This document shows positions 1 to 64,000 of a stretch of DNA of 64,000 nucleotides, piece by piece. The notes below the pieces were generated by a model. It saw nothing but the letters and a program-made list of their open reading frames with translations. It was not told the origin of the DNA and did not search any database. Both the position numbers and the translations under genes were made by a program. Source of the DNA: Mesodorylaimus sp. YZB2_4 (taxonomy: Eukaryota; Nematoda; Enoplea; Dorylaimida; Dorylaimidae); assembly GCA_030248295.1 (NCBI GenBank), contig JASANH010000674.1, forward strand, positions 1 through 64,000, given 5' to 3'. Numbering within the stretch: the stretch's first letter is position 1; every line of letters begins with the position of its first letter.

Positions 1-177
1 TATGCTTTGCTCGAAATGTCATATTGTCATATAATGAAAAATGTCATATTATTTATTTCGGGTTTTTATTCTTTCGAGTCCAACGAAATCACGAAGTAAG
101 CAGGTCGTTTAAGTTTCCACTTTTTTAAATATCACATTCAGTTCTAGATCTGCAGTGTAACGCGAGGGCGTGCTCCA

Positions 178-1143
178 GTTTGAGAGGTGTAGAAAATAGA
201 TCACGATGTTTTTTCGTTATAAATAATGACTTAACATGGGAAAACGCTTGGATGACCTGCGCAAACCAGGGGGCATTTCTGGCTCAAATCCATACAGACA
301 GCGAGCATGAGAAGATGTTGCGTTTCAAAAAGAACACATTGTTATTACTTTCGACTTTTTCAAAGTGAAAGATAGCTGCTCTCTGGAAGACGCTTTACAC
401 TTTCAGATGGGAAACAGAATGCCCTTTTTGGCACTTCGACGTCAGGACGGAATACGTGGTAGGCCATGCTCAGTAACCAGTGACACCACATTTTGGTACG
501 ACATTTTGTTTCGATAGAGAATACGTAAAAAGATATGGGCTTTCAAATGAGACTATCCGCATAAAAAATAAGTGAATCGAGATTTGACCATAGTCGTGAG
601 TGAGCAATAGCGTCTGTGGAAATTTATAAGGCCAACAATCACATCTGATTCCTTAAAATGATGCAGTAACTCTTTGTTAGGTATGTGGGCCTTGCTGGAA
701 AATCCTAGCATTTATTCCTTTCATAAATCCCGAATTCGCTCCTAATAATTGCTTCCTTGACCGCTATTTATTTTATCTGCTTGTTACGAATTTGGGTCGA
801 CCTGACTTGAAATTTCAGGTCAGGCTAAACCTGACCTGATCTGCTGTCTACTTTGAATAAAGATCTTTTTACCTTAGAGGGAGAAGAGGAGTACAATTAA
901 ACCAATGTGTGCATGATGGAAACGCCAATCGAGGTTATCAATGCAAAACAGCCACATGATTGCGCTAATGCATGCTGGCGGAGACTTTGGTGCCGGAGCT
1001 TTAATTTTATCAATCATATCGAAGCTTCAAAAACGTTCTGCCAGCTGTTCTCGTTCTCGATTCTAGACACCTGTCTGCATTGCTCCGTTTCAATTCCAGC
1101 TCCAACTAAGGCAAGCTGCACGCACTACAACTATGTGCCCTAG
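178..1143 (+). pseudogene. C-type lectin / PAN-like secreted protein, copy 1 (decayed)
   Basis: Two coding blocks of one gene are visible. The block at about 178-330 encodes the first half of a C-type lectin domain: an SRCFFV segment, a TW..AW..C core and GAFLAQIHT..E, the usual helix 1-helix 2 pattern. The block at about 907-1143 encodes a PAN/Apple-like segment with CANACWRRLWCRSFNF and further cysteines, ending in THYNYVP and a TAG stop. Lectin-PAN proteins are normally secreted or surface carbohydrate-binding proteins. An inverted relative lies at 4018-4570. The donor site after the lectin exon, GTGAGA in the relative, is not recognisable here, and the second half of the lectin domain is not convincingly found between the blocks, so I call it a pseudogene. 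The domain families are clear; the exon limits are approximate. Confidence 0.6.
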
Positions 1144-1549
1144 CGCCTTCATGTCGGAGCTCGATAAAGATGCAGTAATAAAGATTATGAATGAGACACT
1201 TCTGGTGGGATCCTGTTTTGTGTCCAGTGATGCAATTAGCCAAACTAAATCTTACCTTTCCGAGCCGAATCGGATCAATGGCGAGCATATCACGCTACCC
1301 GTTAAGTTGCAATACAAAATTAGTTAGCATTGACAGTCTTGAAAAATGTCGCTATCGCTGAGTTAGCAAGCAGTTACACGCTTCAGTGAGTTCAAACAAT
1401 ACAATTCTATGTCATATTACCGTATTTCTTTGCGGACTCTTGCACAAGCATGCCCTCGAGCAGGCCTTTGCATGAACGACAAGCAGCACGATCGGCTCGA
1501 TGTCGAAAACAAGACTGACTGTCGTTTTTGGGGTATCGAATAAATAGGA

Positions 1550-1770
1550 GTGAGCATGAGCCAGCCTTGTCGACTACCAGTATGCAACTGGTCCATCGTC
1601 TAGTCGCGTGGCCAGGGTCCTGCACGGGGAATGAAAATCGTATGCTACCCGTACCCGCTGGACGACCTCTGCACGCGTGCCTGGCGTACCTTGCCCATAC
1701 AAGTATTGTTCTAAAAAAATTAATCACTGATCAAACTCTAACCGTTCGTTTGGTAAATGTTTGAATAGAG
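1550..1770. repeat. Outer arm (left) of a nested inverted repeat
   Basis: This 221 bp segment is repeated in inverted orientation at 9732-9952. It starts at GTGAGCATGAGCCAGCC and ends at AAATGTTTGAATAGAG. Both copies can be read as the same short peptide frame (MQLVHR.VAWPGSCT), but with no recognised domain; this may be chance. The copies differ by scattered substitutions, so the duplication is not recent. It abuts the 1.18 kb arm starting at 1786. Confidence 0.75.
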
Positions 1771-1785
1771 GGCAAACACAGAGAA

Positions 1786-2964
1786 GTGTTTAAGGGCAGC
1801 AGAGGGCTCTTTGCAAAATATTAGGGGCGACTTCAGAATGATTAGAAATCCGCTTGATGTCCGAAATCCCGCCCTGGACATCCAGAATGCGTGCAGTTTT
1901 GGGGGAAAACTGGATCTATGTGAACGCCCGCTCTCTCATTTCTGGAAGTTCAGAGTTATGATAAATGTTCATCGCAATGCATTTGAATTGGCGAAATAGC
2001 GAGGAAAACGGCCGCAAACAGGGTCCACATCGAGGGCGACCATGGTAGACTTATGCAGACAGCAGCCATGCGCGCGTCACACGCCCGCGCACGTGGCCAT
2101 CTCCTCCGCAATGTGCCGAAATTGTGCATTGTAGAAAAAAAAGACATTCAACAAGTCCCTGGATGTCTAAAAATGAGAGCGTGGGCGTAAACTGCCGTCC
2201 GATTTTTCCAAAAACTGTGGGTTTTTTGGATGTCAAGCACGCGATTTCGTCCACTGGTCATCCAACTGCATCCATTTGCATGAGCTTTTTTTAAGTCATC
2301 CCTTCAGAGACATCTGGACAGCTGATTAGCAGCGGCGGAGGGTCTAGGTAAAGCACGGAAACAGGTGCATGTATGGAAAAGTGGGTGAAACACGGAAACC
2401 CTGAAACACGACAAGGGCCGATACGCGAACATTGGTAAAATGCGGATGGAATACGGAAAGCGCGAAACTGACGCTCGAAAAGTTGCAAGCCACCCAAATC
2501 GAGTCAAAATATTTCGCAAAGTATTTCTAGTTTGTAGTTTTTCTGCAAAATTCCTGATGACTAGTATTGCTAACTGCTCTAATCTTCGAGTGATTTTTAT
2601 TCAGCTTCTAAAATCGAAAATTTTGCACAGCCCGTTTATCAGTAATTCCGTGTCATATCTTTGATAAGCGTAGTCTCGGCTTTGGATTATCGGGTCAGTG
2701 AAGTCAGTTTGATTCTGTTTCCTGCATATACCTTGAGCGTCTGTGCATGTGCGCTGAGTAAGCAAAATATCCTGCTATGAGTCCGACAAGTAAGGTTTGT
2801 GCTACCTGGCAGATTTCTTTATTGCCGTTACCTGTCATTTCAAAGACACCGAACCCTGTATTTAATCTTTAAGGCATCGATAGAGGTCAATCATGTGCTT
2901 TAATTTTATAAAACTACCACCAATGCCGCAATTGACTGACCTATTAGAAATTTGAACCGCAGAA
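1786..2964. repeat. Left 1.18 kb arm of large inverted repeat
   Basis: This segment is present in reverse complement at 6713-7889 with only scattered substitutions and short indels. The outer end is GTGTTTAAGGGCAGC and the inner end is TTGAACCGCAGAA. The arms enclose 3.75 kb containing the inverted lectin copy. Several short frames in the arm are mirrored exactly in the other arm, as expected of any repeat, and none resembles a known protein. It could be the long TIR of a foldback-type DNA element or an inverted segmental duplication. No target-site duplication is evident at the outer edges. Confidence 0.8.
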
Positions 2965-4017
2965 AAAGCTAAAAAACGCAGCATTTTATTGTTTAAATCG
3001 GCTACAGTTGAGTGCGCTCAGAATCATGATCAGGCTCAGAATTTTTGATTAGGCACGCAGGATGTCGCCATGCAGCTGTTTCGTTCGAAACATTCGGTTT
3101 TTTTTTACGCTCGCTCTTTCGCAGCGATTAGGGTAATTTTCCAGCTAATAGTTTTCGTTTCGATCATCATTTCACTGTTGTACTTTTCCCAGATAATTTG
3201 CTCAATTTAACCTCGAAATAACTCGGCCAGTGATAAAATATTGATCTTGAGATAAAATCCCCCCACAAAAATAAAAATTGATCGAGTCAAATTTTTTGAA
3301 GTTGTCGTTCAATGATGAAATCTGCTTTAGACTGTTAAAGACTGCGCTTGTACCGTTTTGCTGCTGTTTTTTTGCAAGACTCAAGTTCTTGGATGATAGT
3401 AGATAAATCTCTCCTACGACCTAGAATAAAATGGAACAGGCAGATTCTAGGTTTTCGACCGCATTTTTAAGTCTCACAACACCCCGCCAAAAAAAACTTC
3501 AGAATGCCACTTCAGGCAAAAACACTACACGTTCAAGTCAGGTCGATACAAAAATTCAAGTTTAACATATGTGAATTTCGAGAATAGTGCTTGATTCCCC
3601 TCACAACTGCTAGCTTTACAACATTTTCCTAACAATTTCTCTGTTTTATCCTTAAAAAATTGAGCATTTCAGTTACCAAAAAGCCTAGCAGAAATGTTTC
3701 TCTATTTTAGATACATGCCGCTTAAAAACTTCAGTGAAAGCATGCCATTTTGTAATGGATCGACACAAAGACTTCGAACCACCATTTTTTGTGTCACATG
3801 GAAGATGAACGAGGATACTCGAATTTACAGTATTTCAAGCGGTGACTATCTCACTGTGAGAAAAAAACTGTCTGAACCCGCATGGAACCAAAAAATGTGC
3901 TTTTTCTGCTGGTACGTGAAGTTTCCTGCGGTCAATCTGAAGGTATGACATTCGCCAAAACAGCATCAGCGGTTTTTTTCTCCCCAACGTTACCCCAATC
4001 GCTTCTTTCACGGCACG
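2965..4017. other. Spacer inside the large inverted repeat, no gene recognised
   Basis: AT-rich sequence with several T and A homopolymers. A possible exon-like frame at 3694-3948 (plus) has no recognisable domain. I see no convincing gene or repeat here. Confidence 0.4.
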
Positions 4018-4570
4018 TAGTTGTAATGCGTTCAGCTTTTATCAGCTGGAGCTAAAACTGAGCTCGGGCAATTTGGACAAGTGTCCAGAATTAAGAACGA
4101 GAACAGCTCGCAGAACGCATTAGAAGTCGCAAAAACAGTGATAAAATTAAAGCTTCGACACCAAATTTTCTTCCAGCAGATATCCGCGCGATCTCGTTGA
4201 TGCGTTGCAGGCATAGTCTCAATGGGTGTTTCCGCCGAGCAAACGTTGGTTTGTTTGTACTCTTCCTCCCCTCCTTCCCTTCCTCCCTATTCTCAATCTC
4301 AAAAAATGCAATGTAGCTCAAAAATGCACATTCCCATCCGTCTCATTCTCACAAATGTTTCTCATTATACAACGGAAATCTTCCAAGACAATGTGTAAAA
4401 GGAGATGAAGCAAATCTCACCTTCGAGCCCACTATCTTGTCATATTCGCTACTTGTATGGATTTGAGCCAATACTGCCCCCTGGTTATGGCAGCTCGTCC
4501 AGGTGGCTTCCCATGTTGATGTCACATTTGTAACAAAAAAGCACCGTGATCCATCCACTACACCTCCCAA
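4018..4570 (-). pseudogene. C-type lectin / PAN-like secreted protein, copy 2 (inverted, decayed)
   Basis: This is a reverse-strand relative of the gene at 178-1143. The lectin exon (about 4415-4570) keeps the pattern SRCFFVT, TW.A.W.SC and GAVLAQIHT..E and ends at a good donor (GTGAGA). The next block (about 4018-4250) is PAN-like with CWKKIWCRSFNF. Three lesions are visible compared with copy 1. One PAN cysteine is replaced by arginine (TGC to CGC). A second cysteine codon near the C-terminus is TGA, a premature stop just before a still-readable THYNYVP tail. Only about 170 bp separates the two blocks, so the second half of the lectin domain is missing. Copy 2 lies inside the large inverted repeat and copy 1 outside it. 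Confidence 0.6.
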
Positions 4571-6712
4571 ACTGGCACACGCGCTTGGGTTGCATTATAG
4601 ATCTAAATTAGCGCGAGATGTAGTACACTGAAAAAATAGCTGAATAGATTCACTTTGGGCGAAAGTAAGATGAATAAAATAAAAACTCAAAACAATATCT
4701 ATTCCTTTCTCACTGCAGTCATATTATTCAAAAAAACATCCAGTATAGCTGTTAACGAACATCAATGTTCGCCAGGCACAAGTTACAGAGTAGCAGTCTC
4801 TGACCTCTAGTAGTCTAAGACTGATGAAACATCAACCCGACAGGTTGACTACGTTCCACTTGTGCCAATCGCTCGGCACACTGCCGGCTCCAGGCACATG
4901 TTTCAGGACTCACAGGATTCTGTTCAGCTGCTCACGACAGCAAACACGTTCGATCTTTTGAAAAGTGGGGCTCATTCGAGGCCCAAAGTACACACTTTAT
5001 GTAACCGGAAGGTCATTAATCAAAAAATACCATCGATTTGATTGACTATTATTTGAAAAGAGTGTTCCATCCCTGAATTCCTTGTTCTGCTCTTTAAACA
5101 AAACTTTTTTCTTTGACGTCAAGGATATGCAATTTCAAGAAAGCTTTGAACCAAAACGTTTCAAATGACCAGAGGAAAATTACAATTTTTTTCGACTGGG
5201 AGAATAAGGTCAGTGAATATGTGAGGTTGGACCTCTTATTTCTATGTTTAAATTCCATGAGCACATGAGCGGTTGATTGAGACATAACAGCGCTTTCTTG
5301 TGCGAACACGATTTTTACAGGAACATCCCGCAAATTTTTTTTAAAGGAGTTTGGTCTTTGTGATATGTGAAAATTTGACGCCCAAACTCTCAATAAAATT
5401 TTTGTGACTTCCGTGCCTCAGCATCGAAAATCGTATGAGACAAGCTTTAAGAGCCGCAGTCTGAGGGTTCGAATACCTACACCTGAACCTTTTTCTGAGC
5501 ACTCAATTTTAGACAAAAAAATCTGAATTAGTTTTCCGCGCTGATTCTTAATCTGTAATAGAAAAAATTATGTCGAGCCGTTCATGAGATATTCGAATTT
5601 TCGCTTTAATCCTGAACTATATTTCACCGTTCTTTGCGGCGCGAGCCTATTCTAGCCTATTCATGCAGCCTCTTAATCCGACCATGTATGCCAACCAAGG
5701 GCAGGTTATACAGTCGGGGCCACCTATAGTCACACCGAATAATGTCACAGTCTGTCGCGACGGAGCGCGATGGATTCAACGCTCACATTACAGCCCAGGA
5801 GAAGCATCGTCGATCCGTGATTTTACGATTTGACTCTTTTCCTCTTTCATGCCTAGTTCGCTCTCCTGTGGCTCATTCTTCGTTTCTGTCGCTGACTAGA
5901 GTGGTCCCTTCATATCTTTGTCCGTAAAAGGCAGTGTAACGAAGTCTGTTCTATACTCAGTCTCTCTCTTTCGGCCGACCTGAGCAGTCGGTCCGCTCAT
6001 CTCTCTCCTACTCCACGCTTCCACAGCGCTCCTCTCGCTACACAGTCCAGTTATTATCAAAGGTTTTTCAAGTCCCGAATTTTTTCCTTTACTCCGTGTG
6101 TATTTTTTAGTCAGCTTACTATCACGCTGACTTTGTCCAAGTCCATTCATTATCACATAAATTTCTTTGCCAGGCGGAATAAGTATTGAAAAAGCGTCAC
6201 ATTTACACTCTTGGAAGTCTGAAACAAGTGCAAAATCGTCAAAAACTAGGATTTCTCTCAAGAAAACGCTTGCATGAAGGCGCATGGCACTTTTTTGCTC
6301 CACCATTTATCTGACTGATCCTCATAATTTTGATTTCTCTCGTTACAAAAGCTTTTGAAAAAGCGTTGCGTCTTTTTTAACGCGAGGGATATATGAAAAT
6401 GGTACAAAATGGCGATAAAACGCATAAAATTTTCCATTTGCCATTGTAGAGTTTACTTCGGTTTTATTCACAGTCCGGATATATTTAAGTTTTCTTCCCG
6501 CCTAAAGCTGGTGATACTGAGCGAACTCGACTGTACTCGGTTTTGAAAAAAGAATGCTGCTTTTTTTAGCTTTTATAACATAGAGCGAACAATAGAAACA
6601 GTAACGCCAATGAAGAAAATAAAGGAAATGGGCCTGGAATATGCATTGACAGTTTGCTCCTTGAAAATCCTGGCTAACGAGACACGCCCTTCTATCTCAG
6701 ATGTTTTGTAAG
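4571..6712. other. Non-coding spacer with one possible structured RNA motif
   Basis: No convincing gene. A possible minus-strand frame at 5896-6306 (136 aa) has no recognised domain; an acceptor-like TTTCAG lies within it. At about 4769-4865 there is a sequence with complementary ends (GGCACAAG and CTTGTGCC) enclosing a motif, GAAACATCAACCCGA, shared with the insert at 17957-18136. Confidence 0.4.
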
Positions 6713-7889
6713 TTCTGCGGTTCAAATTTCTAATAGGTCAGTCAATTGCGGCATTGGTGGTAGTTTTATAAAATTAAAGCACATGATTGACCTCTATCGA
6801 TGCCTTGAAAATTAAATACAGGGTTCGGTGTCTTCGAAATGACAGGTAACGGCAATAAAGAAATCTGCCAGGTAGCACAAACCTTACTTGTCGGACTCAT
6901 AGCAGGATATTTTGCTTACTCAGCGCACATGCACAGACGCTCAAGGTATATGCAGGAAACAGAATAAAACTGACTTTACTTACCCGATAATCCAAAGCCG
7001 CGACTGCTCATTGAAGTTATGACACGGAATTACTGATAAACGGGCTGTGCAAAGTTTAAGATTTTATAAGCTGAATAAAAATCACTTGAAGATTAAAGCA
7101 GTTAGCAATACTAGTCATCAAGAATTTTTCAGGAAAACTACAAACTAGAAATACTTTGCGAAATATTTTGACTCGATTTGGGTGGCTTGCAACTTTTCGA
7201 GCGTCAGTTTCGCGCTTTCCGTATTCCATCCGCATTTCACCAATGTTCGCGTATCGGCCCTTGTCGTGTTTCAGGGTTTCCGTGTTTCACCCACTTTTCC
7301 ATACATGCACCTGTTTCCGTGCTTTACCCAGACCCTCCGCCGCTGCTAATCAGCTGTCCAGATGTCTCTGAAGGGATGACTTAAAAAAAGCTCATGCAAA
7401 TGGATGCAGTTGGATGACCAGTGGACGAAATCGCGTGCTTGACATCCAAAAAACCCACAGTTTTTGGAAAAATCGGACGCCAGTGTACGCCCACGCTCTC
7501 ATTTTTAGACATCCAGGGACTTGTTGAATGTCTTTTTTTTCTACAATGCACAATTTCGGCACATTGCGGAGGAGATGGCCACGTGCGCGGGCGTGTGACG
7601 CGCGCATGGCTGCTGTCCGCATAAGTCTACCATTGTCGCCCTCGATGTGGACCCTGTTTGCGGCCGTTTTCCTCGCTATTTCGCCAATTCAAATGCATTG
7701 CGATAAACATTTATTATAACTCTGAACTTCCAGAAATGAGAGAGCGGGCGTTCACATAGATCCAGTTTTCCCCCAAAACTGCACGCATTCTGGATGTACA
7801 GGGCGGGATTTCGGACATCAAGCGGATTTCTAATCATTCTGAAGTCGCCCCTAATATTTTGCAAAGAGCCCTTTGCTGCCCTTAAACAC
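6713..7889. repeat. Right 1.18 kb arm of large inverted repeat
   Basis: Inverted copy of 1786-2964 with matching ends (TTCTGCGGTTCAA inner, GCTGCCCTTAAACAC outer). Beyond 7889 the homology to the left flank stops, then resumes at 9732, so about 1.84 kb has been inserted on this side or lost from the left. Confidence 0.8.
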
Positions 7890-8779
7890 ATGCTACAATT
7901 TTTGGTGTCGTTAAGTTTCACTTATCGGTTGTCGATGCTTCTTCGTGAGTCATCCATGCTTCCTCAGGTCATATATATAGTAATAATGACTTTAACTCGA
8001 ATTATGAGCAAAAACAAGGAGCTTTTCCACACGAGGTCTGCTCGTTTCTTACACCATAGGTTGGGGGTAGAAAAAAATCGTGAAATAATTGAAAGATTTT
8101 TTCTAGTGGTAATCGCAAACACCATCGGCTTAAAATATTGGGTTTTATAGTGCAGATCGGATCTGATCAGATTTAATTCAATCAGATGAAAGCGTTAGAT
8201 TCGACGGAAGTAAAGCAGGTGTCACTTTTAGCTATTATTCATGTTTTATCAGCAAAGCCACGTGCAGAGTCCTGCATCAATACCCATACATGTTCCCACT
8301 CGTAACCAGCGGATATGGGTAAGAGTTTGGGTGAAGGCTCCTTCATACTGGCCACCGAGCTCTCTGTGACTGCGCGCTCAGGACAGAGTTCTTTGCCACT
8401 TTGTCACCGAGAGGGCGTTTATACTGCCTACAGAGTCCCTGATCCAGAGCGCACTGTCCTGCGTTTTCAGAAACTGGAACTCTGTCCGAGCGTTCAGAGA
8501 GGCGCTGTCCCACATGGGCGCTAGAGAGACGGAAATATTTTCTGCTCTTCGCACAAACAGGCGAGGCGCGGCGGAAACTAGTCGGAAACGGGGGCTTTAT
8601 GTCGGACAGAGATACCATACGATTAGAATACGAGAAAAAGAACGATTTGATAACCATATGCACAATTGCTTTGCTGTAGTGCTTTCGATCGATTAGAGTG
8701 GGGTAGTTGGAAAATATTGATACGGCCGATAAGAATAAAAATCATGAAAGAATCGCATAAGAATGACCAATCAATTAAT

Positions 8780-9065
8780 GCCCGATCACTCGGCGAATGA
8801 CTGACTGATCAATCCGCTGTTTGATATGATCGGGTGATCGATATGATCAGCTGGTTTGATCGATACGATGAGCTGATCTGATCGATATGATCGGCTAAAG
8901 GATCGATCGATGAATCATATCATTAAATAAATCAAAAAACAGATTGAATGATCGATCACCCGATCAATCAATGAATCGATCACTCGATCAATCAATCGAT
9001 TGATATAAACGATCAGATCGATCATATTGACTGATCAAATGGTCACAATGATCAATCGAATTCTC
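8780..9065. repeat. GATC-rich degenerate repeat tract
   Basis: More than twenty GATC tetranucleotides within under 300 bp, many as CGATCGAT, TGATCGAT and CAATCAATCGAT variants. It is not a regular tandem array and has no coding potential. Confidence 0.7.
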
Positions 9066-9296
9066 GAGTTCAACAACATGATCAATATATCACACATAGC
9101 CAATGATGTAAGGATCATAAAGTGAGCTCTTTGAAAGGGAAAAACTAGGCTCAGAAAATAAGGAAATACAGGTCAAAATCGCCCTCAAACTAGAATTTTG
9201 ACTTCATTTTCAGATTCAGCGATAAAAACTGCATCGGTTAACATTCTGTTCAAAATTTTAGTGACGATCGTCGATTTTTAGGATCGATAGAAACGA

Positions 9297-9346
9297 GTCC
9301 CTGCGTTTCTGCACAAACTTTAACTTTTTGTGCAAAAACGCAGGGA
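9297..9346. repeat. Perfect-like 21 bp stem hairpin
   Basis: Arms beginning GTCCCTGCGTTT and ending AAACGCAGGGAC pair over about 21 bp with one mismatch, around an A/T-rich loop of fewer than ten bases. It lies inside the TIR element at 8334-9573. Confidence 0.7.
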
Positions 9347-9731
9347 CAGAGCGCGCAGGGACACCGATCGGGGACTCAGTACGGGCGCCTAGTCTTGGTC
9401 GCTTTCATGCTCATTTTCCTAATTCCGGTGCATTTATACTGGTCCCCGAGTTTTCAGGGTCCAGTGAAGTCTGGGACAGAGTGCAGTAATCATCGAAGAT
9501 GAAAATCTGGGACCATTCCGAGCAGTGCGCCGCTCCGTTACAGAGAACTCGGTGGCCAGTATAAATGAGCCTTGAGAGGCGACGGGTACGCGTCCTCATT
9601 CTTGAAAAATCATTCTCAATCTTCAGCTAGACAACTTCGAACGGTAAAAGAAAAGATGGACGAGTATTCCTGAGCTTCTAAGAGGGGGGGGGAAATTATT
9701 TTGATGAATTCATGGATACTTCTTTTTTCCC

Positions 9732-9952
9732 CTCTATTCAAACATTTATCATAAAACCGGTGAGGGTATGATAATAGATAAGTTTTTTAGAACAGTACGG
9801 GTATGGACAAGGTACGCTAGGCAGGAGTACAAAGGTCGTCTAACGGGTACGCGTAAGGTACCATTTTCATTCCTCGTGCAGGACCCTGGCCACGCGACTG
9901 GACGATGGACCAGTTGCATACTGGTAGTCGACAAGGCTGGCTCATGCTCACT
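9732..9952. repeat. Outer arm (right) of the nested inverted repeat
   Basis: Inverted copy of 1550-1770. It directly abuts the left end of the TIR unit that carries the glycine-rich gene. Confidence 0.75.
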
Positions 9953-10376
9953 TCTATCATATCCAAAAAAGTCTGCTCATCGCAGACTACAAAAACTTTT
10001 TGACTAGCCACCGCATTCTAATACCAGATAGCTAAGGGTGACTGGTCTAACTCGGCGACAATTTCTTGATGAGTGTTCGTGAACTCTCCATAAAAATAAA
10101 AGCTTTCAATGCACACTAGCAACTGCAAACTGTCGAACATTGATCCAATCCAATTTTCTAAGGTAGTCAAATCGAGTAGCAAAATGTTTTTCACGTAAGC
10201 TGAAGCTGTGATGCGGACTCGCTCTACCTAAGCAGTTTCCTCAGGTCATGCTGTGCTATCTTTAATGGATGATAAACCTTGGCTGAATACACCAGGAGGC
10301 CAGGAGGCGTGGTATCAATTACTTTGCGGTCGCAATACGTGACACGTTTATTGCATCAGAATTGCGCAATCTTGGG

Positions 10377-10383
10377 TATAAAA
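10377..10383 (+). promoter_or_regulatory. TATA box of glycine-rich gene
   Basis: TATAAAA lies 78 bp upstream of the start codon, in a context (GGTATAAAAAGCCAGGAAGC) kept in the other copy. Upstream, a block containing GGAGGCGTGG and TTTGCGGTCGCAATACG is also conserved and is tandemly duplicated in the second copy, suggesting upstream promoter elements. Confidence 0.6.
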
Positions 10384-10460
10384 AGCCAGGAAGCACGCAG
10401 ATTGAACCATTATTGTCCTGGTCGCTCTTTCAGACAAGTCGGTTTTATAAAAAATTCAAA

Positions 10461-10997
10461 ATGGCCTTCACTTACGCTATTCCAATTGGTCAAAACGTGT
10501 ACGCCCTCACTCCGGTGCAGCCTATTTCAATGCCAGTACAACAGCAGCAGCAGCCATCGCAGCCCCTGATAGTCTTGGTCGATACTGTGGGTTTTCAAGG
10601 TCAGGGCTTACGAGGACATGGACGCGGTCTTGGTGGTGTTCGTGGATTTGGTGGCGGCCGTGGATTCAGTGCTAGTCGTGGAGTTGGTTCTAGTCGTGAA
10701 TTCGGTGGAAGTCGTGGCTTCAGTGCTGGTCGTCGCTCTGGTGGCGTCCGCGGATTCAGTGTTGGTCGTGGCTTTGGTGGCGGCCATGGTTTCGGTGCTG
10801 GCCCTGGTTCTGGCGGCCGAGGGCGTACTCGTAGATTTGTTGATGGATGCGATCACGGAAACGTCGATAGTGGTGGGGCCGTGGCGACCGTCAGCAGGAA
10901 CAGCCAACTGTCGACCAACAGCAGCCGATTGATTACTCAACAAGAGCAGCAGCCAGCCATCACTTATAAAGAGAACCTAGCAATTAATCAACTATGA
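10461..10997 (+). CDS. Glycine/arginine/serine-rich low-complexity protein
   Basis: 178 aa from the ATG in AAAATGGCC, which is preferred to upstream starts because it follows the TATA box at a normal distance and is conserved as MAFT.AIPIGQNVY in the second copy. The N-terminus is followed by a glutamine run and then by an imperfect repeat of the type GFGGGRGFSASRG for about 80 residues, resembling RGG-type or structural glycine-rich proteins. No catalytic domain is present. The last ~45 residues in this frame look unlike the rest, whereas the next frame continues as GGRGDRQQEQPTVDQQQ, so a frameshift near 10885 is possible. It lies within a TIR-bounded repeat, so it may be a captured host gene or an element gene. 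The function is unknown. Confidence 0.55.
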   Translation: MAFTYAIPIGQNVYALTPVQPISMPVQQQQQPSQPLIVLVDTVGFQGQGLRGHGRGLGGVRGFGGGRGFSASRGVGSSREFGGSRGFSAGRRSGGVRGFSVGRGFGGGHGFGAGPGSGGRGRTRRFVDGCDHGNVDSGGAVATVSRNSQLSTNSSRLITQQEQQPAITYKENLAINQL

Positions 10998-11310
10998 TGA
11001 TAGTATAGAGTGATTCCTGGTGTACCTTTTATTTGATTTGGGTACGAAGTATGTGGATGTCAGTTTATGAATATTACAAATCATGCTAGTACCAGTGAAT
11101 TTAAATGGGATTGTAAGGTGGGAAATGCTGCGAGCACTGCACCAGTATCTCCATCTTCAGTAAGGATTATGCTTCTCGAAGATTTTAATTTGTTCAAGAT
11201 CTCATGCACCAGTCGCCGAGTTAGACCAGCCACCCTAAGCTATCAGGTATTGGAATGCGGTGGCTGGTTGAAAAGTTTTTGTAGTCTTTTTTGGATGTGA
11301 CAATCTAGAC

Positions 11311-12281
11311 TTTTTTGGATGTGACAATACCGTTTTTCGCCTTTTCAACTGCATCTTTGCTAAAATCTATTGTACGGAGTGAACTTTATTTGCACGTCTA
11401 CAATTGCGGCACACTTATTCATTCACCTTGTTATGAGCATACAGAATACTGTTTCAGCAGCAGTGTTTTTCTCAACAGAAGTTCTGGATAGAAAAAGCTA
11501 TTCACTTTTGCAACACAAAGCTGAAGTCCTTCAAAAATTTGGCAGCAAATTCGATGAGAAATATTCTTTGTGCCATCAGTGCATTCGTATCTCGGCCAGT
11601 GATCCGACTTGACCACGAGCGAACACCTTGAGCTGAAATGGAGGCTTTGCACAAACGGGACTCCAAAGACTCAAATCAAGCTTACTGTACCTTTGTGTGC
11701 ATGGACGACGATCCCTTGATCTAGAGTGACTATTCTCAGCCAGAAGTCATTGACTTCTGTTGCCTGCTCAGCACTATGTGGAGGTGGTAGTCATGGCTGA
11801 GCACCCGCCCTTCCACTCAAGGAAATTACTGCAAACAGGACGGGGAGGTACAGAAGATACCTCACTGTGCTGAACAGTTTCACGATCAGCAAAAACATGT
11901 CCTACAGTTAGGACGATCAAATCGAAATAGTGTAGGGTAGAAGTTAGGGTGTCCTAATATTCAGGGCCTGCTAGGAGATTGTGAAACCGGCCCCACATGT
12001 TTTGATGTTTGCTGATCAGCATTTGTTTGTTGTGTGCGGAACGCAGATTTTTTAGTCTTTTTTGTATTCCATACAGCATAGAACATATATGTACAGTATG
12101 TTACTGGCGCTTGCACTTTTGTACAGCGAGAACAATCAGTCACATATTCACAGCGAGTCCGTGTCACATTTTTTTTTTTGCTTTTTAGTTTTTTGCAGAC
12201 TAAGCTGGCATATTTCGAGCCTCCTTTACACTTTGTGAATTCTTACTCTCGCACATACAGCACCCTACGACATGGCCTTCA
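11311..12281. other. Intergenic, no feature recognised
   Basis: The first ~110 bp repeats the flank found at 44.6-44.7 kb. The rest shows no credible gene, RNA or repeat. Confidence 0.5.
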
Positions 12282-14604
12282 TTACAAGATGCTGATACAC
12301 ACAGCAGGGCGTGGCGTTTTTATCCTTTCCAACATCAAAAAACTTATCGTTTTTAGATCTTTTGGTATCATGTCTTCGCTGACTCGGCTGTCATTGCACA
12401 GCCACCATAAGTTTCCACGTCTTGAATAAACAATATAGTGACCAGACGTCGGGGCTAAAGGTGGGAATATACTTCTGTTCGGTGGGTGCCCGTACGGGCA
12501 GATGACCGTACGGGCAGCTCTCCTGGCACGTGCACGGAGACTGCTCCGAACTGGCTGGCTACCCGCCCGGCGTCTACTGGCAACTCATTGAGCCAGTACT
12601 GGCACAAGCCCGTACTGGCTTCGAAACGGGAAGCTGCCAGCACTGTTCACAAGTATATTGCGTTCATAATACCATGTCTGCTATAACCGCGTTGCCGATA
12701 ATTAGATATAATGATCCTCTCCGTTATTCTTTCTCTCTTTTTTCAATAAACTTGAAAATGGCTCCACAACGCGCCTTGACGATTGCGCTGTTTATAATAA
12801 TCCTGATGTTTCGTATTTAATAACAAATACGGAAAGCCACGACCGCCAAAATCAAGTTTTCTCAAAAATCTTGAAAACTTGATTCTTTTTTCAAGAAAAT
12901 TTGAAATCTTGAATAAAATTTTACTGTACTTGAAAACTTGAAAAAAATCAAGATTCGTTTTGATTCTCAGGTGAATTTTCGCGCACACTTGAAAAAATCA
13001 AGATTTCTTAACTTGATTATCAGGCAAATTTGTATTCTCTTGAAAAAAATCAAAATTTTTCGTTCCCGATAAAATCTTTTTTTTGAAGCGCTTAGAAAGA
13101 ATCGAGCAAGAATAGAAAGAGCAAAGAAAAACTGATACATTCCACAAAAATTTTCCGAAGCCACCCCGTCCTGCGCCAAAACACCAAGCCACGCTCCCAA
13201 AAGATGCCCGAAAGTGGAACGCAACTGGCAGCTGCACGCAGCAAAAATCTACGGGCGACACCCTCCGTGCATCTGCCAGTACTGGCGAGTACAGCCAGTA
13301 GCGAAATACGCACTATACTTACTGGCGCGTACAGTACGTGCATGATTCGGGCGAGTCTACTGGCAGGCAAAAAAACCGCAATATACAACCGCAATGTACA
13401 ACCGCAAAAACCGCAATGTACTTACTGGCCAGTGCGCGTGCTGCTCTGGCCCGCCTAGCCCTTTTCTGATTGGCTAGATTTTACGGGCATGTGCACGAAG
13501 ACCTACGGGCAGCTTTCGGGCAGAAGTATATTTCCACCTTAAGCCGATGTGCTCAATTGCGGCAACTACTCGATACGTTTTGCCGAATATTGTTATCAGG
13601 TCTGGATCGAACTCCTTCACTGGAGCCAAGTTGGCTGTCCTGCTTTCGTATCGAAATATCCACAGTAAGAATTAGTCAGGAATCAACACAATTTCGATTG
13701 CCTTTCCCACCATTCCTTTGCGTGAGCAATTTTGGCATGCTCTCTCTTTTTCGGCTCTGAATCCCATCATCTCCTCGATACTATGATTGTCCCAAGGCAG
13801 CACAAAGAAATATGGCGTGATACTTAAGCCCGTGCTTGTCCATTGTTCACTGCACGTGCTATGCTGGCACATAAACTTTTCTAGTCAGTTCACTTAGAAC
13901 AAGTCCAGCACTTTAGTTTTTTGGATCACTGCCTGTATAAATTCCCGGGAACATTGTTGGCCGTCTCCGTCATTGAATGCGAGCCTGCCCTTGGCAGGAA
14001 GCGCAGTGCGTATGTTTTTGTTCGACATCACAGCTGGCTGCTTTTGCATTTCCTGAGCTTCGTATTGTCGCCAAAATATAACCAACTCCTTTTGGAACGG
14101 TTTCCCTTGCATGGCTGGCAAGTTATTGCACACTTTGCGAAAGCTATGCAACGACATGAGAGCGTGCATAGCAACATTGGAATAGCAAACCACGCCACCA
14201 GGATTGCACAGGCCATGAGGTCGCGAATTGCTTGCGAGTTGCATAAATTCTACGTTCTCTCTCGATGTGCCTACTGCACTTTCAGGCATTCCTTCCTTTT
14301 CTTTGCGTTTTGTTCTTCGAATAGGCATGGAATCCAATTTTCTTTTTGCGCTTGTCGTCTTTGGTGCAACCAGACTGCCTTCCACAGCCATTCTTCCTTT
14401 CTTAGCAGGTGGTTCAACACTGTCAATACGAGTAGCTTTTCGCTTTGTAAAACGCGGTTTGGATGCTGCTTTTGGTTTGCCCTTTTGTTTTGGTGGTTCC
14501 TTAGTGCCACCCGTCTCTTCTTGCACCATGCCAGGCTGCAAGGCTACTTTCATGCTCTGACTCCAAGGCCGATCAATCACTTTTTTCAGTCTCCTCTTTG
14601 TCAC
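12282..14604 (-). pseudogene. USP-type deubiquitinase domain carried by the Helitron (interrupted)
   Basis: The minus strand directly after the helicase encodes a lysine/arginine-rich region of about 110 aa and then a ubiquitin-specific protease (C19) domain. The cysteine box GLCNPGGVVCYSN is at about 14140-14180, followed by a QQ..EF motif (GQQCSREFIQAV), a lone C..C pair (ACQNCS), then TYRVVAAIEHIG near 13560. The histidine box SGHYIVYSRRGNLWW with ND and V (12390-12446) lies on the far side of a 1.08 kb TIR insertion. The frame on both sides of that insertion is compatible once one target-site copy is counted. There is also a stop at 13894. USP enzymes cleave ubiquitin from proteins. The catalytic Cys and His and the second-box Asp position are all visible. 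The reading frame begins at a non-ATG codon, so it may be a spliced or fused part of the Helitron protein. Confidence 0.75.
12459..13539. mobile_element. 1.08 kb TIR element with TAA target duplication
   Basis: Starts AGGTGGGAATATACTTCTG; the right end is its near-complement (CAGAAGTATATTTCCACCT). Both ends are flanked by TAA (12456-12458 and 13540-13542). A 3 bp T/A-rich target and this TIR form suggest a PIF/Harbinger-type non-autonomous element. The subterminal parts contain repeated CCGTACGGGCAG-like motifs and ACTGGC repeats, and the centre is rich in TCAAGATT/AATCTTGA palindromes. It is inserted precisely inside the USP reading frame. Confidence 0.75.
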
Positions 14605-14610
14605 TGGGAG

Positions 14611-17370
14611 CTAAGGCGAATCAGGCATATACTCTGATCGCAAGCGATCAATTTCTTTCAGGCATTTTGTGTTCGCGTAGGCCAGGCTCGGGTCAGAGTT
14701 CATCAAGTGCAGACCAGCCAAAGTCCTGACTCTAGATAAGGCCACGTAGATCATGCCAGCACTAGCTTTACCACGTCCTTCAAAGATGTGGTTGCCGACA
14801 TCAGCCATCACGTGCCATGCGCTCATGCCTTGAGATTTGTGAATGGTTATAGCGTGGGCTAAAACCAGTGAAAACTGATTTTGATGCACATGGATCTGTG
14901 GCATCAGCTCGAACTTGGTCTTTTTTCGAAGAAGCGTCACTTCGCCTGCCACTAGACCCCGGATCGGGTCAGGTACTTTCGAGGCGGGTCGGGTCGGGTC
15001 GGGTCGGGTCGGGTCAAAATCGAGTCGGGTCACTATTTTGATAGATCGGGTCAAACGGGTCAAAAATACATAAAATTTTGCAAGTTACTACTATTAGCAA
15101 CTACAAAAACCTTTTCATAGTTGTTCGACTCCAGGATTCGCAGTATATGCTTCATGCATGCATGCGTAAAGTCTTTCATTCCACGTTCTCATTCTGCGTA
15201 ACTTCCAAGAATGTGAGACGAATTGTAAGCTGTGAGAATGACCAATTTTTCTGAGTAATTTCTGCAAAGGGAAGGGTCCATATGTGAGAGTTCTCATAAA
15301 CATTCTTTTCAACTCTGATGAATGAGTGGGACTAGCCATACTCTAACATAAGAAGGAATTCATAACTTTTAGGCAGGTCGTAGGGGTATCTGCAATCACA
15401 TTTGATTCCTGAATGTGACATAACTTCCTGGGTATACCTGGCTGGAAGAGCAGTATAGTCTGTACCCAAACACCAAATATGTACCAATAATAGCCCCCTT
15501 GATCACCATCCGTGTTAACACTGCAAAGCAGTTTGCTGTGTTCAAAAGTGATAGGTACCCTCACATCCCTCCAGCAGTAGTGGAGGTTCTGACATGAGCT
15601 AGTGTCCAGCACAATATGACTTTGTGAGCAATATCTTGTGTGAAGACTATATGCAACTCCAGCGTGGGGTTCATATATATTTAGGTATTTCTTTGTTTAA
15701 GCAATGATAAGCTGTCTCAGACTCTGAAAGTTATGACAGAGTTGTCTCTATTATTGACGCCTATTATTCGGATTGGTTGAATCTTGTCTGCAGTGGACAG
15801 ACCCTGGTCGCTTTTAGATCTACGGTTTTTAAACAATTATCTGACCACTATTAAGGTAAATATTAGACAACGTTATTGCATTTACTAAGGATAACTATAG
15901 GGAATGACAAAAGATGGATTTTTTGCGTGCGTGAGATGTCTCAATCTCATATTTTCCCACAGTCAGCTTTACGCCAGCGCCACGACGTTCTGAGCATTTG
16001 TGAATGGTTTTTATGGCGAGGAACTTCAACTACTTATACCAGATATTTCGGGTCAGGGACTTTCGGGTCGGGTCGGGTCGGGTTGACGCGACCCGTCGGG
16101 TTGAACCCGACCTGATCCGGTGGCTACCTGTCAAACTTGACTCTTACACCTTCAATGATTTTCCCGCCTGCCAGATATCAAATCCAGTGACTCGACTGGT
16201 GGCCCCATTTACCAAACCAGCTTTAACTTCGACGTTTCGGACCAGCATGACTCTTGCACCAATGCAAAGACGTGAATGTCTTCGATTCCAGCAGCTTCTC
16301 GACTTCCCTGCTTTCTTTTTCAACTGTTCTTTAGCTTTTTCAGCCTGCTTCTTGGATGCACGCCTTCCTATGTATTCGAGACTGTCTATGGATGGTAGCT
16401 CGACTATTAGATTTGCTTCCGAGGCGAGCATGTGTTCATCGAATTCTTTGACCATCTTTTGCGATGGCATCAAGCACAGCACCTCGTGACCTTGACTGCG
16501 CAGCTCCTAGTATTTTGCTGAAACCGCCTTCAAAGGATCGGCACGTTCGGGCACAGGAATAAGGCGCGTCTGTAAAACACCGACGTCCTGTTCGGTCATC
16601 TGGCCAAATCTCAGTTTCTCCAGTATGCCCGAGAATTGAGGATCATCCTTTTGGCGCATGTTTATGGCCAATTCATCGTACTCGAAATTCTTCTTCAGAT
16701 TGGGTGCACCCAGAGACCAAGATGGTTTACCTGTTCAGCGTTCAGTGATCCATCGCCGATCGGCTGGAGCTGCATCGGGTCACCCATCAAAATCATGTGC
16801 ATGTTGCCGAACAGGCTGTGCTCACTTTTATTGAACACTTCGTTCAATCGCAAATGCACATAGGCCAGCATCAGGTTTGAGACCATGCTGATTTCGTCGA
16901 TCACAGTGATTTTCTTTTTTTTCATGTACTTTGAGAGCGCGTCGACACCTGCGTCCGACAGCGGACTGTACTTGGTCTTCAGCCCGTGTTGCACCAGTAA
17001 TTACAGCAAGCTGTGCAACGTGACCCCACCCACATTAAAAGCAGCCAAGCCCGTGTATGCAGCAACTGCCACGTTTGGACCTCAAAACCTGTACTGCTCT
17101 ATGATTCACAGCTTCAGCGTGTTGATTGGAAAAGTTTTTCCCACACCACCAGCTCCGCTAATAAAAAGCCTCAAAGGCTCGCTCCTTTCGCTCTGCAGGC
17201 CACTCGTGATTTCGTTAAAAAACTGCGTATCTGGTCAGGGTTCATTTTCGCCATGTTATCTTCAAGGCTATCCTCACCCACGTTTTGCATGACTTCGTGG
17301 AACTCTTCCATGGCCTGCACTACCGCATTTGGTTCTCCTGCAACCAGTACCTGCGTATCTGCATCAGCCC
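14611..17370 (-). pseudogene. PIF1-family Helitron helicase (broken)
   Basis: Helicase motifs read in order on the minus strand: Walker A SGAGGVGKT (about 17135-17165), motif II VIDEISMV (about 16890), motif III GDPMQLQPI (about 16760-16790), the C-terminal core with GARVMLVRN and GLVNGA (16200-16270), and the final motif HAITIHKSQGMS (about 14815-14850) with YVALSRV after it. This protein unwinds DNA in rolling-circle transposition. Lesions include a frameshift in a T run near 17215, a TAA near 17000, a TAG near 16507, and a GGGTC-rich insertion between 14952 and 16129 that separates the last motifs. The motif set is unambiguous. Confidence 0.85.
14952..16129. mobile_element. GGGTC-rich insertion element (1.18 kb) in the helicase
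   Basis: Both edges carry tandem GGGTC/GACCC pentamers (for example 14985-15060 and 16050-16085) next to CCGGATC-containing ends, so the termini are inverted relative to each other. The interior contains no transposase. A truncated copy in the same orientation lies at 44705-45113. It interrupts the helicase frame, so it is younger than the Helitron. Confidence 0.7.
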
Positions 17371-17383
17371 GTGTGCTCTGTTC

Positions 17384-17860
17384 TCATTCCTGCGTGCCTG
17401 CATTTATTTCTTGCTCGATGGCTTGCTTATTTTTCTCTGCCTCCTCTTCCCTGACCACCAGCCTGTGTTGGTATTCAGCCATTCGCTGATTGTGCAACAG
17501 CTCTTGTTGGAACACTAGAATGCAGCCGCGAGTGTCTGGATCAAGAAGTTCCTCGCTCTCATTTCGAAACGGCTTGAAAAGAAGCAAGAGCGAGTAACAG
17601 TAGTCTTCCATTTGCTCTTTGTAGCTAAACATTGCGTGGATGATTAAGTAAGGCGTGCTTCGAACAACCAGTCTGCCATTGCAGCCCGTCTTGAATGCTA
17701 ACGGGCCCTCGTTGGAGCTCGAGTCTCGATCGTGCAATCTCATGAAATCGTACAGGCACATATTCTCCATGCTGTCGGGCCTGTCTGGGTAGTAGGTCGA
17801 GATCCAGTTCCCTCCGACCTCATCCATGGATTCTGGACTCATCGTTTTCAGAGTGGCCAT
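17384..17860 (-). pseudogene. Helitron middle segment between Rep and helicase
   Basis: A 158 aa open stretch containing YDFMRLHDRD, followed by LIIHAMFSYKEQMEDYCYSLLLLFKPFRNESE. In Helitron-type proteins the region between Rep and helicase has the pattern P....E.Y..SLLLLF.PWR, which fits. The C-terminal part is coiled-coil-like and rich in Glu and Gln. It is separated from the Rep frame by the insert at 17957-18136 and a stop. Confidence 0.65.
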
Positions 17861-17956
17861 CGGTTTAAGTACTCTGGGGCGCGACTGAGGCTTTCGTGAA
17901 CAGATGTACTTGATGCAGCGACTTTTTTCGAACAGCCTCTTACCCGTGTAACCAAG

Positions 17957-18136
17957 CCTGGTAGGCGTGGGAGGGAGGCGGCCGACCGAAGTCGGCGGGA
18001 CAAAAACTCCGACTGGAGCAGGATAGTCTTGCGACTATACCTACGGCTGAAACATCAACCCGAGGGGTTGACGTTTCCCAGCCAGGGGAGAGTATCGATC
18101 ACTCTTTCCCACTCGCCATGGCCTACCAGGCGGGGG
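17957..18136. repeat. Small structured insert with inverted ends
   Basis: Bounded by GCCTGGTAGGC and GCCTACCAGGC. It contains nested hairpins: GATAGTC-TTGC-GACTAT, and a long stem GGCTGAAACATCAACCC paired with GGGTTGACGTTTC..AGCC. A related motif occurs at about 4810-4860. It separates the Rep and middle reading frames of the Helitron. It may be a small SINE-like or self-folding element; no match to a named ribozyme could be established by eye. Confidence 0.5.
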
Positions 18137-18165
18137 GTTACACCCGTCATTAAGTCCACGGCTTC

Positions 18166-19230
18166 TTAAGCACCGCACTCGCGCATAGCCAGGGAGCGAC
18201 AAGCAATGTTGAACAGGCGGGAATACACTGACTTGTCTTGCTTCAGGTTTTCCCATAAGTCTTGCAATGCTGACTTTTCTTTTTCCGTTACGTAGTTCAC
18301 AATGTAATTAACCACGGCATTCGTATTCTCACCAACAAACTGGATGTCCGTGTTCGCCTGCCACAGCAAGAGTGACTCGGGATTGTAGTCATTGACGTAC
18401 TTCTCTGCGGAATTGCGTGGTAAATAGTACAAACGAGACTTGTTCTTTCCTCGTAGACGCTGCCCTACATTTTTCAAAGGATCATTCAGAGTGGCAACTT
18501 CTGCTGGATCCCTAGGAAATCCAAATCTGCACCTGTTGCGTATCTTTTTGCAGTATGTGTTGCAGTGGTGCAACTGGTAGATAGTGACCATCTTATGCAA
18601 AAGAGGTTCCTTGACTTTTTCTGGCAAGCGATATTTGGCATACTTTTGAATAAACTTGAGCACCTTTTCTGGTGGGTCGATTCCAATCCTGTGGGCATCC
18701 TTGACCCAGTGTACCATGTGGTAGTGAGCCGCACCCCTAGCCTGGTATTCCATTCGCCAAAAGATATCAGTCACTTCACCAAGGGGACCATTCTTGTTCA
18801 AGATAACATTGCTCATGAGCCCACGAAATCTGTGGTGAAAGTGCTTTGATGCGAAGACCGGGTCCATGGCGCATCGCTCGCCAATAGTCATCTCGTTTAT
18901 GCCCTGCACGCATTTGTTTGCTTCGATCAGTACATCGCGCATATCTTGCCAATCATCCGAGTACTCCGCTGTACCAAAAGTGAGGAGCCAGCATGGTAGA
19001 CCCAGTTCACGAACCATCCCAGATTCTTCAAAAGTGGCTTTCCCTTGGGCTCCGCGTGGAACCCATTCCAAACCCCAACAGAGTCCACGTGGCCCCACGC
19101 CACACGCCACTTGGGAACCAAGTGTGAATCCACTTGGGAACCAAGTGTGAATGGCGCCTAGCCCACATGGTAGAGTGTGTTCCACGTGACTTAGAAATGG
19201 TTTAACATGGAAGCCATACAAGTATTCCAT
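18166..19230 (-). pseudogene. Helitron Rep (HUH endonuclease) region
   Basis: From about 19020 down, the frame reads as a Helitron Rep: GLPCWLLTFGTAEYSDDW, KHFHHRFRGLMSNVI, then the HUH-type motif EYQARGAAHYHMVHWV (about 18720-18760), a zinc-finger-like CNTYCKK..R..RFGFPR, and the twin-tyrosine motif VVNYIVNYVTEKEKS near 18280-18315. HUH-Rep proteins nick and join DNA in rolling-circle transposition. The upstream part (19025-19230) is foreign-looking and includes a tandem palindromic CACTTGGGAACCAAGTG, suggesting an insertion or loss of the true N-terminus. It ends at a stop near the structured insert. Confidence 0.8.
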
Positions 19231-19987
19231 GCCCCACTCCGATCCAACTGCGCTCTATCCCTGGTTCTAGCTTCATGTTATTTTACTTCGAACTAGGCTG
19301 CACATACATTCAAACGCAAATTACAAGCACATGCCAACTGTAGAAAATCGCCACCACATACCTTCCCTAATAAAGAGCACAACGTTACGGCTGATGTGTA
19401 CAGCTTATCATTTATACTCCTATCTGGTGCAAAGGCTACGCTTGACCGACCAGGAATAAACGTTTCTCGCTGGGCGTACTTCTATTGCAAGGACAGTCGC
19501 TGCTACTCGTTGTCTTGTCTTTACTGAGACCGATCTTACGATTAGCGTAGATTTCTGATTCCTTCGTCGCAAAACCATCAAGAGTTGTACTGGTCCAGCC
19601 AAACTCCTGCTACAGAATAGAAAAAGGTGTTAAGCCATGGCCTGAAGACAATTACTTCTCCTCAATACAGTCGTATTCACAGTGTACCATAGGTGACAAA
19701 ATCAAAATATTGAACACTTGAAAATGTTTTCAAAAACATTAGAGTTCTAGCTTGATTTTGTTCAAGATCAAAAGGGTGTTCCGAAAAACCAAGTATCCAA
19801 GCTCTTGAGCTCGGGCTATCGTTATCCAGACCCTGTGGAATCGGCAGTAATCAAGCAGACGTCGCCAAAAATGCACTTTCTCAGGGCTCATACAAGGAGC
19901 GAAAAATGATTTTCCCTGATATTTGTGGGTTGTCGAAAATTTGAAATTGTTCCGTTCCCGGATTATTTCACAATATCCCAGCACTAC
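19231..19987. other. Intergenic between Helitron and THAP relic
   Basis: No credible gene. It may include the unidentified 5' end of the Helitron. Confidence 0.4.
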
Positions 19988-21786
19988 CTAGTCAAGCTCA
20001 ACTAATTCACTTCTTTCAAGCATAATCATTAGGCACACAGAAATGCCCCAGATTTTTGGCTCGAAAATCCTCATTTTCTTTTGTAATTCTTTTGTAATGC
20101 TTTTGTAATCGCTCCAAAGCTGCTGTCGTTTCGCGCGATTCGATGTCTTCTGAAGTTGGAGTTCAAAACAGTCCATAATTTCGACAAATTTTCTAAACAG
20201 GCCTCGAAATGCTTCAGGTAGCTGTCCTCTTGTATTGCGAGGGATCCAATTGACGAGAACCCGAAGTTTGGCTGCAAGAAACGGGATCCAAGTTTCTAGT
20301 ATATCGCCGCCATACTGATGCTTGATTCCAAACATAGAGGCCAGGAGATAAGTTCGCATATTAGCGCGAAGTTGTATTATCGTGAACAGAAATTCATCTC
20401 TTTCTGACAACCTGGAAAAACAAACTTGCGAAAAAATTAGGAGACACAGAAGAACGGGCTCTTACTTTCGTCTCCTCTTTCTGACCGCCATGTCTCCTTT
20501 GCCAAGGGCCAATTTTTCAGCATCTTCTTTTAAGTACAAATCGTAAAGCCTGTTGATGATTACAAAGGACGGAAAGCCAGTCTAAGCCTTTGTTTCTTCG
20601 TTATTGTTTTCGATTCTTTCCCAACAAAAAACTTTTCCTTCATGGTTTTTTGCAGCTCCTTTAGAGCATCCTGATACCTAAAAGTGAAACATGCAAGATT
20701 TATAAAATAGCAGCTTTTAGGGGAACAACTCAATCCTAATGACAAAAAAGCGGGTCTGCAAATGGTAGTAAAATAACGGAAAGGGGCCCTGGGCTTGGAT
20801 GGCGAAACATTTGTCAGGTTACACATGTTTCACCCCTCCTCCCCTTCACTTCAAGACCTAGACCACTTTAGCAATACGGGCCGAGGATGGCGCCTGACAG
20901 ACAATCGAAAGCAAGCTTACTTGTTTTCATAATGAATCAACATTTCCACTATTTTCCTATCAGTCATAGATCCCGACAAAGATTGACGACGGATCACATT
21001 TTCCGACATCCTTTTTTCGGGGTCGTTCAATGGCGCTATCGATTCATGCAAAACTTCAATCGGCTCTTCGAGGTCGGAGTCGGTAAATGTTTGATCCAGT
21101 AAGTTTTATGGCGACTGATCACAAAGAAAAGACGTAGAATCTTCATGATGCAGTAATAAGGCCTGTAGCGGGGGTGACTGCACTTGACAGGGAGCCGATG
21201 CTAAACTCAATTCCAATTCCAGTTTTCGACGTTTCGATTTTTGTTCCAATTCTTCAGAAGCCAATCCTTTCCTTCTTTGTGTATCGGGCGTTACAGGATT
21301 CGTCGGGTCGCGATAGGAGGGTTGTTTGGGCGTCAGTCCTTTCACTTTGATTCCACCCTCATCATGGAAAATACGAGCACCAGAAGGTGAAAATTTAGGC
21401 GACTTACGTTCAGCATGCGGAACGATTCGTCTTGCTGTTGTCGGCGGTGGAACTGAAGAATTTGACTTGACCGGCGACGAATTCGCTGGCATCAATCCTG
21501 CTCGTTTTAATAGTAATCGGCGCTGCTTGTGACTCGGGCTGTGAGCCAACAAAGCTTTCTCTAGTTCTGGAATTCGAAGCGTTGGGTGCGGATTTCTGTA
21601 AGTCGGTTTTCCTTCCACAAAATGTTTCGAACAGACCTTGGCGCTCTTGTATGGAACAGAATCATTTCGTCGAATATTTTTGAGCCATGCCTGGCGTTTG
21701 TCTTCGTCTTTCGGAAATAGGAAAAAACTAATTCCTGGGTCATAAGCTTGGCTATTGCAACCAATCACATAACATGAATTCACCAT
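19988..21786 (-). pseudogene. THAP-domain DDE transposase relic
   Basis: The start at 21786 (MVNSCYVIGCNS) begins a THAP C2CH zinc finger: C..C, FPKDEDKRQAWLKNI and VCSKHF, ending in a P-rich RIPE segment. A Ser/Lys-rich linker follows (to 21106). Further downstream TGFPSFVI (about 20540-20580) and the exon LSERDEFLFTIIQLRANM (20410 down), after a short intron with acceptor TTTTTCCAG, match the helix-turn-helix and first catalytic region (VEIMDCFEL, WSDYKS) of the THAP plus DDE_Tnp_4 transposases of the Harbinger/ISL2EU/Kolobok type. The frame shifts near 20580, a stop ends the linker exon, and sequence after WSDYK is unlike the family, so the catalytic core is truncated. The exact superfamily is uncertain. 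Confidence 0.7.
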
Positions 21787-22253
21787 GCCGAAAAACGTTG
21801 AAACGTTTATTTCTTGGCTCAGCGGAACATCAATCAGAAGAAAGGCATACAGGAGCAATTTGCATAAAATTTGCAATCTACAAGAAATATTTTGAGGATT
21901 CAGCATCCGATTTGTGCACAACTTTCAAATTGCCGCCCAAATGTAATGGTCACACTCTGCACAACTCGGATTTGAATCGCGTTGCAGTAAGCAGTGGTGT
22001 TGCTACAGTAGCTAACTCGCAAAGCCATAACACAAATGTCCATAACAATATGAAAGAAGAAGGCGAGGCCAGCTACCATCAAACCAGAAAACAAAGAACA
22101 ACGAAGAGGAAAAGGAAAAGCGAACAGGGACAGCGGAAAAAGAAAAAAGAAAAAAAAGAAAGAGGCACGCAAAATAGACAGGATTCAAAAAAAAACAAAA
22201 ATAATAACAGAGATATAAGTAAGGACCACCCACCCCCGGCCAAACAATAGCAA

Positions 22254-22254
22254 A

Positions 22255-22292
<38 letters not shown>
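22254..22292 (+). repeat. Poly(A) tract
   Basis: About 35-40 consecutive adenines preceded by a purine-rich stretch of A/G-rich sequence (22080-22250). It could be the tail of a retroposed sequence, but I identify no body. Confidence 0.6.
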
Positions 22293-22294
<2 letters not shown>

Positions 22295-22428
22295 CACCAA
22301 AAAGATTTAGAAAGTAAAAATACCCAATATAGAAAAATTAAAGAAATAAAACTATTAAATATAAAAAAATAATTATATAAAATTATAGGAAGAAAGACCG
22401 ACAAACACCCCCAAAAAATGGAGCCACT

Positions 22429-22713
22429 GTAGCGATGTTTCCCTACAGAAGAGAAAGAACACAGCTGAATTTCGCCAGTCATTTACTGCACACTAAAATA
22501 TCATCCTACAGCTAACAGGCACCGAATAGCTGAAAGAGTGGAATGTGGATAGGGAAAGAAATCTGTTTGGGTTAGAAGCAGAGAGTGCGCCAGAATGTAC
22601 ATGTGGGAAACTGGATTGTTTCAGGAAGAGCTGTGAGAAAGGTTACTGTGTTGAAAGGTGATGTGATGATTTGATGAGAAGAAGGAAAGGTCATTATCGC
22701 GAGAGTCGCGACA
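22429..22713 (-). repeat. 3' LTR of the BEL/Pao element
   Basis: TGTAGCGATG at one edge and GTCGCGACA at the other. Differs from 30631-30912 by a 4 bp indel (AGAA repeat) and a few bases. Confidence 0.9.
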
Positions 22714-22818
22714 CTCCCGCGAGAGGAAAAGAATGCAAATGATGGGATGCAGTGAAGCGGTAGGAGGAAAGGATAAAAGGTAAATGCGGATAAGTATATG
22801 ATCACTGGATAAACATGT

Positions 22819-25800
22819 TCACTGATCCTCCTTCATGGCCTCGATCAGAGCCCGTATTGGCGAGCTCATCGGTTCAGGCTGCTGGGCTTGGATGGGTTGA
22901 TTGACTGGGCCCTTCATGGGGCAGGGCTCTTCTTGACTCATAGGGGGTGGATGATGCACCATAGGTTCCGTGTCGTGACCTTTGAGGATTTTCAGCAGAA
23001 GCCATTTGATAACGTTCAAGAAGAGTTTGGCTGTGATATACGCACAACATAGTTGCACCCAGATCCAATGGAGTTTGCCTGTAAACTGATCGAGTAGTCC
23101 CATTGGCGTATATCTGCTGGCTGCGTCCAAAATAGCATTCGCTTGTGAACCAGCTGGTTGTCCAACGACTTGGCTCAACTCCCGTAGCGTACTGGCGTGT
23201 TCTTCAACTGAGGCGAAAATGTCATTCAGGCTGATCTGCCCTCGCAGTTCGTCCCTTGTGTACATCAGAAGCGGCTTGTGGATAACAGGTTTGAAGTCGG
23301 CATAGGCTGATAGCGTTGTCGTAAACATAGCGTGGTCAGCTAATGGTCCGTCGTATGGGCGCAGTTCTCCTGAGTGAGCAGAATAAAGAAGAATCTTTCC
23401 ACTTGCATCCTGCAGAAATGTTTCCTGCACTAAATCACATTCTGTGGGCGCAGAGTGGGCGTAAATGATTCTAGTTTTCGGTTCCATGAATCCTGTTGTG
23501 GCCTGCCCATGCACCGTGTAATTTAATGGGACCCATTCTGTACATTTCTTGCCCATGCTGAGAAATGTGTAGCTTTCGACTTGGTTGCATGGCCAGATTT
23601 CTAAGATCGTTCCATGAAGACGACCCATGACGTTGCTGTCGTTGGAAAGCTTCCTGGCGATGAGGGTGGGCTCAGAGTGTGCCAGTAGCATGCTGATCTG
23701 TTGAAGTTCATGAATGGATCGACAAACCGAATAGAAGGCGTGATTCAAGAGCACTTTGAATAAGTACTCTAACCGAGATTCTAGTGCTTGCAGTCGTGGG
23801 GTCACAATGTCACTCTCTCCATTGTCTTCTGCTTGACGTTTAGATCTCCGTAGATCACTCGGCGCGATGACTGAACCCATTGTGATGACAATAGGGATTC
23901 CTTGATCCGTCATTGTTGCTTCTGAGCTGTCGCAAACCGTGACCTTCCCTCGACCATTATTCCAGGTGAATGCCAGTTCATAGTCGTCACTTAGGAATTG
24001 ATTGTCCCAAAGTTTTCCATCGATGGACTTCCAGAACACGTATTCACACTTGGCCGTTTTGTTTATCTTCCATACTAGGGCGCTTTGATCATGTAATGTG
24101 CAGGCCTCCTTCTCGTAGTCGCAGTGCGCGACGTTCGCCAAGTTCGATTCCATGTGGCCATGGTATGATTGGTAGACTTTGCCTTTGATGAGAAAACAAT
24201 TAGTAGTCTCTCTGGCATACCACTTACAGCAGTCCCAAGCATTGCCGCTTGTGTATGGTGGGTCCACACGGTTTTCGGTAAATGCAGAAGTCTCACTCCC
24301 CAATAGTGGGCCCTCCCGACAGCGACGATGTTCGATTATTTCCCAACATTCAGGGGCCATAATTGGGACAGCTTCCTCATTATGGCGTTGTTCCCATCCT
24401 GATTTCGCGAAGTTTGTGTAAGCTTCGACCACAGTTCTGACCTTCGAACACTTGTAGGCAGCGCTGTCGTACTTTGCAATGTTGCGCTTGTAAATGGCGA
24501 CCTTCGCGACATAAACCTTTGTTCGGTCATTGTCCTTCAGCGCGGTCTTGCAATTGTAAGCAGCTATTGTCAGATTCAAAGTGATTTTCGCACTTCCTTT
24601 CTCGCAGAGCAGTGGCTGAGAATTTACTCCAGGCATCAGGAAGGCGCATGTGAGCAAAAGGAGTGCGACAGATGGAATTGACCAAGTTGAACGACTTGAA
24701 GTGAACTGGACGCTGTCAGATGAATCCGTTGTCATTTCTCGAATACGTTGGTTGGCTATAAGTGCGGCCTTGCGTTTAGGGCGTTTCGCTAATGAATTGG
24801 GTACAAGTTTTGGAGTGTTGCCAGTGGTCTCCGTTGGTGGTGCTTCCTTCACTGGGATAGTGCTGGAATCGCTGTCATTGTGAGAAACTTCCAGTGGGTA
24901 CAAATGCAGGATTGCGCGAGTGAGAACTCTTCCAGTTGATGTCTGCACCTTGGCTGCACGAATGGCACCATCGCTGCTTGGAATAAGCTGAACAATCTTG
25001 CCTAATGGCCAGGACCCTCGTGGTGTGTCTTGGTGAATGTGAACAATGTCCCCGATGCTTGGTGATTGAGTGACAGCTGCCCGGCGACTTTGCAGTCTTG
25101 ACTGAGCGCGTTCTCGCATGCTAAGCAGGTAGTCGTCCCGCCACTGCTTCCAAAATGATTGCAGGTGGCGCTCACCCTTGGTCCAGCGTTCCAAAAGTGC
25201 GGCCTTGGATGTCATCCTGTCGACGTAATCCAGATCTGCATCAGCCGTACTGATACCAGGAACGCCAATTTTCGGATTCTGCATTAAGAAATGTGCTGGC
25301 GTTAATGCTTGTCCATCTTGGAAGTCTGACCCGACATGAACAAGTGGTCTTGAGTTAAGCATGGCTTCGACTTCACTGAGGACTGTCTGGAACTGAACAA
25401 ATGTGAGGCACAGATGTTGAATCGATTTGCGAAGTGCGCGTTTGACCAATTGGACCAGACGTTCATACACGCCACCCATCCAGGGCGCACGTTCAGGAAT
25501 GAATGTCCACTTGATGCCCAAATGGTTGATGTAGGAGAGAACCTGGTCATTCTTGGTGAGTTTTCTCCACAATTCATCAATGGCTGACTTGGCTAACTTG
25601 AATTGTGTGGCATTGTCTGAAAGAATGTGTGAAGGTGTCCCACGGCGAGCCACAAAACGACGGAAGGCTAAGAGAAACTGATCGGCTGACATGTCCTCCA
25701 CCAGTTCCAAGTGCATGGCTCTCGTAGCCAAGCAAGTGAACAGTCCGACCCAAACTTTGACTGGAACTTGGTCGCGTTTGACGTAGATTGGTCCAAAGTA

Positions 25801-28800
25801 GTCCAAACCTGTCCACGTGAATGGGGCTGATTCGCGAACTCTGGATGATGGAAATGCTGGCATCGCAGGTGGAGCATATGGACCACCTTCCACCCGTTTG
25901 CATTTCAAGCAAGACTTCACGCATTGGCGAACCACTGAACGACCAGATGGTATCCAAAAATGGTGACGAATTTGCGACAATGTGTGACTCGTCCCGCTAT
26001 GCAGCAGTTTTTCATGAAAGCTGCGAATGACCAATGTCGTGAACCAATGTTTCTTGGGTAGGAGAATTGGAGAGATTGCGTCTGTTTCCAAATTTGCATT
26101 TGTCAATCGACCTTTGCATCGAAGAATACCATCTGCATCCAACCCAATATTCAGATGGTCCTGAACTGGTGTACGCTTGCCCTTCGCAATGGCATGGAAC
26201 ACATCGGCAAAGTTTGTGGCTTGAACATGCTTGATCCACAGTCTTCGCGCGTCATCGATTTCAGTGACTTCCAAATTCTTTCCTGTTGATAAAGCCTTGT
26301 CCTTGGTCCTTTTGATGAAACGAATGCACCAAGCGGTGACACGCAGTAGTGTTGTTAAACTGGAAAACCGAGATGGATCAATGCCAAACGGACCCGTGCA
26401 TGGATTTGTGGCGATCAGTGATGTCTCGAACAAAATATGCTTCTTCTGTTCGGATGAAATAGTCTCCAGTGTTGCGGAATCGATGTTGAACTGATCCAAT
26501 CCCTGGGGCCAGTTGGACTTGTCGTTTATGAGCCATTGGGGTCCGTGCCACCACAAGGAATTGTCGCATAATTCTGTTGCTGAACATCCTCTTGAAACGA
26601 TGTCGGCTGGATTCTGGTCAGTTTGGATGTATCGAAATTGAACATTCGGAATACTCCGTAGTTTCTGGACACGATTGGTGACAAAGACTGACAGCGGCTT
26701 GCTTGAGCGGATCCAATGCAGCACGCACTGCGAATCTGTCCATAAAAACTGCCTTGAAATTTGAATGTTCAGGGACTTCTCGACAAATTGAATCATGATG
26801 CCACCGATCGAGGCTGCCAATAATTCCAAGCGAGGAATTGTAATGGTTCGAGTTGGTGCGAGTCGAGATTTTGAAAACAGGAGATGAGATGATGTTTCTG
26901 ACGTTGACTGGACACGCAGGTAAACGGCAGCACCGTAGGCTTTCTCTGATGCATCTGTGAAGCAGTGCAATTCGTACAGGGGTTGTCGTTCACCATGGAT
27001 TGCTTGTCCTACGTGTCGTGGAGTTGTGATCTGCATGATTTGTTTCAATGATTTGACGATGTGGTACCACGTTTCGGATTGTGATGTTGTCAGTGGATCA
27101 TCCCATCCTTTCTTCTCCAACCACAGACTTTGCAGAAACATTTTGGCTGGAATTAAAGCTGGACCGTGTAACCCCAACGGATCGAAGAACTTGGCAATCG
27201 ATTGCAAAATTGTGCGTTTGGTGGCAGTGAGAGCTGTTGAAATGGTTGACGATGGGGCCATGTGAATTGTATCGGTTTCGGTATTCCATATCATCCCTAA
27301 AATCTTGACTGATTTGGCCGTTGCCCTATCGTCCTCTGGGATGGATTCCATCACTGTTTGATCATTGGAAACCCATTCGCGTAAGTTCATCGATGCTGAT
27401 TTGAAAAGTGTCTTAGCATCCTGGTAAAATTTGATGCCAAGTGCTGTGGAATCTGTTCCGCTGAGCAGATTGTCGACATATAAATCTTGAAGAAGTTTGC
27501 GAGCGAAAACGGATCCATCTTTGAGCAGGTGATGCGTGATGGTACCTCCGAGCAGGAAAGGGCTTGAGATTATCCCGAAAGGCACTCTTGTGAAACGGAA
27601 AACTTGAATGTTGTCCTCGGTATCCAATTTGTCGGGATCTTTGAGCCAAAGGAAACGAGTGACATCCCGTGCGGCTGGCTGAAGGCCAATTTGCAAGAAG
27701 GCCTTTTCGATGTCGGCTGTGATGGCAACTTTGTTCATGCGAAAACGGATCAATAACGAACACAAATCTTCGAGTATGACTGGACCTCTGTTAAGGCATT
27801 CATTGATGCTGGGTAAATCCTTGCGGCATTTGGCTGAACCATCGTAAACTATGCGAACCTTGGTTGTTGTTTTTTCGGGTGTGATGACTGGGTGGTGCGG
27901 TATGTAATGTTTTCGGGTGACGTCACCATCGTTTTCTGGTACCACCTCGATGATGCCGAGTTGCAGTTGTGTGTGAATGATGGTGTTGTACTTGTCCCGA
28001 AGATCTTCATTACCTTGCAGACGTTGCACCAATGATTTCAATCGACCCAAGGCTAACGAGTAATTGGTTGGTAGGCGCTCAACCTTGTCATTCCAGGGCC
28101 AATCGACCATGTAGCGTTGATCCTCGTACTGTATGGATGCATTGAACTGTTCCAACACTGTATCATCGATTGTCGGGTGAGGCGAGTCGTTGATCCCAAT
28201 TGCTTCCAGTGTCCACCAGTCCTCCATATTGACTTGATTTAGGATAGCTTGGTCCGCCTGGATATGAGGAGTTTGACTGGCTGAACTGTCGGTGACTGGA
28301 GTCAGCATGACGGCTGTTGGCTTGTCGTTCCAAAAGGATGTATCTCCAATGCGGCCACTAGCTATCCATCCCAATTTTGATCCGATTAGGTACAGTCCTT
28401 TTGTCATTTCGATTCTTTCGGCGGTGACTAAATCCCAGTAGTAATTATTGCCTACGAGCAGATCGATGACTCTCGTTGATGGGTCCTTCGAAACTGGATC
28501 GGCCATTGGTAAATTTTGGTATAGGACGCTGATGTTCGACATGTCGACTGGCTGGTGATGGATTTCTCCAATCTTCGGTACTGTGTGCGCTAAAAATTCC
28601 ATGGTTCCTCCACCTAACAGCTTCAGTTGCAGCTTGACCACCTTCGTGTCAATACTGACTGCTTTGGATGCTCCGAACGTGTAGATTTCGAGTGTCTCCG
28701 TTGATTGCGATTCAGCTTTCAATTTCTTTACCAATTCGTCGGTGACATAGGTGCGCTGACTGCCACAATCGAGAACCAAGCGAATTTGTACTTCCTGCTT

Positions 28801-29202
28801 TGAACTGGGGCTGCTGATATGGGCACGTGCCGTCTGCAGGATGCCACGGTCGTCCACATTGACCAAGGCACTCTCGGGTTGTTGGCTGGCAATTGATTCC
28901 GTCGACTCCTGACCTGGTGTGTTGAAGACTGGATACGCATTTTCCCTTTTCGGACTCCTTGATGGAAACTTGGTTGGACACAAACTCCGATGGTGAAGCT
29001 TTGTCTTTTTGCAGTAGCAACATGGTTTGTCCGCTTTGCAATCTTTCTGGTTGTGCCCCTCTCGAATGCAAATAAAACATTTTCCTTTGATTTGCTGCTT
29101 TCGAGCTTCGACGGATGTGTGTACTGGACATTCATCCGCCCAATGGGTACCTTGACAGTAGAAACAGCGTCTGGGGGTGGGGGTCCTGTTTTCGGCCCAG
29201 AA
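22819..29202 (-). CDS. pol-env: BEL/Pao pol-env polyprotein
   Basis: One long open frame; the first ATG is at 28983 (2054 aa) but the frame opens at about 29202 and includes the CCHC knuckles CFICIREGHNQKDC and CCYCKKTKLHHRSLC, which belong functionally to Gag. From the ATG: aspartic protease (LVLDCGSQRTYV, ~70-80), reverse transcriptase with YVDN at ~502, RNase H (CFTDASEKAYGA, ~690), integrase with D, D, E at ~1060, ~1120 and ~1172, a BEL-typical C-terminal domain (FWKQWRDDYL), then a hydrophobic signal at ~1444, an envelope-like ectodomain with many cysteines, a furin-like RRSKR at ~1714 and a C-terminal membrane segment at ~1975. No internal stop. YVDN replaces the common YVDD. Env fused to Pol would be released by signal peptidase. 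Confidence 0.9.
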   Translation of the reverse strand, partial: FWAENRTPTPRRCFYCQGTHWADECPVHTSVEARKQQIKGKCFICIREGHNQKDCKADKPCCYCKKTKLHHRSLCPTKFPSRSPKRENAYPVFNTPGQESTESIASQQPESALVNVDDRGILQTARAHISSPSSKQEVQIRLVLDCGSQRTYVTDELVKKLKAESQSTETLEIYTFGASKAVSIDTKVVKLQLKLLGGGTMEFLAHTVPKIGEIHHQPVDMSNISVLYQNLPMADPVSKDPSTRVIDLLVGNNYYWDLVTAERIEMTKGLYLIGSKLGWIASGRIGDTSFWNDKPTAVMLTPVTDSSASQTPHIQADQAILNQVNMEDWWTLEAIGINDSPHPTIDDTVLEQFNASIQYEDQRYMVDWPWNDKVERLPTNYSLALGRLKSLVQRLQGNEDLRDKYNTIIHTQLQLGIIEVVPENDGDVTRKHYIPHHPVITPEKTTTKVRIVYDGSAKCRKDLPSINECLNRGPVILEDLCSLLIRFRMNKVAITADIEKAFLQIGLQPAARDVTRFLWLKDPDKLDTEDNIQVFRFTRVPFGIISSPFLLGGTITHHLLKDGSVFARKLLQDLYVDNLLSGTDSTALGIKFYQDAKTLFKSASMNLREWVSNDQTVMESIPEDDRATAKSVKILGMIWNTETDTIHMAPSSTISTALTATKRTILQSIAKFFDPLGLHGPALIPAKMFLQSLWLEKKGWDDPLTTSQSETWYHIVKSLKQIMQITTPRHVGQAIHGERQPLYELHCFTDASEKAYGAAVYLRVQSTSETSSHLLFSKSRLAPTRTITIPRLELLAASIGGIMIQFVEKSLNIQISRQFLWTDSQCVLHWIRSSKPLSVFVTNRVQKLRSIPNVQFRYIQTDQNPADIVSRGCSATELCDNSLWWHGPQWLINDKSNWPQGLDQFNIDSATLETISSEQKKHILFETSLIATNPCTGPFGIDPSRFSSLTTLLRVTAWCIRFIKRTKDKALSTGKNLEVTEIDDARRLWIKHVQATNFADVFHAIAKGKRTPVQDHLNIGLDADGILRCKGRLTNANLETDAISPILLPKKHWFTTLVIRSFHEKLLHSGTSHTLSQIRHHFWIPSGRSVVRQCVKSCLKCKRVEGGPYAPPAMPAFPSSRVRESAPFTWTGLDYFGPIYVKRDQVPVKVWVGLFTCLATRAMHLELVEDMSADQFLLAFRRFVARRGTPSHILSDNATQFKLAKSAIDELWRKLTKNDQVLSYINHLGIKWTFIPERAPWMGGVYERLVQLVKRALRKSIQHLCLTFVQFQTVLSEVEAMLNSRPLVHVGSDFQDGQALTPAHFLMQNPKIGVPGISTADADLDYVDRMTSKAALLERWTKGERHLQSFWKQWRDDYLLSMRERAQSRLQSRRAAVTQSPSIGDIVHIHQDTPRGSWPLGKIVQLIPSSDGAIRAAKVQTSTGRVLTRAILHLYPLEVSHNDSDSSTIPVKEAPPTETTGNTPKLVPNSLAKRPKRKAALIANQRIREMTTDSSDSVQFTSSRSTWSIPSVALLLLTCAFLMPGVNSQPLLCEKGSAKITLNLTIAAYNCKTALKDNDRTKVYVAKVAIYKRNIAKYDSAAYKCSKVRTVVEAYTNFAKSGWEQRHNEEAVPIMAPECWEIIEHRRCREGPLLGSETSAFTENRVDPPYTSGNAWDCCKWYARETTNCFLIKGKVYQSYHGHMESNLANVAHCDYEKEACTLHDQSALVWKINKTAKCEYVFWKSIDGKLWDNQFLSDDYELAFTWNNGRGKVTVCDSSEATMTDQGIPIVITMGSVIAPSDLRRSKRQAEDNGESDIVTPRLQALESRLEYLFKVLLNHAFYSVCRSIHELQQISMLLAHSEPTLIARKLSNDSNVMGRLHGTILEIWPCNQVESYTFLSMGKKCTEWVPLNYTVHGQATTGFMEPKTRIIYAHSAPTECDLVQETFLQDASGKILLYSAHSGELRPYDGPLADHAMFTTTLSAYADFKPVIHKPLLMYTRDELRGQISLNDIFASVEEHASTLRELSQVVGQPAGSQANAILDAASRYTPMGLLDQFTGKLHWIWVQLCCAYITAKLFLNVIKWLLLKILKGHDTEPMVHHPPPMSQEEPCPMKGPVNQPIQAQQPEPMSSPIRALIEAMKEDQ

Positions 29203-30302
29203 TTAGTCAGCAATGTAGCCGTCGTGGTCTGATGCGGTTGATTGCCCGTTGTCCTCTTCGGATACCCGTTGGTTGCTGTTGGGGACCTGTGATGTGCTGA
29301 AGGCGGTTGTTTGTACCCTGTCGCTGATGGCCGTTGTGCTGATGACTGATGGATGATGGATGATGGATGATGATGCTGTTCGGCTAATTCTCGAGCTTCC
29401 AAAAGTTTCTGAGCGCGATTGCGAAGATTCGGGACTGTCCACGGTCCATCACCGCGATTCTCTTCGAGGCGCATGATGAATTCTCGTGGTAATTTCGAAA
29501 AAATCATGGACACGAAATGAGCATGATTGACATCCTGTCCAAGGGCCTCCAAGGAGCGCAAGTGTTTCTCCAGGATGTCCAATACAACCCGAATGCGGCT
29601 GGTGTGATCCGACGCAGGTTGTATGCCAGATAAAGCCATGTAGTGTGAATTGATCACAATCTGTGGGTCGCCAAATCGTTGCAGGAGAATGGCGACGGCT
29701 TGTGCGTAATTGTCGTTGGTCAAAGCGAGTCCACTGATCGCTGACCTCGCTTCTCCCACCAACTGTCCCCGCAGATAATTGAACTTATCCACTGCGGAGA
29801 GCGACTCGTTGGTGTGCACGGCGGTATTGAATGAATCCCAGAACTCCTGCCAATGCATCACATCGCCTGAGAACTTCCGTAGGTCAATCTTGGGCAATTT
29901 GACATGTAATGCTGCTGATGCTGGTGCTGCTGCCTGGGCCGGTGCTGGAGCTGGAGCTGGATTGTGCAGTCGTTGTCGGTCCTCATTGACGCGGCTGAGG
30001 CATACTGTAAGTTGCTCGATGGTCGCATCGATTTCCATCAGCAATGTTGCATCCGCTTTGGCTACTTCGTCCACGGATTTTTGATCTGCTTCTGTGTTGC
30101 ACTTGAAGTCTAGAAGCTTTTCATGGACCTGAAAAAAAGCATTCCGTCGTGCCTTCAATGTGCTTGTGAAAGTGGAGACGTCCATGAAGTAGGTGTCTCG
30201 CTCTGCCGCTGAAGCGAAACCCAACGTGACTGCTGGCTTCTCAGCCAGTGATTTCTTGATCTCATTGCGCATAGGTCGTAATGAGCGAAGAATAGTGGAC
30301 AT
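28728..30302 (-). CDS. gag: BEL/Pao Gag
   Basis: Begins MSTILRSLRPMRNEIKKS and contains a retrotransposon gag core with LPKIDLRKFSGDVMHWQEFWDSF (in two short parts), FNYLRG.L.G.A, and IFSKLP.EFIMRLEE. It matches the DUF1759/DUF1758-type gag of BEL elements. The ATG at 30302 lies about 330 bp inside the 5' LTR. The meaningful gag frame runs only to about 29190, where two C-runs (the complement of GGGGGTGGGGG, 29173-29183) precede the point at which the zinc knuckles continue in the -1 frame; the tail beyond that, to 28728, is a shadow. So either programmed -1 frameshifting or a one-base indel in the homopolymer joins gag to pol. Confidence 0.85.
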   Translation of the reverse strand: MSTILRSLRPMRNEIKKSLAEKPAVTLGFASAAERDTYFMDVSTFTSTLKARRNAFFQVHEKLLDFKCNTEADQKSVDEVAKADATLLMEIDATIEQLTVCLSRVNEDRQRLHNPAPAPAPAQAAAPASAALHVKLPKIDLRKFSGDVMHWQEFWDSFNTAVHTNESLSAVDKFNYLRGQLVGEARSAISGLALTNDNYAQAVAILLQRFGDPQIVINSHYMALSGIQPASDHTSRIRVVLDILEKHLRSLEALGQDVNHAHFVSMIFSKLPREFIMRLEENRGDGPWTVPNLRNRAQKLLEARELAEQHHHPSSIIHQSSAQRPSATGYKQPPSAHHRSPTATNGYPKRTTGNQPHQTTTATLLTNSGPKTGPPPPDAVSTVKVPIGRMNVQYTHPSKLESSKSKENVLFAFERGTTRKIAKRTNHVATAKRQSFTIGVCVQPSFHQGVRKGKMRIQSSTHQVRSRRNQLPANNPRVPWSMWTTVASCRRHVPISAAPVQSRKYKFAWFSIVAVSAPMSPTNW

Positions 30303-30630
30303 CGTTGAATTTGAATAAAAAGACGGATTGGCTCAACTAAGTCCGAGGAAAACTGAAAAACTGTCGTGAGCCTGAAAATCTGTTCCAAACGTCCCAAACT
30401 GGGGTACCAACCGCGTGGACTGATGCTGAGGAGTACAGACCCAACGGATCTTGGGCAATAAACGGAGACTGGGAAAACGCTGGAAATGAATGAATGACCA
30501 AAAACGATGAACAAGGTGAATGTGCAACTGGCGTGAATGGAAATGAGAATGAAAATGCGGAAGATCAGAGTAAAATAATGAGCGCAAAAGAAAAGGAGAG
30601 CTGAAAATTGAACGTTCTGCTACCAATTTC

Positions 30631-30912
30631 TGTAGCGATGTTTCCCTACAGAAGAGAACACAGCTGAATTTCGCCAGTCATTTACTGCACACTAAAATAT
30701 CATCCTACAGCTAACAGGCACCGAATAGCTGAAAGAGTGGAATGTGGATAGGGAAAGAAATCTGTTTGGGTTAGAAGCAGAGAGTGCGCCAGAATGTACA
30801 TGTGGGAAACTGGATTGTTTCAGGAAGAGCCGTGAGAAAGGTTACTGTGTTGAAAGGTGATGTGATGATTTGATGAGAAGAAGGAAAGGTCATTATCGCG
30901 AGAGTTGCGACA
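30631..30912 (-). repeat. 5' LTR of the BEL/Pao element
   Basis: Direct repeat of 22429-22713. The primer-binding-like sequence lies immediately below 30631. Confidence 0.9.
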
Positions 30913-31245
30913 GCATCTTTCGTTTTTTTGGTGTGAGCGTTGCACTAATGGGTGTTGTATTTGCCCTAATTTGTGAATAAATGTACAAGCACGGGAAGAA
31001 AGTGTGGTTGAAGTTAATGAGAGATAGGTGCACCAGCACTGAAGCGTGGTATGAGATATGGTTGAATGGTATCGGGTATTTTTATTAGGGTACCAGGGCA
31101 AGTCAGTGGAAGGACGAGGTAAGCGAATGGAGAAGGTCACATCAGGGTGATGAGGTCAGTCGAGGTCAATAAGAAGAGCGAACGAGGTCAAGGGAAGAAA
31201 CGACGAGGTCATACGAAGGGAAAGACTAATGGGCGATAGTGGACG

Positions 31246-31695
31246 ATGGCCAAAGACGAGAAGCTTGGGGTCAGGCTTCCTAGCGGGAGGGAGTATATTG
31301 TAAATGTGCCGTTCTGGTACAGTAAGCTCGCCTTCCCGCCCGTTGACGATTTGAATTTGGCGAAAAAAAGCGGATTAGGAGCCGGATTAGTGGCCGCCCT
31401 GGACGATCAAAACAAGGTCGTAAATTTGGAAGGTGGACAATGGTCGGAGAAGGACCAGGTGGATGGCAGCACCTCCGGCGGCTGTTGCGACGTCGAGGCC
31501 TACTCACTTGCTACAATACTCGCCGCCTCAGCATTTGGCCTCGCCGCGACCTCGAGCCCAGCGGGTGGCGTTCACGTGCGCCAGACATCGACCAGCGACC
31601 ACCCCAGAGGAGATCGAGATCCGCAACCAGGGGGCGCTCAAGGACGGACCAGAGGGCGCTCGTTACCGGTGGAGACCCTGAAGGATTTGATGTGA
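31246..31695 (+). CDS. Hypothetical ORF, weak
   Basis: 149 codons from an ATG (MAKDEKLGVRLPSGREY). There is no recognisable domain; the second half is low in aromatic residues and rich in Gly, Ser and Thr. All three frames here are open for long stretches, which reduces its significance. Upstream 30913-31245 is a G/A-rich tract with repeated GAGGTCA motifs. I would not rely on this as a gene. Confidence 0.2.
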   Translation: MAKDEKLGVRLPSGREYIVNVPFWYSKLAFPPVDDLNLAKKSGLGAGLVAALDDQNKVVNLEGGQWSEKDQVDGSTSGGCCDVEAYSLATILAASAFGLAATSSPAGGVHVRQTSTSDHPRGDRDPQPGGAQGRTRGRSLPVETLKDLM

Positions 31696-31884
31696 TTGGA
31701 GGATTGAGGATGAGGTTGACCCGCCTTTTGGTGCACTGTGCCTGGTTTTTCACAGTTTGATCAGTTAAGAGTTTACTCGAGTTGACGTTGGAAGAAAGTT
31801 GACCCAGCACTAACGGCAGCCCGTTCAAAGGCTGAGCGCGCACACATCACGGCTAACAGAAACATTGACGGGTTAATTTTGGGG

Positions 31885-31914
31885 GGGATGGGTGGGGGGG
31901 GGGGGGGGGGGGGT
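31885..31914. repeat. G-homopolymer tract
   Basis: GGGGGGATGGGTGGGGG followed by an uninterrupted run of about 20 G. Such tracts can form G-quadruplexes and are prone to length errors. Confidence 0.8.
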
Positions 31915-31990
31915 TAAATGTCTTTTTTGATTGTACTGTACCTACTATATAGCTGTGTTTTCGTATCATTTTGTGAAATTGGGTTTCAAG

Positions 31991-32629
31991 ATGGCATCAT
32001 CAAACGGAGAGACTGCATCCTCGCTTGAATTATTGGAACGCGTCGTATCATCAGGGTTGCTCTGTCGTGGTAATTTGCTGAGGCCTGGTAATTCAGGTGC
32101 GATAGGAGTAAATATGGATGATCTAGTGCAGATGTTGCTGGCAAATTGTAACTATAAAGTCGTGGATTTTTCTTCCATGCAAGACGGATTTAATATAATT
32201 GTTCGAAGCAATTCTCTTTACACGAAGGCTGCTGTTTGGGTTCGGGAATTTTGCCGAAACTCCTCGACAAAATGGCGAGCTCGGCGAACGTGCCCTAATG
32301 TTTCACGCCTGGAATTTCGGAAAGATTGGGTACGTCTATCAGTACAAATTTATATTTAGACGTCCTTTAGGTTACTAGAGGAAAGATTTTTGTCACGCCA
32401 TCACTTTTCTTCTCTTATATGCCAGATGATCACGTGATTAATCACCAATAGAATTTTAGGTCTGCAAATCATCGACTTGGGCTAGAAAAGGTTTGACGCC
32501 ATGTGCCTGTCCTGCTCAATTAACTTTCAAGACGGAGTTGAGGGCTAATTGGGTCAAATATCGAGATGAGCTGGCAGAGGTTTCGATCGAGATGGCAAAT
32601 ATCGAGATGAGTAGTTATGTAAGGAGTCG
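31991..32629 (+). pseudogene. Zinc-binding (FLYWCH/WRKY-GCM1-like) protein, N-terminal exons, interrupted
   Basis: Exon 1 (31991-32329) starts MASSNGETASSLELLERVV, ends EFRKDW and is followed by a good donor (GTACGT). Exon 2 starts at 32460 after TTTTAG and continues in phase: VCKSSTWARKGLTPC and CPAQLTFK. The pattern WR....CPN..R.EFRKDWVC then C.CPA.LT resembles the WRKY-GCM1/FLYWCH-type zinc fingers found in Mutator-like transposases and related invertebrate proteins. The frame runs into the left terminal repeat of the long-TIR element at about 32620, and the downstream part of the gene is not found beyond the element, so it is truncated. Family assignment is by pattern memory. Confidence 0.5.
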
Positions 32630-32821
32630 CGCGCCTGCAGCTAGCTGCGGTCGAAGCCCCCCAGCTAGCATACCAGCTTATTATCATTTCCTCAGCTACT
32701 GACCACTAGCCTTAAGCCAAGCCCCGCAGGGCCTTAATTAGCTTACCGCCCTAATAAGTACCCATCGTCAGTCCTTTAAGACCCTTCTTATCACTGTAAG
32801 CCCCACTTATCAGTCATTAGC

Positions 32822-33105
32822 TGAACCTTATCAGTATCTAGTCATTAGCTGAACCTTATCAGTATCTAGTCATTAGCTGAACCTTATCAGTATCTAGTCA
32901 TTAGCTGAACCTTATCAGTATCTAGTCATTAGCTGAACCTTATCAGTATCTAGTCATTAGCTGAACCTTATCAGTATCTAGTCATTAGCTGAACCTTATC
33001 AGTATCTAGTCATTAGCTGAACCTTATCAGTATCTAGTCATTAGCTGAACCTTATCAGTATCTAGTCATTAGCTGAACCTTATCAGTATCTAGTCATTAG
33101 CTTCT
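32822..33105. repeat. 28 bp tandem array in the left terminal repeat
   Basis: About ten near-perfect copies of AGTATCTAGTCATTAGCTGA plus ACCTTATC. The right terminal repeat (34866-34965) holds only about four degenerate copies in inverse orientation, so the array expanded in the left arm after the arms formed. Confidence 0.9.
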
Positions 33106-33200
33106 CATGTTAGCGGGGGAGCTGCTCATGTTAGCGGGGGAGCTGCTCATGTTAGCGGGGGAGCTGCTCATGGTAGCGGGGGAGCAGCTCATGGTAGCGG
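33104..33200. repeat. 21 bp tandem array
   Basis: About five copies of GCTCATGTTAGCGGGGGAGCT-type units (the last two with GGTAGC). Related units in inverse orientation occur at 34075-34115, so this forms part of an inner inverted repeat around the C2H2 gene. Confidence 0.85.
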
Positions 33201-33356
33201 TGGAGCAATCACTGCCCTGATGCTTCCATATATTCTTCCTCATATGAATGTGAAGAGAGGGCTTACTGCCAAATGACGATAAAAGGCAACAGTTTTGTTG
33301 CATCTGCCAGTTTCATTTTTTTTCGAGTTGGCGAACGGTTTGGATTACTCTCGAAA

Positions 33357-33971
33357 ATGGTCAACGATAACGATAGCTCGTCTGGCGAAAATGGCGACGA
33401 TGAATGCACAAAATGTGACAAGACATTTTGTTCGAAATATTCATTGAGGCGTCACATGAAATCTGTTCATGGAAAGCGAGCGCGGACCAGTACTGTTGAT
33501 AGTAGCAAGGATGGTGATAGCGAAGAAGCGGATGGCGGCGGAGACAATGACGATGACGATGAAATAGAACCATCCAATAAAATTTGGCGGACATTCTTGG
33601 AACGGATCTTGCGTAATTGGAGGGAAGATGATGATTTTCAAATGCCAGAAACGGAAGATGATTTTCTAAACCTCAAAGATGAAGTCCGAGAGGAGTTGTA
33701 CAGTCAAACGGTCAAACTTTTGAACGACTACAATGCATTGGTCGATTCTCCAATATATAAAAAGATTCGAGTCACTGAAGATCGCCTATTACAATTGATG
33801 GATGACGAAGATAGTGATGATCAGCAAGAAGCCTTCCAAATAGCCTTCGATCAGAGGAAAACATTGCTATTGAATTTTTTGAATGACAACCTAGATGAAG
33901 TTGAAAATTATGCGGAAACATCAGACAGTGGAGAAGAAGATGGAGAAGAAGAAGAAGAGGACAGTGATTAA
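33357..33971 (+). CDS. C2H2 zinc-finger protein with acidic C-terminus
   Basis: 204 aa. One C2H2 finger near residues 18-40 (C..C....C.......H....H, with CTKCDKTFCSKYSLRRHMKSVH). Then comes a Ser/Asp/Gly linker, a helical domain containing IWRTFLERILRNW and DSPIYKKIRVTEDRLL, with FDQRKTLLLNFL near residue 175, and a tail of Glu/Asp. I recall this combination (single finger, W..I-type helix, DP..KI and KRK.LLN-like motifs) as a recurring family in invertebrate genomes, probably element-borne, but could not verify it. It lies alone between the terminal repeats. An in-frame ATG 28 codons upstream is possible; I preferred the one after the T-rich tract. Confidence 0.7.
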   Translation: MVNDNDSSSGENGDDECTKCDKTFCSKYSLRRHMKSVHGKRARTSTVDSSKDGDSEEADGGGDNDDDDEIEPSNKIWRTFLERILRNWREDDDFQMPETEDDFLNLKDEVREELYSQTVKLLNDYNALVDSPIYKKIRVTEDRLLQLMDDEDSDDQQEAFQIAFDQRKTLLLNFLNDNLDEVENYAETSDSGEEDGEEEEEDSD

Positions 33972-34324
33972 TTCACCCAACTGATTTTATAAAACTACTG
34001 TGCACAAACATTAATACCTTGATATTCAATCATGATCAATATTGATCAACATTGATCCACATTGATCATGAGCTGCTTCCCGCTAACATGAGCAGCTCCC
34101 CCGCTAATATGAGCAGGGTTGTAGGCTTATAAGTGCAACATGGACCATGAAGTAAAGCCGCCTAAGGTAAAAAGTGAACGCCCTGACTGGATTTGTAAGA
34201 AACTGGCATGGTGTATGCTCTCACATTTGCCGCTCACCTGATAAAATAGAAAGGTCCCCACAAAGTAGGAGCTACTCCTGCTACTAAAGTGCTGCTCTGC
34301 CATAAAGTGAGCAACTCTGAGCAG

Positions 34325-34570
34325 CTCTCCACCAAGGAGGAGCTGCTCCTGCAACAAAATGAGCAGGTCCGAGCTGCTCCCCACCAAGAAGGAGCTTCTC
34401 CTGCCACAAAATGAGCAGCTCCGAGCTGCTCCCCACCAAGGAGGAGCTTCTCCTGCAACAAAATGAGCAGCTCCGAGCTGCTCCCCACCAAGGAGGAGCT
34501 TCTCCTGCAACAAAATGAGCAGCTCCGAGCTGCTCCCCACCAAGGAGGAGCTGCTCATGTCACTAAATGA
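34325..34570. repeat. ~59 bp tandem array
   Basis: Four to five copies of a unit containing GAGCAGCTCCGAGCTGCTCC followed by CCACCAAGGAGGAGCTTCTC and CTGCAACAAAAT. The units are internally palindromic around GAGCTGCTC. The long minus-strand frame across it is a product of the repeat, not a gene. Confidence 0.85.
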
Positions 34571-34680
34571 GCAGCTCTGAGCAGCTCTGAGTGCTCCGCT
34601 GTAGGTTTCGATGACATGTATGTCTGCGCGTTCAAATAATCCATTGTCTTCACTGTGCACACTCGACCCTCTCTCTAAAC

Positions 34681-34753
34681 CGCCCTCGTGGCGCAAACTG
34701 GTAGAACTTTCAACTTCCAATCGGGCGAGGCGGGTTCGATTCTGAGCGGGCGC
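34681..34753 (+). pseudogene. tRNA-like sequence (pseudogene or SINE head)
   Basis: Has an A box (TGGCGCAAACTGG) and B box (GGGTTCGATTC) at tRNA spacing, and acceptor-like ends CGCCCTC and GCGGGCG pairing 6 of 7. The D-stem and anticodon stem do not pair well, so it is not a functional tRNA. Confidence 0.45.
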
Positions 34754-35513
34754 AAAACTTTTCACTTTTCTAAAATCATTGTTCATCAATGGTTGATTAA
34801 ACCCTTGTGATATGATAAGCGGATTATGTGACGCGATTGGAGCTTACATTACTGACTGGTCGATGATAAGGTTCAGCTAATGACTAGATACTGATAAGGT
34901 TCAGCTAATGACTAGATACTGATAAGGTTCACCTAATGACTATATACTGATAAGGTTCCCCTAATGACTGATAAGGGGGGCTTACAGTGATAAGAAGGGT
35001 CTTAAAGGACTGACGATAGGTACTTATTAGGGCGGTAAGCTAATTAAGGCCCTGCGGGGCTTGGCTTAAGGCTAATGGTCAGTAGCTGAGGGGTGATAAT
35101 AAGCTGGTATGATAAGCTGGGGGCTTCGCCCCCCAGCTAGCTGCGCGCGCGCGACGCACACTATAACTACTAGCATTTCGGTGGCCACGCATTTTTTTTA
35201 ATTTTTTTTAAGAAATTTTTCTTACATTCTTCGCTCCTGCATTCTGATGCTGTTTTGACTAGATAAACGACAGCAGATACATAGTGTCATGAGCTTGAAG
35301 CCTTGGAGATTCTCTAACTGAAGTTTTTCTTGCTGACTTTACCTTCTCGAATCGAAATCCATATGGTCTATAAAAACCATCTTATCAATGAAAATGCTGG
35401 TCCTGATCCGATTGACCTTGTGGTCAATTTTGTTTTGGCTGCCGCTTTAGCGAGCCAAGTTTGTTTAAATTCGACATCGATCTTTCAGAGAAAGGCCGCA
35501 GAGACTCAAAAGA

Positions 35514-36673
35514 ATGAGAATCATTGTTTTTGTACTGGTGATAGAATTCGCATTCATAGTGCATTTTCTTGCAGCAAGATATCAGTCGGCAGATAAAACG
35601 GAAAAATCATGGAAGGGTCACGATAATTTGGTGGTAAGAAAAGTATCCAAGCTTTCTTCTGGTGAGGAAAATGAGGTTCGTGATTCACTCTTACCGAGTG
35701 AGCTGGAAAATTCACAACAGCATTGATTCTAAAAAACCGTTTTTTAGTTGCGAGCCGATGTTTCGATGCTAAAGTTCCGAGCATCAGAGCTGAAAGCTCA
35801 ACTCGCTCAACTGAAAAAGGGAAGGCTGTACAAGGAGGTATGTTACTTGCATCTTCTGTATTTCACAATTGACCACGGGGGTCTACATTTCGCTCGATCC
35901 GGCGGATGTGGAATATGAATCGGCCCAGAGCGGATCCATTGGCCGGATCGAAAAATCGACTTACTCAAAGACAGGTAGTTCTCTGTTTTTTAGTACGGCC
36001 TGTGAAACCAGGATTATTGTAAATAAACAGCTACTGTTTGATATTTAGGCGACGTCAGCTGAAAGCTAGCTGATAAATCTCACAGAGGCGAGGCAAAGAG
36101 AATTTATAGCGGAGGAACACAGACAAATCATGGACGGGGAACAGGGAGAGCTATGTCTGAGGTCACCCTGTAATAACTGCAATTTGTCAAGCACGACTGC
36201 AATGATACCCTAATTTCAGCGCTAGGATTTTACCAGCGAGGAAGTTCATTCACCCAATGGTTCCATAAAACAGAAAAAAATGTCCGAATCACTCGCGCAG
36301 GAGAATGCTAGCAGTTCGAGCCATGAAGTGAACGTTTCGGTAAGTCTGTGATTTGAACTGCAGTAAATCGGTTTCCATGGTTAGAGAACTGAGTGTGGTA
36401 CTTTTTAGTACCCCTTGCCAATATTTTTACTGACAGCAGCTGATGAGAAAAGCAGCTCGGGTACTGAGCAGTTCCGCTCATTGAGACAAAGAATTCGAGA
36501 GATGGAGCGTGAAAGGGTGAGCTGTTTCTTTTTTAAAAAATGGCTATGTACCTCACTACCTGGCGTAATTACTGCCAAATTGTTTTTATTAGGAGCTAGA
36601 AAAGGAAGCAAAGATTTTTGAAAGCAGACAGTATCAAGAAGAATTATTTTCTGCTGAACACTGCGCCGACTGA
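35514..36673 (+). CDS. Five-exon small coiled-coil protein with N-terminal signal
   Basis: Exons 35514-35633, 35748-35837, 36226-36339, 36409-36516 and 36593-36673 join, all in phase 0, to 170 codons plus TGA, with donors GTAAGA, GTATGT, GTAAGT, GTGAGC and acceptors TTTTTTAG, CGCTAG, TTTTTAG, TTATTAG. The first exon starts with a hydrophobic stretch (VFVLVIEFAFIVHFLAA) typical of a signal peptide or membrane anchor. The second and last two exons are charged and heptad-like (ELKAQLAQLKK, RIREMERE, ELEKEAKIFE), suggesting a coiled coil. An AATAAA follows the stop by a few bases, and an acceptor-like CTTTCAG lies 24 bp upstream of the ATG, so a 5' non-coding exon is possible. No named family recognised. 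It appears intact. Confidence 0.6.
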
Positions 36674-36680
36674 GAATAAA
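36674..36680 (+). terminator. Polyadenylation signal
   Basis: AATAAA follows the stop codon of the coiled-coil gene by 2 bp (GAGAATAAAAACG). Confidence 0.4.
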
Positions 36681-36751
36681 AACGTTAGTCGGGCTTTCTA
36701 GTTTGTACAAAGAAGACAACTGCAGTGAAGATCCGAAATACAAGCAAATCA

Positions 36752-37335
36752 TTCCCCTGTCGGCAAGCCGTCAGCTGCTACAATCAATGGGATGGCCTTT
36801 TTCAAATGATCTATGTACCGCGTGCATTTTTCAGGCGTAACAGTGCTCCAGAACATGCAAATACCGTCTTTTATCTCTTATACTGTCCGAGGTTTCACAT
36901 ATTTCTTTAGGAACGCTTCAGTTCTGCCCACAGGTTTTCAAATGAGATTAATGTCTGGGCTTTGCGGCGGTGTACGCTTCCATCTGATTCCATTGGCTGA
37001 CATGTATTGGATCGCCGCGTTGGAGACATGCTTCGGGTCTAAAGAGCAGAAAAGGTGTGCAAGAGAGCAGTCTCTGATGCCTAGAAACACCCTTACCATT
37101 CTCCTGCATGAAAATGACATTATTGATTCCTCCGAACGTCTTTTGATTGAATGGTATCAGTGTCTTATGCAAAATTTCCTCAACATAAAATTCTGCGTCC
37201 ATAATCCCGTTAAATATTAGGATCAGCGTGGGCTCTCGCTTTGAGATGCCTAAAATGAATGAGAAAAAGATGTTAGTACGTAGTGTGCTAGGCAGTACAG
37301 ACACGTTTGAAGTTTCTACGTACCAGCCCAAATTA
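36752..37335 (-). pseudogene. Tc1/mariner transposase relic
   Basis: The minus strand reads ILGISKREPTLILIFNGIMDAEFYVEEIL (in parts), then PFNQ and MQENG, then, after a frameshift, WKRTPPQSPDINLI, where the usual ENLW continues in another frame, followed by a C-terminal part with CMFWSTVTPEKCTRYIDHL. These are the central and C-terminal motifs of a DD34D/E Tc1-type transposase, which cuts and pastes at TA. The N-terminal DNA-binding domain is not recognisable. Several frame breaks are visible, so it is dead. Confidence 0.8.
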
Positions 37336-37728
37336 GCACAGACGCAGGATGTTTGTAGACATTTTTCAAATCGATTTTCTCACCGATCCTCCCAGACCAT
37401 TTCACAGATGGTGAATGTATCTATAAAATACCCACTGCATGCGCAGCACTAACAAAATTTCCGTAAACATTTTGAAAGCTCGCTAACTAATTCCAAAGCT
37501 CTGGCACAAAATCTTTATGCGATTAGATCAGCCCAAAATTGCTAGCTGTGTGAGTCCCTTGCAGAGCAGGTTTTGAAGAAGCTTAGGCCATTAGACGGCG
37601 CCAGTCTGGCGAAAACCCGTACATCGCCAGCCCTTGGCGTGATAGCAGTGCAGGCAAAGCCGACCAAGCTCGTCGTCATTTGCGTTTGGATTTTCAGGAA
37701 GAACGGTCGCACATGAAAATGCTCGCTG

Positions 37729-38300
37729 ATGTTATTTTCTTTTGTTCCGGTTGGCGCCGCTAACATCCGGGGCGAATGCGAGTGTGTCGATGATGCATAC
37801 ACTCGCAGTGTGCAAGGGCGCCTGGGGCTCTCTGATTTATTGGCCATCTATTGTCACTCGACGGTGGCCACACTGGATTTTAGGGCAATCACGATCATCA
37901 AGTACTGCCCCGTCAAAGTAGGTTCGCTGTTTTCCGAGTTGACGCACGCACTTGGCGTAATACCTGCCATTTGTGCTAGCGTCGAAAATGTCCTCCGGAA
38001 TACCCTTTCGAGTACTGTAAGTCAGACTTTGTTATCCAATGCGTTCCCTGTCATCCTCACCAACCCAATTCTGCTTTCTAGGCCCGGCGAGACCAATTGC
38101 CGCGGCTACCTCGCCCCGACCACCACCGCCGCAATGTATGTCAACAACCAGGACGACGAGTTGTACTCCATACCCCACTAAAAAGGTTAATGAAAAGGAC
38201 CAAGGCCCAGGGCTTAGGAATAGAGAACACGAAGCTGCCACCGAAAAAACCATGCGAAAAATTTCCCCTCTCCACGAGCTCCTCTATTCCTAAGCCCTGA
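37729..38300 (+). CDS. Two-exon hypothetical protein with a hairpin-derived C-terminus
   Basis: Exon 1 (37729-38016, 96 codons) starts MLFSFVPVGAANIRGECEC and ends at a strong donor (ACT|GTAAGT). Exon 2 (38082-38300) follows a TTTCTAG acceptor, stays in phase and ends with TGA, giving 168 aa. The first ~18 residues could be a weak signal peptide. Exon 1 contains LSDLLAIYCHSTVATLDFRA. No known domain recognised. The last ~30 residues come from an inverted-repeat hairpin element (38177-38300) that recurs at 38692-38820, so the stop codon and tail appear to have been supplied by the element. Real expression is unproven. Confidence 0.4.
38177..38300. repeat. Hairpin element, copy A
   Basis: Contains GGGCTTAGGAATAGAGA near its left side and CTCTATTCCTAAGCCC at its right end, i.e. 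short inverted ends. Reverse-complement copy at 38692-38820; together they could form a ~125 bp stem with a ~390 b loop. Confidence 0.75.
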
Positions 38301-38691
38301 CATTCGTTCGCCTAAGATATACGGTGGGCTATATTGCGTGCCGACTCATAATGCGTAAAAGCATTTGCTGCATTGCTTGCATGGTCACAGTCATTAAATT
38401 GCGGCGTTAAGCGCTTGTTCCAGCAGAGGCACAGTATTTTGCTCGGTGTCTCGAGTAAACTATGCGTTCGATAAATGGACAGTCCGTTACGTCAACTTCA
38501 GGCATGTTAGGATTGCAAACTGTAGGTCAATGAATCCAATGCCAACTGCGCCAACAACTGTGTCGCACAGCCATTGCGTCAAACATCAAGCTTCCTGTGC
38601 TTTGGCTAATTCACATTATAGAACCTAACTCAAGTGACCACATCCCACGAAGCTCCAGCATTCCCACAGCTACGCACAACGCTATTGTTTG

Positions 38692-38820
38692 TCAGGGCTT
38701 AGGAATAGAGAAGCTCGTGAAGAAGGGAAATTTTTCGCATGGTTTTTTTGGTGGCAGCTTCGTGCTCTCTATTCCTAAGCCGTAGGCGTTGGTCCTTTTT
38801 ATAGACCTTTTTTAGTGGGG
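38692..38820. repeat. Hairpin element, copy B (inverted)
   Basis: Reverse complement of copy A with scattered differences. It includes the same short inverted ends and the CACTAAAAAAGG/ CCTTTTTTAGTG flank. Confidence 0.75.
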
Positions 38821-39902
38821 GTCTTGCTATATTGGCAGGTTTTCCATAAAATTTTTCTTAATTTCAAAAATCAAAAATGCCTACACTCCGAAACACCAAT
38901 AATTTCATTCCCGCTTGAAATTGTCCCTCAACTATCTCGCTTTTCGACAAATAGTTAATAATTTCAGCATATGCTGACCCGTAAGTAAAATCATCAATAA
39001 ACATTTCCTACATTCTGCAGAATTTCCTGAAGCACTACAGACACATTTCTCCCAGAACTTTTCGTAAATCACCCGAATATTACAAAATTGCCGTAATCTC
39101 GTCTTTCATGTCCCTGCCAGTTTTAGAATTTTGATCAGACGGCTTTGCAAGGGCACCTACCGCCACGCTGGAGAAGAACCGCAAAGGCAACTGATTCGTT
39201 TGTGATTTCGTGAAGAAGGTGGATCAAAGCTCTATTCTTTTTTTAAGTGTGTTTTCAGTGCACTCGGGAACACATGAGCTTGTTGGGTTTCCGCTTTTGC
39301 TATATGAACTGTATTTTTCTGTCATTTTCTAATGGATAGATCTGATCATTGCCGAAAGTGCAGGCTCTGACTTTTAATTAGAGAAGAAAGGCCGAATGTA
39401 TGGTGATCTGATCTTCTGTTCCATTAGAAGCTGAAATTCAGGGTGTGCAACGTGTGCCAAGTCACTATTAGCTCGAATTTTTCTCAACAATATTACTTCC
39501 GCATCAAATAAAACATGTGCTGCGCACAGAAACTCTGTCCACAGCATTTATATTCGTTCACATATTCTCAATTTATTGCCAGCGAATTCATCTTCGTTAG
39601 AGCCCGCTGAGCCTACCCAATCAATGGCGCCGCGCCCCAACCCGTTTAGTTGATGTTTCTAAATCCCGCGCAAAATATATAAGGACAGAAACACTGGCGC
39701 CTATAACTTTCAATAGTCGATAACCCAAGAACGATTGCACTGAAAAAACTGGTTTTTCGCAAGCTTTGCAAGATAAGTCAGATCTGCTATCATGTAAATT
39801 ATTATTACCAAGCTCCACTCTTACCAGGCGTGCGAGGGCGAAAATCCCGACCTGGTTATTCATTTTCGCTATAACTCGCGGGCGAAATCAATTAAATTTG
39901 GT
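38821..39902. other. Intergenic, no feature recognised
   Basis: AT-rich, no convincing gene, RNA or repeat. Confidence 0.5.
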
Positions 39903-40941
39903 ATGGATATGGGAGACTGGTTTCTACGCGTGGCCAGCGTGGCAGGTCGTGCCAGCGATTGCTTTCTTTCTTATTTGGTGAAGTATAGCGATCAATATTC
40001 GATAACGAGCCAACAAATAAATACTCCGAATAAATTCGATTCCCCCTCTTTTACCTATGAGCAGGATTTGGAATGGATACATCGACTATGGAAACGAACG
40101 TTCTTCAAGGAAACATCATCAACGAGAATGAAATCCGAGAAGAATTATCAAAGGTGGCCTTCATCCCACTTCATCTAGACGGTCTGTTGAACAAATCAGC
40201 GATCGAAATCATGAAATCTATTTATGACGAAAATTCGTAAGAGCTGCAACCTCTCCAATCAAAACGCCTTCCGATTGGCGAGAGCGATCAGAGTGATGTT
40301 ACCGTCGAAAGAGGCTCGAGACAAAGCAGTATCTGAAACACTCTCCATATTTCTTTTACGAACTGAATTAAAAATGCCTTGTTTGCCGTCGACGACTGTG
40401 AAGAAAACGATCCATTTGTATGGAATACCTGTTGAAGAAAGTTAAACTTGGGTCGAGCGATGGCTGAAAAGTCAGAAATTTGAATTGGCGTCTGCATGTC
40501 GCTGGTTATGTTGGCCTGTCACTGAAATTCAGAACGGCGGTAGATCACGGGTCGTGAAAATTTCGAAAGAGCAAGAGATACCAGGATACGCCAATGTCAA
40601 TTCAGTGTTACTAAAGCAGGTAGTCCCAATCCAATTGTGGCATGCCAAAGTGGTGCTGGAAGTGCAAGGAAAAAGGCCATGTATCGAAGGAGTGCGCAAG
40701 CCTGATCGAAAATCGAGAAACCAACCCAAATTCTTACGCCTCTCGGGCATCTGGCGGATATGGCGGTTTCAGGACAGCGGCAGCACGTATAGCCCAAATG
40801 TCAACAACTTCAAAGCCAGCAGTTGATAAACCGATAAATGACGAAAATAAATTTCCGCCGCTGGGTCTTCTGACTACGCAGCTGCAGGTTGTCAGGAAAC
40901 CATCAACTCTGACGTGCACTAGCACGGCTGCAGTGAAATAA
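39903..40941 (+). pseudogene. Gag-like / ORF1-like CCHC fragment
   Basis: Reading across frames, the region has an acidic/basic N-terminal part, a segment KTIHLYGIPVEES followed by TWV..WLKS in the usual position of the RNA-binding part of a retroelement ORF1 or gag, and one CCHC knuckle, CWKCKEKGHVSKEC (40653-40695). Several frame changes separate the parts. No reverse transcriptase follows; the sequence runs into the end of the glycine-rich TIR unit at 40945. The element class is uncertain. Confidence 0.55.
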
Positions 40942-41415
40942 ATCATATCAAAAAAGTCTGCTTATCGCAGAGTACAAAAACTTTTCGACCAGCCACCGCA
41001 TTCCAATACCTGATAGCTTAGGGTGGCTGGTCTAACACGGCGACTGGTGCTTGATATCTTAAACAAATCAAAATCTTCAAGAAGCATAATCCTTACTGGA
41101 GATGGAGATACTGGTGCAGTTCTCGCAGCGTTTCTCACCTCACAATCCTATTTAAATTAACTGGTACTAGCATGATTTGTAATATTCATAAACTGACATC
41201 CACATACTTCGTACCCAAATCAAATATAAAAAGCACAACAGGAATCACCTTATACTATCATTATTGTTGCTTAATTGCTGGTTTCTCTTTATAAGTGATG
41301 GCTGGCTGCAGCTCTTGTTGAGTAATCAATCGGCTGCTGTTGGTCGACAGTTGGCTTTTCCTGCTGACGGTCGCCACGGCCTCCACCACTATCGACGTTT
41401 CCGTGATCGCATCCA

Positions 41416-41838
41416 TCAAAAAAATCTACGACTACGCCCTTGGCCGCCACGATTACTTCGACGAACGCGGCCACGTCCTCGGCCACCAGAACCAGGGCCA
41501 GCACCGAAACCACGGCCGCCACCAAAGCCACGACCAACACTGAATCCGCGGACGCCACCAGAGCGACGACCAGCACTGAAGCCACGACTTCCACCGAATT
41601 CACGACTAGAACCAGCTCCACGACTAGCACTGAATCCACGGCCGCCACCAAATCCACAAACACCACCAAGACCGCGTCCATGTCCTCGTAAGCCCTGACC
41701 TTGAAAACCCACAGTATCGACCAAGACTATCAGAGGCTGCGATGGCTGCTGCTGCTGTTGTACTGGCATTGAAATGGGCTGCACCGGAGTGAGGGCGTAC
41801 ACGTTTTGACCAATTGGAATAGCGTGAGTAAAGGCCAT
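41416..41838 (-). pseudogene. Glycine-rich protein, copy 2 (frameshifted)
   Basis: Starts MAFTHAIPIGQNVY and keeps the Gln run and the GFGGGRGF-type repeats, with a longer arginine/glycine end (GRGRVRRSNRGGQGRSRR). A T-run extended to seven Ts near 41420 puts a TGA in frame after 140 aa, while the adjacent frame continues as DGCDHGNVDSGGGRGDRQQ. In copy 1 this position reads through. The TATA box and start context are conserved, and upstream the block GGAGGCGTGGCATC..TTACTTTGCGG is present twice in tandem (about 41945-42080), unlike the single copy at 10300. Confidence 0.6.
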
Positions 41839-42210
41839 TTTGGAATTTTTATAAAACCGACCAGTCCGAAAGACCGACCAGGACAATAATCGCACGATCT
41901 GCGTGCTTCCTGGCTTTTTATACCTTTTTCTTGCGCAATTCTGATGCAACAAACGTGTCCCGTATTGCGACCGCGAATGAATCGATGCCACGCCTCCTAG
42001 CGCTGGATTGTGCAATTCTAATAGAACAAAAATGTCCCGTATTGCGACCGCAAAGTAATTGATGCCACGCCTCCTGGCCTCCTTGGTTTTTTTAGCCTAG
42101 GTTTCCCATCCAATAAAAATAGCACAGCATGGCCTGAGGGGACTGCTTAGGTAGAGCGAGTCCGCATCACAGCTTCAGCTTACATGACAAACATCTTGCT
42201 ACTTGATTAA

Positions 42211-44390
42211 AGGACATATGTCGGGCTGTTTGAACAAGTTATGTGGCCGCCAAGGTTGATAAGTTAGTGAACCTTCCTATTAATTTCACGGCTAAACCCT
42301 TCTGTTCTCTGCCTCTGCGTGTCAATAATCAATAAGGCGCAGCGGGCGTGATTTGATGCCTGCCTTATGAATGCCTGCCTGAATCTTGTACTTCGTCTAA
42401 CATTAGCGGTAGGCCAACAGTTCAAGCTGAATGGTAAAGAAAACGTTGAGCTTGCAGCAGGCATGCAATTTTTAAGTTCTAAACTACAGCACGGTACAGT
42501 ATAAAAACTTTGCGGTTGGCTCAAAAGAAGTCCAAAAAAATTGCTCGAGAAGAGAATCGACCCAAAAGTTGTATGACACATTCGTTTCTGATCCCGCCGC
42601 GTTTATCACCACAACAGCCGCGATTCTTCTCGCTTTGATAGCTGTTATTTCTACATGCAGAAGCAAGGGCCTCTCTCAGAGACAATGGTGATCATCGTGG
42701 CACTTTCCATCGTGAATAATCGATTGACGTTGAGCCCTTGCAGTGAGAATATGACACTTCTGTTAGGCTACTGGAGCTTGACCTGGCTCTTTTATCAGCA
42801 TTTATCATTATCTGACCCACCCCCGCTTCTGATAACCTGATAGATGACCAGTGGTCGAGGTGCTCTTGAACGCATGCAAAAAAGCAGTGGAATGTGAAGT
42901 CTGTTACACTCTCGCATGTTATCTGGGGGTTTTCTCATTACGGAATCGGCGTTCGTTCATCGCAGTCAAGTCAAGTGTGGAGGCTGATTCCCGTTTTTCG
43001 GTCCAAGTAAGATTTTATTCATCTGTGCGTCTGCGCCAAGCAACCCGCGTCAGTAGATTTAGGCAAGTAACCAGTTTGGAAAAGAAAAGACAGCTCGGAG
43101 AGTTTTCAAAGCCAAAAATTCCAGCCACTGGTGGACTCAAACCCTCGGTAGGCGAATTTATGGAGTGTTGCATCGAACGGCGCTGCACTGCGCCACCAAC
43201 ACACTGGACATCGCTGAAAGAACAGTGGTTTCACACTCACATCTTGTACCTGCTATTCTCCGCACACTAGTTGTACATGGATCTGCCCTATGCTGAGAAC
43301 ATTATGTAAATCTTGACCGCGCTGCTCGGGCTTTCTTCAAACCCAAGTCAGCGCTCGCCCTGCGCGAAGGAAAAACAAATATGAATTCCAGAGCAAAGAG
43401 CGCAGAGACTGGAACTGAGAGAAAACGGCTCGATGGAACAAAACGCACGCCGATTATGTCATGAGAAAACCCCCGCAAGAATTTTCATTCCAAGAGGCAA
43501 GCATGCATCCCAGGTTTTGGGGAAAGGCGTGGAACTTGCCAAGAATAGTTCGGTAGAGAACAGGAAACCTGTCTGAGGCAACAAAGGTTGGCACTGACCA
43601 TTGTCCACTCGTATTTAGGAAATGGTCTCTTGGTCACTCTCTGCCCATCTACAATGTTTGGCGCGAGATAGTCCATCACGTGCAAACTACATATAGCGCA
43701 GATAAGGCTAGACAATTCTGTCATTTGAGTCAATTCGTGCTTGCTGTCTCCAAAAGAAAGATTGCATTCCAGATATTCACCGTTTCCGCTCTGAGAAAGT
43801 CCCTTCCGATTAGACAGGGAAGGCCTGAAAGCGGTCACAAACCGCTTGTCTTCTGACTTCTACCCGCAGTGTAAGGTCTCTGTGGCGCAGGAGGAGGACT
43901 CTTGACGCACAATGTCGGCAATCCAGCCGCTGTGCACGTCGGTTCGAAGCCTACCAAGCTCAGTTCTTTTTGACTTCTGAAATAATTCTTTTTTTGTTCC
44001 ACAAGCATGAATTCCCCATCGTTGATTATTGATATATTCTGTTATATTTTTCCTCTAATAGTTTAAACTTCTACTTTTTGCGCTGAGCTCCTCGTCATAT
44101 AGACATGAAGACGTGCAGTCCATATTCGTGCATACAGTTTGAAACCAGAAAAATCTCAACAACAAATTACAGGAATTAAATAAAAACAGCATTATTATGA
44201 AAGAAACTGGCAATCGTCCCGAGTGAGACAGTTCTCCGACTTTTGGCATTGGTCAGGTGAGCGCTTACAGTAACCCCAGCCCGCACCCTCTCTGTTCACT
44301 GTTTGAATCTTACGCTATTTGTGATAAGTGGCTAAAAACGACCCTGCCTGAGGTAATTTCTGGCACCAGAAATTCCCTGACGCATGTCCT
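42211..44390. mobile_element. 2.18 kb non-autonomous element with TTAA target sites
   Basis: Flanked by TTAA at 42207-42210 and 44391-44394. The ends are AGGACATATGTC on the left and, as complement, AGGACATGCGTC on the right. TTAA duplications are the mark of piggyBac and Kolobok-type transposons. No transposase is encoded. The insertion is clean: without it the host repeat aligns with 10180-10190. It contains a tRNA-like sequence at 43875-43955. Confidence 0.7.
43875..43955 (+). pseudogene. tRNA-like sequence / SINE head
   Basis: B box GGTTCGAAGCC (43941-43951) and A-box-like TGGCGCAGGAGG (43883-43894) at about the spacing of a tRNA with a long variable arm. The acceptor ends pair only at the first three positions. 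T runs follow (TTCTTTTT), which could end a polymerase III transcript. Non-functional as a tRNA. Confidence 0.4.
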
Positions 44391-44704
44391 TTAAACTACC
44401 TTAGAATATTGCATTGGATCAATGTTTGACAGTTTGCAGTTGCTAGTGTGCATTAAAACCTTTTATTTTTATGGAGAGTTAACGAACACTCATCAAGAAA
44501 TTGTCGCCAAGTTAGACCAGCCACCCTGGGCTATCAGGAATTGGAATGCGGTGGCTGGTCGAAAAGTTTTTGTAGTCTGCGATAAGCAGACTTTTTGGAT
44601 ATGATAATACCGTTTTTCGCCTTTTCAACTAGGTACATCTTTGCTAAAATCTATTGTACTGAAGGAACTTCATTTGCTCGTCTACGGTTGCGGCACACTT
44701 ATTT

Positions 44705-45113
44705 ACCTACAGTTAAACCCGGATCGGGTCAGGTACTTTCGTGGCGGGTCGGGTCAGGTCAGCAAAATTTCGGGTCGGGTCGGGTCAGAATCGGGTCGAG
44801 TCACCTTTTTGAAAGATCGAGTCAAACGGGTCGAAAATACAGAAATTTTGCAAGTTACTACTGTTAAGCAACTTGAGAAACCTTTTCATAGTTGTTCGAC
44901 TACAGAATTTGCAGTATATGCTTCATGCATGCATGCACAATGTCTTTCATTCCATGTTCTCATTCTGCGTAACTTCCGAGAATGTCACACAAATTGTAAG
45001 CTGTGAGAGTGATCAATTTTTCTAAAAATTTCTGCAAAGGGAAGGGTCCATATGCGAGAGTTCTCATAAACATTCTTTTGAACTCTGATGAATGAGTGGG
45101 ACTAGCCATACTC
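44705..45113. mobile_element. Truncated copy of the GGGTC-rich element
   Basis: Closely matches 14957-15345 in the same orientation, from CCCGGATCGGGTCAGGTACTTTC to GAGTGGGACTAGCCATACTCTA (given here in shortened form), with pentamer-number differences. The rest of the element is missing. Confidence 0.8.
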
Positions 45114-45224
45114 TATATATATTCCAAACACCAAAGATGTACATTGCTCAGACAATTGTTCGTCTGGTTGCAAAACTCCAGCCTCCAAAAATTCAATCCT
45201 CGCATTTATTGCACTATCGCTTCT

Positions 45225-46560
45225 CTAGGACGTGGCTAATTCAGCCAGCTGAGCATGTTCTTTCCAAATTTTTAAATCTGCTCCCGCTATTTCTTGTTCA
45301 AACTGAGCCATCACATCATGGTCCAAACTAGCACGAGACAAGGCGTCCACATTAGCATGCCTTTTACCTGGCCGATATCGAATCTCAAAGTGCATACCCG
45401 CCATTTTTCGAAATCCACCTTGCAAATCGTCCATCGTGCGTTTTACTCTTAAAAATGGCTACAAGGGGCTGGTGGTCTGTTATTATTGTGAACTTCTGTA
45501 CGTACAGTAGATGTACAGTATGGCCGAAACAACTTGACAGCCCAGTAGACCCCTAAAACTTCCAATTCCGTTGTTGGGTACCTGGTTTCACTCGGTAAGA
45601 GAGTCCTACTAGCGTATGCTACTGGGTGCTCCTGTCCCTTGTCGTCCAACTGCGATAGGATTGCGCCTAGTCCTTCTCTGCTCGCGTCCGTGGAGATCAT
45701 GAAGGGTTTTTGAAAGTCCGGGTACGCTAGTACTGGTGCGCTAGACAGCCTTCTCTTCAGCTCTTCAAACGCTCTTTTCTCCGCATTGCCCTAACTAAAT
45801 TTCACATTTTCCTTCGTCAGATCAAGCAGAGGTCGTGGAATTTTAGAAAAATCTGGTATGAACCTCCTGTAAAATACACACATGTCAAGGTATCTGCGCA
45901 CTGTTTTCCTGTCGCTCGGAACTGGCATGTCCACAACTGCCTTGATTTAACTGCTATCCACTTTCATTCCTTCTGCTGACACCACGTGACCCAAAAATGG
46001 CACTTTCGTTTTTAAAAATTGACATTTTGGCAGTCTTAGCCGCAGGTTGACCTTGTGCAAACATTCGAAAACTTCCCGTGATTGCATTTTGTGATTTTGG
46101 AACGATGTTGACATTAGAAGAATATTATCTAAATATATAAGGCATTGCTTGCAGTTTAAACCTGCCAATGTGGCATTCATGAGGCGAATAAAAACAGCTG
46201 GTGAGTTCGTAAGCCCGAAAAATAACACTTTGAATCGATAATGTCGACCTCCTGGAACCCGAAATGCAGTTTTCTCCCTGTCTCCTTATTTTAATTTTAT
46301 TTGCCGATATCCCGATATCAGGTCAAGACTTGAAAAACACTTCCGGATGAGCTATCCAGGATATCGTCCATGCGTGGAAACGGGAATTCATCTCGCACTG
46401 TGATGGCGTTCAGGGCTCTATAGTCGATAGCGAATCGATACTCATTGCCGGATTTCTTGCGAAACTTCTTGCGATTTCTTGCTTTGTGCAAGCTGTAACG
46501 TAGGCGAAACAAATCGTGAAGAAAAAGTGACGTGATTGAGAACAATAGCACCAAAACTTA
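45225..46560 (-). pseudogene. Ty3/Gypsy pol fragment (RT-RNase H)
   Basis: The minus strand reads, with frame breaks, an RT palm entry (FAIDYRALNAITVRDEFPFPRMDDIL), then FGLTNSPAVFIRLMN, then the catalytic box as YLDN instead of YLDD with FLGHVVS after it, then RNase H (STDASREGLGAILSQ, VAYASRTL, ELE.LGVYWAVK) and FEIRYRPGKRHANVDALSR. This is the order of Ty3/Gypsy pol. Stops and shifts at 46320, 45945 and 45710 and the absence of gag, integrase and LTRs show a dead fragment. It is not an extension of the Gypsy-like element at 55-64 kb, which is on the same strand but further right. Confidence 0.85.
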
Positions 46561-47379
46561 CGGCTATAAGAATTTCTATATTCTTTTTTCAAAACTGTAA
46601 CCAAGTTTCCAATTCAAATAAATTTTTTGAAAACTCACTTTTTGAGCTTTTGACGTGATCGCGCGATGCTCTATGTGGGTGACTTCACACTTCTGCTGGA
46701 GCCATGCAAATCGATAATTGCACACAAATACAGCTTTTAAAAATTTCAAGAGCATGAAAATCAGGCCGTTTCTCTGCTACAGCTCATTTGCTGAATTTGA
46801 ATTTGCCGCTTCGGCTGTTGATGCGCAGGCTCATAAGCGCCTATAGCAGACAACGTCGCTGACCCAGAAATAAGAAGGCATTTTCAGTCCTAAAGTCTTA
46901 TCTAGTTTTCCTTGTCTCTGTTAAATCTTATTTTGCTTAACCGACATATCGTTTCCATGCTTTCCTTTCCGACTGGCAAGGGAACATCGCCAACCGTTAA
47001 GTCGATCTTTGAGAAACCAAAAATTGTGACATGTTTCTATGTGCAAAAGAAAGCTATGTGCAAAATATTAACTGTTCCCTTGTGGGTGGCCAGGGTTGTC
47101 ATTCGCTTTGTTTCTTCGCTCTCGAGCCGGTTGCTTTTGCCTGCCAGTTTCGTCTCTGCTCGACTCCGATCGTGATCGGTTTGAGGAATGCAAGCCCGAT
47201 GCCCGACTTTTTCTCGCCATCTGAAGTTGCAGCTCTTTGATGTGGCCACACGTTTCATCGAGCTTGCTCCAAGAGGTGATTGGAACGATCGCCCACGTGT
47301 TCAACTTGCTGTTGTGAAGTTCGAGGGCTTAGAGATGTCATCAACAAACTGCATTTCCAATTCGCTCATATTGGTCCTA
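46561..47379. other. No gene assigned
   Basis: Several short frames on both strands, none with a recognised domain. Confidence 0.4.
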
Positions 47380-47760
47380 TCACTGATCACTGCAACGAAC
47401 TGGCCATGAAGGTAAGCGAATCGAGAACACAAAACACGAGTCTCGACTTCCGTCAAAGGCACTTATTTTTTGAGCAGCCGGTATTTCATAGCCGGACCTA
47501 GAAAGCGCATGCCTAGCACTGCTGGTCAACTTCATTAAACTGTCGTCATGGCATTCGTCCGAGCACATACAAAGCCCGCCCGACCTTTCTTGACCCCATA
47601 TGGCATATTCCCTTTCACGTGCGCGACATAAGGAACGGCAATCGGAAACCAAATCTGAGCCAATGTGAATTTCGTCTTTGTACGGAGTGCAAACTTTAAA
47701 GCCGAAACAAGTGTCAATTAAACTTAGCGAAAATAAGAAAATAATCATTTTGGCAAACAT
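47380..47760 (-). CDS. Small secreted cysteine-rich protein
   Basis: 126 aa from the ATG at 47760, chosen because a clear signal peptide follows (MFAKMIIFLFSLSLIDTCFG). The mature part has cysteines in VCTP, DCRSLCRA and LCMCSDEC, i.e. three likely disulphides within 45 residues. The remaining tail contains a further two cysteines. No known family recognised; the upstream in-frame ATG 8 codons earlier is less likely. A single exon with no visible disabling change. Candidate secreted effector, peptide or extracellular-matrix protein. Confidence 0.5.
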   Translation of the reverse strand: MFAKMIIFLFSLSLIDTCFGFKVCTPYKDEIHIGSDLVSDCRSLCRAREREYAIWGQERSGGLCMCSDECHDDSLMKLTSSARHALSRSGYEIPAAQKISAFDGSRDSCFVFSIRLPSWPVRCSDQ

Positions 47761-47899
47761 TTTAAAGACATAATCATTTTGCAAATGTTCTCTAAGGCAA
47801 GTTTTTCCTCATTTGCAAGAAGTTGAATGAGTTTTAGCATTGCCAATATCAACATGAGTACTGTAAGGTAAATATACGTTTCAAAATGACCTCATGACA

Positions 47900-48229
47900 T
47901 CAAAAAGTTGTGCAGCTTCTCGAGATTGAACTCGTATTCGGCGTGCTCGAATTCGTTCTCAACAATGATTTAATCGCCGATACGTAGGCTTCAAATCGAG
48001 TGGCTTCTCGTTCTTCGAAACAGCAGGGGCCGAATTCATCGATTTCGAACGGTCGTTCTGGCTGGGCCTCTGGCGGTGAGAGGGCGCGACCAAGCCATTC
48101 ATCGAACATTGTCAAAATAGTTACAACCAATTCTTTGTCCTGTCTTTTGCGTTTCTCCACGAGCGCACGTTGTTCGGAGTCAGGTGGCACGGCGCGAATG
48201 AACTCGTCGTCGATCAGCTCCAGCTCCAT
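47900..48229 (-). CDS. Small acidic hypothetical protein
   Basis: 109 aa from ATG at 48229, MELELIDDEFIRAVPPDSEQ, then KRKRQDKELVVTILTMFDEW and a Pro/Glu-rich part. The last ~20 residues (SSTPNTSSISRS) look out of frame: the neighbouring frame ends with EYEFNLEKLHNFLMS and a stop, in keeping with the charged helical character of the protein, so a one-base shift near 47960 is likely. No domain recognised. It lies about 1 kb upstream of the capsid cluster on the opposite strand, so a link to that element is possible but unproven. Confidence 0.4.
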   Translation of the reverse strand: MELELIDDEFIRAVPPDSEQRALVEKRKRQDKELVVTILTMFDEWLGRALSPPEAQPERPFEIDEFGPCCFEEREATRFEAYVSAIKSLLRTNSSTPNTSSISRSCTTF

Positions 48230-48419
48230 TGTTTGACGTCGACAGGGGAGTAAGGTGACTGACTGACAGTTGTGGCGCGGTTCTCATCGCCCGTCAATCA
48301 ATCAATCAATCAATGGATAAATAAATTAAAACGCGGAAGTATTGAAAGGTCAAAAAGGTCGGGTATACGGTAGGCGCCGTATCGCCGACACGTGCAATAC
48401 GTAAAAGTAAGTTGGAGTC

Positions 48420-49115
48420 GCTGATAGGTGGGTAAACTGCTAATTTACTCGTTATATATTATGCTCACCGTAGGTATATAGGTATAACTTGTTTACTGAC
48501 TTGTGATATATTTTGTATAATATGAGCATAACTCGCATAACTTTGGTATATATCAATAACTTACATATCGGTTTGTTATATATCATGCATGACCTGGGTA
48601 TATTAGCATTACTCATACCAGCTTTTTATATATTATGCATAGTGGGTATATAAGCTTACCTCATACACCAGCTTGCTATATGCTCCACATAGTGTAGGTA
48701 TACTGCATACAAATAGGTACAACTTGTTTACCGACCTGTCATAAATAATGAATATAATTCACATAACCTAGGTGTTTATCCAAAACTCACATATAAGCTT
48801 GTTGAATATTATGCATAATATGATCATATATCGCATGAATTAGGTATATGTCCATTACCTACACACCAGCTTGCATAACCTAGTTATATATATATATATA
48901 TATATTTATTATAAGAAAGCATACATACTGTAGGCATATTACTTGGTGGACATATACGCATTGATCGTATACACCTAGGAATGTTACTTCTACCAGCGCA
49001 TCTTACTAAACCGAGCTGGCATACTGTAGGCATACTTTCTACATGAGCCCATGCTTAAGATATTACCGTACCCGCCTGGCATACTGTAGGCATATTTTCT
49101 ACACCAGCCTATGCT
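48420..49115. repeat. AT-rich degenerate satellite-like tract
   Basis: Imperfect repeats of units such as TATATATTATGCATA, TAGGTATA and CATACACCAGCTTGCTATA, and near 49015-49110 a pair of ~70 bp units containing GGCATACTGTAGGCATA. Includes a TA microsatellite at about 48885-48905. No coding potential. Confidence 0.7.
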
Positions 49116-49153
49116 TAAGCACGTGTGCGTCCAATTTCACTTGATAGAGGTAC

Positions 49154-49416
49154 ATGCCCTATACTCTGGAACGCAAAGGTCGTTTAGTCGCTCAGTTTCG
49201 ATTCCAGAAGCGACGAGCCGAATTCGGAAAATTAGGTTACCCTAAAAATTTCTCTTTTCAACTCCACGATGTTGTAGAATTGCAGCAAGATCAATTTTCT
49301 GGAAAATTAGGCACAAAAAGCTCCCAAGGACAATTTTACGGGCCCGAACTTTGGACAGTAGTTGAACGCCTGCCGACCATTCCTCACACTTATAAGCTTC
49401 AAGATTCCGCTGGCCA
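49154..49416 (+). pseudogene. Integrase C-terminal-like exon (Polinton or retroelement type)
   Basis: Open from ATG MPYTLERKGRLV to a donor CCA|GTAAGT. The part FQLHDVVELQQDQFSGKL followed by WTVVERLPTIPHTYKLQDSAGQ resembles the C-terminal SH3/chromo-type tail of Polinton and Tlr integrases (W..E.F.V..R...P..YKL.D..G). No DDE core precedes it in the window, so at best it is a terminal fragment. It lies just upstream of the capsid cluster on the same strand, which supports a Polinton reading. The assignment is tentative. Confidence 0.35.
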
Positions 49417-49474
49417 GTAAGTAGCCTTTTTTTCATTGCCCGTTTTTTGTTGAAGGAAAAATTGATTTTTCGAA

Positions 49475-50166
49475 ATGAGCCGGGTTAAAATGGATCCTGT
49501 AATGGCGGGTCGCCCGCCAGCTCTCATAGATTGGCCTACTGTAGGGAGGGGGTTGAGGTAAGGTTCGCCAGTTTTCTCGCGCGGCCTCGTTGTTTCTTCT
49601 CGATAGAAAATAGCAGATGGTAGTCGAGTCGGTTTCGGGTGGGCCAAAATTCCGAGGCAAAACTTATAAAGCGATGCATCGAGAAAAAGCAGGATCCTTT
49701 TTTTAAATTCTGATCGAGATACAAAATGAGAAACAGTATGATTCTGCGTTAATTTGTCTCGGCGGAAATGCTAAGATTATCGCAGTTGGCCGGGCTAAAA
49801 GTTATCAAGGTTTTTTTCCATCAGCCCACGAATTATGACGTCATTTTCAACGAAAGGACTGATAGCGATCTTATCTTGACAGTCGTCATGAATGAACCCA
49901 GTTTGCTCGGTGATATTGCGCGAATAGCTGATGCGCGTTTCGAAGCGTCTAATCGGTCAGCTTGGACTTCCGGAATACGGAACCTACTGATGCGAATGCG
50001 TGAGGAAGTGTCGTGTGTCAAGCATTTTAATCGTGCGGATTTTGCATCATTGCCTTGCAAATTGTGTTCTACCGGAAGTGCCGCGAGATGTCTTGAATTA
50101 AGGATAGGATACCATATGAATTGCGAATACGTTTTGGACGTTTGGACGCTTTTGAGTGAAAAATGA
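49475..50166 (+). CDS. Hypothetical protein, two exons with an apparent frameshift
   Basis: Possible exon 1 at 49475-49556 (MSRVKMDPVMAGRPP, ALIDWPTVGRG) with donor GAG|GTAAGG, then an exon after AACAG near 49737 reading YDSALICLGGNAKII. A one-base shift in the T run at 49809-49815 moves it to the frame that continues FFHQPTNYDVIFNER to EYVLDVWTLLSEK and TGA at 50166. No known domain. The position in a same-strand chain with capsid-like genes suggests a viral or Polinton origin; the frameshift suggests decay, or an unseen splice. Confidence 0.35.
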
Positions 50167-50823
50167 CATTAAAAACTGAGGCACTTTTTCTGAAAAAAAA
50201 TTGTTTGGTGAATGTATGATATGTGAGAATGTAGTTCGTGAGATTTTACACGTCTTTAAAAAATTTATTTCTTTTTTCCAGAAATTTAAGTCAACCAATT
50301 CATTCCCCCGAGCTTCTTCGAGTCAGGTCCGCTTATTTGACCGTTGATTAGCTAGCGAGCCTAGGGTGGCGCCAGCTGCTGGCGCTGCTCCCCGATTGGT
50401 CGGATTTCCAAGCCAGCGCCACGCCCCCCCCCCCCCGCCGTCTGGCGTTTGAATTTCGTCAGACAAGCGTCTGGTCGCCAAGCTGGTTTTTTCGGGATCA
50501 GTCGGGTGGTCGGGATCATTGGGCTCGGCGTAATCGAGGCAAGTCCGCTGTGCGTTGTTTATGTTTCTGGTGGTTTTTTATTGAGTGGCTGCAGTGTCTG
50601 GGAAAAAAGACAAAGCTCGTTCGGAAGGTATTTTTGAGAAACACCTTGCCTTGTCCGTACCACTTTTTGTCAGACCGACATCCGGATTTTTAAAGTCGGC
50701 CATAGCCATTTGGCAAGCTAAAATTGAAGCATTCGAGTTGAAATTTTCACCCATTTAAAATTTTTACCCTTCTTCGAGTATAAATTCGTGGTGGTTTATT
50801 AATCTAAAACGATTAACTGTCAG
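50167..50823. other. Spacer with a C-homopolymer
   Basis: No gene recognised. A run of about 14 C at 50425-50438 and a GC-rich duplicated GCGCTGCT-type segment at 50365-50395. The acceptor for the next gene (AACTGTCAG) is at its end. Confidence 0.4.
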
Positions 50824-51220
50824 GGCCATTCCTACTACTCCCTCGAACATTTTGGAATGTATTTATCTTCAGCCGGTGGCTGTCCTATGCGATCAGGTCG
50901 AGACGCAGCTAGTTGGTGGTAACGGGGTCGCGCAGCCTATACTCGACGTAGCCATTTTGAAACCACCCTTCGACCCCATTATTTTCACATATTCGTATCA
51001 GGCTTCACCCCCAGTCATTCCGGGATCGAACTCTGCTCTTCACACGGGACCGACTGTATTGGAATTTTTACATTTCAGACTAGACTCGCTGTTGCGTTTG
51101 GCCGATCCATCGTCGTCGATCAATATAGATCCGTTCCCGACTGATTCGATAGAATACGGGAGTTTAGAACTGACATTCACAGCGGCGAGCTCTTTCTCTT
51201 ATGGCAAATTTCAGAACTGA
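50824..51220 (+). CDS. Hypothetical structural-like protein upstream of capsid gene
   Basis: Opens after an acceptor-like AACTGTCAG with RAIPTTPSNILECIYLQPVAV; ends SFSYGKFQN and TGA, immediately followed by the ATG of the next ORF. Beta-rich, with few charged residues and LDVAILKPPFDPIIFTYSY. By position and composition it could be a jelly-roll minor capsid (penton-like) protein, but I recognise no specific motif. The true 5' exon is unknown, so the annotated region is partial. Confidence 0.4.
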
Positions 51221-51976
51221 ATGGCAGCAATTATTGAAACTTTCAAGTCTGGTTTGGTAGAAGTTCTTGACGACGCTTTGCAACCATTAGCTGCTACGTC
51301 TAACAAGAAGGCGCCGACTAAAAGGAAACGTTCTCAGCCTGTGAAAAAGCAAGCCTCGACGGTAGGGACTTCGACGTGCGCGTTGCAAGATAGAAGAGCC
51401 GTCTCTCCCTATCTCGACCCCCAACGTAAGCCTAGACCACTACCGAATCGATAAGCTATTGAGTATTCTCAACGCGACCAAATAGAAAATACTTATAATC
51501 GTCGTCGAAGTGATCAAGCTTCCAGTTCTTATTTCGATTCTCAATATCAGCAACGACATTATCAACGGCCGATCAGCAGGCGTGGAAAGAAAATGCCCAT
51601 TGTTGTTGTTGGTGATTCCACTACTTCTACCCCTTCTGCAGCGATTAGAAGGCGTCTTCCGATTGACAAGTTTTGTGCCGATTCATTATCCGACGAGGAC
51701 GAAGATACTAATCATCATCACCATCAAGATCGTAAGCCTCTTGCATCTACTAGTGGACGGCAAACGCGGAAACTGGTGAAGAAGCGCAAAACAAAGGGGC
51801 AGAAAGATTATCTGCTAGATCACGAAGGTGATTACGAGTCTGATCCCGAGTCTAAAGACAAAGAGGAGCGACAAACTGTGAGATTTAGCAGTGGCAGGCA
51901 TCGTTTGACTGTACTCGATAAAGAGGAACGAGATCGAGCGGAGGAAGAAGAAGAAGAATACGACGAGCATGAGTAG
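51221..51976 (+). pseudogene. Basic/acidic low-complexity protein with an in-frame TAA
   Basis: One continuous frame of 251 codons interrupted by a single TAA at 51452-51454. The first part (77 aa) begins MAAIIETFKSGLVEVLDDAL and has a nuclear-localisation-like PTKRKRSQPVKK. After the stop, the frame continues AIEYSQRDQIENTYNRRRSD, then KKMPIVVVGDST, a histidine run, acidic clusters, and a Glu-rich end. The start follows the previous stop directly (TGAATG), and the stop overlaps the next start. Core- or scaffold-like by composition. The stop may be a nonsense change or may be read through. Confidence 0.45.
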
Positions 51977-53734
51977 CCAGCTGTTGAACACATTGAAAAG
52001 GAGACTGAAAAAACAAAGCGTCAAAAATGCTAGTGCGAAATCGAGCGGACAAGGCGGTCAAGCTCGAGTGGCTGCTAAAAAAGCTGAAGAATTTGCAACT
52101 TTGGCTACTAATTATACTGGAACTGTGGCTAGTTTGAATCAGCTAATCTACAGGTAAGCTTTTATTTAGTGGTCTGATTTTTTTGGGGGGACTGACTTTT
52201 CACTTTTTCTACAGCACACCACCCGAGCAGCAGGATGTCGAATCTCAGTCTTTGGAATCGAGGTCTTCGTCCTCGGTATTTCCTGTCAAAGTATGATTCA
52301 ATATAAATTTGTTCGCTAATCTAATGTGCTAAGAAAATTGGCGTTTTTAGGGTTCCGGGACGATTGATTTCTATTTGGAACCTGCCGGCAGTTCAAATTT
52401 ATCAGTTAGTCTGTTTGACAGTTTTTTCATGTTCAAAGTGCAAATTGTTCGAAGCGACGGAAGCAAGCTTTTACCTACTGATAAGGCGAGGAGATTTTAA
52501 TTATTTTTCCCCAAATTCTACGCCAATTTTTATTTTTAGGTTAGCACTATTCCGTTTTTGCTAAACACCATGATTAAACGGTGCGCCCTTTACGTAAACG
52601 AGCAGCTGCTAACGGGTGAGCTTAGCATCCTGGAGCTTATTTTGTAAAAGCGAAAAAATCATTTTTTTTTTTGCGAAAAAATTCAAAAAAATCATTGCGG
52701 AAGAAATGAAAATGAATCCATTTCACTTCAAACCGCATTATCTCAGCTAGCTTCAGGTGCTTTTTGTTTCTTTTCTTGCTTTCTTAACGCTTTTTGTCGC
52801 ATTTGCAGCAAAATCAATAATGTTTTTTTTTCAGGTTTTCTTGAATCAGACTCCAAACCACAGTATTCCGTATCGCGTATCGACCGACGATGTTCTCGAT
52901 GTGGTCAAAGCGGATTCGGCTTATTTTCTACTAATGCGCGAACTGAATCTTTTATTAACGTTCAGCATTTCGCTCTGAGACTATACCAATAGCTTATTCT
53001 TCCTCGTCATTGATTTGTCGCGGGATCATTCGAGCGGCATGCGCGCCTCGTAAGTCGATTGATTTTATCTATTTATTTTTCCAATTTTTCTCGCTTTAAC
53101 TTAGTCGAAGGATTAGCCATTTTTTTCTAATACGTCATCAACGGATGTGGCATTTTCTAATGCGTCATCACTGGTGTGTCTTCTGATATTTCATTACTGA
53201 TGCAACATTTTCTGATATGCTATCACTGATACGCCACAACTGATATGATATTTCTGATATGTTATCGCTGATATGTCATTTTGTGATGCGCCATCACTGA
53301 TATGCCTCGCCCGATATGTTATCTCTGATACGTAATTTCTGGTATGCTATCACTGAATGCGTCATCATTGATATGCTCTTCCTAATGTTATGTTATCACG
53401 AATACGCCATTTTTGATATGTTATCATAGAAAACGTTATTTTCTGATGTGCTATCAGTAATGTCCCATTTTCTAACACCATTGAAATGATGTGAAAAAAT
53501 GTTTTGTTTTTCCAGGTATTTATCATCGAACGAAGAAGGCTCGCTCATGCTACGCGCCACATTTCAAAAAGGGGCTAAAGAACCATTGGCGATGGTGGCT
53601 ATAGGTAAGCATACGCTAGAAAGATGCTAGGTTTCTCCTCGAAACTCTTTCACCTGAATGCTTTTTTTATTGTAGCCGAATATCCGGCCGTTCTCACGCT
53701 CCACGGGGACAGAAGAATTAGCTGCTCGATATGA
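51969..53734 (+). CDS. Polinton/adintovirus-type major capsid protein, intron-containing
   Basis: Exons: 51969-52151 (MSSQLLNTLKRRLKKQ, basic), 52216-52291, 52351-52490, about 52542-52613, about 52835-52979, 53519-53603 and about 53677-53734. Exons 3 and 4 read GTIDFYLEPAGSSN, FFMFKVQIVRSDGSKLLPTD and VSTIPFLLNTMIKRCALYVN, then NQTPNHSIPYRV, the N-terminal signature of double-jelly-roll capsids of Polintons (LY.KV.I...DG......V..I...L.......VN...V). The last exons read EEGSLMLRATFQKG and PLAMVAIAEYPAVLTL...R, the C-terminal strand of the same family. The middle of the protein seems short, one intron needs a GC donor (AAG|GCGAGG), and joining exon 4 to 5 is uncertain. Capsid genes usually lack introns. 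Confidence 0.6.
53105..53480. repeat. Degenerate tandem repeat within a capsid-gene intron
   Basis: About 20 imperfect copies of a ~17-18 bp unit of the type TGATATGCTATCACTGATACG. Non-coding. Confidence 0.8.
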
Positions 53735-54021
53735 TTTTCGATTTCACTGCTTTATTATTATGCGTTTTCTATCTGCTAGCAAATCGTGCATTCGAATCTT
53801 ATAGGGTGTTTATTTTGCTCTTTTCTCTTTTTGCACGTCGAGCCTCATCGAGTGATATATATGCTATCATATTGTCATTTTGTATAACTTTGCCTCCTCG
53901 TGTTTTTGAAATATGCAGTATAGTATTAGCAGCAGCAGGAACTCTCACGATGGGTTATTGTTGCGGCAAGGCTGCTAGGTTGCTTATGGGGGTTCCAAAG
54001 TCTCTGAAAAACAAAAATTGA
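53731..54021 (+). CDS. Small hydrophobic membrane protein overlapping the capsid stop
   Basis: 96 aa. Its ATG overlaps the TGA of the capsid gene (ATGA). The sequence has two to three hydrophobic helices (MIFDFTALLLCVFYLLA; VFILLFSLFA; DIYAIILSFCITLP; ICSIVLAAAGTLTMGYCCG) and a basic tail KSLKNKN. There is no known family. Stop/start overlap is typical of compact viral or Polinton gene sets, suggesting it belongs to the same element. No disabling change visible. Confidence 0.45.
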   Translation: MIFDFTALLLCVFYLLANRAFESYRVFILLFSLFARRASSSDIYAIILSFCITLPPRVFEICSIVLAAAGTLTMGYCCGKAARLLMGVPKSLKNKN

Positions 54022-54025
54022 CACT

Positions 54026-54113
54026 ATGCTACCGGAAGAGTGATTCGAACCCCCGCGGAATTTTTTCCATCGGATCGTATGTCCAACGCCTTAACCACTA
54101 CTAGGCCAACCTG
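54026..54113 (-). pseudogene. Serine/leucine-tRNA-like pseudogene
   Basis: Minus strand: A box TGGCCTAGTAGTGGTTAAGGCG, anticodon-arm-like TTGGA/TCCGA stem, long variable arm, and B box GGGTTCGAATC. The loop has A instead of the invariant U33, and the acceptor ends do not pair, so it is a pseudogene or SINE head. Confidence 0.55.
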
Positions 54114-54289
54114 GATGATGGTCGCCGAATGAGGTCGCGAGGCGAAGTCCGTTTTATTAATTTTTTTCACCAAAAAAAGCCTTCTCGAGAGTCCTTATTA
54201 TCGCTTTGACTAGTTTATGTACATAAACTGGTCGAAGCAATCAAAAATGGAAAACGCGCGCGCGGAAAAACGGTTTCCCCACCCGTCGG

Positions 54290-54480
54290 CTCGCCTCTGC
54301 TCGCACTTTTTTCTGAATTTCCCACCAGCATGATGTACCTGAACATCTTTCCCGCCTCTGCTCGCGTTTTTTGAATTTCCCTCCAGCGCGATGTACCTGA
54401 ACATCTTTCCCGCCTCTGCTCGCGTTTTTTTGAATTTACCTCTAGCATGATGTACCTGAACATCTTTCCCGCCTCGCTCT
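54290..54480. repeat. ~58 bp tandem array, 3-4 units
   Basis: Units contain CCCGCCTCTGCTCGCGTTTTT then GAATTTCC, CCAGC and ATGATGTACCTGAACATCTT (shown in parts). The two long minus-strand frames across it are repeat artefacts. Confidence 0.85.
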
Positions 54481-54609
54481 CGCGCGCTAAAACGCAAAAC
54501 AAGATTTGCAGTCCAACAAGATTTTATTTACATTTTTTAAAAAATATTTACTCAAATTTACATACAATATTTACAAAGAAATTGTAAAAATTAAATTAAT
54601 GTGTGGGCC

Positions 54610-54800
54610 TTTGAAAAGACCCACACATGCGGCAACCTGGTATTCACCGAATTCGTGGTCAGGTTCGTACGCCGATTATCACCGCAATCCCTTTATTCGA
54701 TATATATATATATATATATAAAGACCCACACATGCGGCAACCTGGTATTAACCGAATTCGTGGAAACCGCATTTTATTGCATCTGCATAAACATTTAGAA
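54610..54800. repeat. Direct repeat around a TA microsatellite
   Basis: GACCCACACATGCGGCAACC with TGGTATT.ACCGAATTCGTGG occurs at about 54617-54658 and 54721-54763, separated by a (TA)n tract. A related HLHKH-encoding segment (TTTTATTGCATCTGCATAAACATT in parts) also occurs at about 54771 and 55030. Confidence 0.75.
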
Positions 54801-55138
54801 CCGCACGCTTTTACTTGACCCAGCAGTTCAGCCTCGCCCAAGGGTAATGGCAGGCGCTCGAGTCTGTTCCACTACATATTTCTCTTCGCTCCTGGTGCCT
54901 GCTGCACTAGTTCTCTTTGTTCCTGGGATTTGTTTATCGAAAAAAAGCTCTGCGGAAGGTGGAATCCCGACGGGTGTTTTGACTACTGCGTTTAAACATT
55001 ATTTTGTAGCATCGCAGAAAAGAAACCACATTTTATTGCATCTGCATAAACATTCCCAACCGCACGTTTTTATTCGACTAACGAATGAGATTCAAGCAGA
55101 TAATAATAATTATAATGGGCAATTTGCAATATTCTTAA

Positions 55139-57790
55139 TTACAACGCATTACAGCACAGGCGGGCACTGACTGGGTGGGTGGCTGGCTGGTTGCTGTGAC
55201 CGACCAGAAAAAGAGGTGCATTGAGGTGTTGGGAAGAAGGAGAGCAGACCAAAGACTGGCGTAGGGAGTGAATGTTGTCAAATGCGACCCCCCCCCCCCC
55301 CCCGAGTCTAGGAGGAGGGCGTTGGTTTACAGCATTAGCACTAGCACCAGCACTAGCGACAGGGCGGGTCGTGGTAGGGCGCCGGGGGTGGAGAATGAAC
55401 CTACGCCGTCGAATGTTGGCCAGGCGGAGAACTTCCGAGACAGAGTGTGGACGACGAAGACCTAGGGCTACAGTATGTTGTAAACGCTGATGCAAACGGC
55501 GAACATCATCGGACGTCCACGAGGTGTATAGCTGACCGCTATGCACTAAAGATTCGAACCAATGCAAAAATGCAAGGATAAGGCGAGGTAACAGGACCAG
55601 ATCGCGGGCATCACGCACTAAGCCTAACCAACGGCGATAAGCGTGAAGCCAGGCGCGACGCCAGTGGCGAAATTCGGCGTGTATGGGTGGAGGTAATAGA
55701 ATTGGGGCGACGCGGGGAAGCTGCGCTAAGGTGGATGGAAATATTATGGGAGAATTGACATTCAAGGATAGGAGAGAGGGGATATGAGTGGTGGACGACG
55801 GCGAGAAATCAAGGGAAGGTCTCGCAGTAGCAGCGGCAGTAGCAGTTTTATCGCAATCAGTGCGGTGAGCACCAGTCGCAATAGCGGCAATGCAAGCCCG
55901 ATTAAGAAAAAGAGAAGAAGAGCTTCCTGTTGCGCTAGAACTGTACTCGATGCAACGGGGTCGACTAGCTGCTGAAGCAGTCGCAATGGCGGCAATCGAA
56001 GCCCGATTAAAGGAGCGCCCTACTGTAGGATCAGGGGTGGCGGCAGCACAGGCCGAATGAACTTGGGGAGTGACCTCGGTTCGAGGGCGTTTAGGGTTAG
56101 GAGTGTTAGAAGCACACGTCCATAATGATGATGACGAGGTTGATGGCGAAAAATCGGGTGGGGGGGCTTCTAAGACGCCGAACCAGTGGCAGATCCGTCT
56201 TCGAACGCAATCCAGGCGTCGATTAAATGAGACTATGAGGACTAGGATTACTAAATTGATGTCCAGGGACGCTTGGGCATCCTGAGACGCGTATTGAAGC
56301 AGGTAGGAAGGGAGGAAACCATCGGATGATGCCCCGTGCCAAGAATGGCTCTGTCCCTGATTGGACTTGTCCAAATCGAGCGAAAAAAGCGTTTTAGCCG
56401 CATCAGCGAGCCCGTTCCCATCATGTCGGTCGAGAGAGCTCTTAAGCTGATAACGCTAGACCTTCTGACCGTCGAGATACATGCTTTCCGGTAAAATCAA
56501 GCCGAAGCTGTTGTGAAGAGCTGAGCAATCGCAGTGCAATGCCCAGCCAAAATGAACCAAGGAAGGGTCAAATAGTAAGCGAAGAAGGGAGTCGGGCAGT
56601 TGAGAGTTTGGGATCGAGGGATTGGTCAGCATTTTACCAACCCAAGAATGAGGTTCGGCTAAGGCGTATAAATCAAAAATGGCTATGAAACAGTCGGGTC
56701 CTCGTGTGTACACACTGAACCAACTGCGTTGTGGTGTGAGGTTCGGATCAAGCCACGCAGCCCAGGTACTGGAATAGCTATACCGAATAGATATACTAGA
56801 ATAGGAATACCTGCAAACCGCAAGAGATCGAAGGCAAAAGGCACGGCGTAGCAAGGGAATCTAAGAGAGACACCCTCAATTAGAAACCTTGGCAGACCTC
56901 TAAACACCCTGAATAGAGGACTGGGCGCAACAAGGCACAATAGGCGCAATGACGCAAAATGAAAATTAGTCAAAAACCCAAAACAAACCCAAACGAAAAT
57001 CGTCGCAAAATACCATATGAGCAGCGTGGAGAGGCATCACCTACCAATCCAGCTTCTCCTCTTGATTAACCCATTGCAAGTGAGCCGGAATAGGCGGAGC
57101 AGTAGAAGCACGTCGACTGGTACTGCTCTCGCTGACCGGAGTCATGGGACGAGAACCAACCACTCGTCCATACTCAATAATCGGCGTATGTCCAGTACGC
57201 CCGAAAGGCGTACCACCAGAAAACGGATCGGGAAAATACATTTCCAGCTCAATAGCATCCAACGACTCCAATCGAGCTTTCCATGCGGCGCGACGATACA
57301 TAAATTGATAGGCGGATCGGGACGCGATCCACTCGTCAGTTGAATTCCAAGTGGCGTTCGACATGTAGTCCAACACCACCCAACGAACAGACGGACCTCC
57401 CGGACCCAGATCCCGCAAACACAAGACGACCTTCGTACCCAACCGCTTAACCGGATAATAGATGACATACCGGTAGATCTCAGTGCGCGGGCACGTGAAC
57501 CGAATAATCGATGGCATACCGAAATGGAGTTCATGGATCCAATCCGCTTTGGACTCCGAAGCGATGACAAACGTGAATTCGGGCCAATCGGCAGGCGGAT
57601 ACACAGGATACTCGAACGGAATAAACGGGAATTCCTCGATCCGCGATGGCACCTTGACCTCGAGAATGGGATCGATTGGTCGAGCCAGGAACGCATCACG
57701 GCTCCAGCGCAACGGCTGAGTCGGGGATCCAGTGGAGGGCACACAGCTGCGCGATCCAGAGAATCGGCCCGGCGAGCCATGGCGAACCAT
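55139..57790 (-). CDS. Spliced retroelement ORF with DEDDy 3'-5' exonuclease domain
   Basis: Exon 1 (57046-57790) starts MVRHGSPGRFSGSRSCVPST; a donor after KLD (GATTG|GTAGGT) and an acceptor (ATTCCAG, ending at 56773) restore frame into TWAAWLDPNLTPQRSW. Exon 2 (56772-55139) carries an RNase D/EXD-type fold: CFIAIFDLYAL, then LVHFGWALHCDCSALHNSFG (motif II D), then GLADAAKTLFSLDLDKSNQG, W, and QYASQDAQASLDI (motif III Y...D). Motif I is not certain. A single TAG at 56456-56458 lies in frame between motif II and GLADAAK. The C-terminus is low-complexity. Such exonucleases trim RNA or DNA 3' ends. Possibly inactive because of the TAG, or expressed by readthrough. Confidence 0.65.
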
Positions 57791-57808
57791 TCGACGAGGC
57801 GAGACGGA

Positions 57809-60800
57809 TCAAATTCGAGGCGCGGACTCCACATTCGCGGTGCACGCTGTCGGAGCGACCACAGCTGTGGCAGACACAGCCGCAGTCGTCGTGGAAACCA
57901 TAGTGACAGTGATCGAGGAATTGGCACCGCGCGCACCAGCCGAAGGCGAAACGGTAACAACGGCAGGCATCGAAGAAGGTGAACTCGTGGCAGGCACACA
58001 AGTGGATGCCGGAGGTGCGGACGCAGACACACTCACAGTAGGCGCCGTAGCGGATACCGGAGATGCGGGAACCACGGAAGGTGCGGGTGAAGAAGTGTCC
58101 ATATCAGACCAGGGGTCCGATGATCGAGAATAATCGACAACCAGCTTATAACCCGCTGGCGAAGTATACGAATACCCAAAACTCGGCGTGCGCTCAGGCT
58201 CTTCAGAAACGGACGGCAAACCCGAACGCTTCCTACCAGAAGACGAACCCGAGGCACGAGGCGTCGATGAACCAGAGCCATATCGCGAGGACGAATAATA
58301 AGTAGTACGCTGGCGTGACGCGGCGGTCGATGAGGTACCAGCAGCACCACCCCCAGGCGGAGGAGGTGGCGGCAAATCATCATCCCGACGAGAGGACGAT
58401 CGATCAGACCGAACAGTGGAACGGGAACGACGACGTACTCGCCTCCTGCCACCGTCACTCGATCCATCCGCCGGAAGCTCACCTTCCTCCAATCCGGACG
58501 TTGAACCAGCGCTCGACCGAGGGCGCACTGGACGCGGTGCAGGCGGATAGTCCATGGGACAGACGTAGGCGGAATCCGGCAGTGTCTTGAATGGTTGCAC
58601 CACCGGCGTCGTACCCGGCGATCGATACACGTCACGCATTCCTCGCCACATGCGAATAGCGACTGGAATAGGAATAGTCGCTCCAGGGTTCTCGGGGTCT
58701 TGTTGGAGGACAGCCACAAAACGATCGAAATACCCATTCGTGTAAACATTCGCTAAATACTTCAAAAAGATGAGCGATCCTGATAGCATTTCAGGCCGAT
58801 CGAACCCAAGTGGGTGATAATAAACCGAACCTGGCCGATCTGGCAGCGGGAATCCCAAAACAATGGCCAACCGAGAAATGTTGTAGCCCGACGGCAATCT
58901 GGCCCGATGCTGGCAGATCAATGATGAAATCTGCTGCTTGTTACGAGGGACCAGAATCGCACACGTACCATCGGGTGAAGGCCAAAAACTGAAACGTTGC
59001 CCCTCATTAGTATCCCCAGCCAACTTACGGTATTCCGCGTCCATGATTCGGTAGAACGAGTTCTGAACGAACGAAATGAACTCGACAGAGGCGGCCGTCA
59101 ATTCCACGGTGTTGATTGGAAGATCACGGACCAGGTCGTGCTTCTCCACGATGTAATACAGAGACCACAAATGCAGTCCAATGAGTTCCATGGCTGCGGC
59201 CAACAAGAGTCGAGGATTTCGATTCCAAGGCTCTTGGGCTTGAATCACCGTGAGATATTGGCAACACTGGAATTTCCACATGTCGCAACACCAGCGAGAA
59301 ATTGATTCAGGCGAGATCGGAAAACCGCGAAACGAGAGATTCGCCTCGTCCAGCTGGTATACAGGGACGGGCACCAATCGTTGCGATATCGGCATGTCGT
59401 CAGGCGCAAATAAAGGCGAAGTGGTTGCAGCCAATTCTGCAACCGGGAAACCAGGCGTCGTCAACGTAATAGCATCTTGCATGGATAGTACACCCGTGTT
59501 CAGGGACTCGGGCAGCCGATGAACTTGGGCGTACAGTTCCGGAGACGGACGCACTGGACGATCCAAGACATGACCAGTTGCCCGATCGAATGTGCCAAAT
59601 GCCGCGCGACGACTCGTTACCCACGACGCATACTGCTGACTCGGAACTCGATTCCACAAGAACCCGGCCGGATGTAGATACGCGACGAAACGTTCCAACT
59701 TCTGTCGATACGTTTGCGAGTCGGGTTTCAAGGGTACCTGATCTTTCGACGTGGCATCCGGGCGCTGCGACTCGATCCGCAACGTCTCCTTAATCGATGC
59801 CAACACGTCACAGTCCAACCCAGAAGAAGTGGTCTCGTCCTGCCGTCCTACAGGAGCGCTAGCGGATGTAGAACTAGCAACGAGACCCGGCGGACTGGCT
59901 GAAGGGATACCCGGAGGTGGAAAATATCGCAAACCCAACGAATCGCATAGTAGACGTCGCCGTTCGATCAATTCGGATAATCGGCGTCGGGCGATAGTAT
60001 ATTCGGAAACGAGCCGCACGTGCTGATCCGAGATCTTTGACGGATCGTGTTCGATATAAGAATCGTCGACGAATGCGTAGTAGCAGCCAACCTGGGTGCA
60101 GAACCGACATACGGGCAATGCACCAGGGGTGCGTTTCGCAGCGTCGACCAACACAGGCGGCATGGGAACAGACATCACTTCCCGTCGAACCACAGCAGAG
60201 AACCAGAGCGGAGGGCCATGCTGGGACATGTACCACAGATCGTGCAGAGCAATGGTAGCAATACACAGGTCGATGACAGCCAGTCCCCGCGCGACCAAAC
60301 ATCGTTCCAGATCGTCCTGCAAATTGGGAAGATCGTCCATAGTGATAGAAATAGACATACCTGCCGGACGCTGCGTGCAAGGAAATATCGCGTTCAATGC
60401 ACCAGCGAGCGTGTTCGGCGGCAGTTCCAATTTGCGCTGGAATAATTGAGCCAACTGATAGGCGAACGATGCGTGGAAGGCCTTCTCCGTGGTCGGAGTG
60501 CCATACAGTTGACCCATCGACCAAACGTCGTGGAGATAAGCTAAATTCTGGATCATGTTGGGCCGAAGGAATAGCGTATGCTCCAACATACGCAAAGACC
60601 CAAAATCCCAAAAGACCTTACCGATACCATCGTTCAATAACAATGACATAAGCGGCAGTCGATAGATCGGATTAACGCCACTACTTCGAGTATCGATGAC
60701 GATCGTGTCGCCGTTCTTGGCTGCCAACACGATGAAATAGGCCAACGAGATGGGTCCAGAGGGGAACATTCGACCCAATAGATCCAAACTCGAGGGATAC

Positions 60801-61720
60801 TTCACCGGTCGGTATGGGGCGCAGGCCGCGACCACTCGGTCTTCCAATGATTCGGCTTCCATGCGATAGAAAGACGCGCCAGCCACCATGCCAACCAGTT
60901 TGTCCATCGCTGCTTCGGTATCAGTCGCATCAATTCGATCGATATCTTCTGGCGAGGCCATGATGACCACCTCGCCGTCCGTCATGACGCTGTCAAACGC
61001 ATTAGAAAAACTTTCCGGACGGGCCTCACCTGGTCCTGGACGTCCAGTGGTGAACCATGTTTGACCCACCACGTAGACACCGATCGCGCCAGACGTATTG
61101 GAAAAATTCGTCAATCGATCGAACGCAGAATAAACTTCGTCAATTGAAGTCGAGTGCCCAATGTACGTAACAGTAGACCCATCACCCGGGAATACTGGGT
61201 GTCGTTTGTAGACGCGTGCGTAGCAGGCGTGCAATTGCTGAAGAGCCAACGTGTTGGGCAAGGCCGGGCAGGCCCATGCGTGGTACAATTCAGCCCGCAC
61301 TGCCTGATCGGTAACCAACGAACGTGAACTCGGGGACGAAATGTCGTCCTTCTGTAAACGAGAAAGCGAATCACGTAACTTACGTTCGTGCTGTTGTACC
61401 ATGATGTTCCGGCGCTGCAGAGACGTATCCGGAACACCCGAAGCGGAAAATGCAGACGCCGCCATCGCCTTTCGATCGAGATCGTTGACTAATAATTCGT
61501 GTTCGCGAATTTGTTGATCCAATGCGCGGAAAGCCATTTGGTTCTCCGCCGTCAAGAACGAATACGGATCCGAGTGTCCGCGTCCAGGCGTCGGTACGGA
61601 TGGACCGGACACCGGAGGCGATACCACTGTCGAGATCGATTGGCCGGTAGTATCAATAGAGATACTACCCGGCGTGTCGTCCATAGGGGACGTAGCCGGT
61701 GGCGGCCTTTCCTGAGACAT
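57809..61720 (-). CDS. Large retroelement-linked protein, 1303 aa, DnaQ-like segment
   Basis: One uninterrupted frame starting MSQERPPPATSPMDDTPGSI, ending 19 bp before the next gene's ATG. The N-terminal ~100 aa and the C-terminal ~250 aa are Ser/Pro/Arg-rich and disordered; between lie globular parts. Around residues 330-450, AYFIVLAAKNGDTIVIDT, LLLNDGIGKVFWDFGSLRMLEH and later RGLAVIDLCIATIALHDL echo the RNase D/EXD exonuclease layout seen in the next gene, with the Asp of motif II present (WDF) but no complete DEDD set. A cysteine pair C..C (VCRFCTQ) lies near 560. The C-terminal half (LERFVAYLHPAGFLWNRV and on) has no recognised family. Likely an accessory product of the element. Confidence 0.6.
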   Translation of the reverse strand: MSQERPPPATSPMDDTPGSISIDTTGQSISTVVSPPVSGPSVPTPGRGHSDPYSFLTAENQMAFRALDQQIREHELLVNDLDRKAMAASAFSASGVPDTSLQRRNIMVQQHERKLRDSLSRLQKDDISSPSSRSLVTDQAVRAELYHAWACPALPNTLALQQLHACYARVYKRHPVFPGDGSTVTYIGHSTSIDEVYSAFDRLTNFSNTSGAIGVYVVGQTWFTTGRPGPGEARPESFSNAFDSVMTDGEVVIMASPEDIDRIDATDTEAAMDKLVGMVAGASFYRMEAESLEDRVVAACAPYRPVKYPSSLDLLGRMFPSGPISLAYFIVLAAKNGDTIVIDTRSSGVNPIYRLPLMSLLLNDGIGKVFWDFGSLRMLEHTLFLRPNMIQNLAYLHDVWSMGQLYGTPTTEKAFHASFAYQLAQLFQRKLELPPNTLAGALNAIFPCTQRPAGMSISITMDDLPNLQDDLERCLVARGLAVIDLCIATIALHDLWYMSQHGPPLWFSAVVRREVMSVPMPPVLVDAAKRTPGALPVCRFCTQVGCYYAFVDDSYIEHDPSKISDQHVRLVSEYTIARRRLSELIERRRLLCDSLGLRYFPPPGIPSASPPGLVASSTSASAPVGRQDETTSSGLDCDVLASIKETLRIESQRPDATSKDQVPLKPDSQTYRQKLERFVAYLHPAGFLWNRVPSQQYASWVTSRRAAFGTFDRATGHVLDRPVRPSPELYAQVHRLPESLNTGVLSMQDAITLTTPGFPVAELAATTSPLFAPDDMPISQRLVPVPVYQLDEANLSFRGFPISPESISRWCCDMWKFQCCQYLTVIQAQEPWNRNPRLLLAAAMELIGLHLWSLYYIVEKHDLVRDLPINTVELTAASVEFISFVQNSFYRIMDAEYRKLAGDTNEGQRFSFWPSPDGTCAILVPRNKQQISSLICQHRARLPSGYNISRLAIVLGFPLPDRPGSVYYHPLGFDRPEMLSGSLIFLKYLANVYTNGYFDRFVAVLQQDPENPGATIPIPVAIRMWRGMRDVYRSPGTTPVVQPFKTLPDSAYVCPMDYPPAPRPVRPRSSAGSTSGLEEGELPADGSSDGGRRRVRRRSRSTVRSDRSSSRRDDDLPPPPPPGGGAAGTSSTAASRQRTTYYSSSRYGSGSSTPRASGSSSGRKRSGLPSVSEEPERTPSFGYSYTSPAGYKLVVDYSRSSDPWSDMDTSSPAPSVVPASPVSATAPTVSVSASAPPASTCVPATSSPSSMPAVVTVSPSAGARGANSSITVTMVSTTTAAVSATAVVAPTACTANVESAPRI

Positions 61721-62068
61721 TTCTTAGGCCACCCGTGAATTTATACCCGCAAATTCGAAAATCTTGAGCAAAAGAAAATAAATGCCACCAAAGGCAATGA
61801 GATTTTCGAATCAAAATCTTTGGTCAGAAAACCAAAAGAAAAACTAAACTAAGGCACTTCGAAAGAAAACGACCAACGCCAAATCGAAAACAAAACGAAA
61901 GTGGCGTGGTTTCCAGTGCCAAGGGCCAGTTGTTTTTTTCCAGAAAATTCCACGCACTCGCTTAGGGTCATCTTGACATAAGCGGCGCAACTGACGTGTC
62001 TCACCCCAAAGATGCGCAGGCGCGGCAAATTCGAATGAGGTAGGACCATGAAGTACATAACGCATAGT
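61721..62068 (-). other. Spacer between pol and the 1303 aa ORF
   Basis: About 350 bp, no gene. It could hold a splice acceptor or internal promoter for the downstream genes. Nothing distinctive apart from A-rich tracts at 61840-61860. Confidence 0.4.
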
Positions 62069-64000
62069 CTAATACCATCGTCTTCCCAGAAGCTCTCCTA
62101 AGGGAGTCTTGCACGGGGACCATGTGAACCAGTTGGTAGGTGTTTTTGGAGGACTATCCTCAACACTTACTGTAGGCTGTGTCGATGCCAGTTTCAAATT
62201 TTCGAGTTCTTTCAATACTTCACAGATTGCTTTTTTTAACCGACCCTTCTTTGGGCGGTGTCGTTGAGGCAAATACGACTTGATTTTGAGCTTCGTCTGA
62301 AAGTACTCAAGATTAGACTCAAAATCTTTGATACCAGACTCACGGATATAAGCGTATTTGTCCTCATCGACGAAGAAATGCACACAATAAACCTGCTCAG
62401 TATTGATTCGCTTCAATGAGTCAGTGAGGGCCTTCTTGACAGCTGGTTTGGTCGGATCTTCATGAGCGCTGTCTGGACCATAGCCTTGAATTCGTGCTGG
62501 CCACCAGGGGAAGCCAGTGACCTTGGCCCAGACGTATTGACCAACTCGGAAAGGACCACGTTGAGACGCAGGAGCACCAGGATTGGTAGATGCATCAGGT
62601 GCAATACCATCCTGTGTCGAAGCAGATTCCATAGGCGCATCGGAGATGTCTTGGAGAGGCACATGACCTTCCAAACGCTCTGTAGTTTGGACCAAATGCT
62701 GTGGATGCCATCGTTCCAAAGGCTTCGATGTATCTTGCAAATTGCGAATCAAGACGCCAGATTCGCCTAGGACTTTGACCACTTCATATGGACCCAACCA
62801 ATGAAGGCTCAATTTCCTAGACATCCCCTGTTGAAAATGGTAGTTGGGTTTCCGTACCCAGTCACCGACTTTCAACGAAAGCGGGTGGGACTTCTTATCA
62901 TATTGCAATTTCTGACGTAGTTGATTCAGTTCGATACTTTGACGAACGCGTGCATCGATCGTAGCCATACGGAGACGAACTTGATCCACATAATCCGTAC
63001 CAGATTCTGGCGCGGACTGAGGTCGAGATAATAAGGAGTCGAGGGTCGTTGGCGGATCACGGCCATGACACATGATATACGGCGAGACACCAGTTGTTGT
63101 ATGTGGTGTATGTCGATAATGCATCATAATCAGTTGCAATCGGTTATCCCAATTCTTCTGATCGGGTAACACATAGCAAGCCATTGAAAACCCAATCAAT
63201 TTGTTCAGGTTTTCAACGTTGCCATTGCACTGAGGATGATATGGAGTAGTCGATACTTTCTTCACTCCCAGGTCTTTGCAAAGCCTTAAGACCAGCTTTG
63301 AAAGGAAATTGGAGCCACGATCACTAAGTAGAACTCTTGGAGACCCATGGCGGGTAATCCAACCATCTACTAGCAATCGCGCAATCCTGGAAGCTTTCTG
63401 ATCAGGTACTGCATACGCTTCAGCCCATTTGGTGAAGATGCACATGATCACGACGACGAGACGATTGCCATGTTCAGAGATCGGGAAAGGACCTTGAACA
63501 TCAATCGCAATGGTGTCGAAAGGTGCCGTCCGCTTGATGATTTCCATCGGCGGGCGCTCGTATCGATGAGGCGCTTTGTAGCGGGCGCAGATGCTACACT
63601 CGGCACACCATCGTCGTAGATCACGACGCATCGTCGACCAAAAGAACTTACAACGAAGTGCTGAAAATAATCTCTCAAACCCAGGGTGGTTAGCATCCCG
63701 ATGGGCAGCATCGAAAATGAATTGACGTAAATCAGGGGGAATAACCACACGATCATGAATGTGCTTACCCTCAACTAACTTACCCGCATGATTCCATCGG
63801 TGATTCAGGACACCATCCTCGTCCAGAAGATAGTCCTGGGCGAGCTTGGCGATTTTCTGCGGTTGGTTGAGATCACCATCCAAATACGACATGATCGATG
63901 ACAGTTCGGGATCGTCTCGTTGTAACTTTAGTAATGTCTGACGGGACGGGGCATCAGAAACCGTGTCGGACGCAAGTTGTTTGACGTCGATGCCTAATTT
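62069..64000 (-). CDS. pol: Retroelement integrase with C-terminal PWWP domain (5' partial)
   Basis: The open frame runs off the window at 64000 (upstream codons read LKLQRDDPELSSI, the normal RNase H-integrase spacer), so the start is not in the window. In order: zinc-binding HHCC (HRDANHP..., CAECSIC; about 63595-63705), DDE core with D (AIDVQGPF, ~63500), D (LLSDRGSNF, ~63320) and E (CNGNVENLNK, ~63215), GPY/F-type WLGPYEVVKV (~62785), then a linker and a PWWP domain at about 62270-62555: GQYVWAKVTGFPWWPARIQGYG (in parts) with YCVHFFVDEDKYAYI after a helical insert. PWWP domains read methylated histone H3 Lys36 and DNA. A basic C-terminal tail follows. No stops inside. In chromoviruses a chromodomain occupies a similar place. 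Confidence 0.88.
   Translation of the reverse strand, partial: KLGIDVKQLASDTVSDAPSRQTLLKLQRDDPELSSIMSYLDGDLNQPQKIAKLAQDYLLDEDGVLNHRWNHAGKLVEGKHIHDRVVIPPDLRQFIFDAAHRDANHPGFERLFSALRCKFFWSTMRRDLRRWCAECSICARYKAPHRYERPPMEIIKRTAPFDTIAIDVQGPFPISEHGNRLVVVIMCIFTKWAEAYAVPDQKASRIARLLVDGWITRHGSPRVLLSDRGSNFLSKLVLRLCKDLGVKKVSTTPYHPQCNGNVENLNKLIGFSMACYVLPDQKNWDNRLQLIMMHYRHTPHTTTGVSPYIMCHGRDPPTTLDSLLSRPQSAPESGTDYVDQVRLRMATIDARVRQSIELNQLRQKLQYDKKSHPLSLKVGDWVRKPNYHFQQGMSRKLSLHWLGPYEVVKVLGESGVLIRNLQDTSKPLERWHPQHLVQTTERLEGHVPLQDISDAPMESASTQDGIAPDASTNPGAPASQRGPFRVGQYVWAKVTGFPWWPARIQGYGPDSAHEDPTKPAVKKALTDSLKRINTEQVYCVHFFVDEDKYAYIRESGIKDFESNLEYFQTKLKIKSYLPQRHRPKKGRLKKAICEVLKELENLKLASTQPTVSVEDSPPKTPTNWFTWSPCKTPLGELLGRRWY

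Follow-up and report, generated by a model that had tools for sequence, protein, structure and literature searches.

The hallmark of chromoviruses is a chromodomain at the C-terminus of the integrase (PMC3605345), and the lentiviral integrase is linked to chromatin by the PWWP readers LEDGF/p75 and HRP2 (PMC4176367, PMC8149907). Integration has also been redirected artificially, by swapping the chromatin- or DNA-binding part in engineered integrase and LEDGF-IBD fusions (PMC8149907). LTR elements have been said to fix extra domains only rarely (PMC9289625). In the literature on PWWP domains and retroelements, available in part and with preprints and most subscription journals outside its scope, we found no report of a natural integrase-PWWP fusion, which agrees with the first-pass annotation of the locus described here, where such a fusion was noted as not known to have been described; the insertion of Pot3 into a PWWP gene of its host (PMC3978060) is an unrelated case.

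We analysed a window of 64,000 nucleotides from Mesodorylaimus sp. YZB2_4 (contig JASANH010000674.1, referred to as C336 within the 145-Mb genome). The locus shares with chromoviruses a Ty3/Gypsy pol and a chromatin-reader domain located C-terminally on the integrase, behind the GPY/F motif, but the reader is a PWWP domain rather than a chromodomain, and the mark expected from its aromatic cage would be H3K36 methylation of active genes, not H3K9 methylation of heterochromatin. With LEDGF/p75 and HRP2 it would share the coupling of an integrase to chromatin through a PWWP reader. LEDGF, however, is a separate host protein that grips the integrase via its IBD, whereas here the PWWP domain lies within the element's own integrase; in LEDGF and HRP2 the PWWP domain is N-terminal and an integrase-binding domain C-terminal, whereas here the PWWP domain is C-terminal to the integrase. 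By analogy, the window protein may work like LEDGF, though it is not a LEDGF/HRP2 member. It differs from the integrase of budding yeast Ty3, whose vestigial chromodomain binds TFIIIB, in that its domain belongs to a different Pfam family. The engineered fusions are a further parallel, but the fusion described here is natural and present in many families of one genome. The locus is the 3' pol end of an LTR retrotransposon of the Ty3/Gypsy type, with a PWWP domain of its own at the end of the integrase, and is one copy of a radiating PWWP-bearing lineage. We think it fairly probable that this domain serves as a self-carried chromatin tether at the place that a chromodomain occupies in chromoviruses.

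A PWWP domain follows the integrase in the same reading frame

The pol frame lies on the reverse strand (62069–63892; 607 amino acids from the first ATG), is still open at the window edge at 64000 (643 amino acids) and, when continued in the genome contig, remains open over 1,158 amino acids. Pfam matches along the 607-amino-acid frame occur in the order H2C2, rve, PWWP, and each exceeds its curated cut-off. They comprise the H2C2 zinc-binding domain of the integrase (63572–63742, residues 51–107; PF17921, 1.5e-15), the rve catalytic core (63233–63529, residues 122–220; PF00665, 1.4e-11) and the PWWP domain (62207–62542, or 62204–62542 in a genome-wide profile search, residues 451–562; PF00855, 2.5e-13, 50.8 bits versus a gathering cut-off of 25.6), all on the reverse strand. 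The core contains D131 and D191, E227 falls just outside the Pfam span, and none of these three catalytic residues varies across a 35-row integrase alignment. The C-terminal SH3-like/GPY-F module of the integrase (62678–62872, reverse strand, approximately residues 341–405) was recognised from confidently modelled strands and a GPY motif readable as WLGPYEV, and the structural model of the integrase superposes on the PFV and Ty3 integrases through residue 405/406. The first-pass annotation had described integrase HHCC, DDE and GPY/F parts followed in frame by a PWWP domain and had quoted the motifs WAKVTGFPWWPA and FFVDEDKYAYI. The Pfam order, the invariant D131, D191 and E227 and the WLGPYEV motif bear out this layout, and both quoted motifs are found in the frame. 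The domain search that it proposed, with PWWP and integrase models, gave the strong PF00855, H2C2 and rve matches listed above, so the first of its own grounds for rejection, a PWWP profile without a significant hit here, falls away.

On their own, the last 183 amino acids match the PWWP profile at 2.1e-14 and, by sequence, the solved PWWP structures of DNMT3B (4.2e-8) and NSD2 (2.7e-6). A chromodomain (PF00385) is absent from the window protein, for which Pfam at E-values up to 1 gave H2C2, PWWP and rve only, and beside the PWWP domain no further Pfam domain was matched C-terminal to the integrase. In neither of two predictions did AlphaFold give a confident fold for the PWWP part (mean pLDDT 39.7 in the second); the rows supplied to the predictor were the window protein and database sequences only, and a single other row in either alignment, the database protein P0016, has a PWWP domain. 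The fold comparison (50 rows, none of them a PWWP structure) spans the integrase part only.

Anatomy of the window element

The window copy spans 16.5 kb, between 56686 and about C336:73219. The last 92 bp of its 3' LTR remain (56686–56777, reverse strand) and match the end of the 5' LTR, which lies beyond the window at about C336:72740–73219, with 98.9% identity. The 92-bp repeat was considered as a whole short LTR and ruled out; it is the end of a 410–427-bp LTR. A 4-bp duplication of the target site lies at 56682–56685 (TAGC when read along the element strand), and the matching copy flanks the 5' end of the element beyond the window. Because its pol is in pieces, with an interruption inside the reverse transcriptase (L039:1–1545 and 3183–5213), and it has lost the greater part of its 3' LTR, the window copy is probably a dead element.

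Between pol and the 3' LTR lies a third gene, ORF2 (57809–61720, reverse strand; 1,303 amino acids), which is shared by the window element and sister copies. ORF2 contains one hydrophobic stretch, has neither a Pfam nor a PDB match, and has 39 matches in the genome, with identities of 74–78% for complete or long copies (C609, C903, C367, C316 and C385) and of about 35–44% in sister copies (C622, C682, C830 and C879). Copies C40 and C159 no longer have it, and C465 has lost most of it. Comparison of the window with C609 (dS 1.27, dN 0.138) shows that ORF2 is under purifying selection. The idea that ORF2 might be a gag gene belonging to another element in tandem was rejected: ORF2 has no match to the gag pieces read, it is inside one unit with a single target duplication, and it occurs in other copies as well. 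ORF3 (57041–57790, reverse strand; 249 amino acids), also inside the element, has no Pfam match, and its far part is retained in copies without ORF2. Just past the element (54309–55078) there are short direct repeats of 44–58 bp, both tandem and spaced.

Other mobile-element sequences in the window include a BEL/Pao element (22819–30302, reverse strand), whose 2,054-amino-acid frame combines Peptidase_A17 with integrase parts and, towards its end, matches a Monjiviricetes fusion glycoprotein (7.5e-8), and a Helitron-like fragment (18166–19230, reverse strand, 7e-15). The window also contains a THAP-domain frame (21106–21921, reverse strand, 8.5e-14). Elsewhere in the genome, an animal-type COX1-like insert (C73:253316–254668) reads through in mitochondrial code 5, a sign of an invertebrate host.

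Independent copies of the element

The window protein has 81 matches in the genome, itself included. Five are full-length copies at 90–95% identity (C385, C949, C40, C316 and C465, the last with three stops), and there are several partial copies at 90–98% and a second family at about 70%. The C48 element encodes CCHC, aspartyl protease, reverse transcriptase, RNase H, H2C2, rve and a terminal PWWP domain in a single unmodified frame of 2,153 amino acids, the protease match (26.7 bits) being slightly below the cut-off of 28.2. Its LTRs are about 190 bp long and 96.9% alike, with the target duplication CACT. In C514, a gag frame of at least 835 amino acids is followed by a 1,743-amino-acid pol with the PWWP domain at its end; an LTR pair was not found within the 10 kb read. 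Both have the pol order protease, reverse transcriptase, RNase H, integrase, with the integrase last, and the window copy includes the same components, broken into fragments. In the C40 copy, which belongs to the window family, the LTRs measure 410 and 427 bp and are about 99% alike, and the target duplication is CTCG; the target duplications of C40, C48 and the window copy all differ. As in LTRs of the Ty3/Gypsy type, the LTRs are bounded by TG...CA and accompanied by a short target duplication, and PBS-like and PPT-like stretches are present in the elements.

Four copies of another family, D, are 98.9–99.7% alike across 0.9 kb, and because these near-identical copies diverge at the LTR end, where similarity stops and the flanks differ, they are recent, independent insertions. 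For eight copies of family D, the ORFs listed in the 3' flanking sequence gave no lead. The first-pass annotation had also allowed that the PWWP part might be an adjacent host exon joined in a chimeric assembly. The window copy by itself would have left room for this explanation, but the same frame is present on other contigs with differing flanks, the PWWP domain occurs in independent insertions and in several families, and there are unbroken pol frames that include it. We regard a chimera or neighbouring host exon as refuted, with practically no probability left to it, and we confirm that an LTR retroelement encodes its own PWWP domain on its integrase.

Several integrase and PWWP matches are found at similar distances from contig ends, but telomere-directed elements were rejected as the reason: these ends look like assembly breaks. 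All seven contig ends read (C78, C174, C123, C334, C779, C58 and C489) start inside retroelement sequence and look like breaks at young repeats, not telomeres.

PWWP-bearing integrases in the genome

A PF00855 profile search of the 145-Mb genome gave 146 matches, of which at least 84 are preceded on the same strand, at a distance of up to 1.5 kb, by an integrase match, whole or partial. This number is a lower bound, as it counts pairings among the matches listed and five of the other 62 show integrase sequence on direct reading (C68:6441, C216:5778, C79:58421, C1 and C325:87229). For PWWP matches in frames of at least 400 amino acids, the count is at least 59 of 72. When only rve is counted, 40 of the 146 PWWP matches are paired, with gaps of 599–751 bp; among the 150 rve matches listed, 40 have a PWWP match downstream. 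Host genes may account for some of the other PWWP matches.

About 12 divergent families, labelled A to L with the window family as A, have a PWWP domain behind the integrase. Families E, F and H are above the PF00855 cut-off in the genome-wide search, and in the H copy read the integrase and PWWP domain are in separate frames. A thirteenth family, M, has a PWWP match with only a partial integrase match (33.5 bits) and no rve, and the C271 family has a PWWP-like tail without a Pfam match. The same genome contains Ty3-like integrases without a PWWP match (e.g., C53, C28, C231:20872 and C5:1304584), which form a natural control group. Chromodomain matches were also observed approximately 0.5 kb downstream of rve on the same strand (C682, C268, C851 and C1059), and the genome may therefore have integrases adjoining chromodomains as well.

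Purifying selection on the PWWP domain

The PWWP codons are under strong purifying selection. Between the window copy and C385 there are 22.5 changes at 71 synonymous sites versus 4.5 at 259 nonsynonymous sites (p = 6.5e-13), and the direction is the same in all nine pairs compared, within and between families, with synonymous sites saturated or nearly so in the between-family pairs. In three close pairs, dN/dS is 0.04–0.10 in the PWWP domain versus 0.10–0.14 in the integrase. Measured against C385, C40 and C316, the window copy drops in nucleotide identity from 96–97% to 75–76% inside the PWWP domain (62204–62542). This is a sign that the window copy is a mosaic, produced by recombination between subfamilies at the PWWP module, and its PWWP substitution counts thus compare subfamilies.

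Retroelements are known to capture host sequences, and a captured PWWP domain might be a passenger, kept by chance and unused. Selection of the same kind in every pair, and a layout common to about 12 families and to P0016, argue strongly against this, and we consider it very improbable.

Relatives outside the genome and origin of the fusion

P0016, a protein of 627 amino acids from one 2,580-base contig outside this genome, contains H2C2, rve and PWWP (6.9e-7) and is the only one of the 67 integrase relatives listed outside the genome with a PF00855 match. Two protein searches aimed at the PWWP domain alone gave no relatives outside the genome, and three scans of viral contigs gave none there. 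The first-pass annotation had proposed a search for integrase-PWWP proteins in other genomes; outside this genome, P0016 is the one protein of this layout among the listed relatives, and the PWWP-only searches added none.

In an integrase tree of 88 rows, families A to F, I, J and K group with P0016 (support 88/90), and G, H and L are placed elsewhere, in an unresolved part; the relatives in this tree are mostly unnamed. The free tree needs four changes (three at least) for the PWWP domain, with C432 and C78 scored as PWWP-less and C271 omitted. A single PWWP group was not rejected (AU test, p = 0.27) when C432 and C78, whose frames run off contig ends, were put into the group and C271 was added, a result that does not demonstrate a single origin. 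We raise only tentatively, as somewhat doubtful, the broader proposal of a PWWP-defined major Ty3/Gypsy lineage parallel to chromoviruses, with one origin and a dozen or more families, extending beyond this genome to P0016, in which cage-intact families would steer to H3K36-methylated gene bodies without a host tether.

The aromatic cage and a possible chromatin tether

The PWWP cage of NSD2 consists of Y233, W236 and F266 (PMC10955146). In the window protein, F461 and W464 (codons F461-P462-W463-W464, 62501–62512, reverse strand) align to Y233 and W236, and F506 (62375–62377, reverse strand) aligns to F266. In an alignment with one copy per family, this three-aromatic cage is complete in two of the 14 families of the genome, A and B (both F/W/F). 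Family C has Y/W/L, eight families (D, E, F, H, I, J, L and M) have a non-aromatic residue or His at the first position followed by W/F, and the tryptophan is lost in G (H/L/F), K (F/A/F) and the C271 family (R/L/F). P0016 has L/W/F, and the A-family copy C949 has Ser instead of F461. The methyl-lysine cage aromatics noted in the first pass are therefore present in the window family, but most sister families lack the full set. Because of this, reading of H3K36 methylation, as judged from sequence, is plausible for the window family but would be only a possibility for the lineage as a whole. An SRI domain, which is typical of Set2, is present in the host genome as two exon-like pieces.

We infer nucleosome binding, a mark and a target preference along the following lines. 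After reverse transcription, the integrase-cDNA complex would dock on nucleosomes via the PWWP domain, whose basic face would contact DNA while its aromatic cage held a methylated lysine, and insertion would then occur near the bound nucleosome. One polypeptide would in this way unite what lentiviruses divide between integrase and LEDGF/p75. The PWWP domain of HRP3 can hold H3K36me and DNA simultaneously on two faces (PMC6547440). For the window family, the likeliest mark would be H3K36me2/3 on transcribed genes, because the cage F461/W464/F506 is complete; for families without a full cage, general nucleosome or DNA binding would be equally likely.

The PWWP domain might instead be a general DNA or nucleosome clamp, acting in integration efficiency, cDNA binding or nuclear retention, that reads no methyl mark. 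It is kept under selection though most sister families miss at least one cage aromatic, and the HRP3 PWWP domain shows no sequence specificity in its binding to the DNA minor groove (PMC6547440), both of which suit a clamp. Families A and B, however, retain all three aromatics, which would be unneeded for DNA binding alone, and we judge a clamp possible but unlikely. A protein-protein tether to a non-histone partner would have a precedent at the same place on the integrase in Ty3, where a vestigial chromodomain binds the TFIIIB subunit Brf1 and a reader-type domain acts in histone-independent targeting (PMC8632968), and loss of the cage in many families is consistent with it. Against it are the complete cage of the window family and the lack of a known partner; the three target duplications differ as well, but are too few to judge target choice. 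We consider such a partner improbable.

Implications of a proposed self-carried PWWP tether

Chromoviruses are understood to target silent chromatin; lentiviruses gain access to active genes through a PWWP protein borrowed from the host. If the PWWP domain is a self-carried chromatin tether, an integrase with its own PWWP domain would be a naturally occurring form of the LEDGF route within a single protein. Whether a reader domain alone sets integration preference would be testable within one genome, by comparing PWWP-bearing with PWWP-less Ty3 elements and cage-intact with cage-less families. A second question open to test there would be why a transposon should aim at genes. The tether, if true, would also mean that retroelements have acquired chromatin readers of more than one class.
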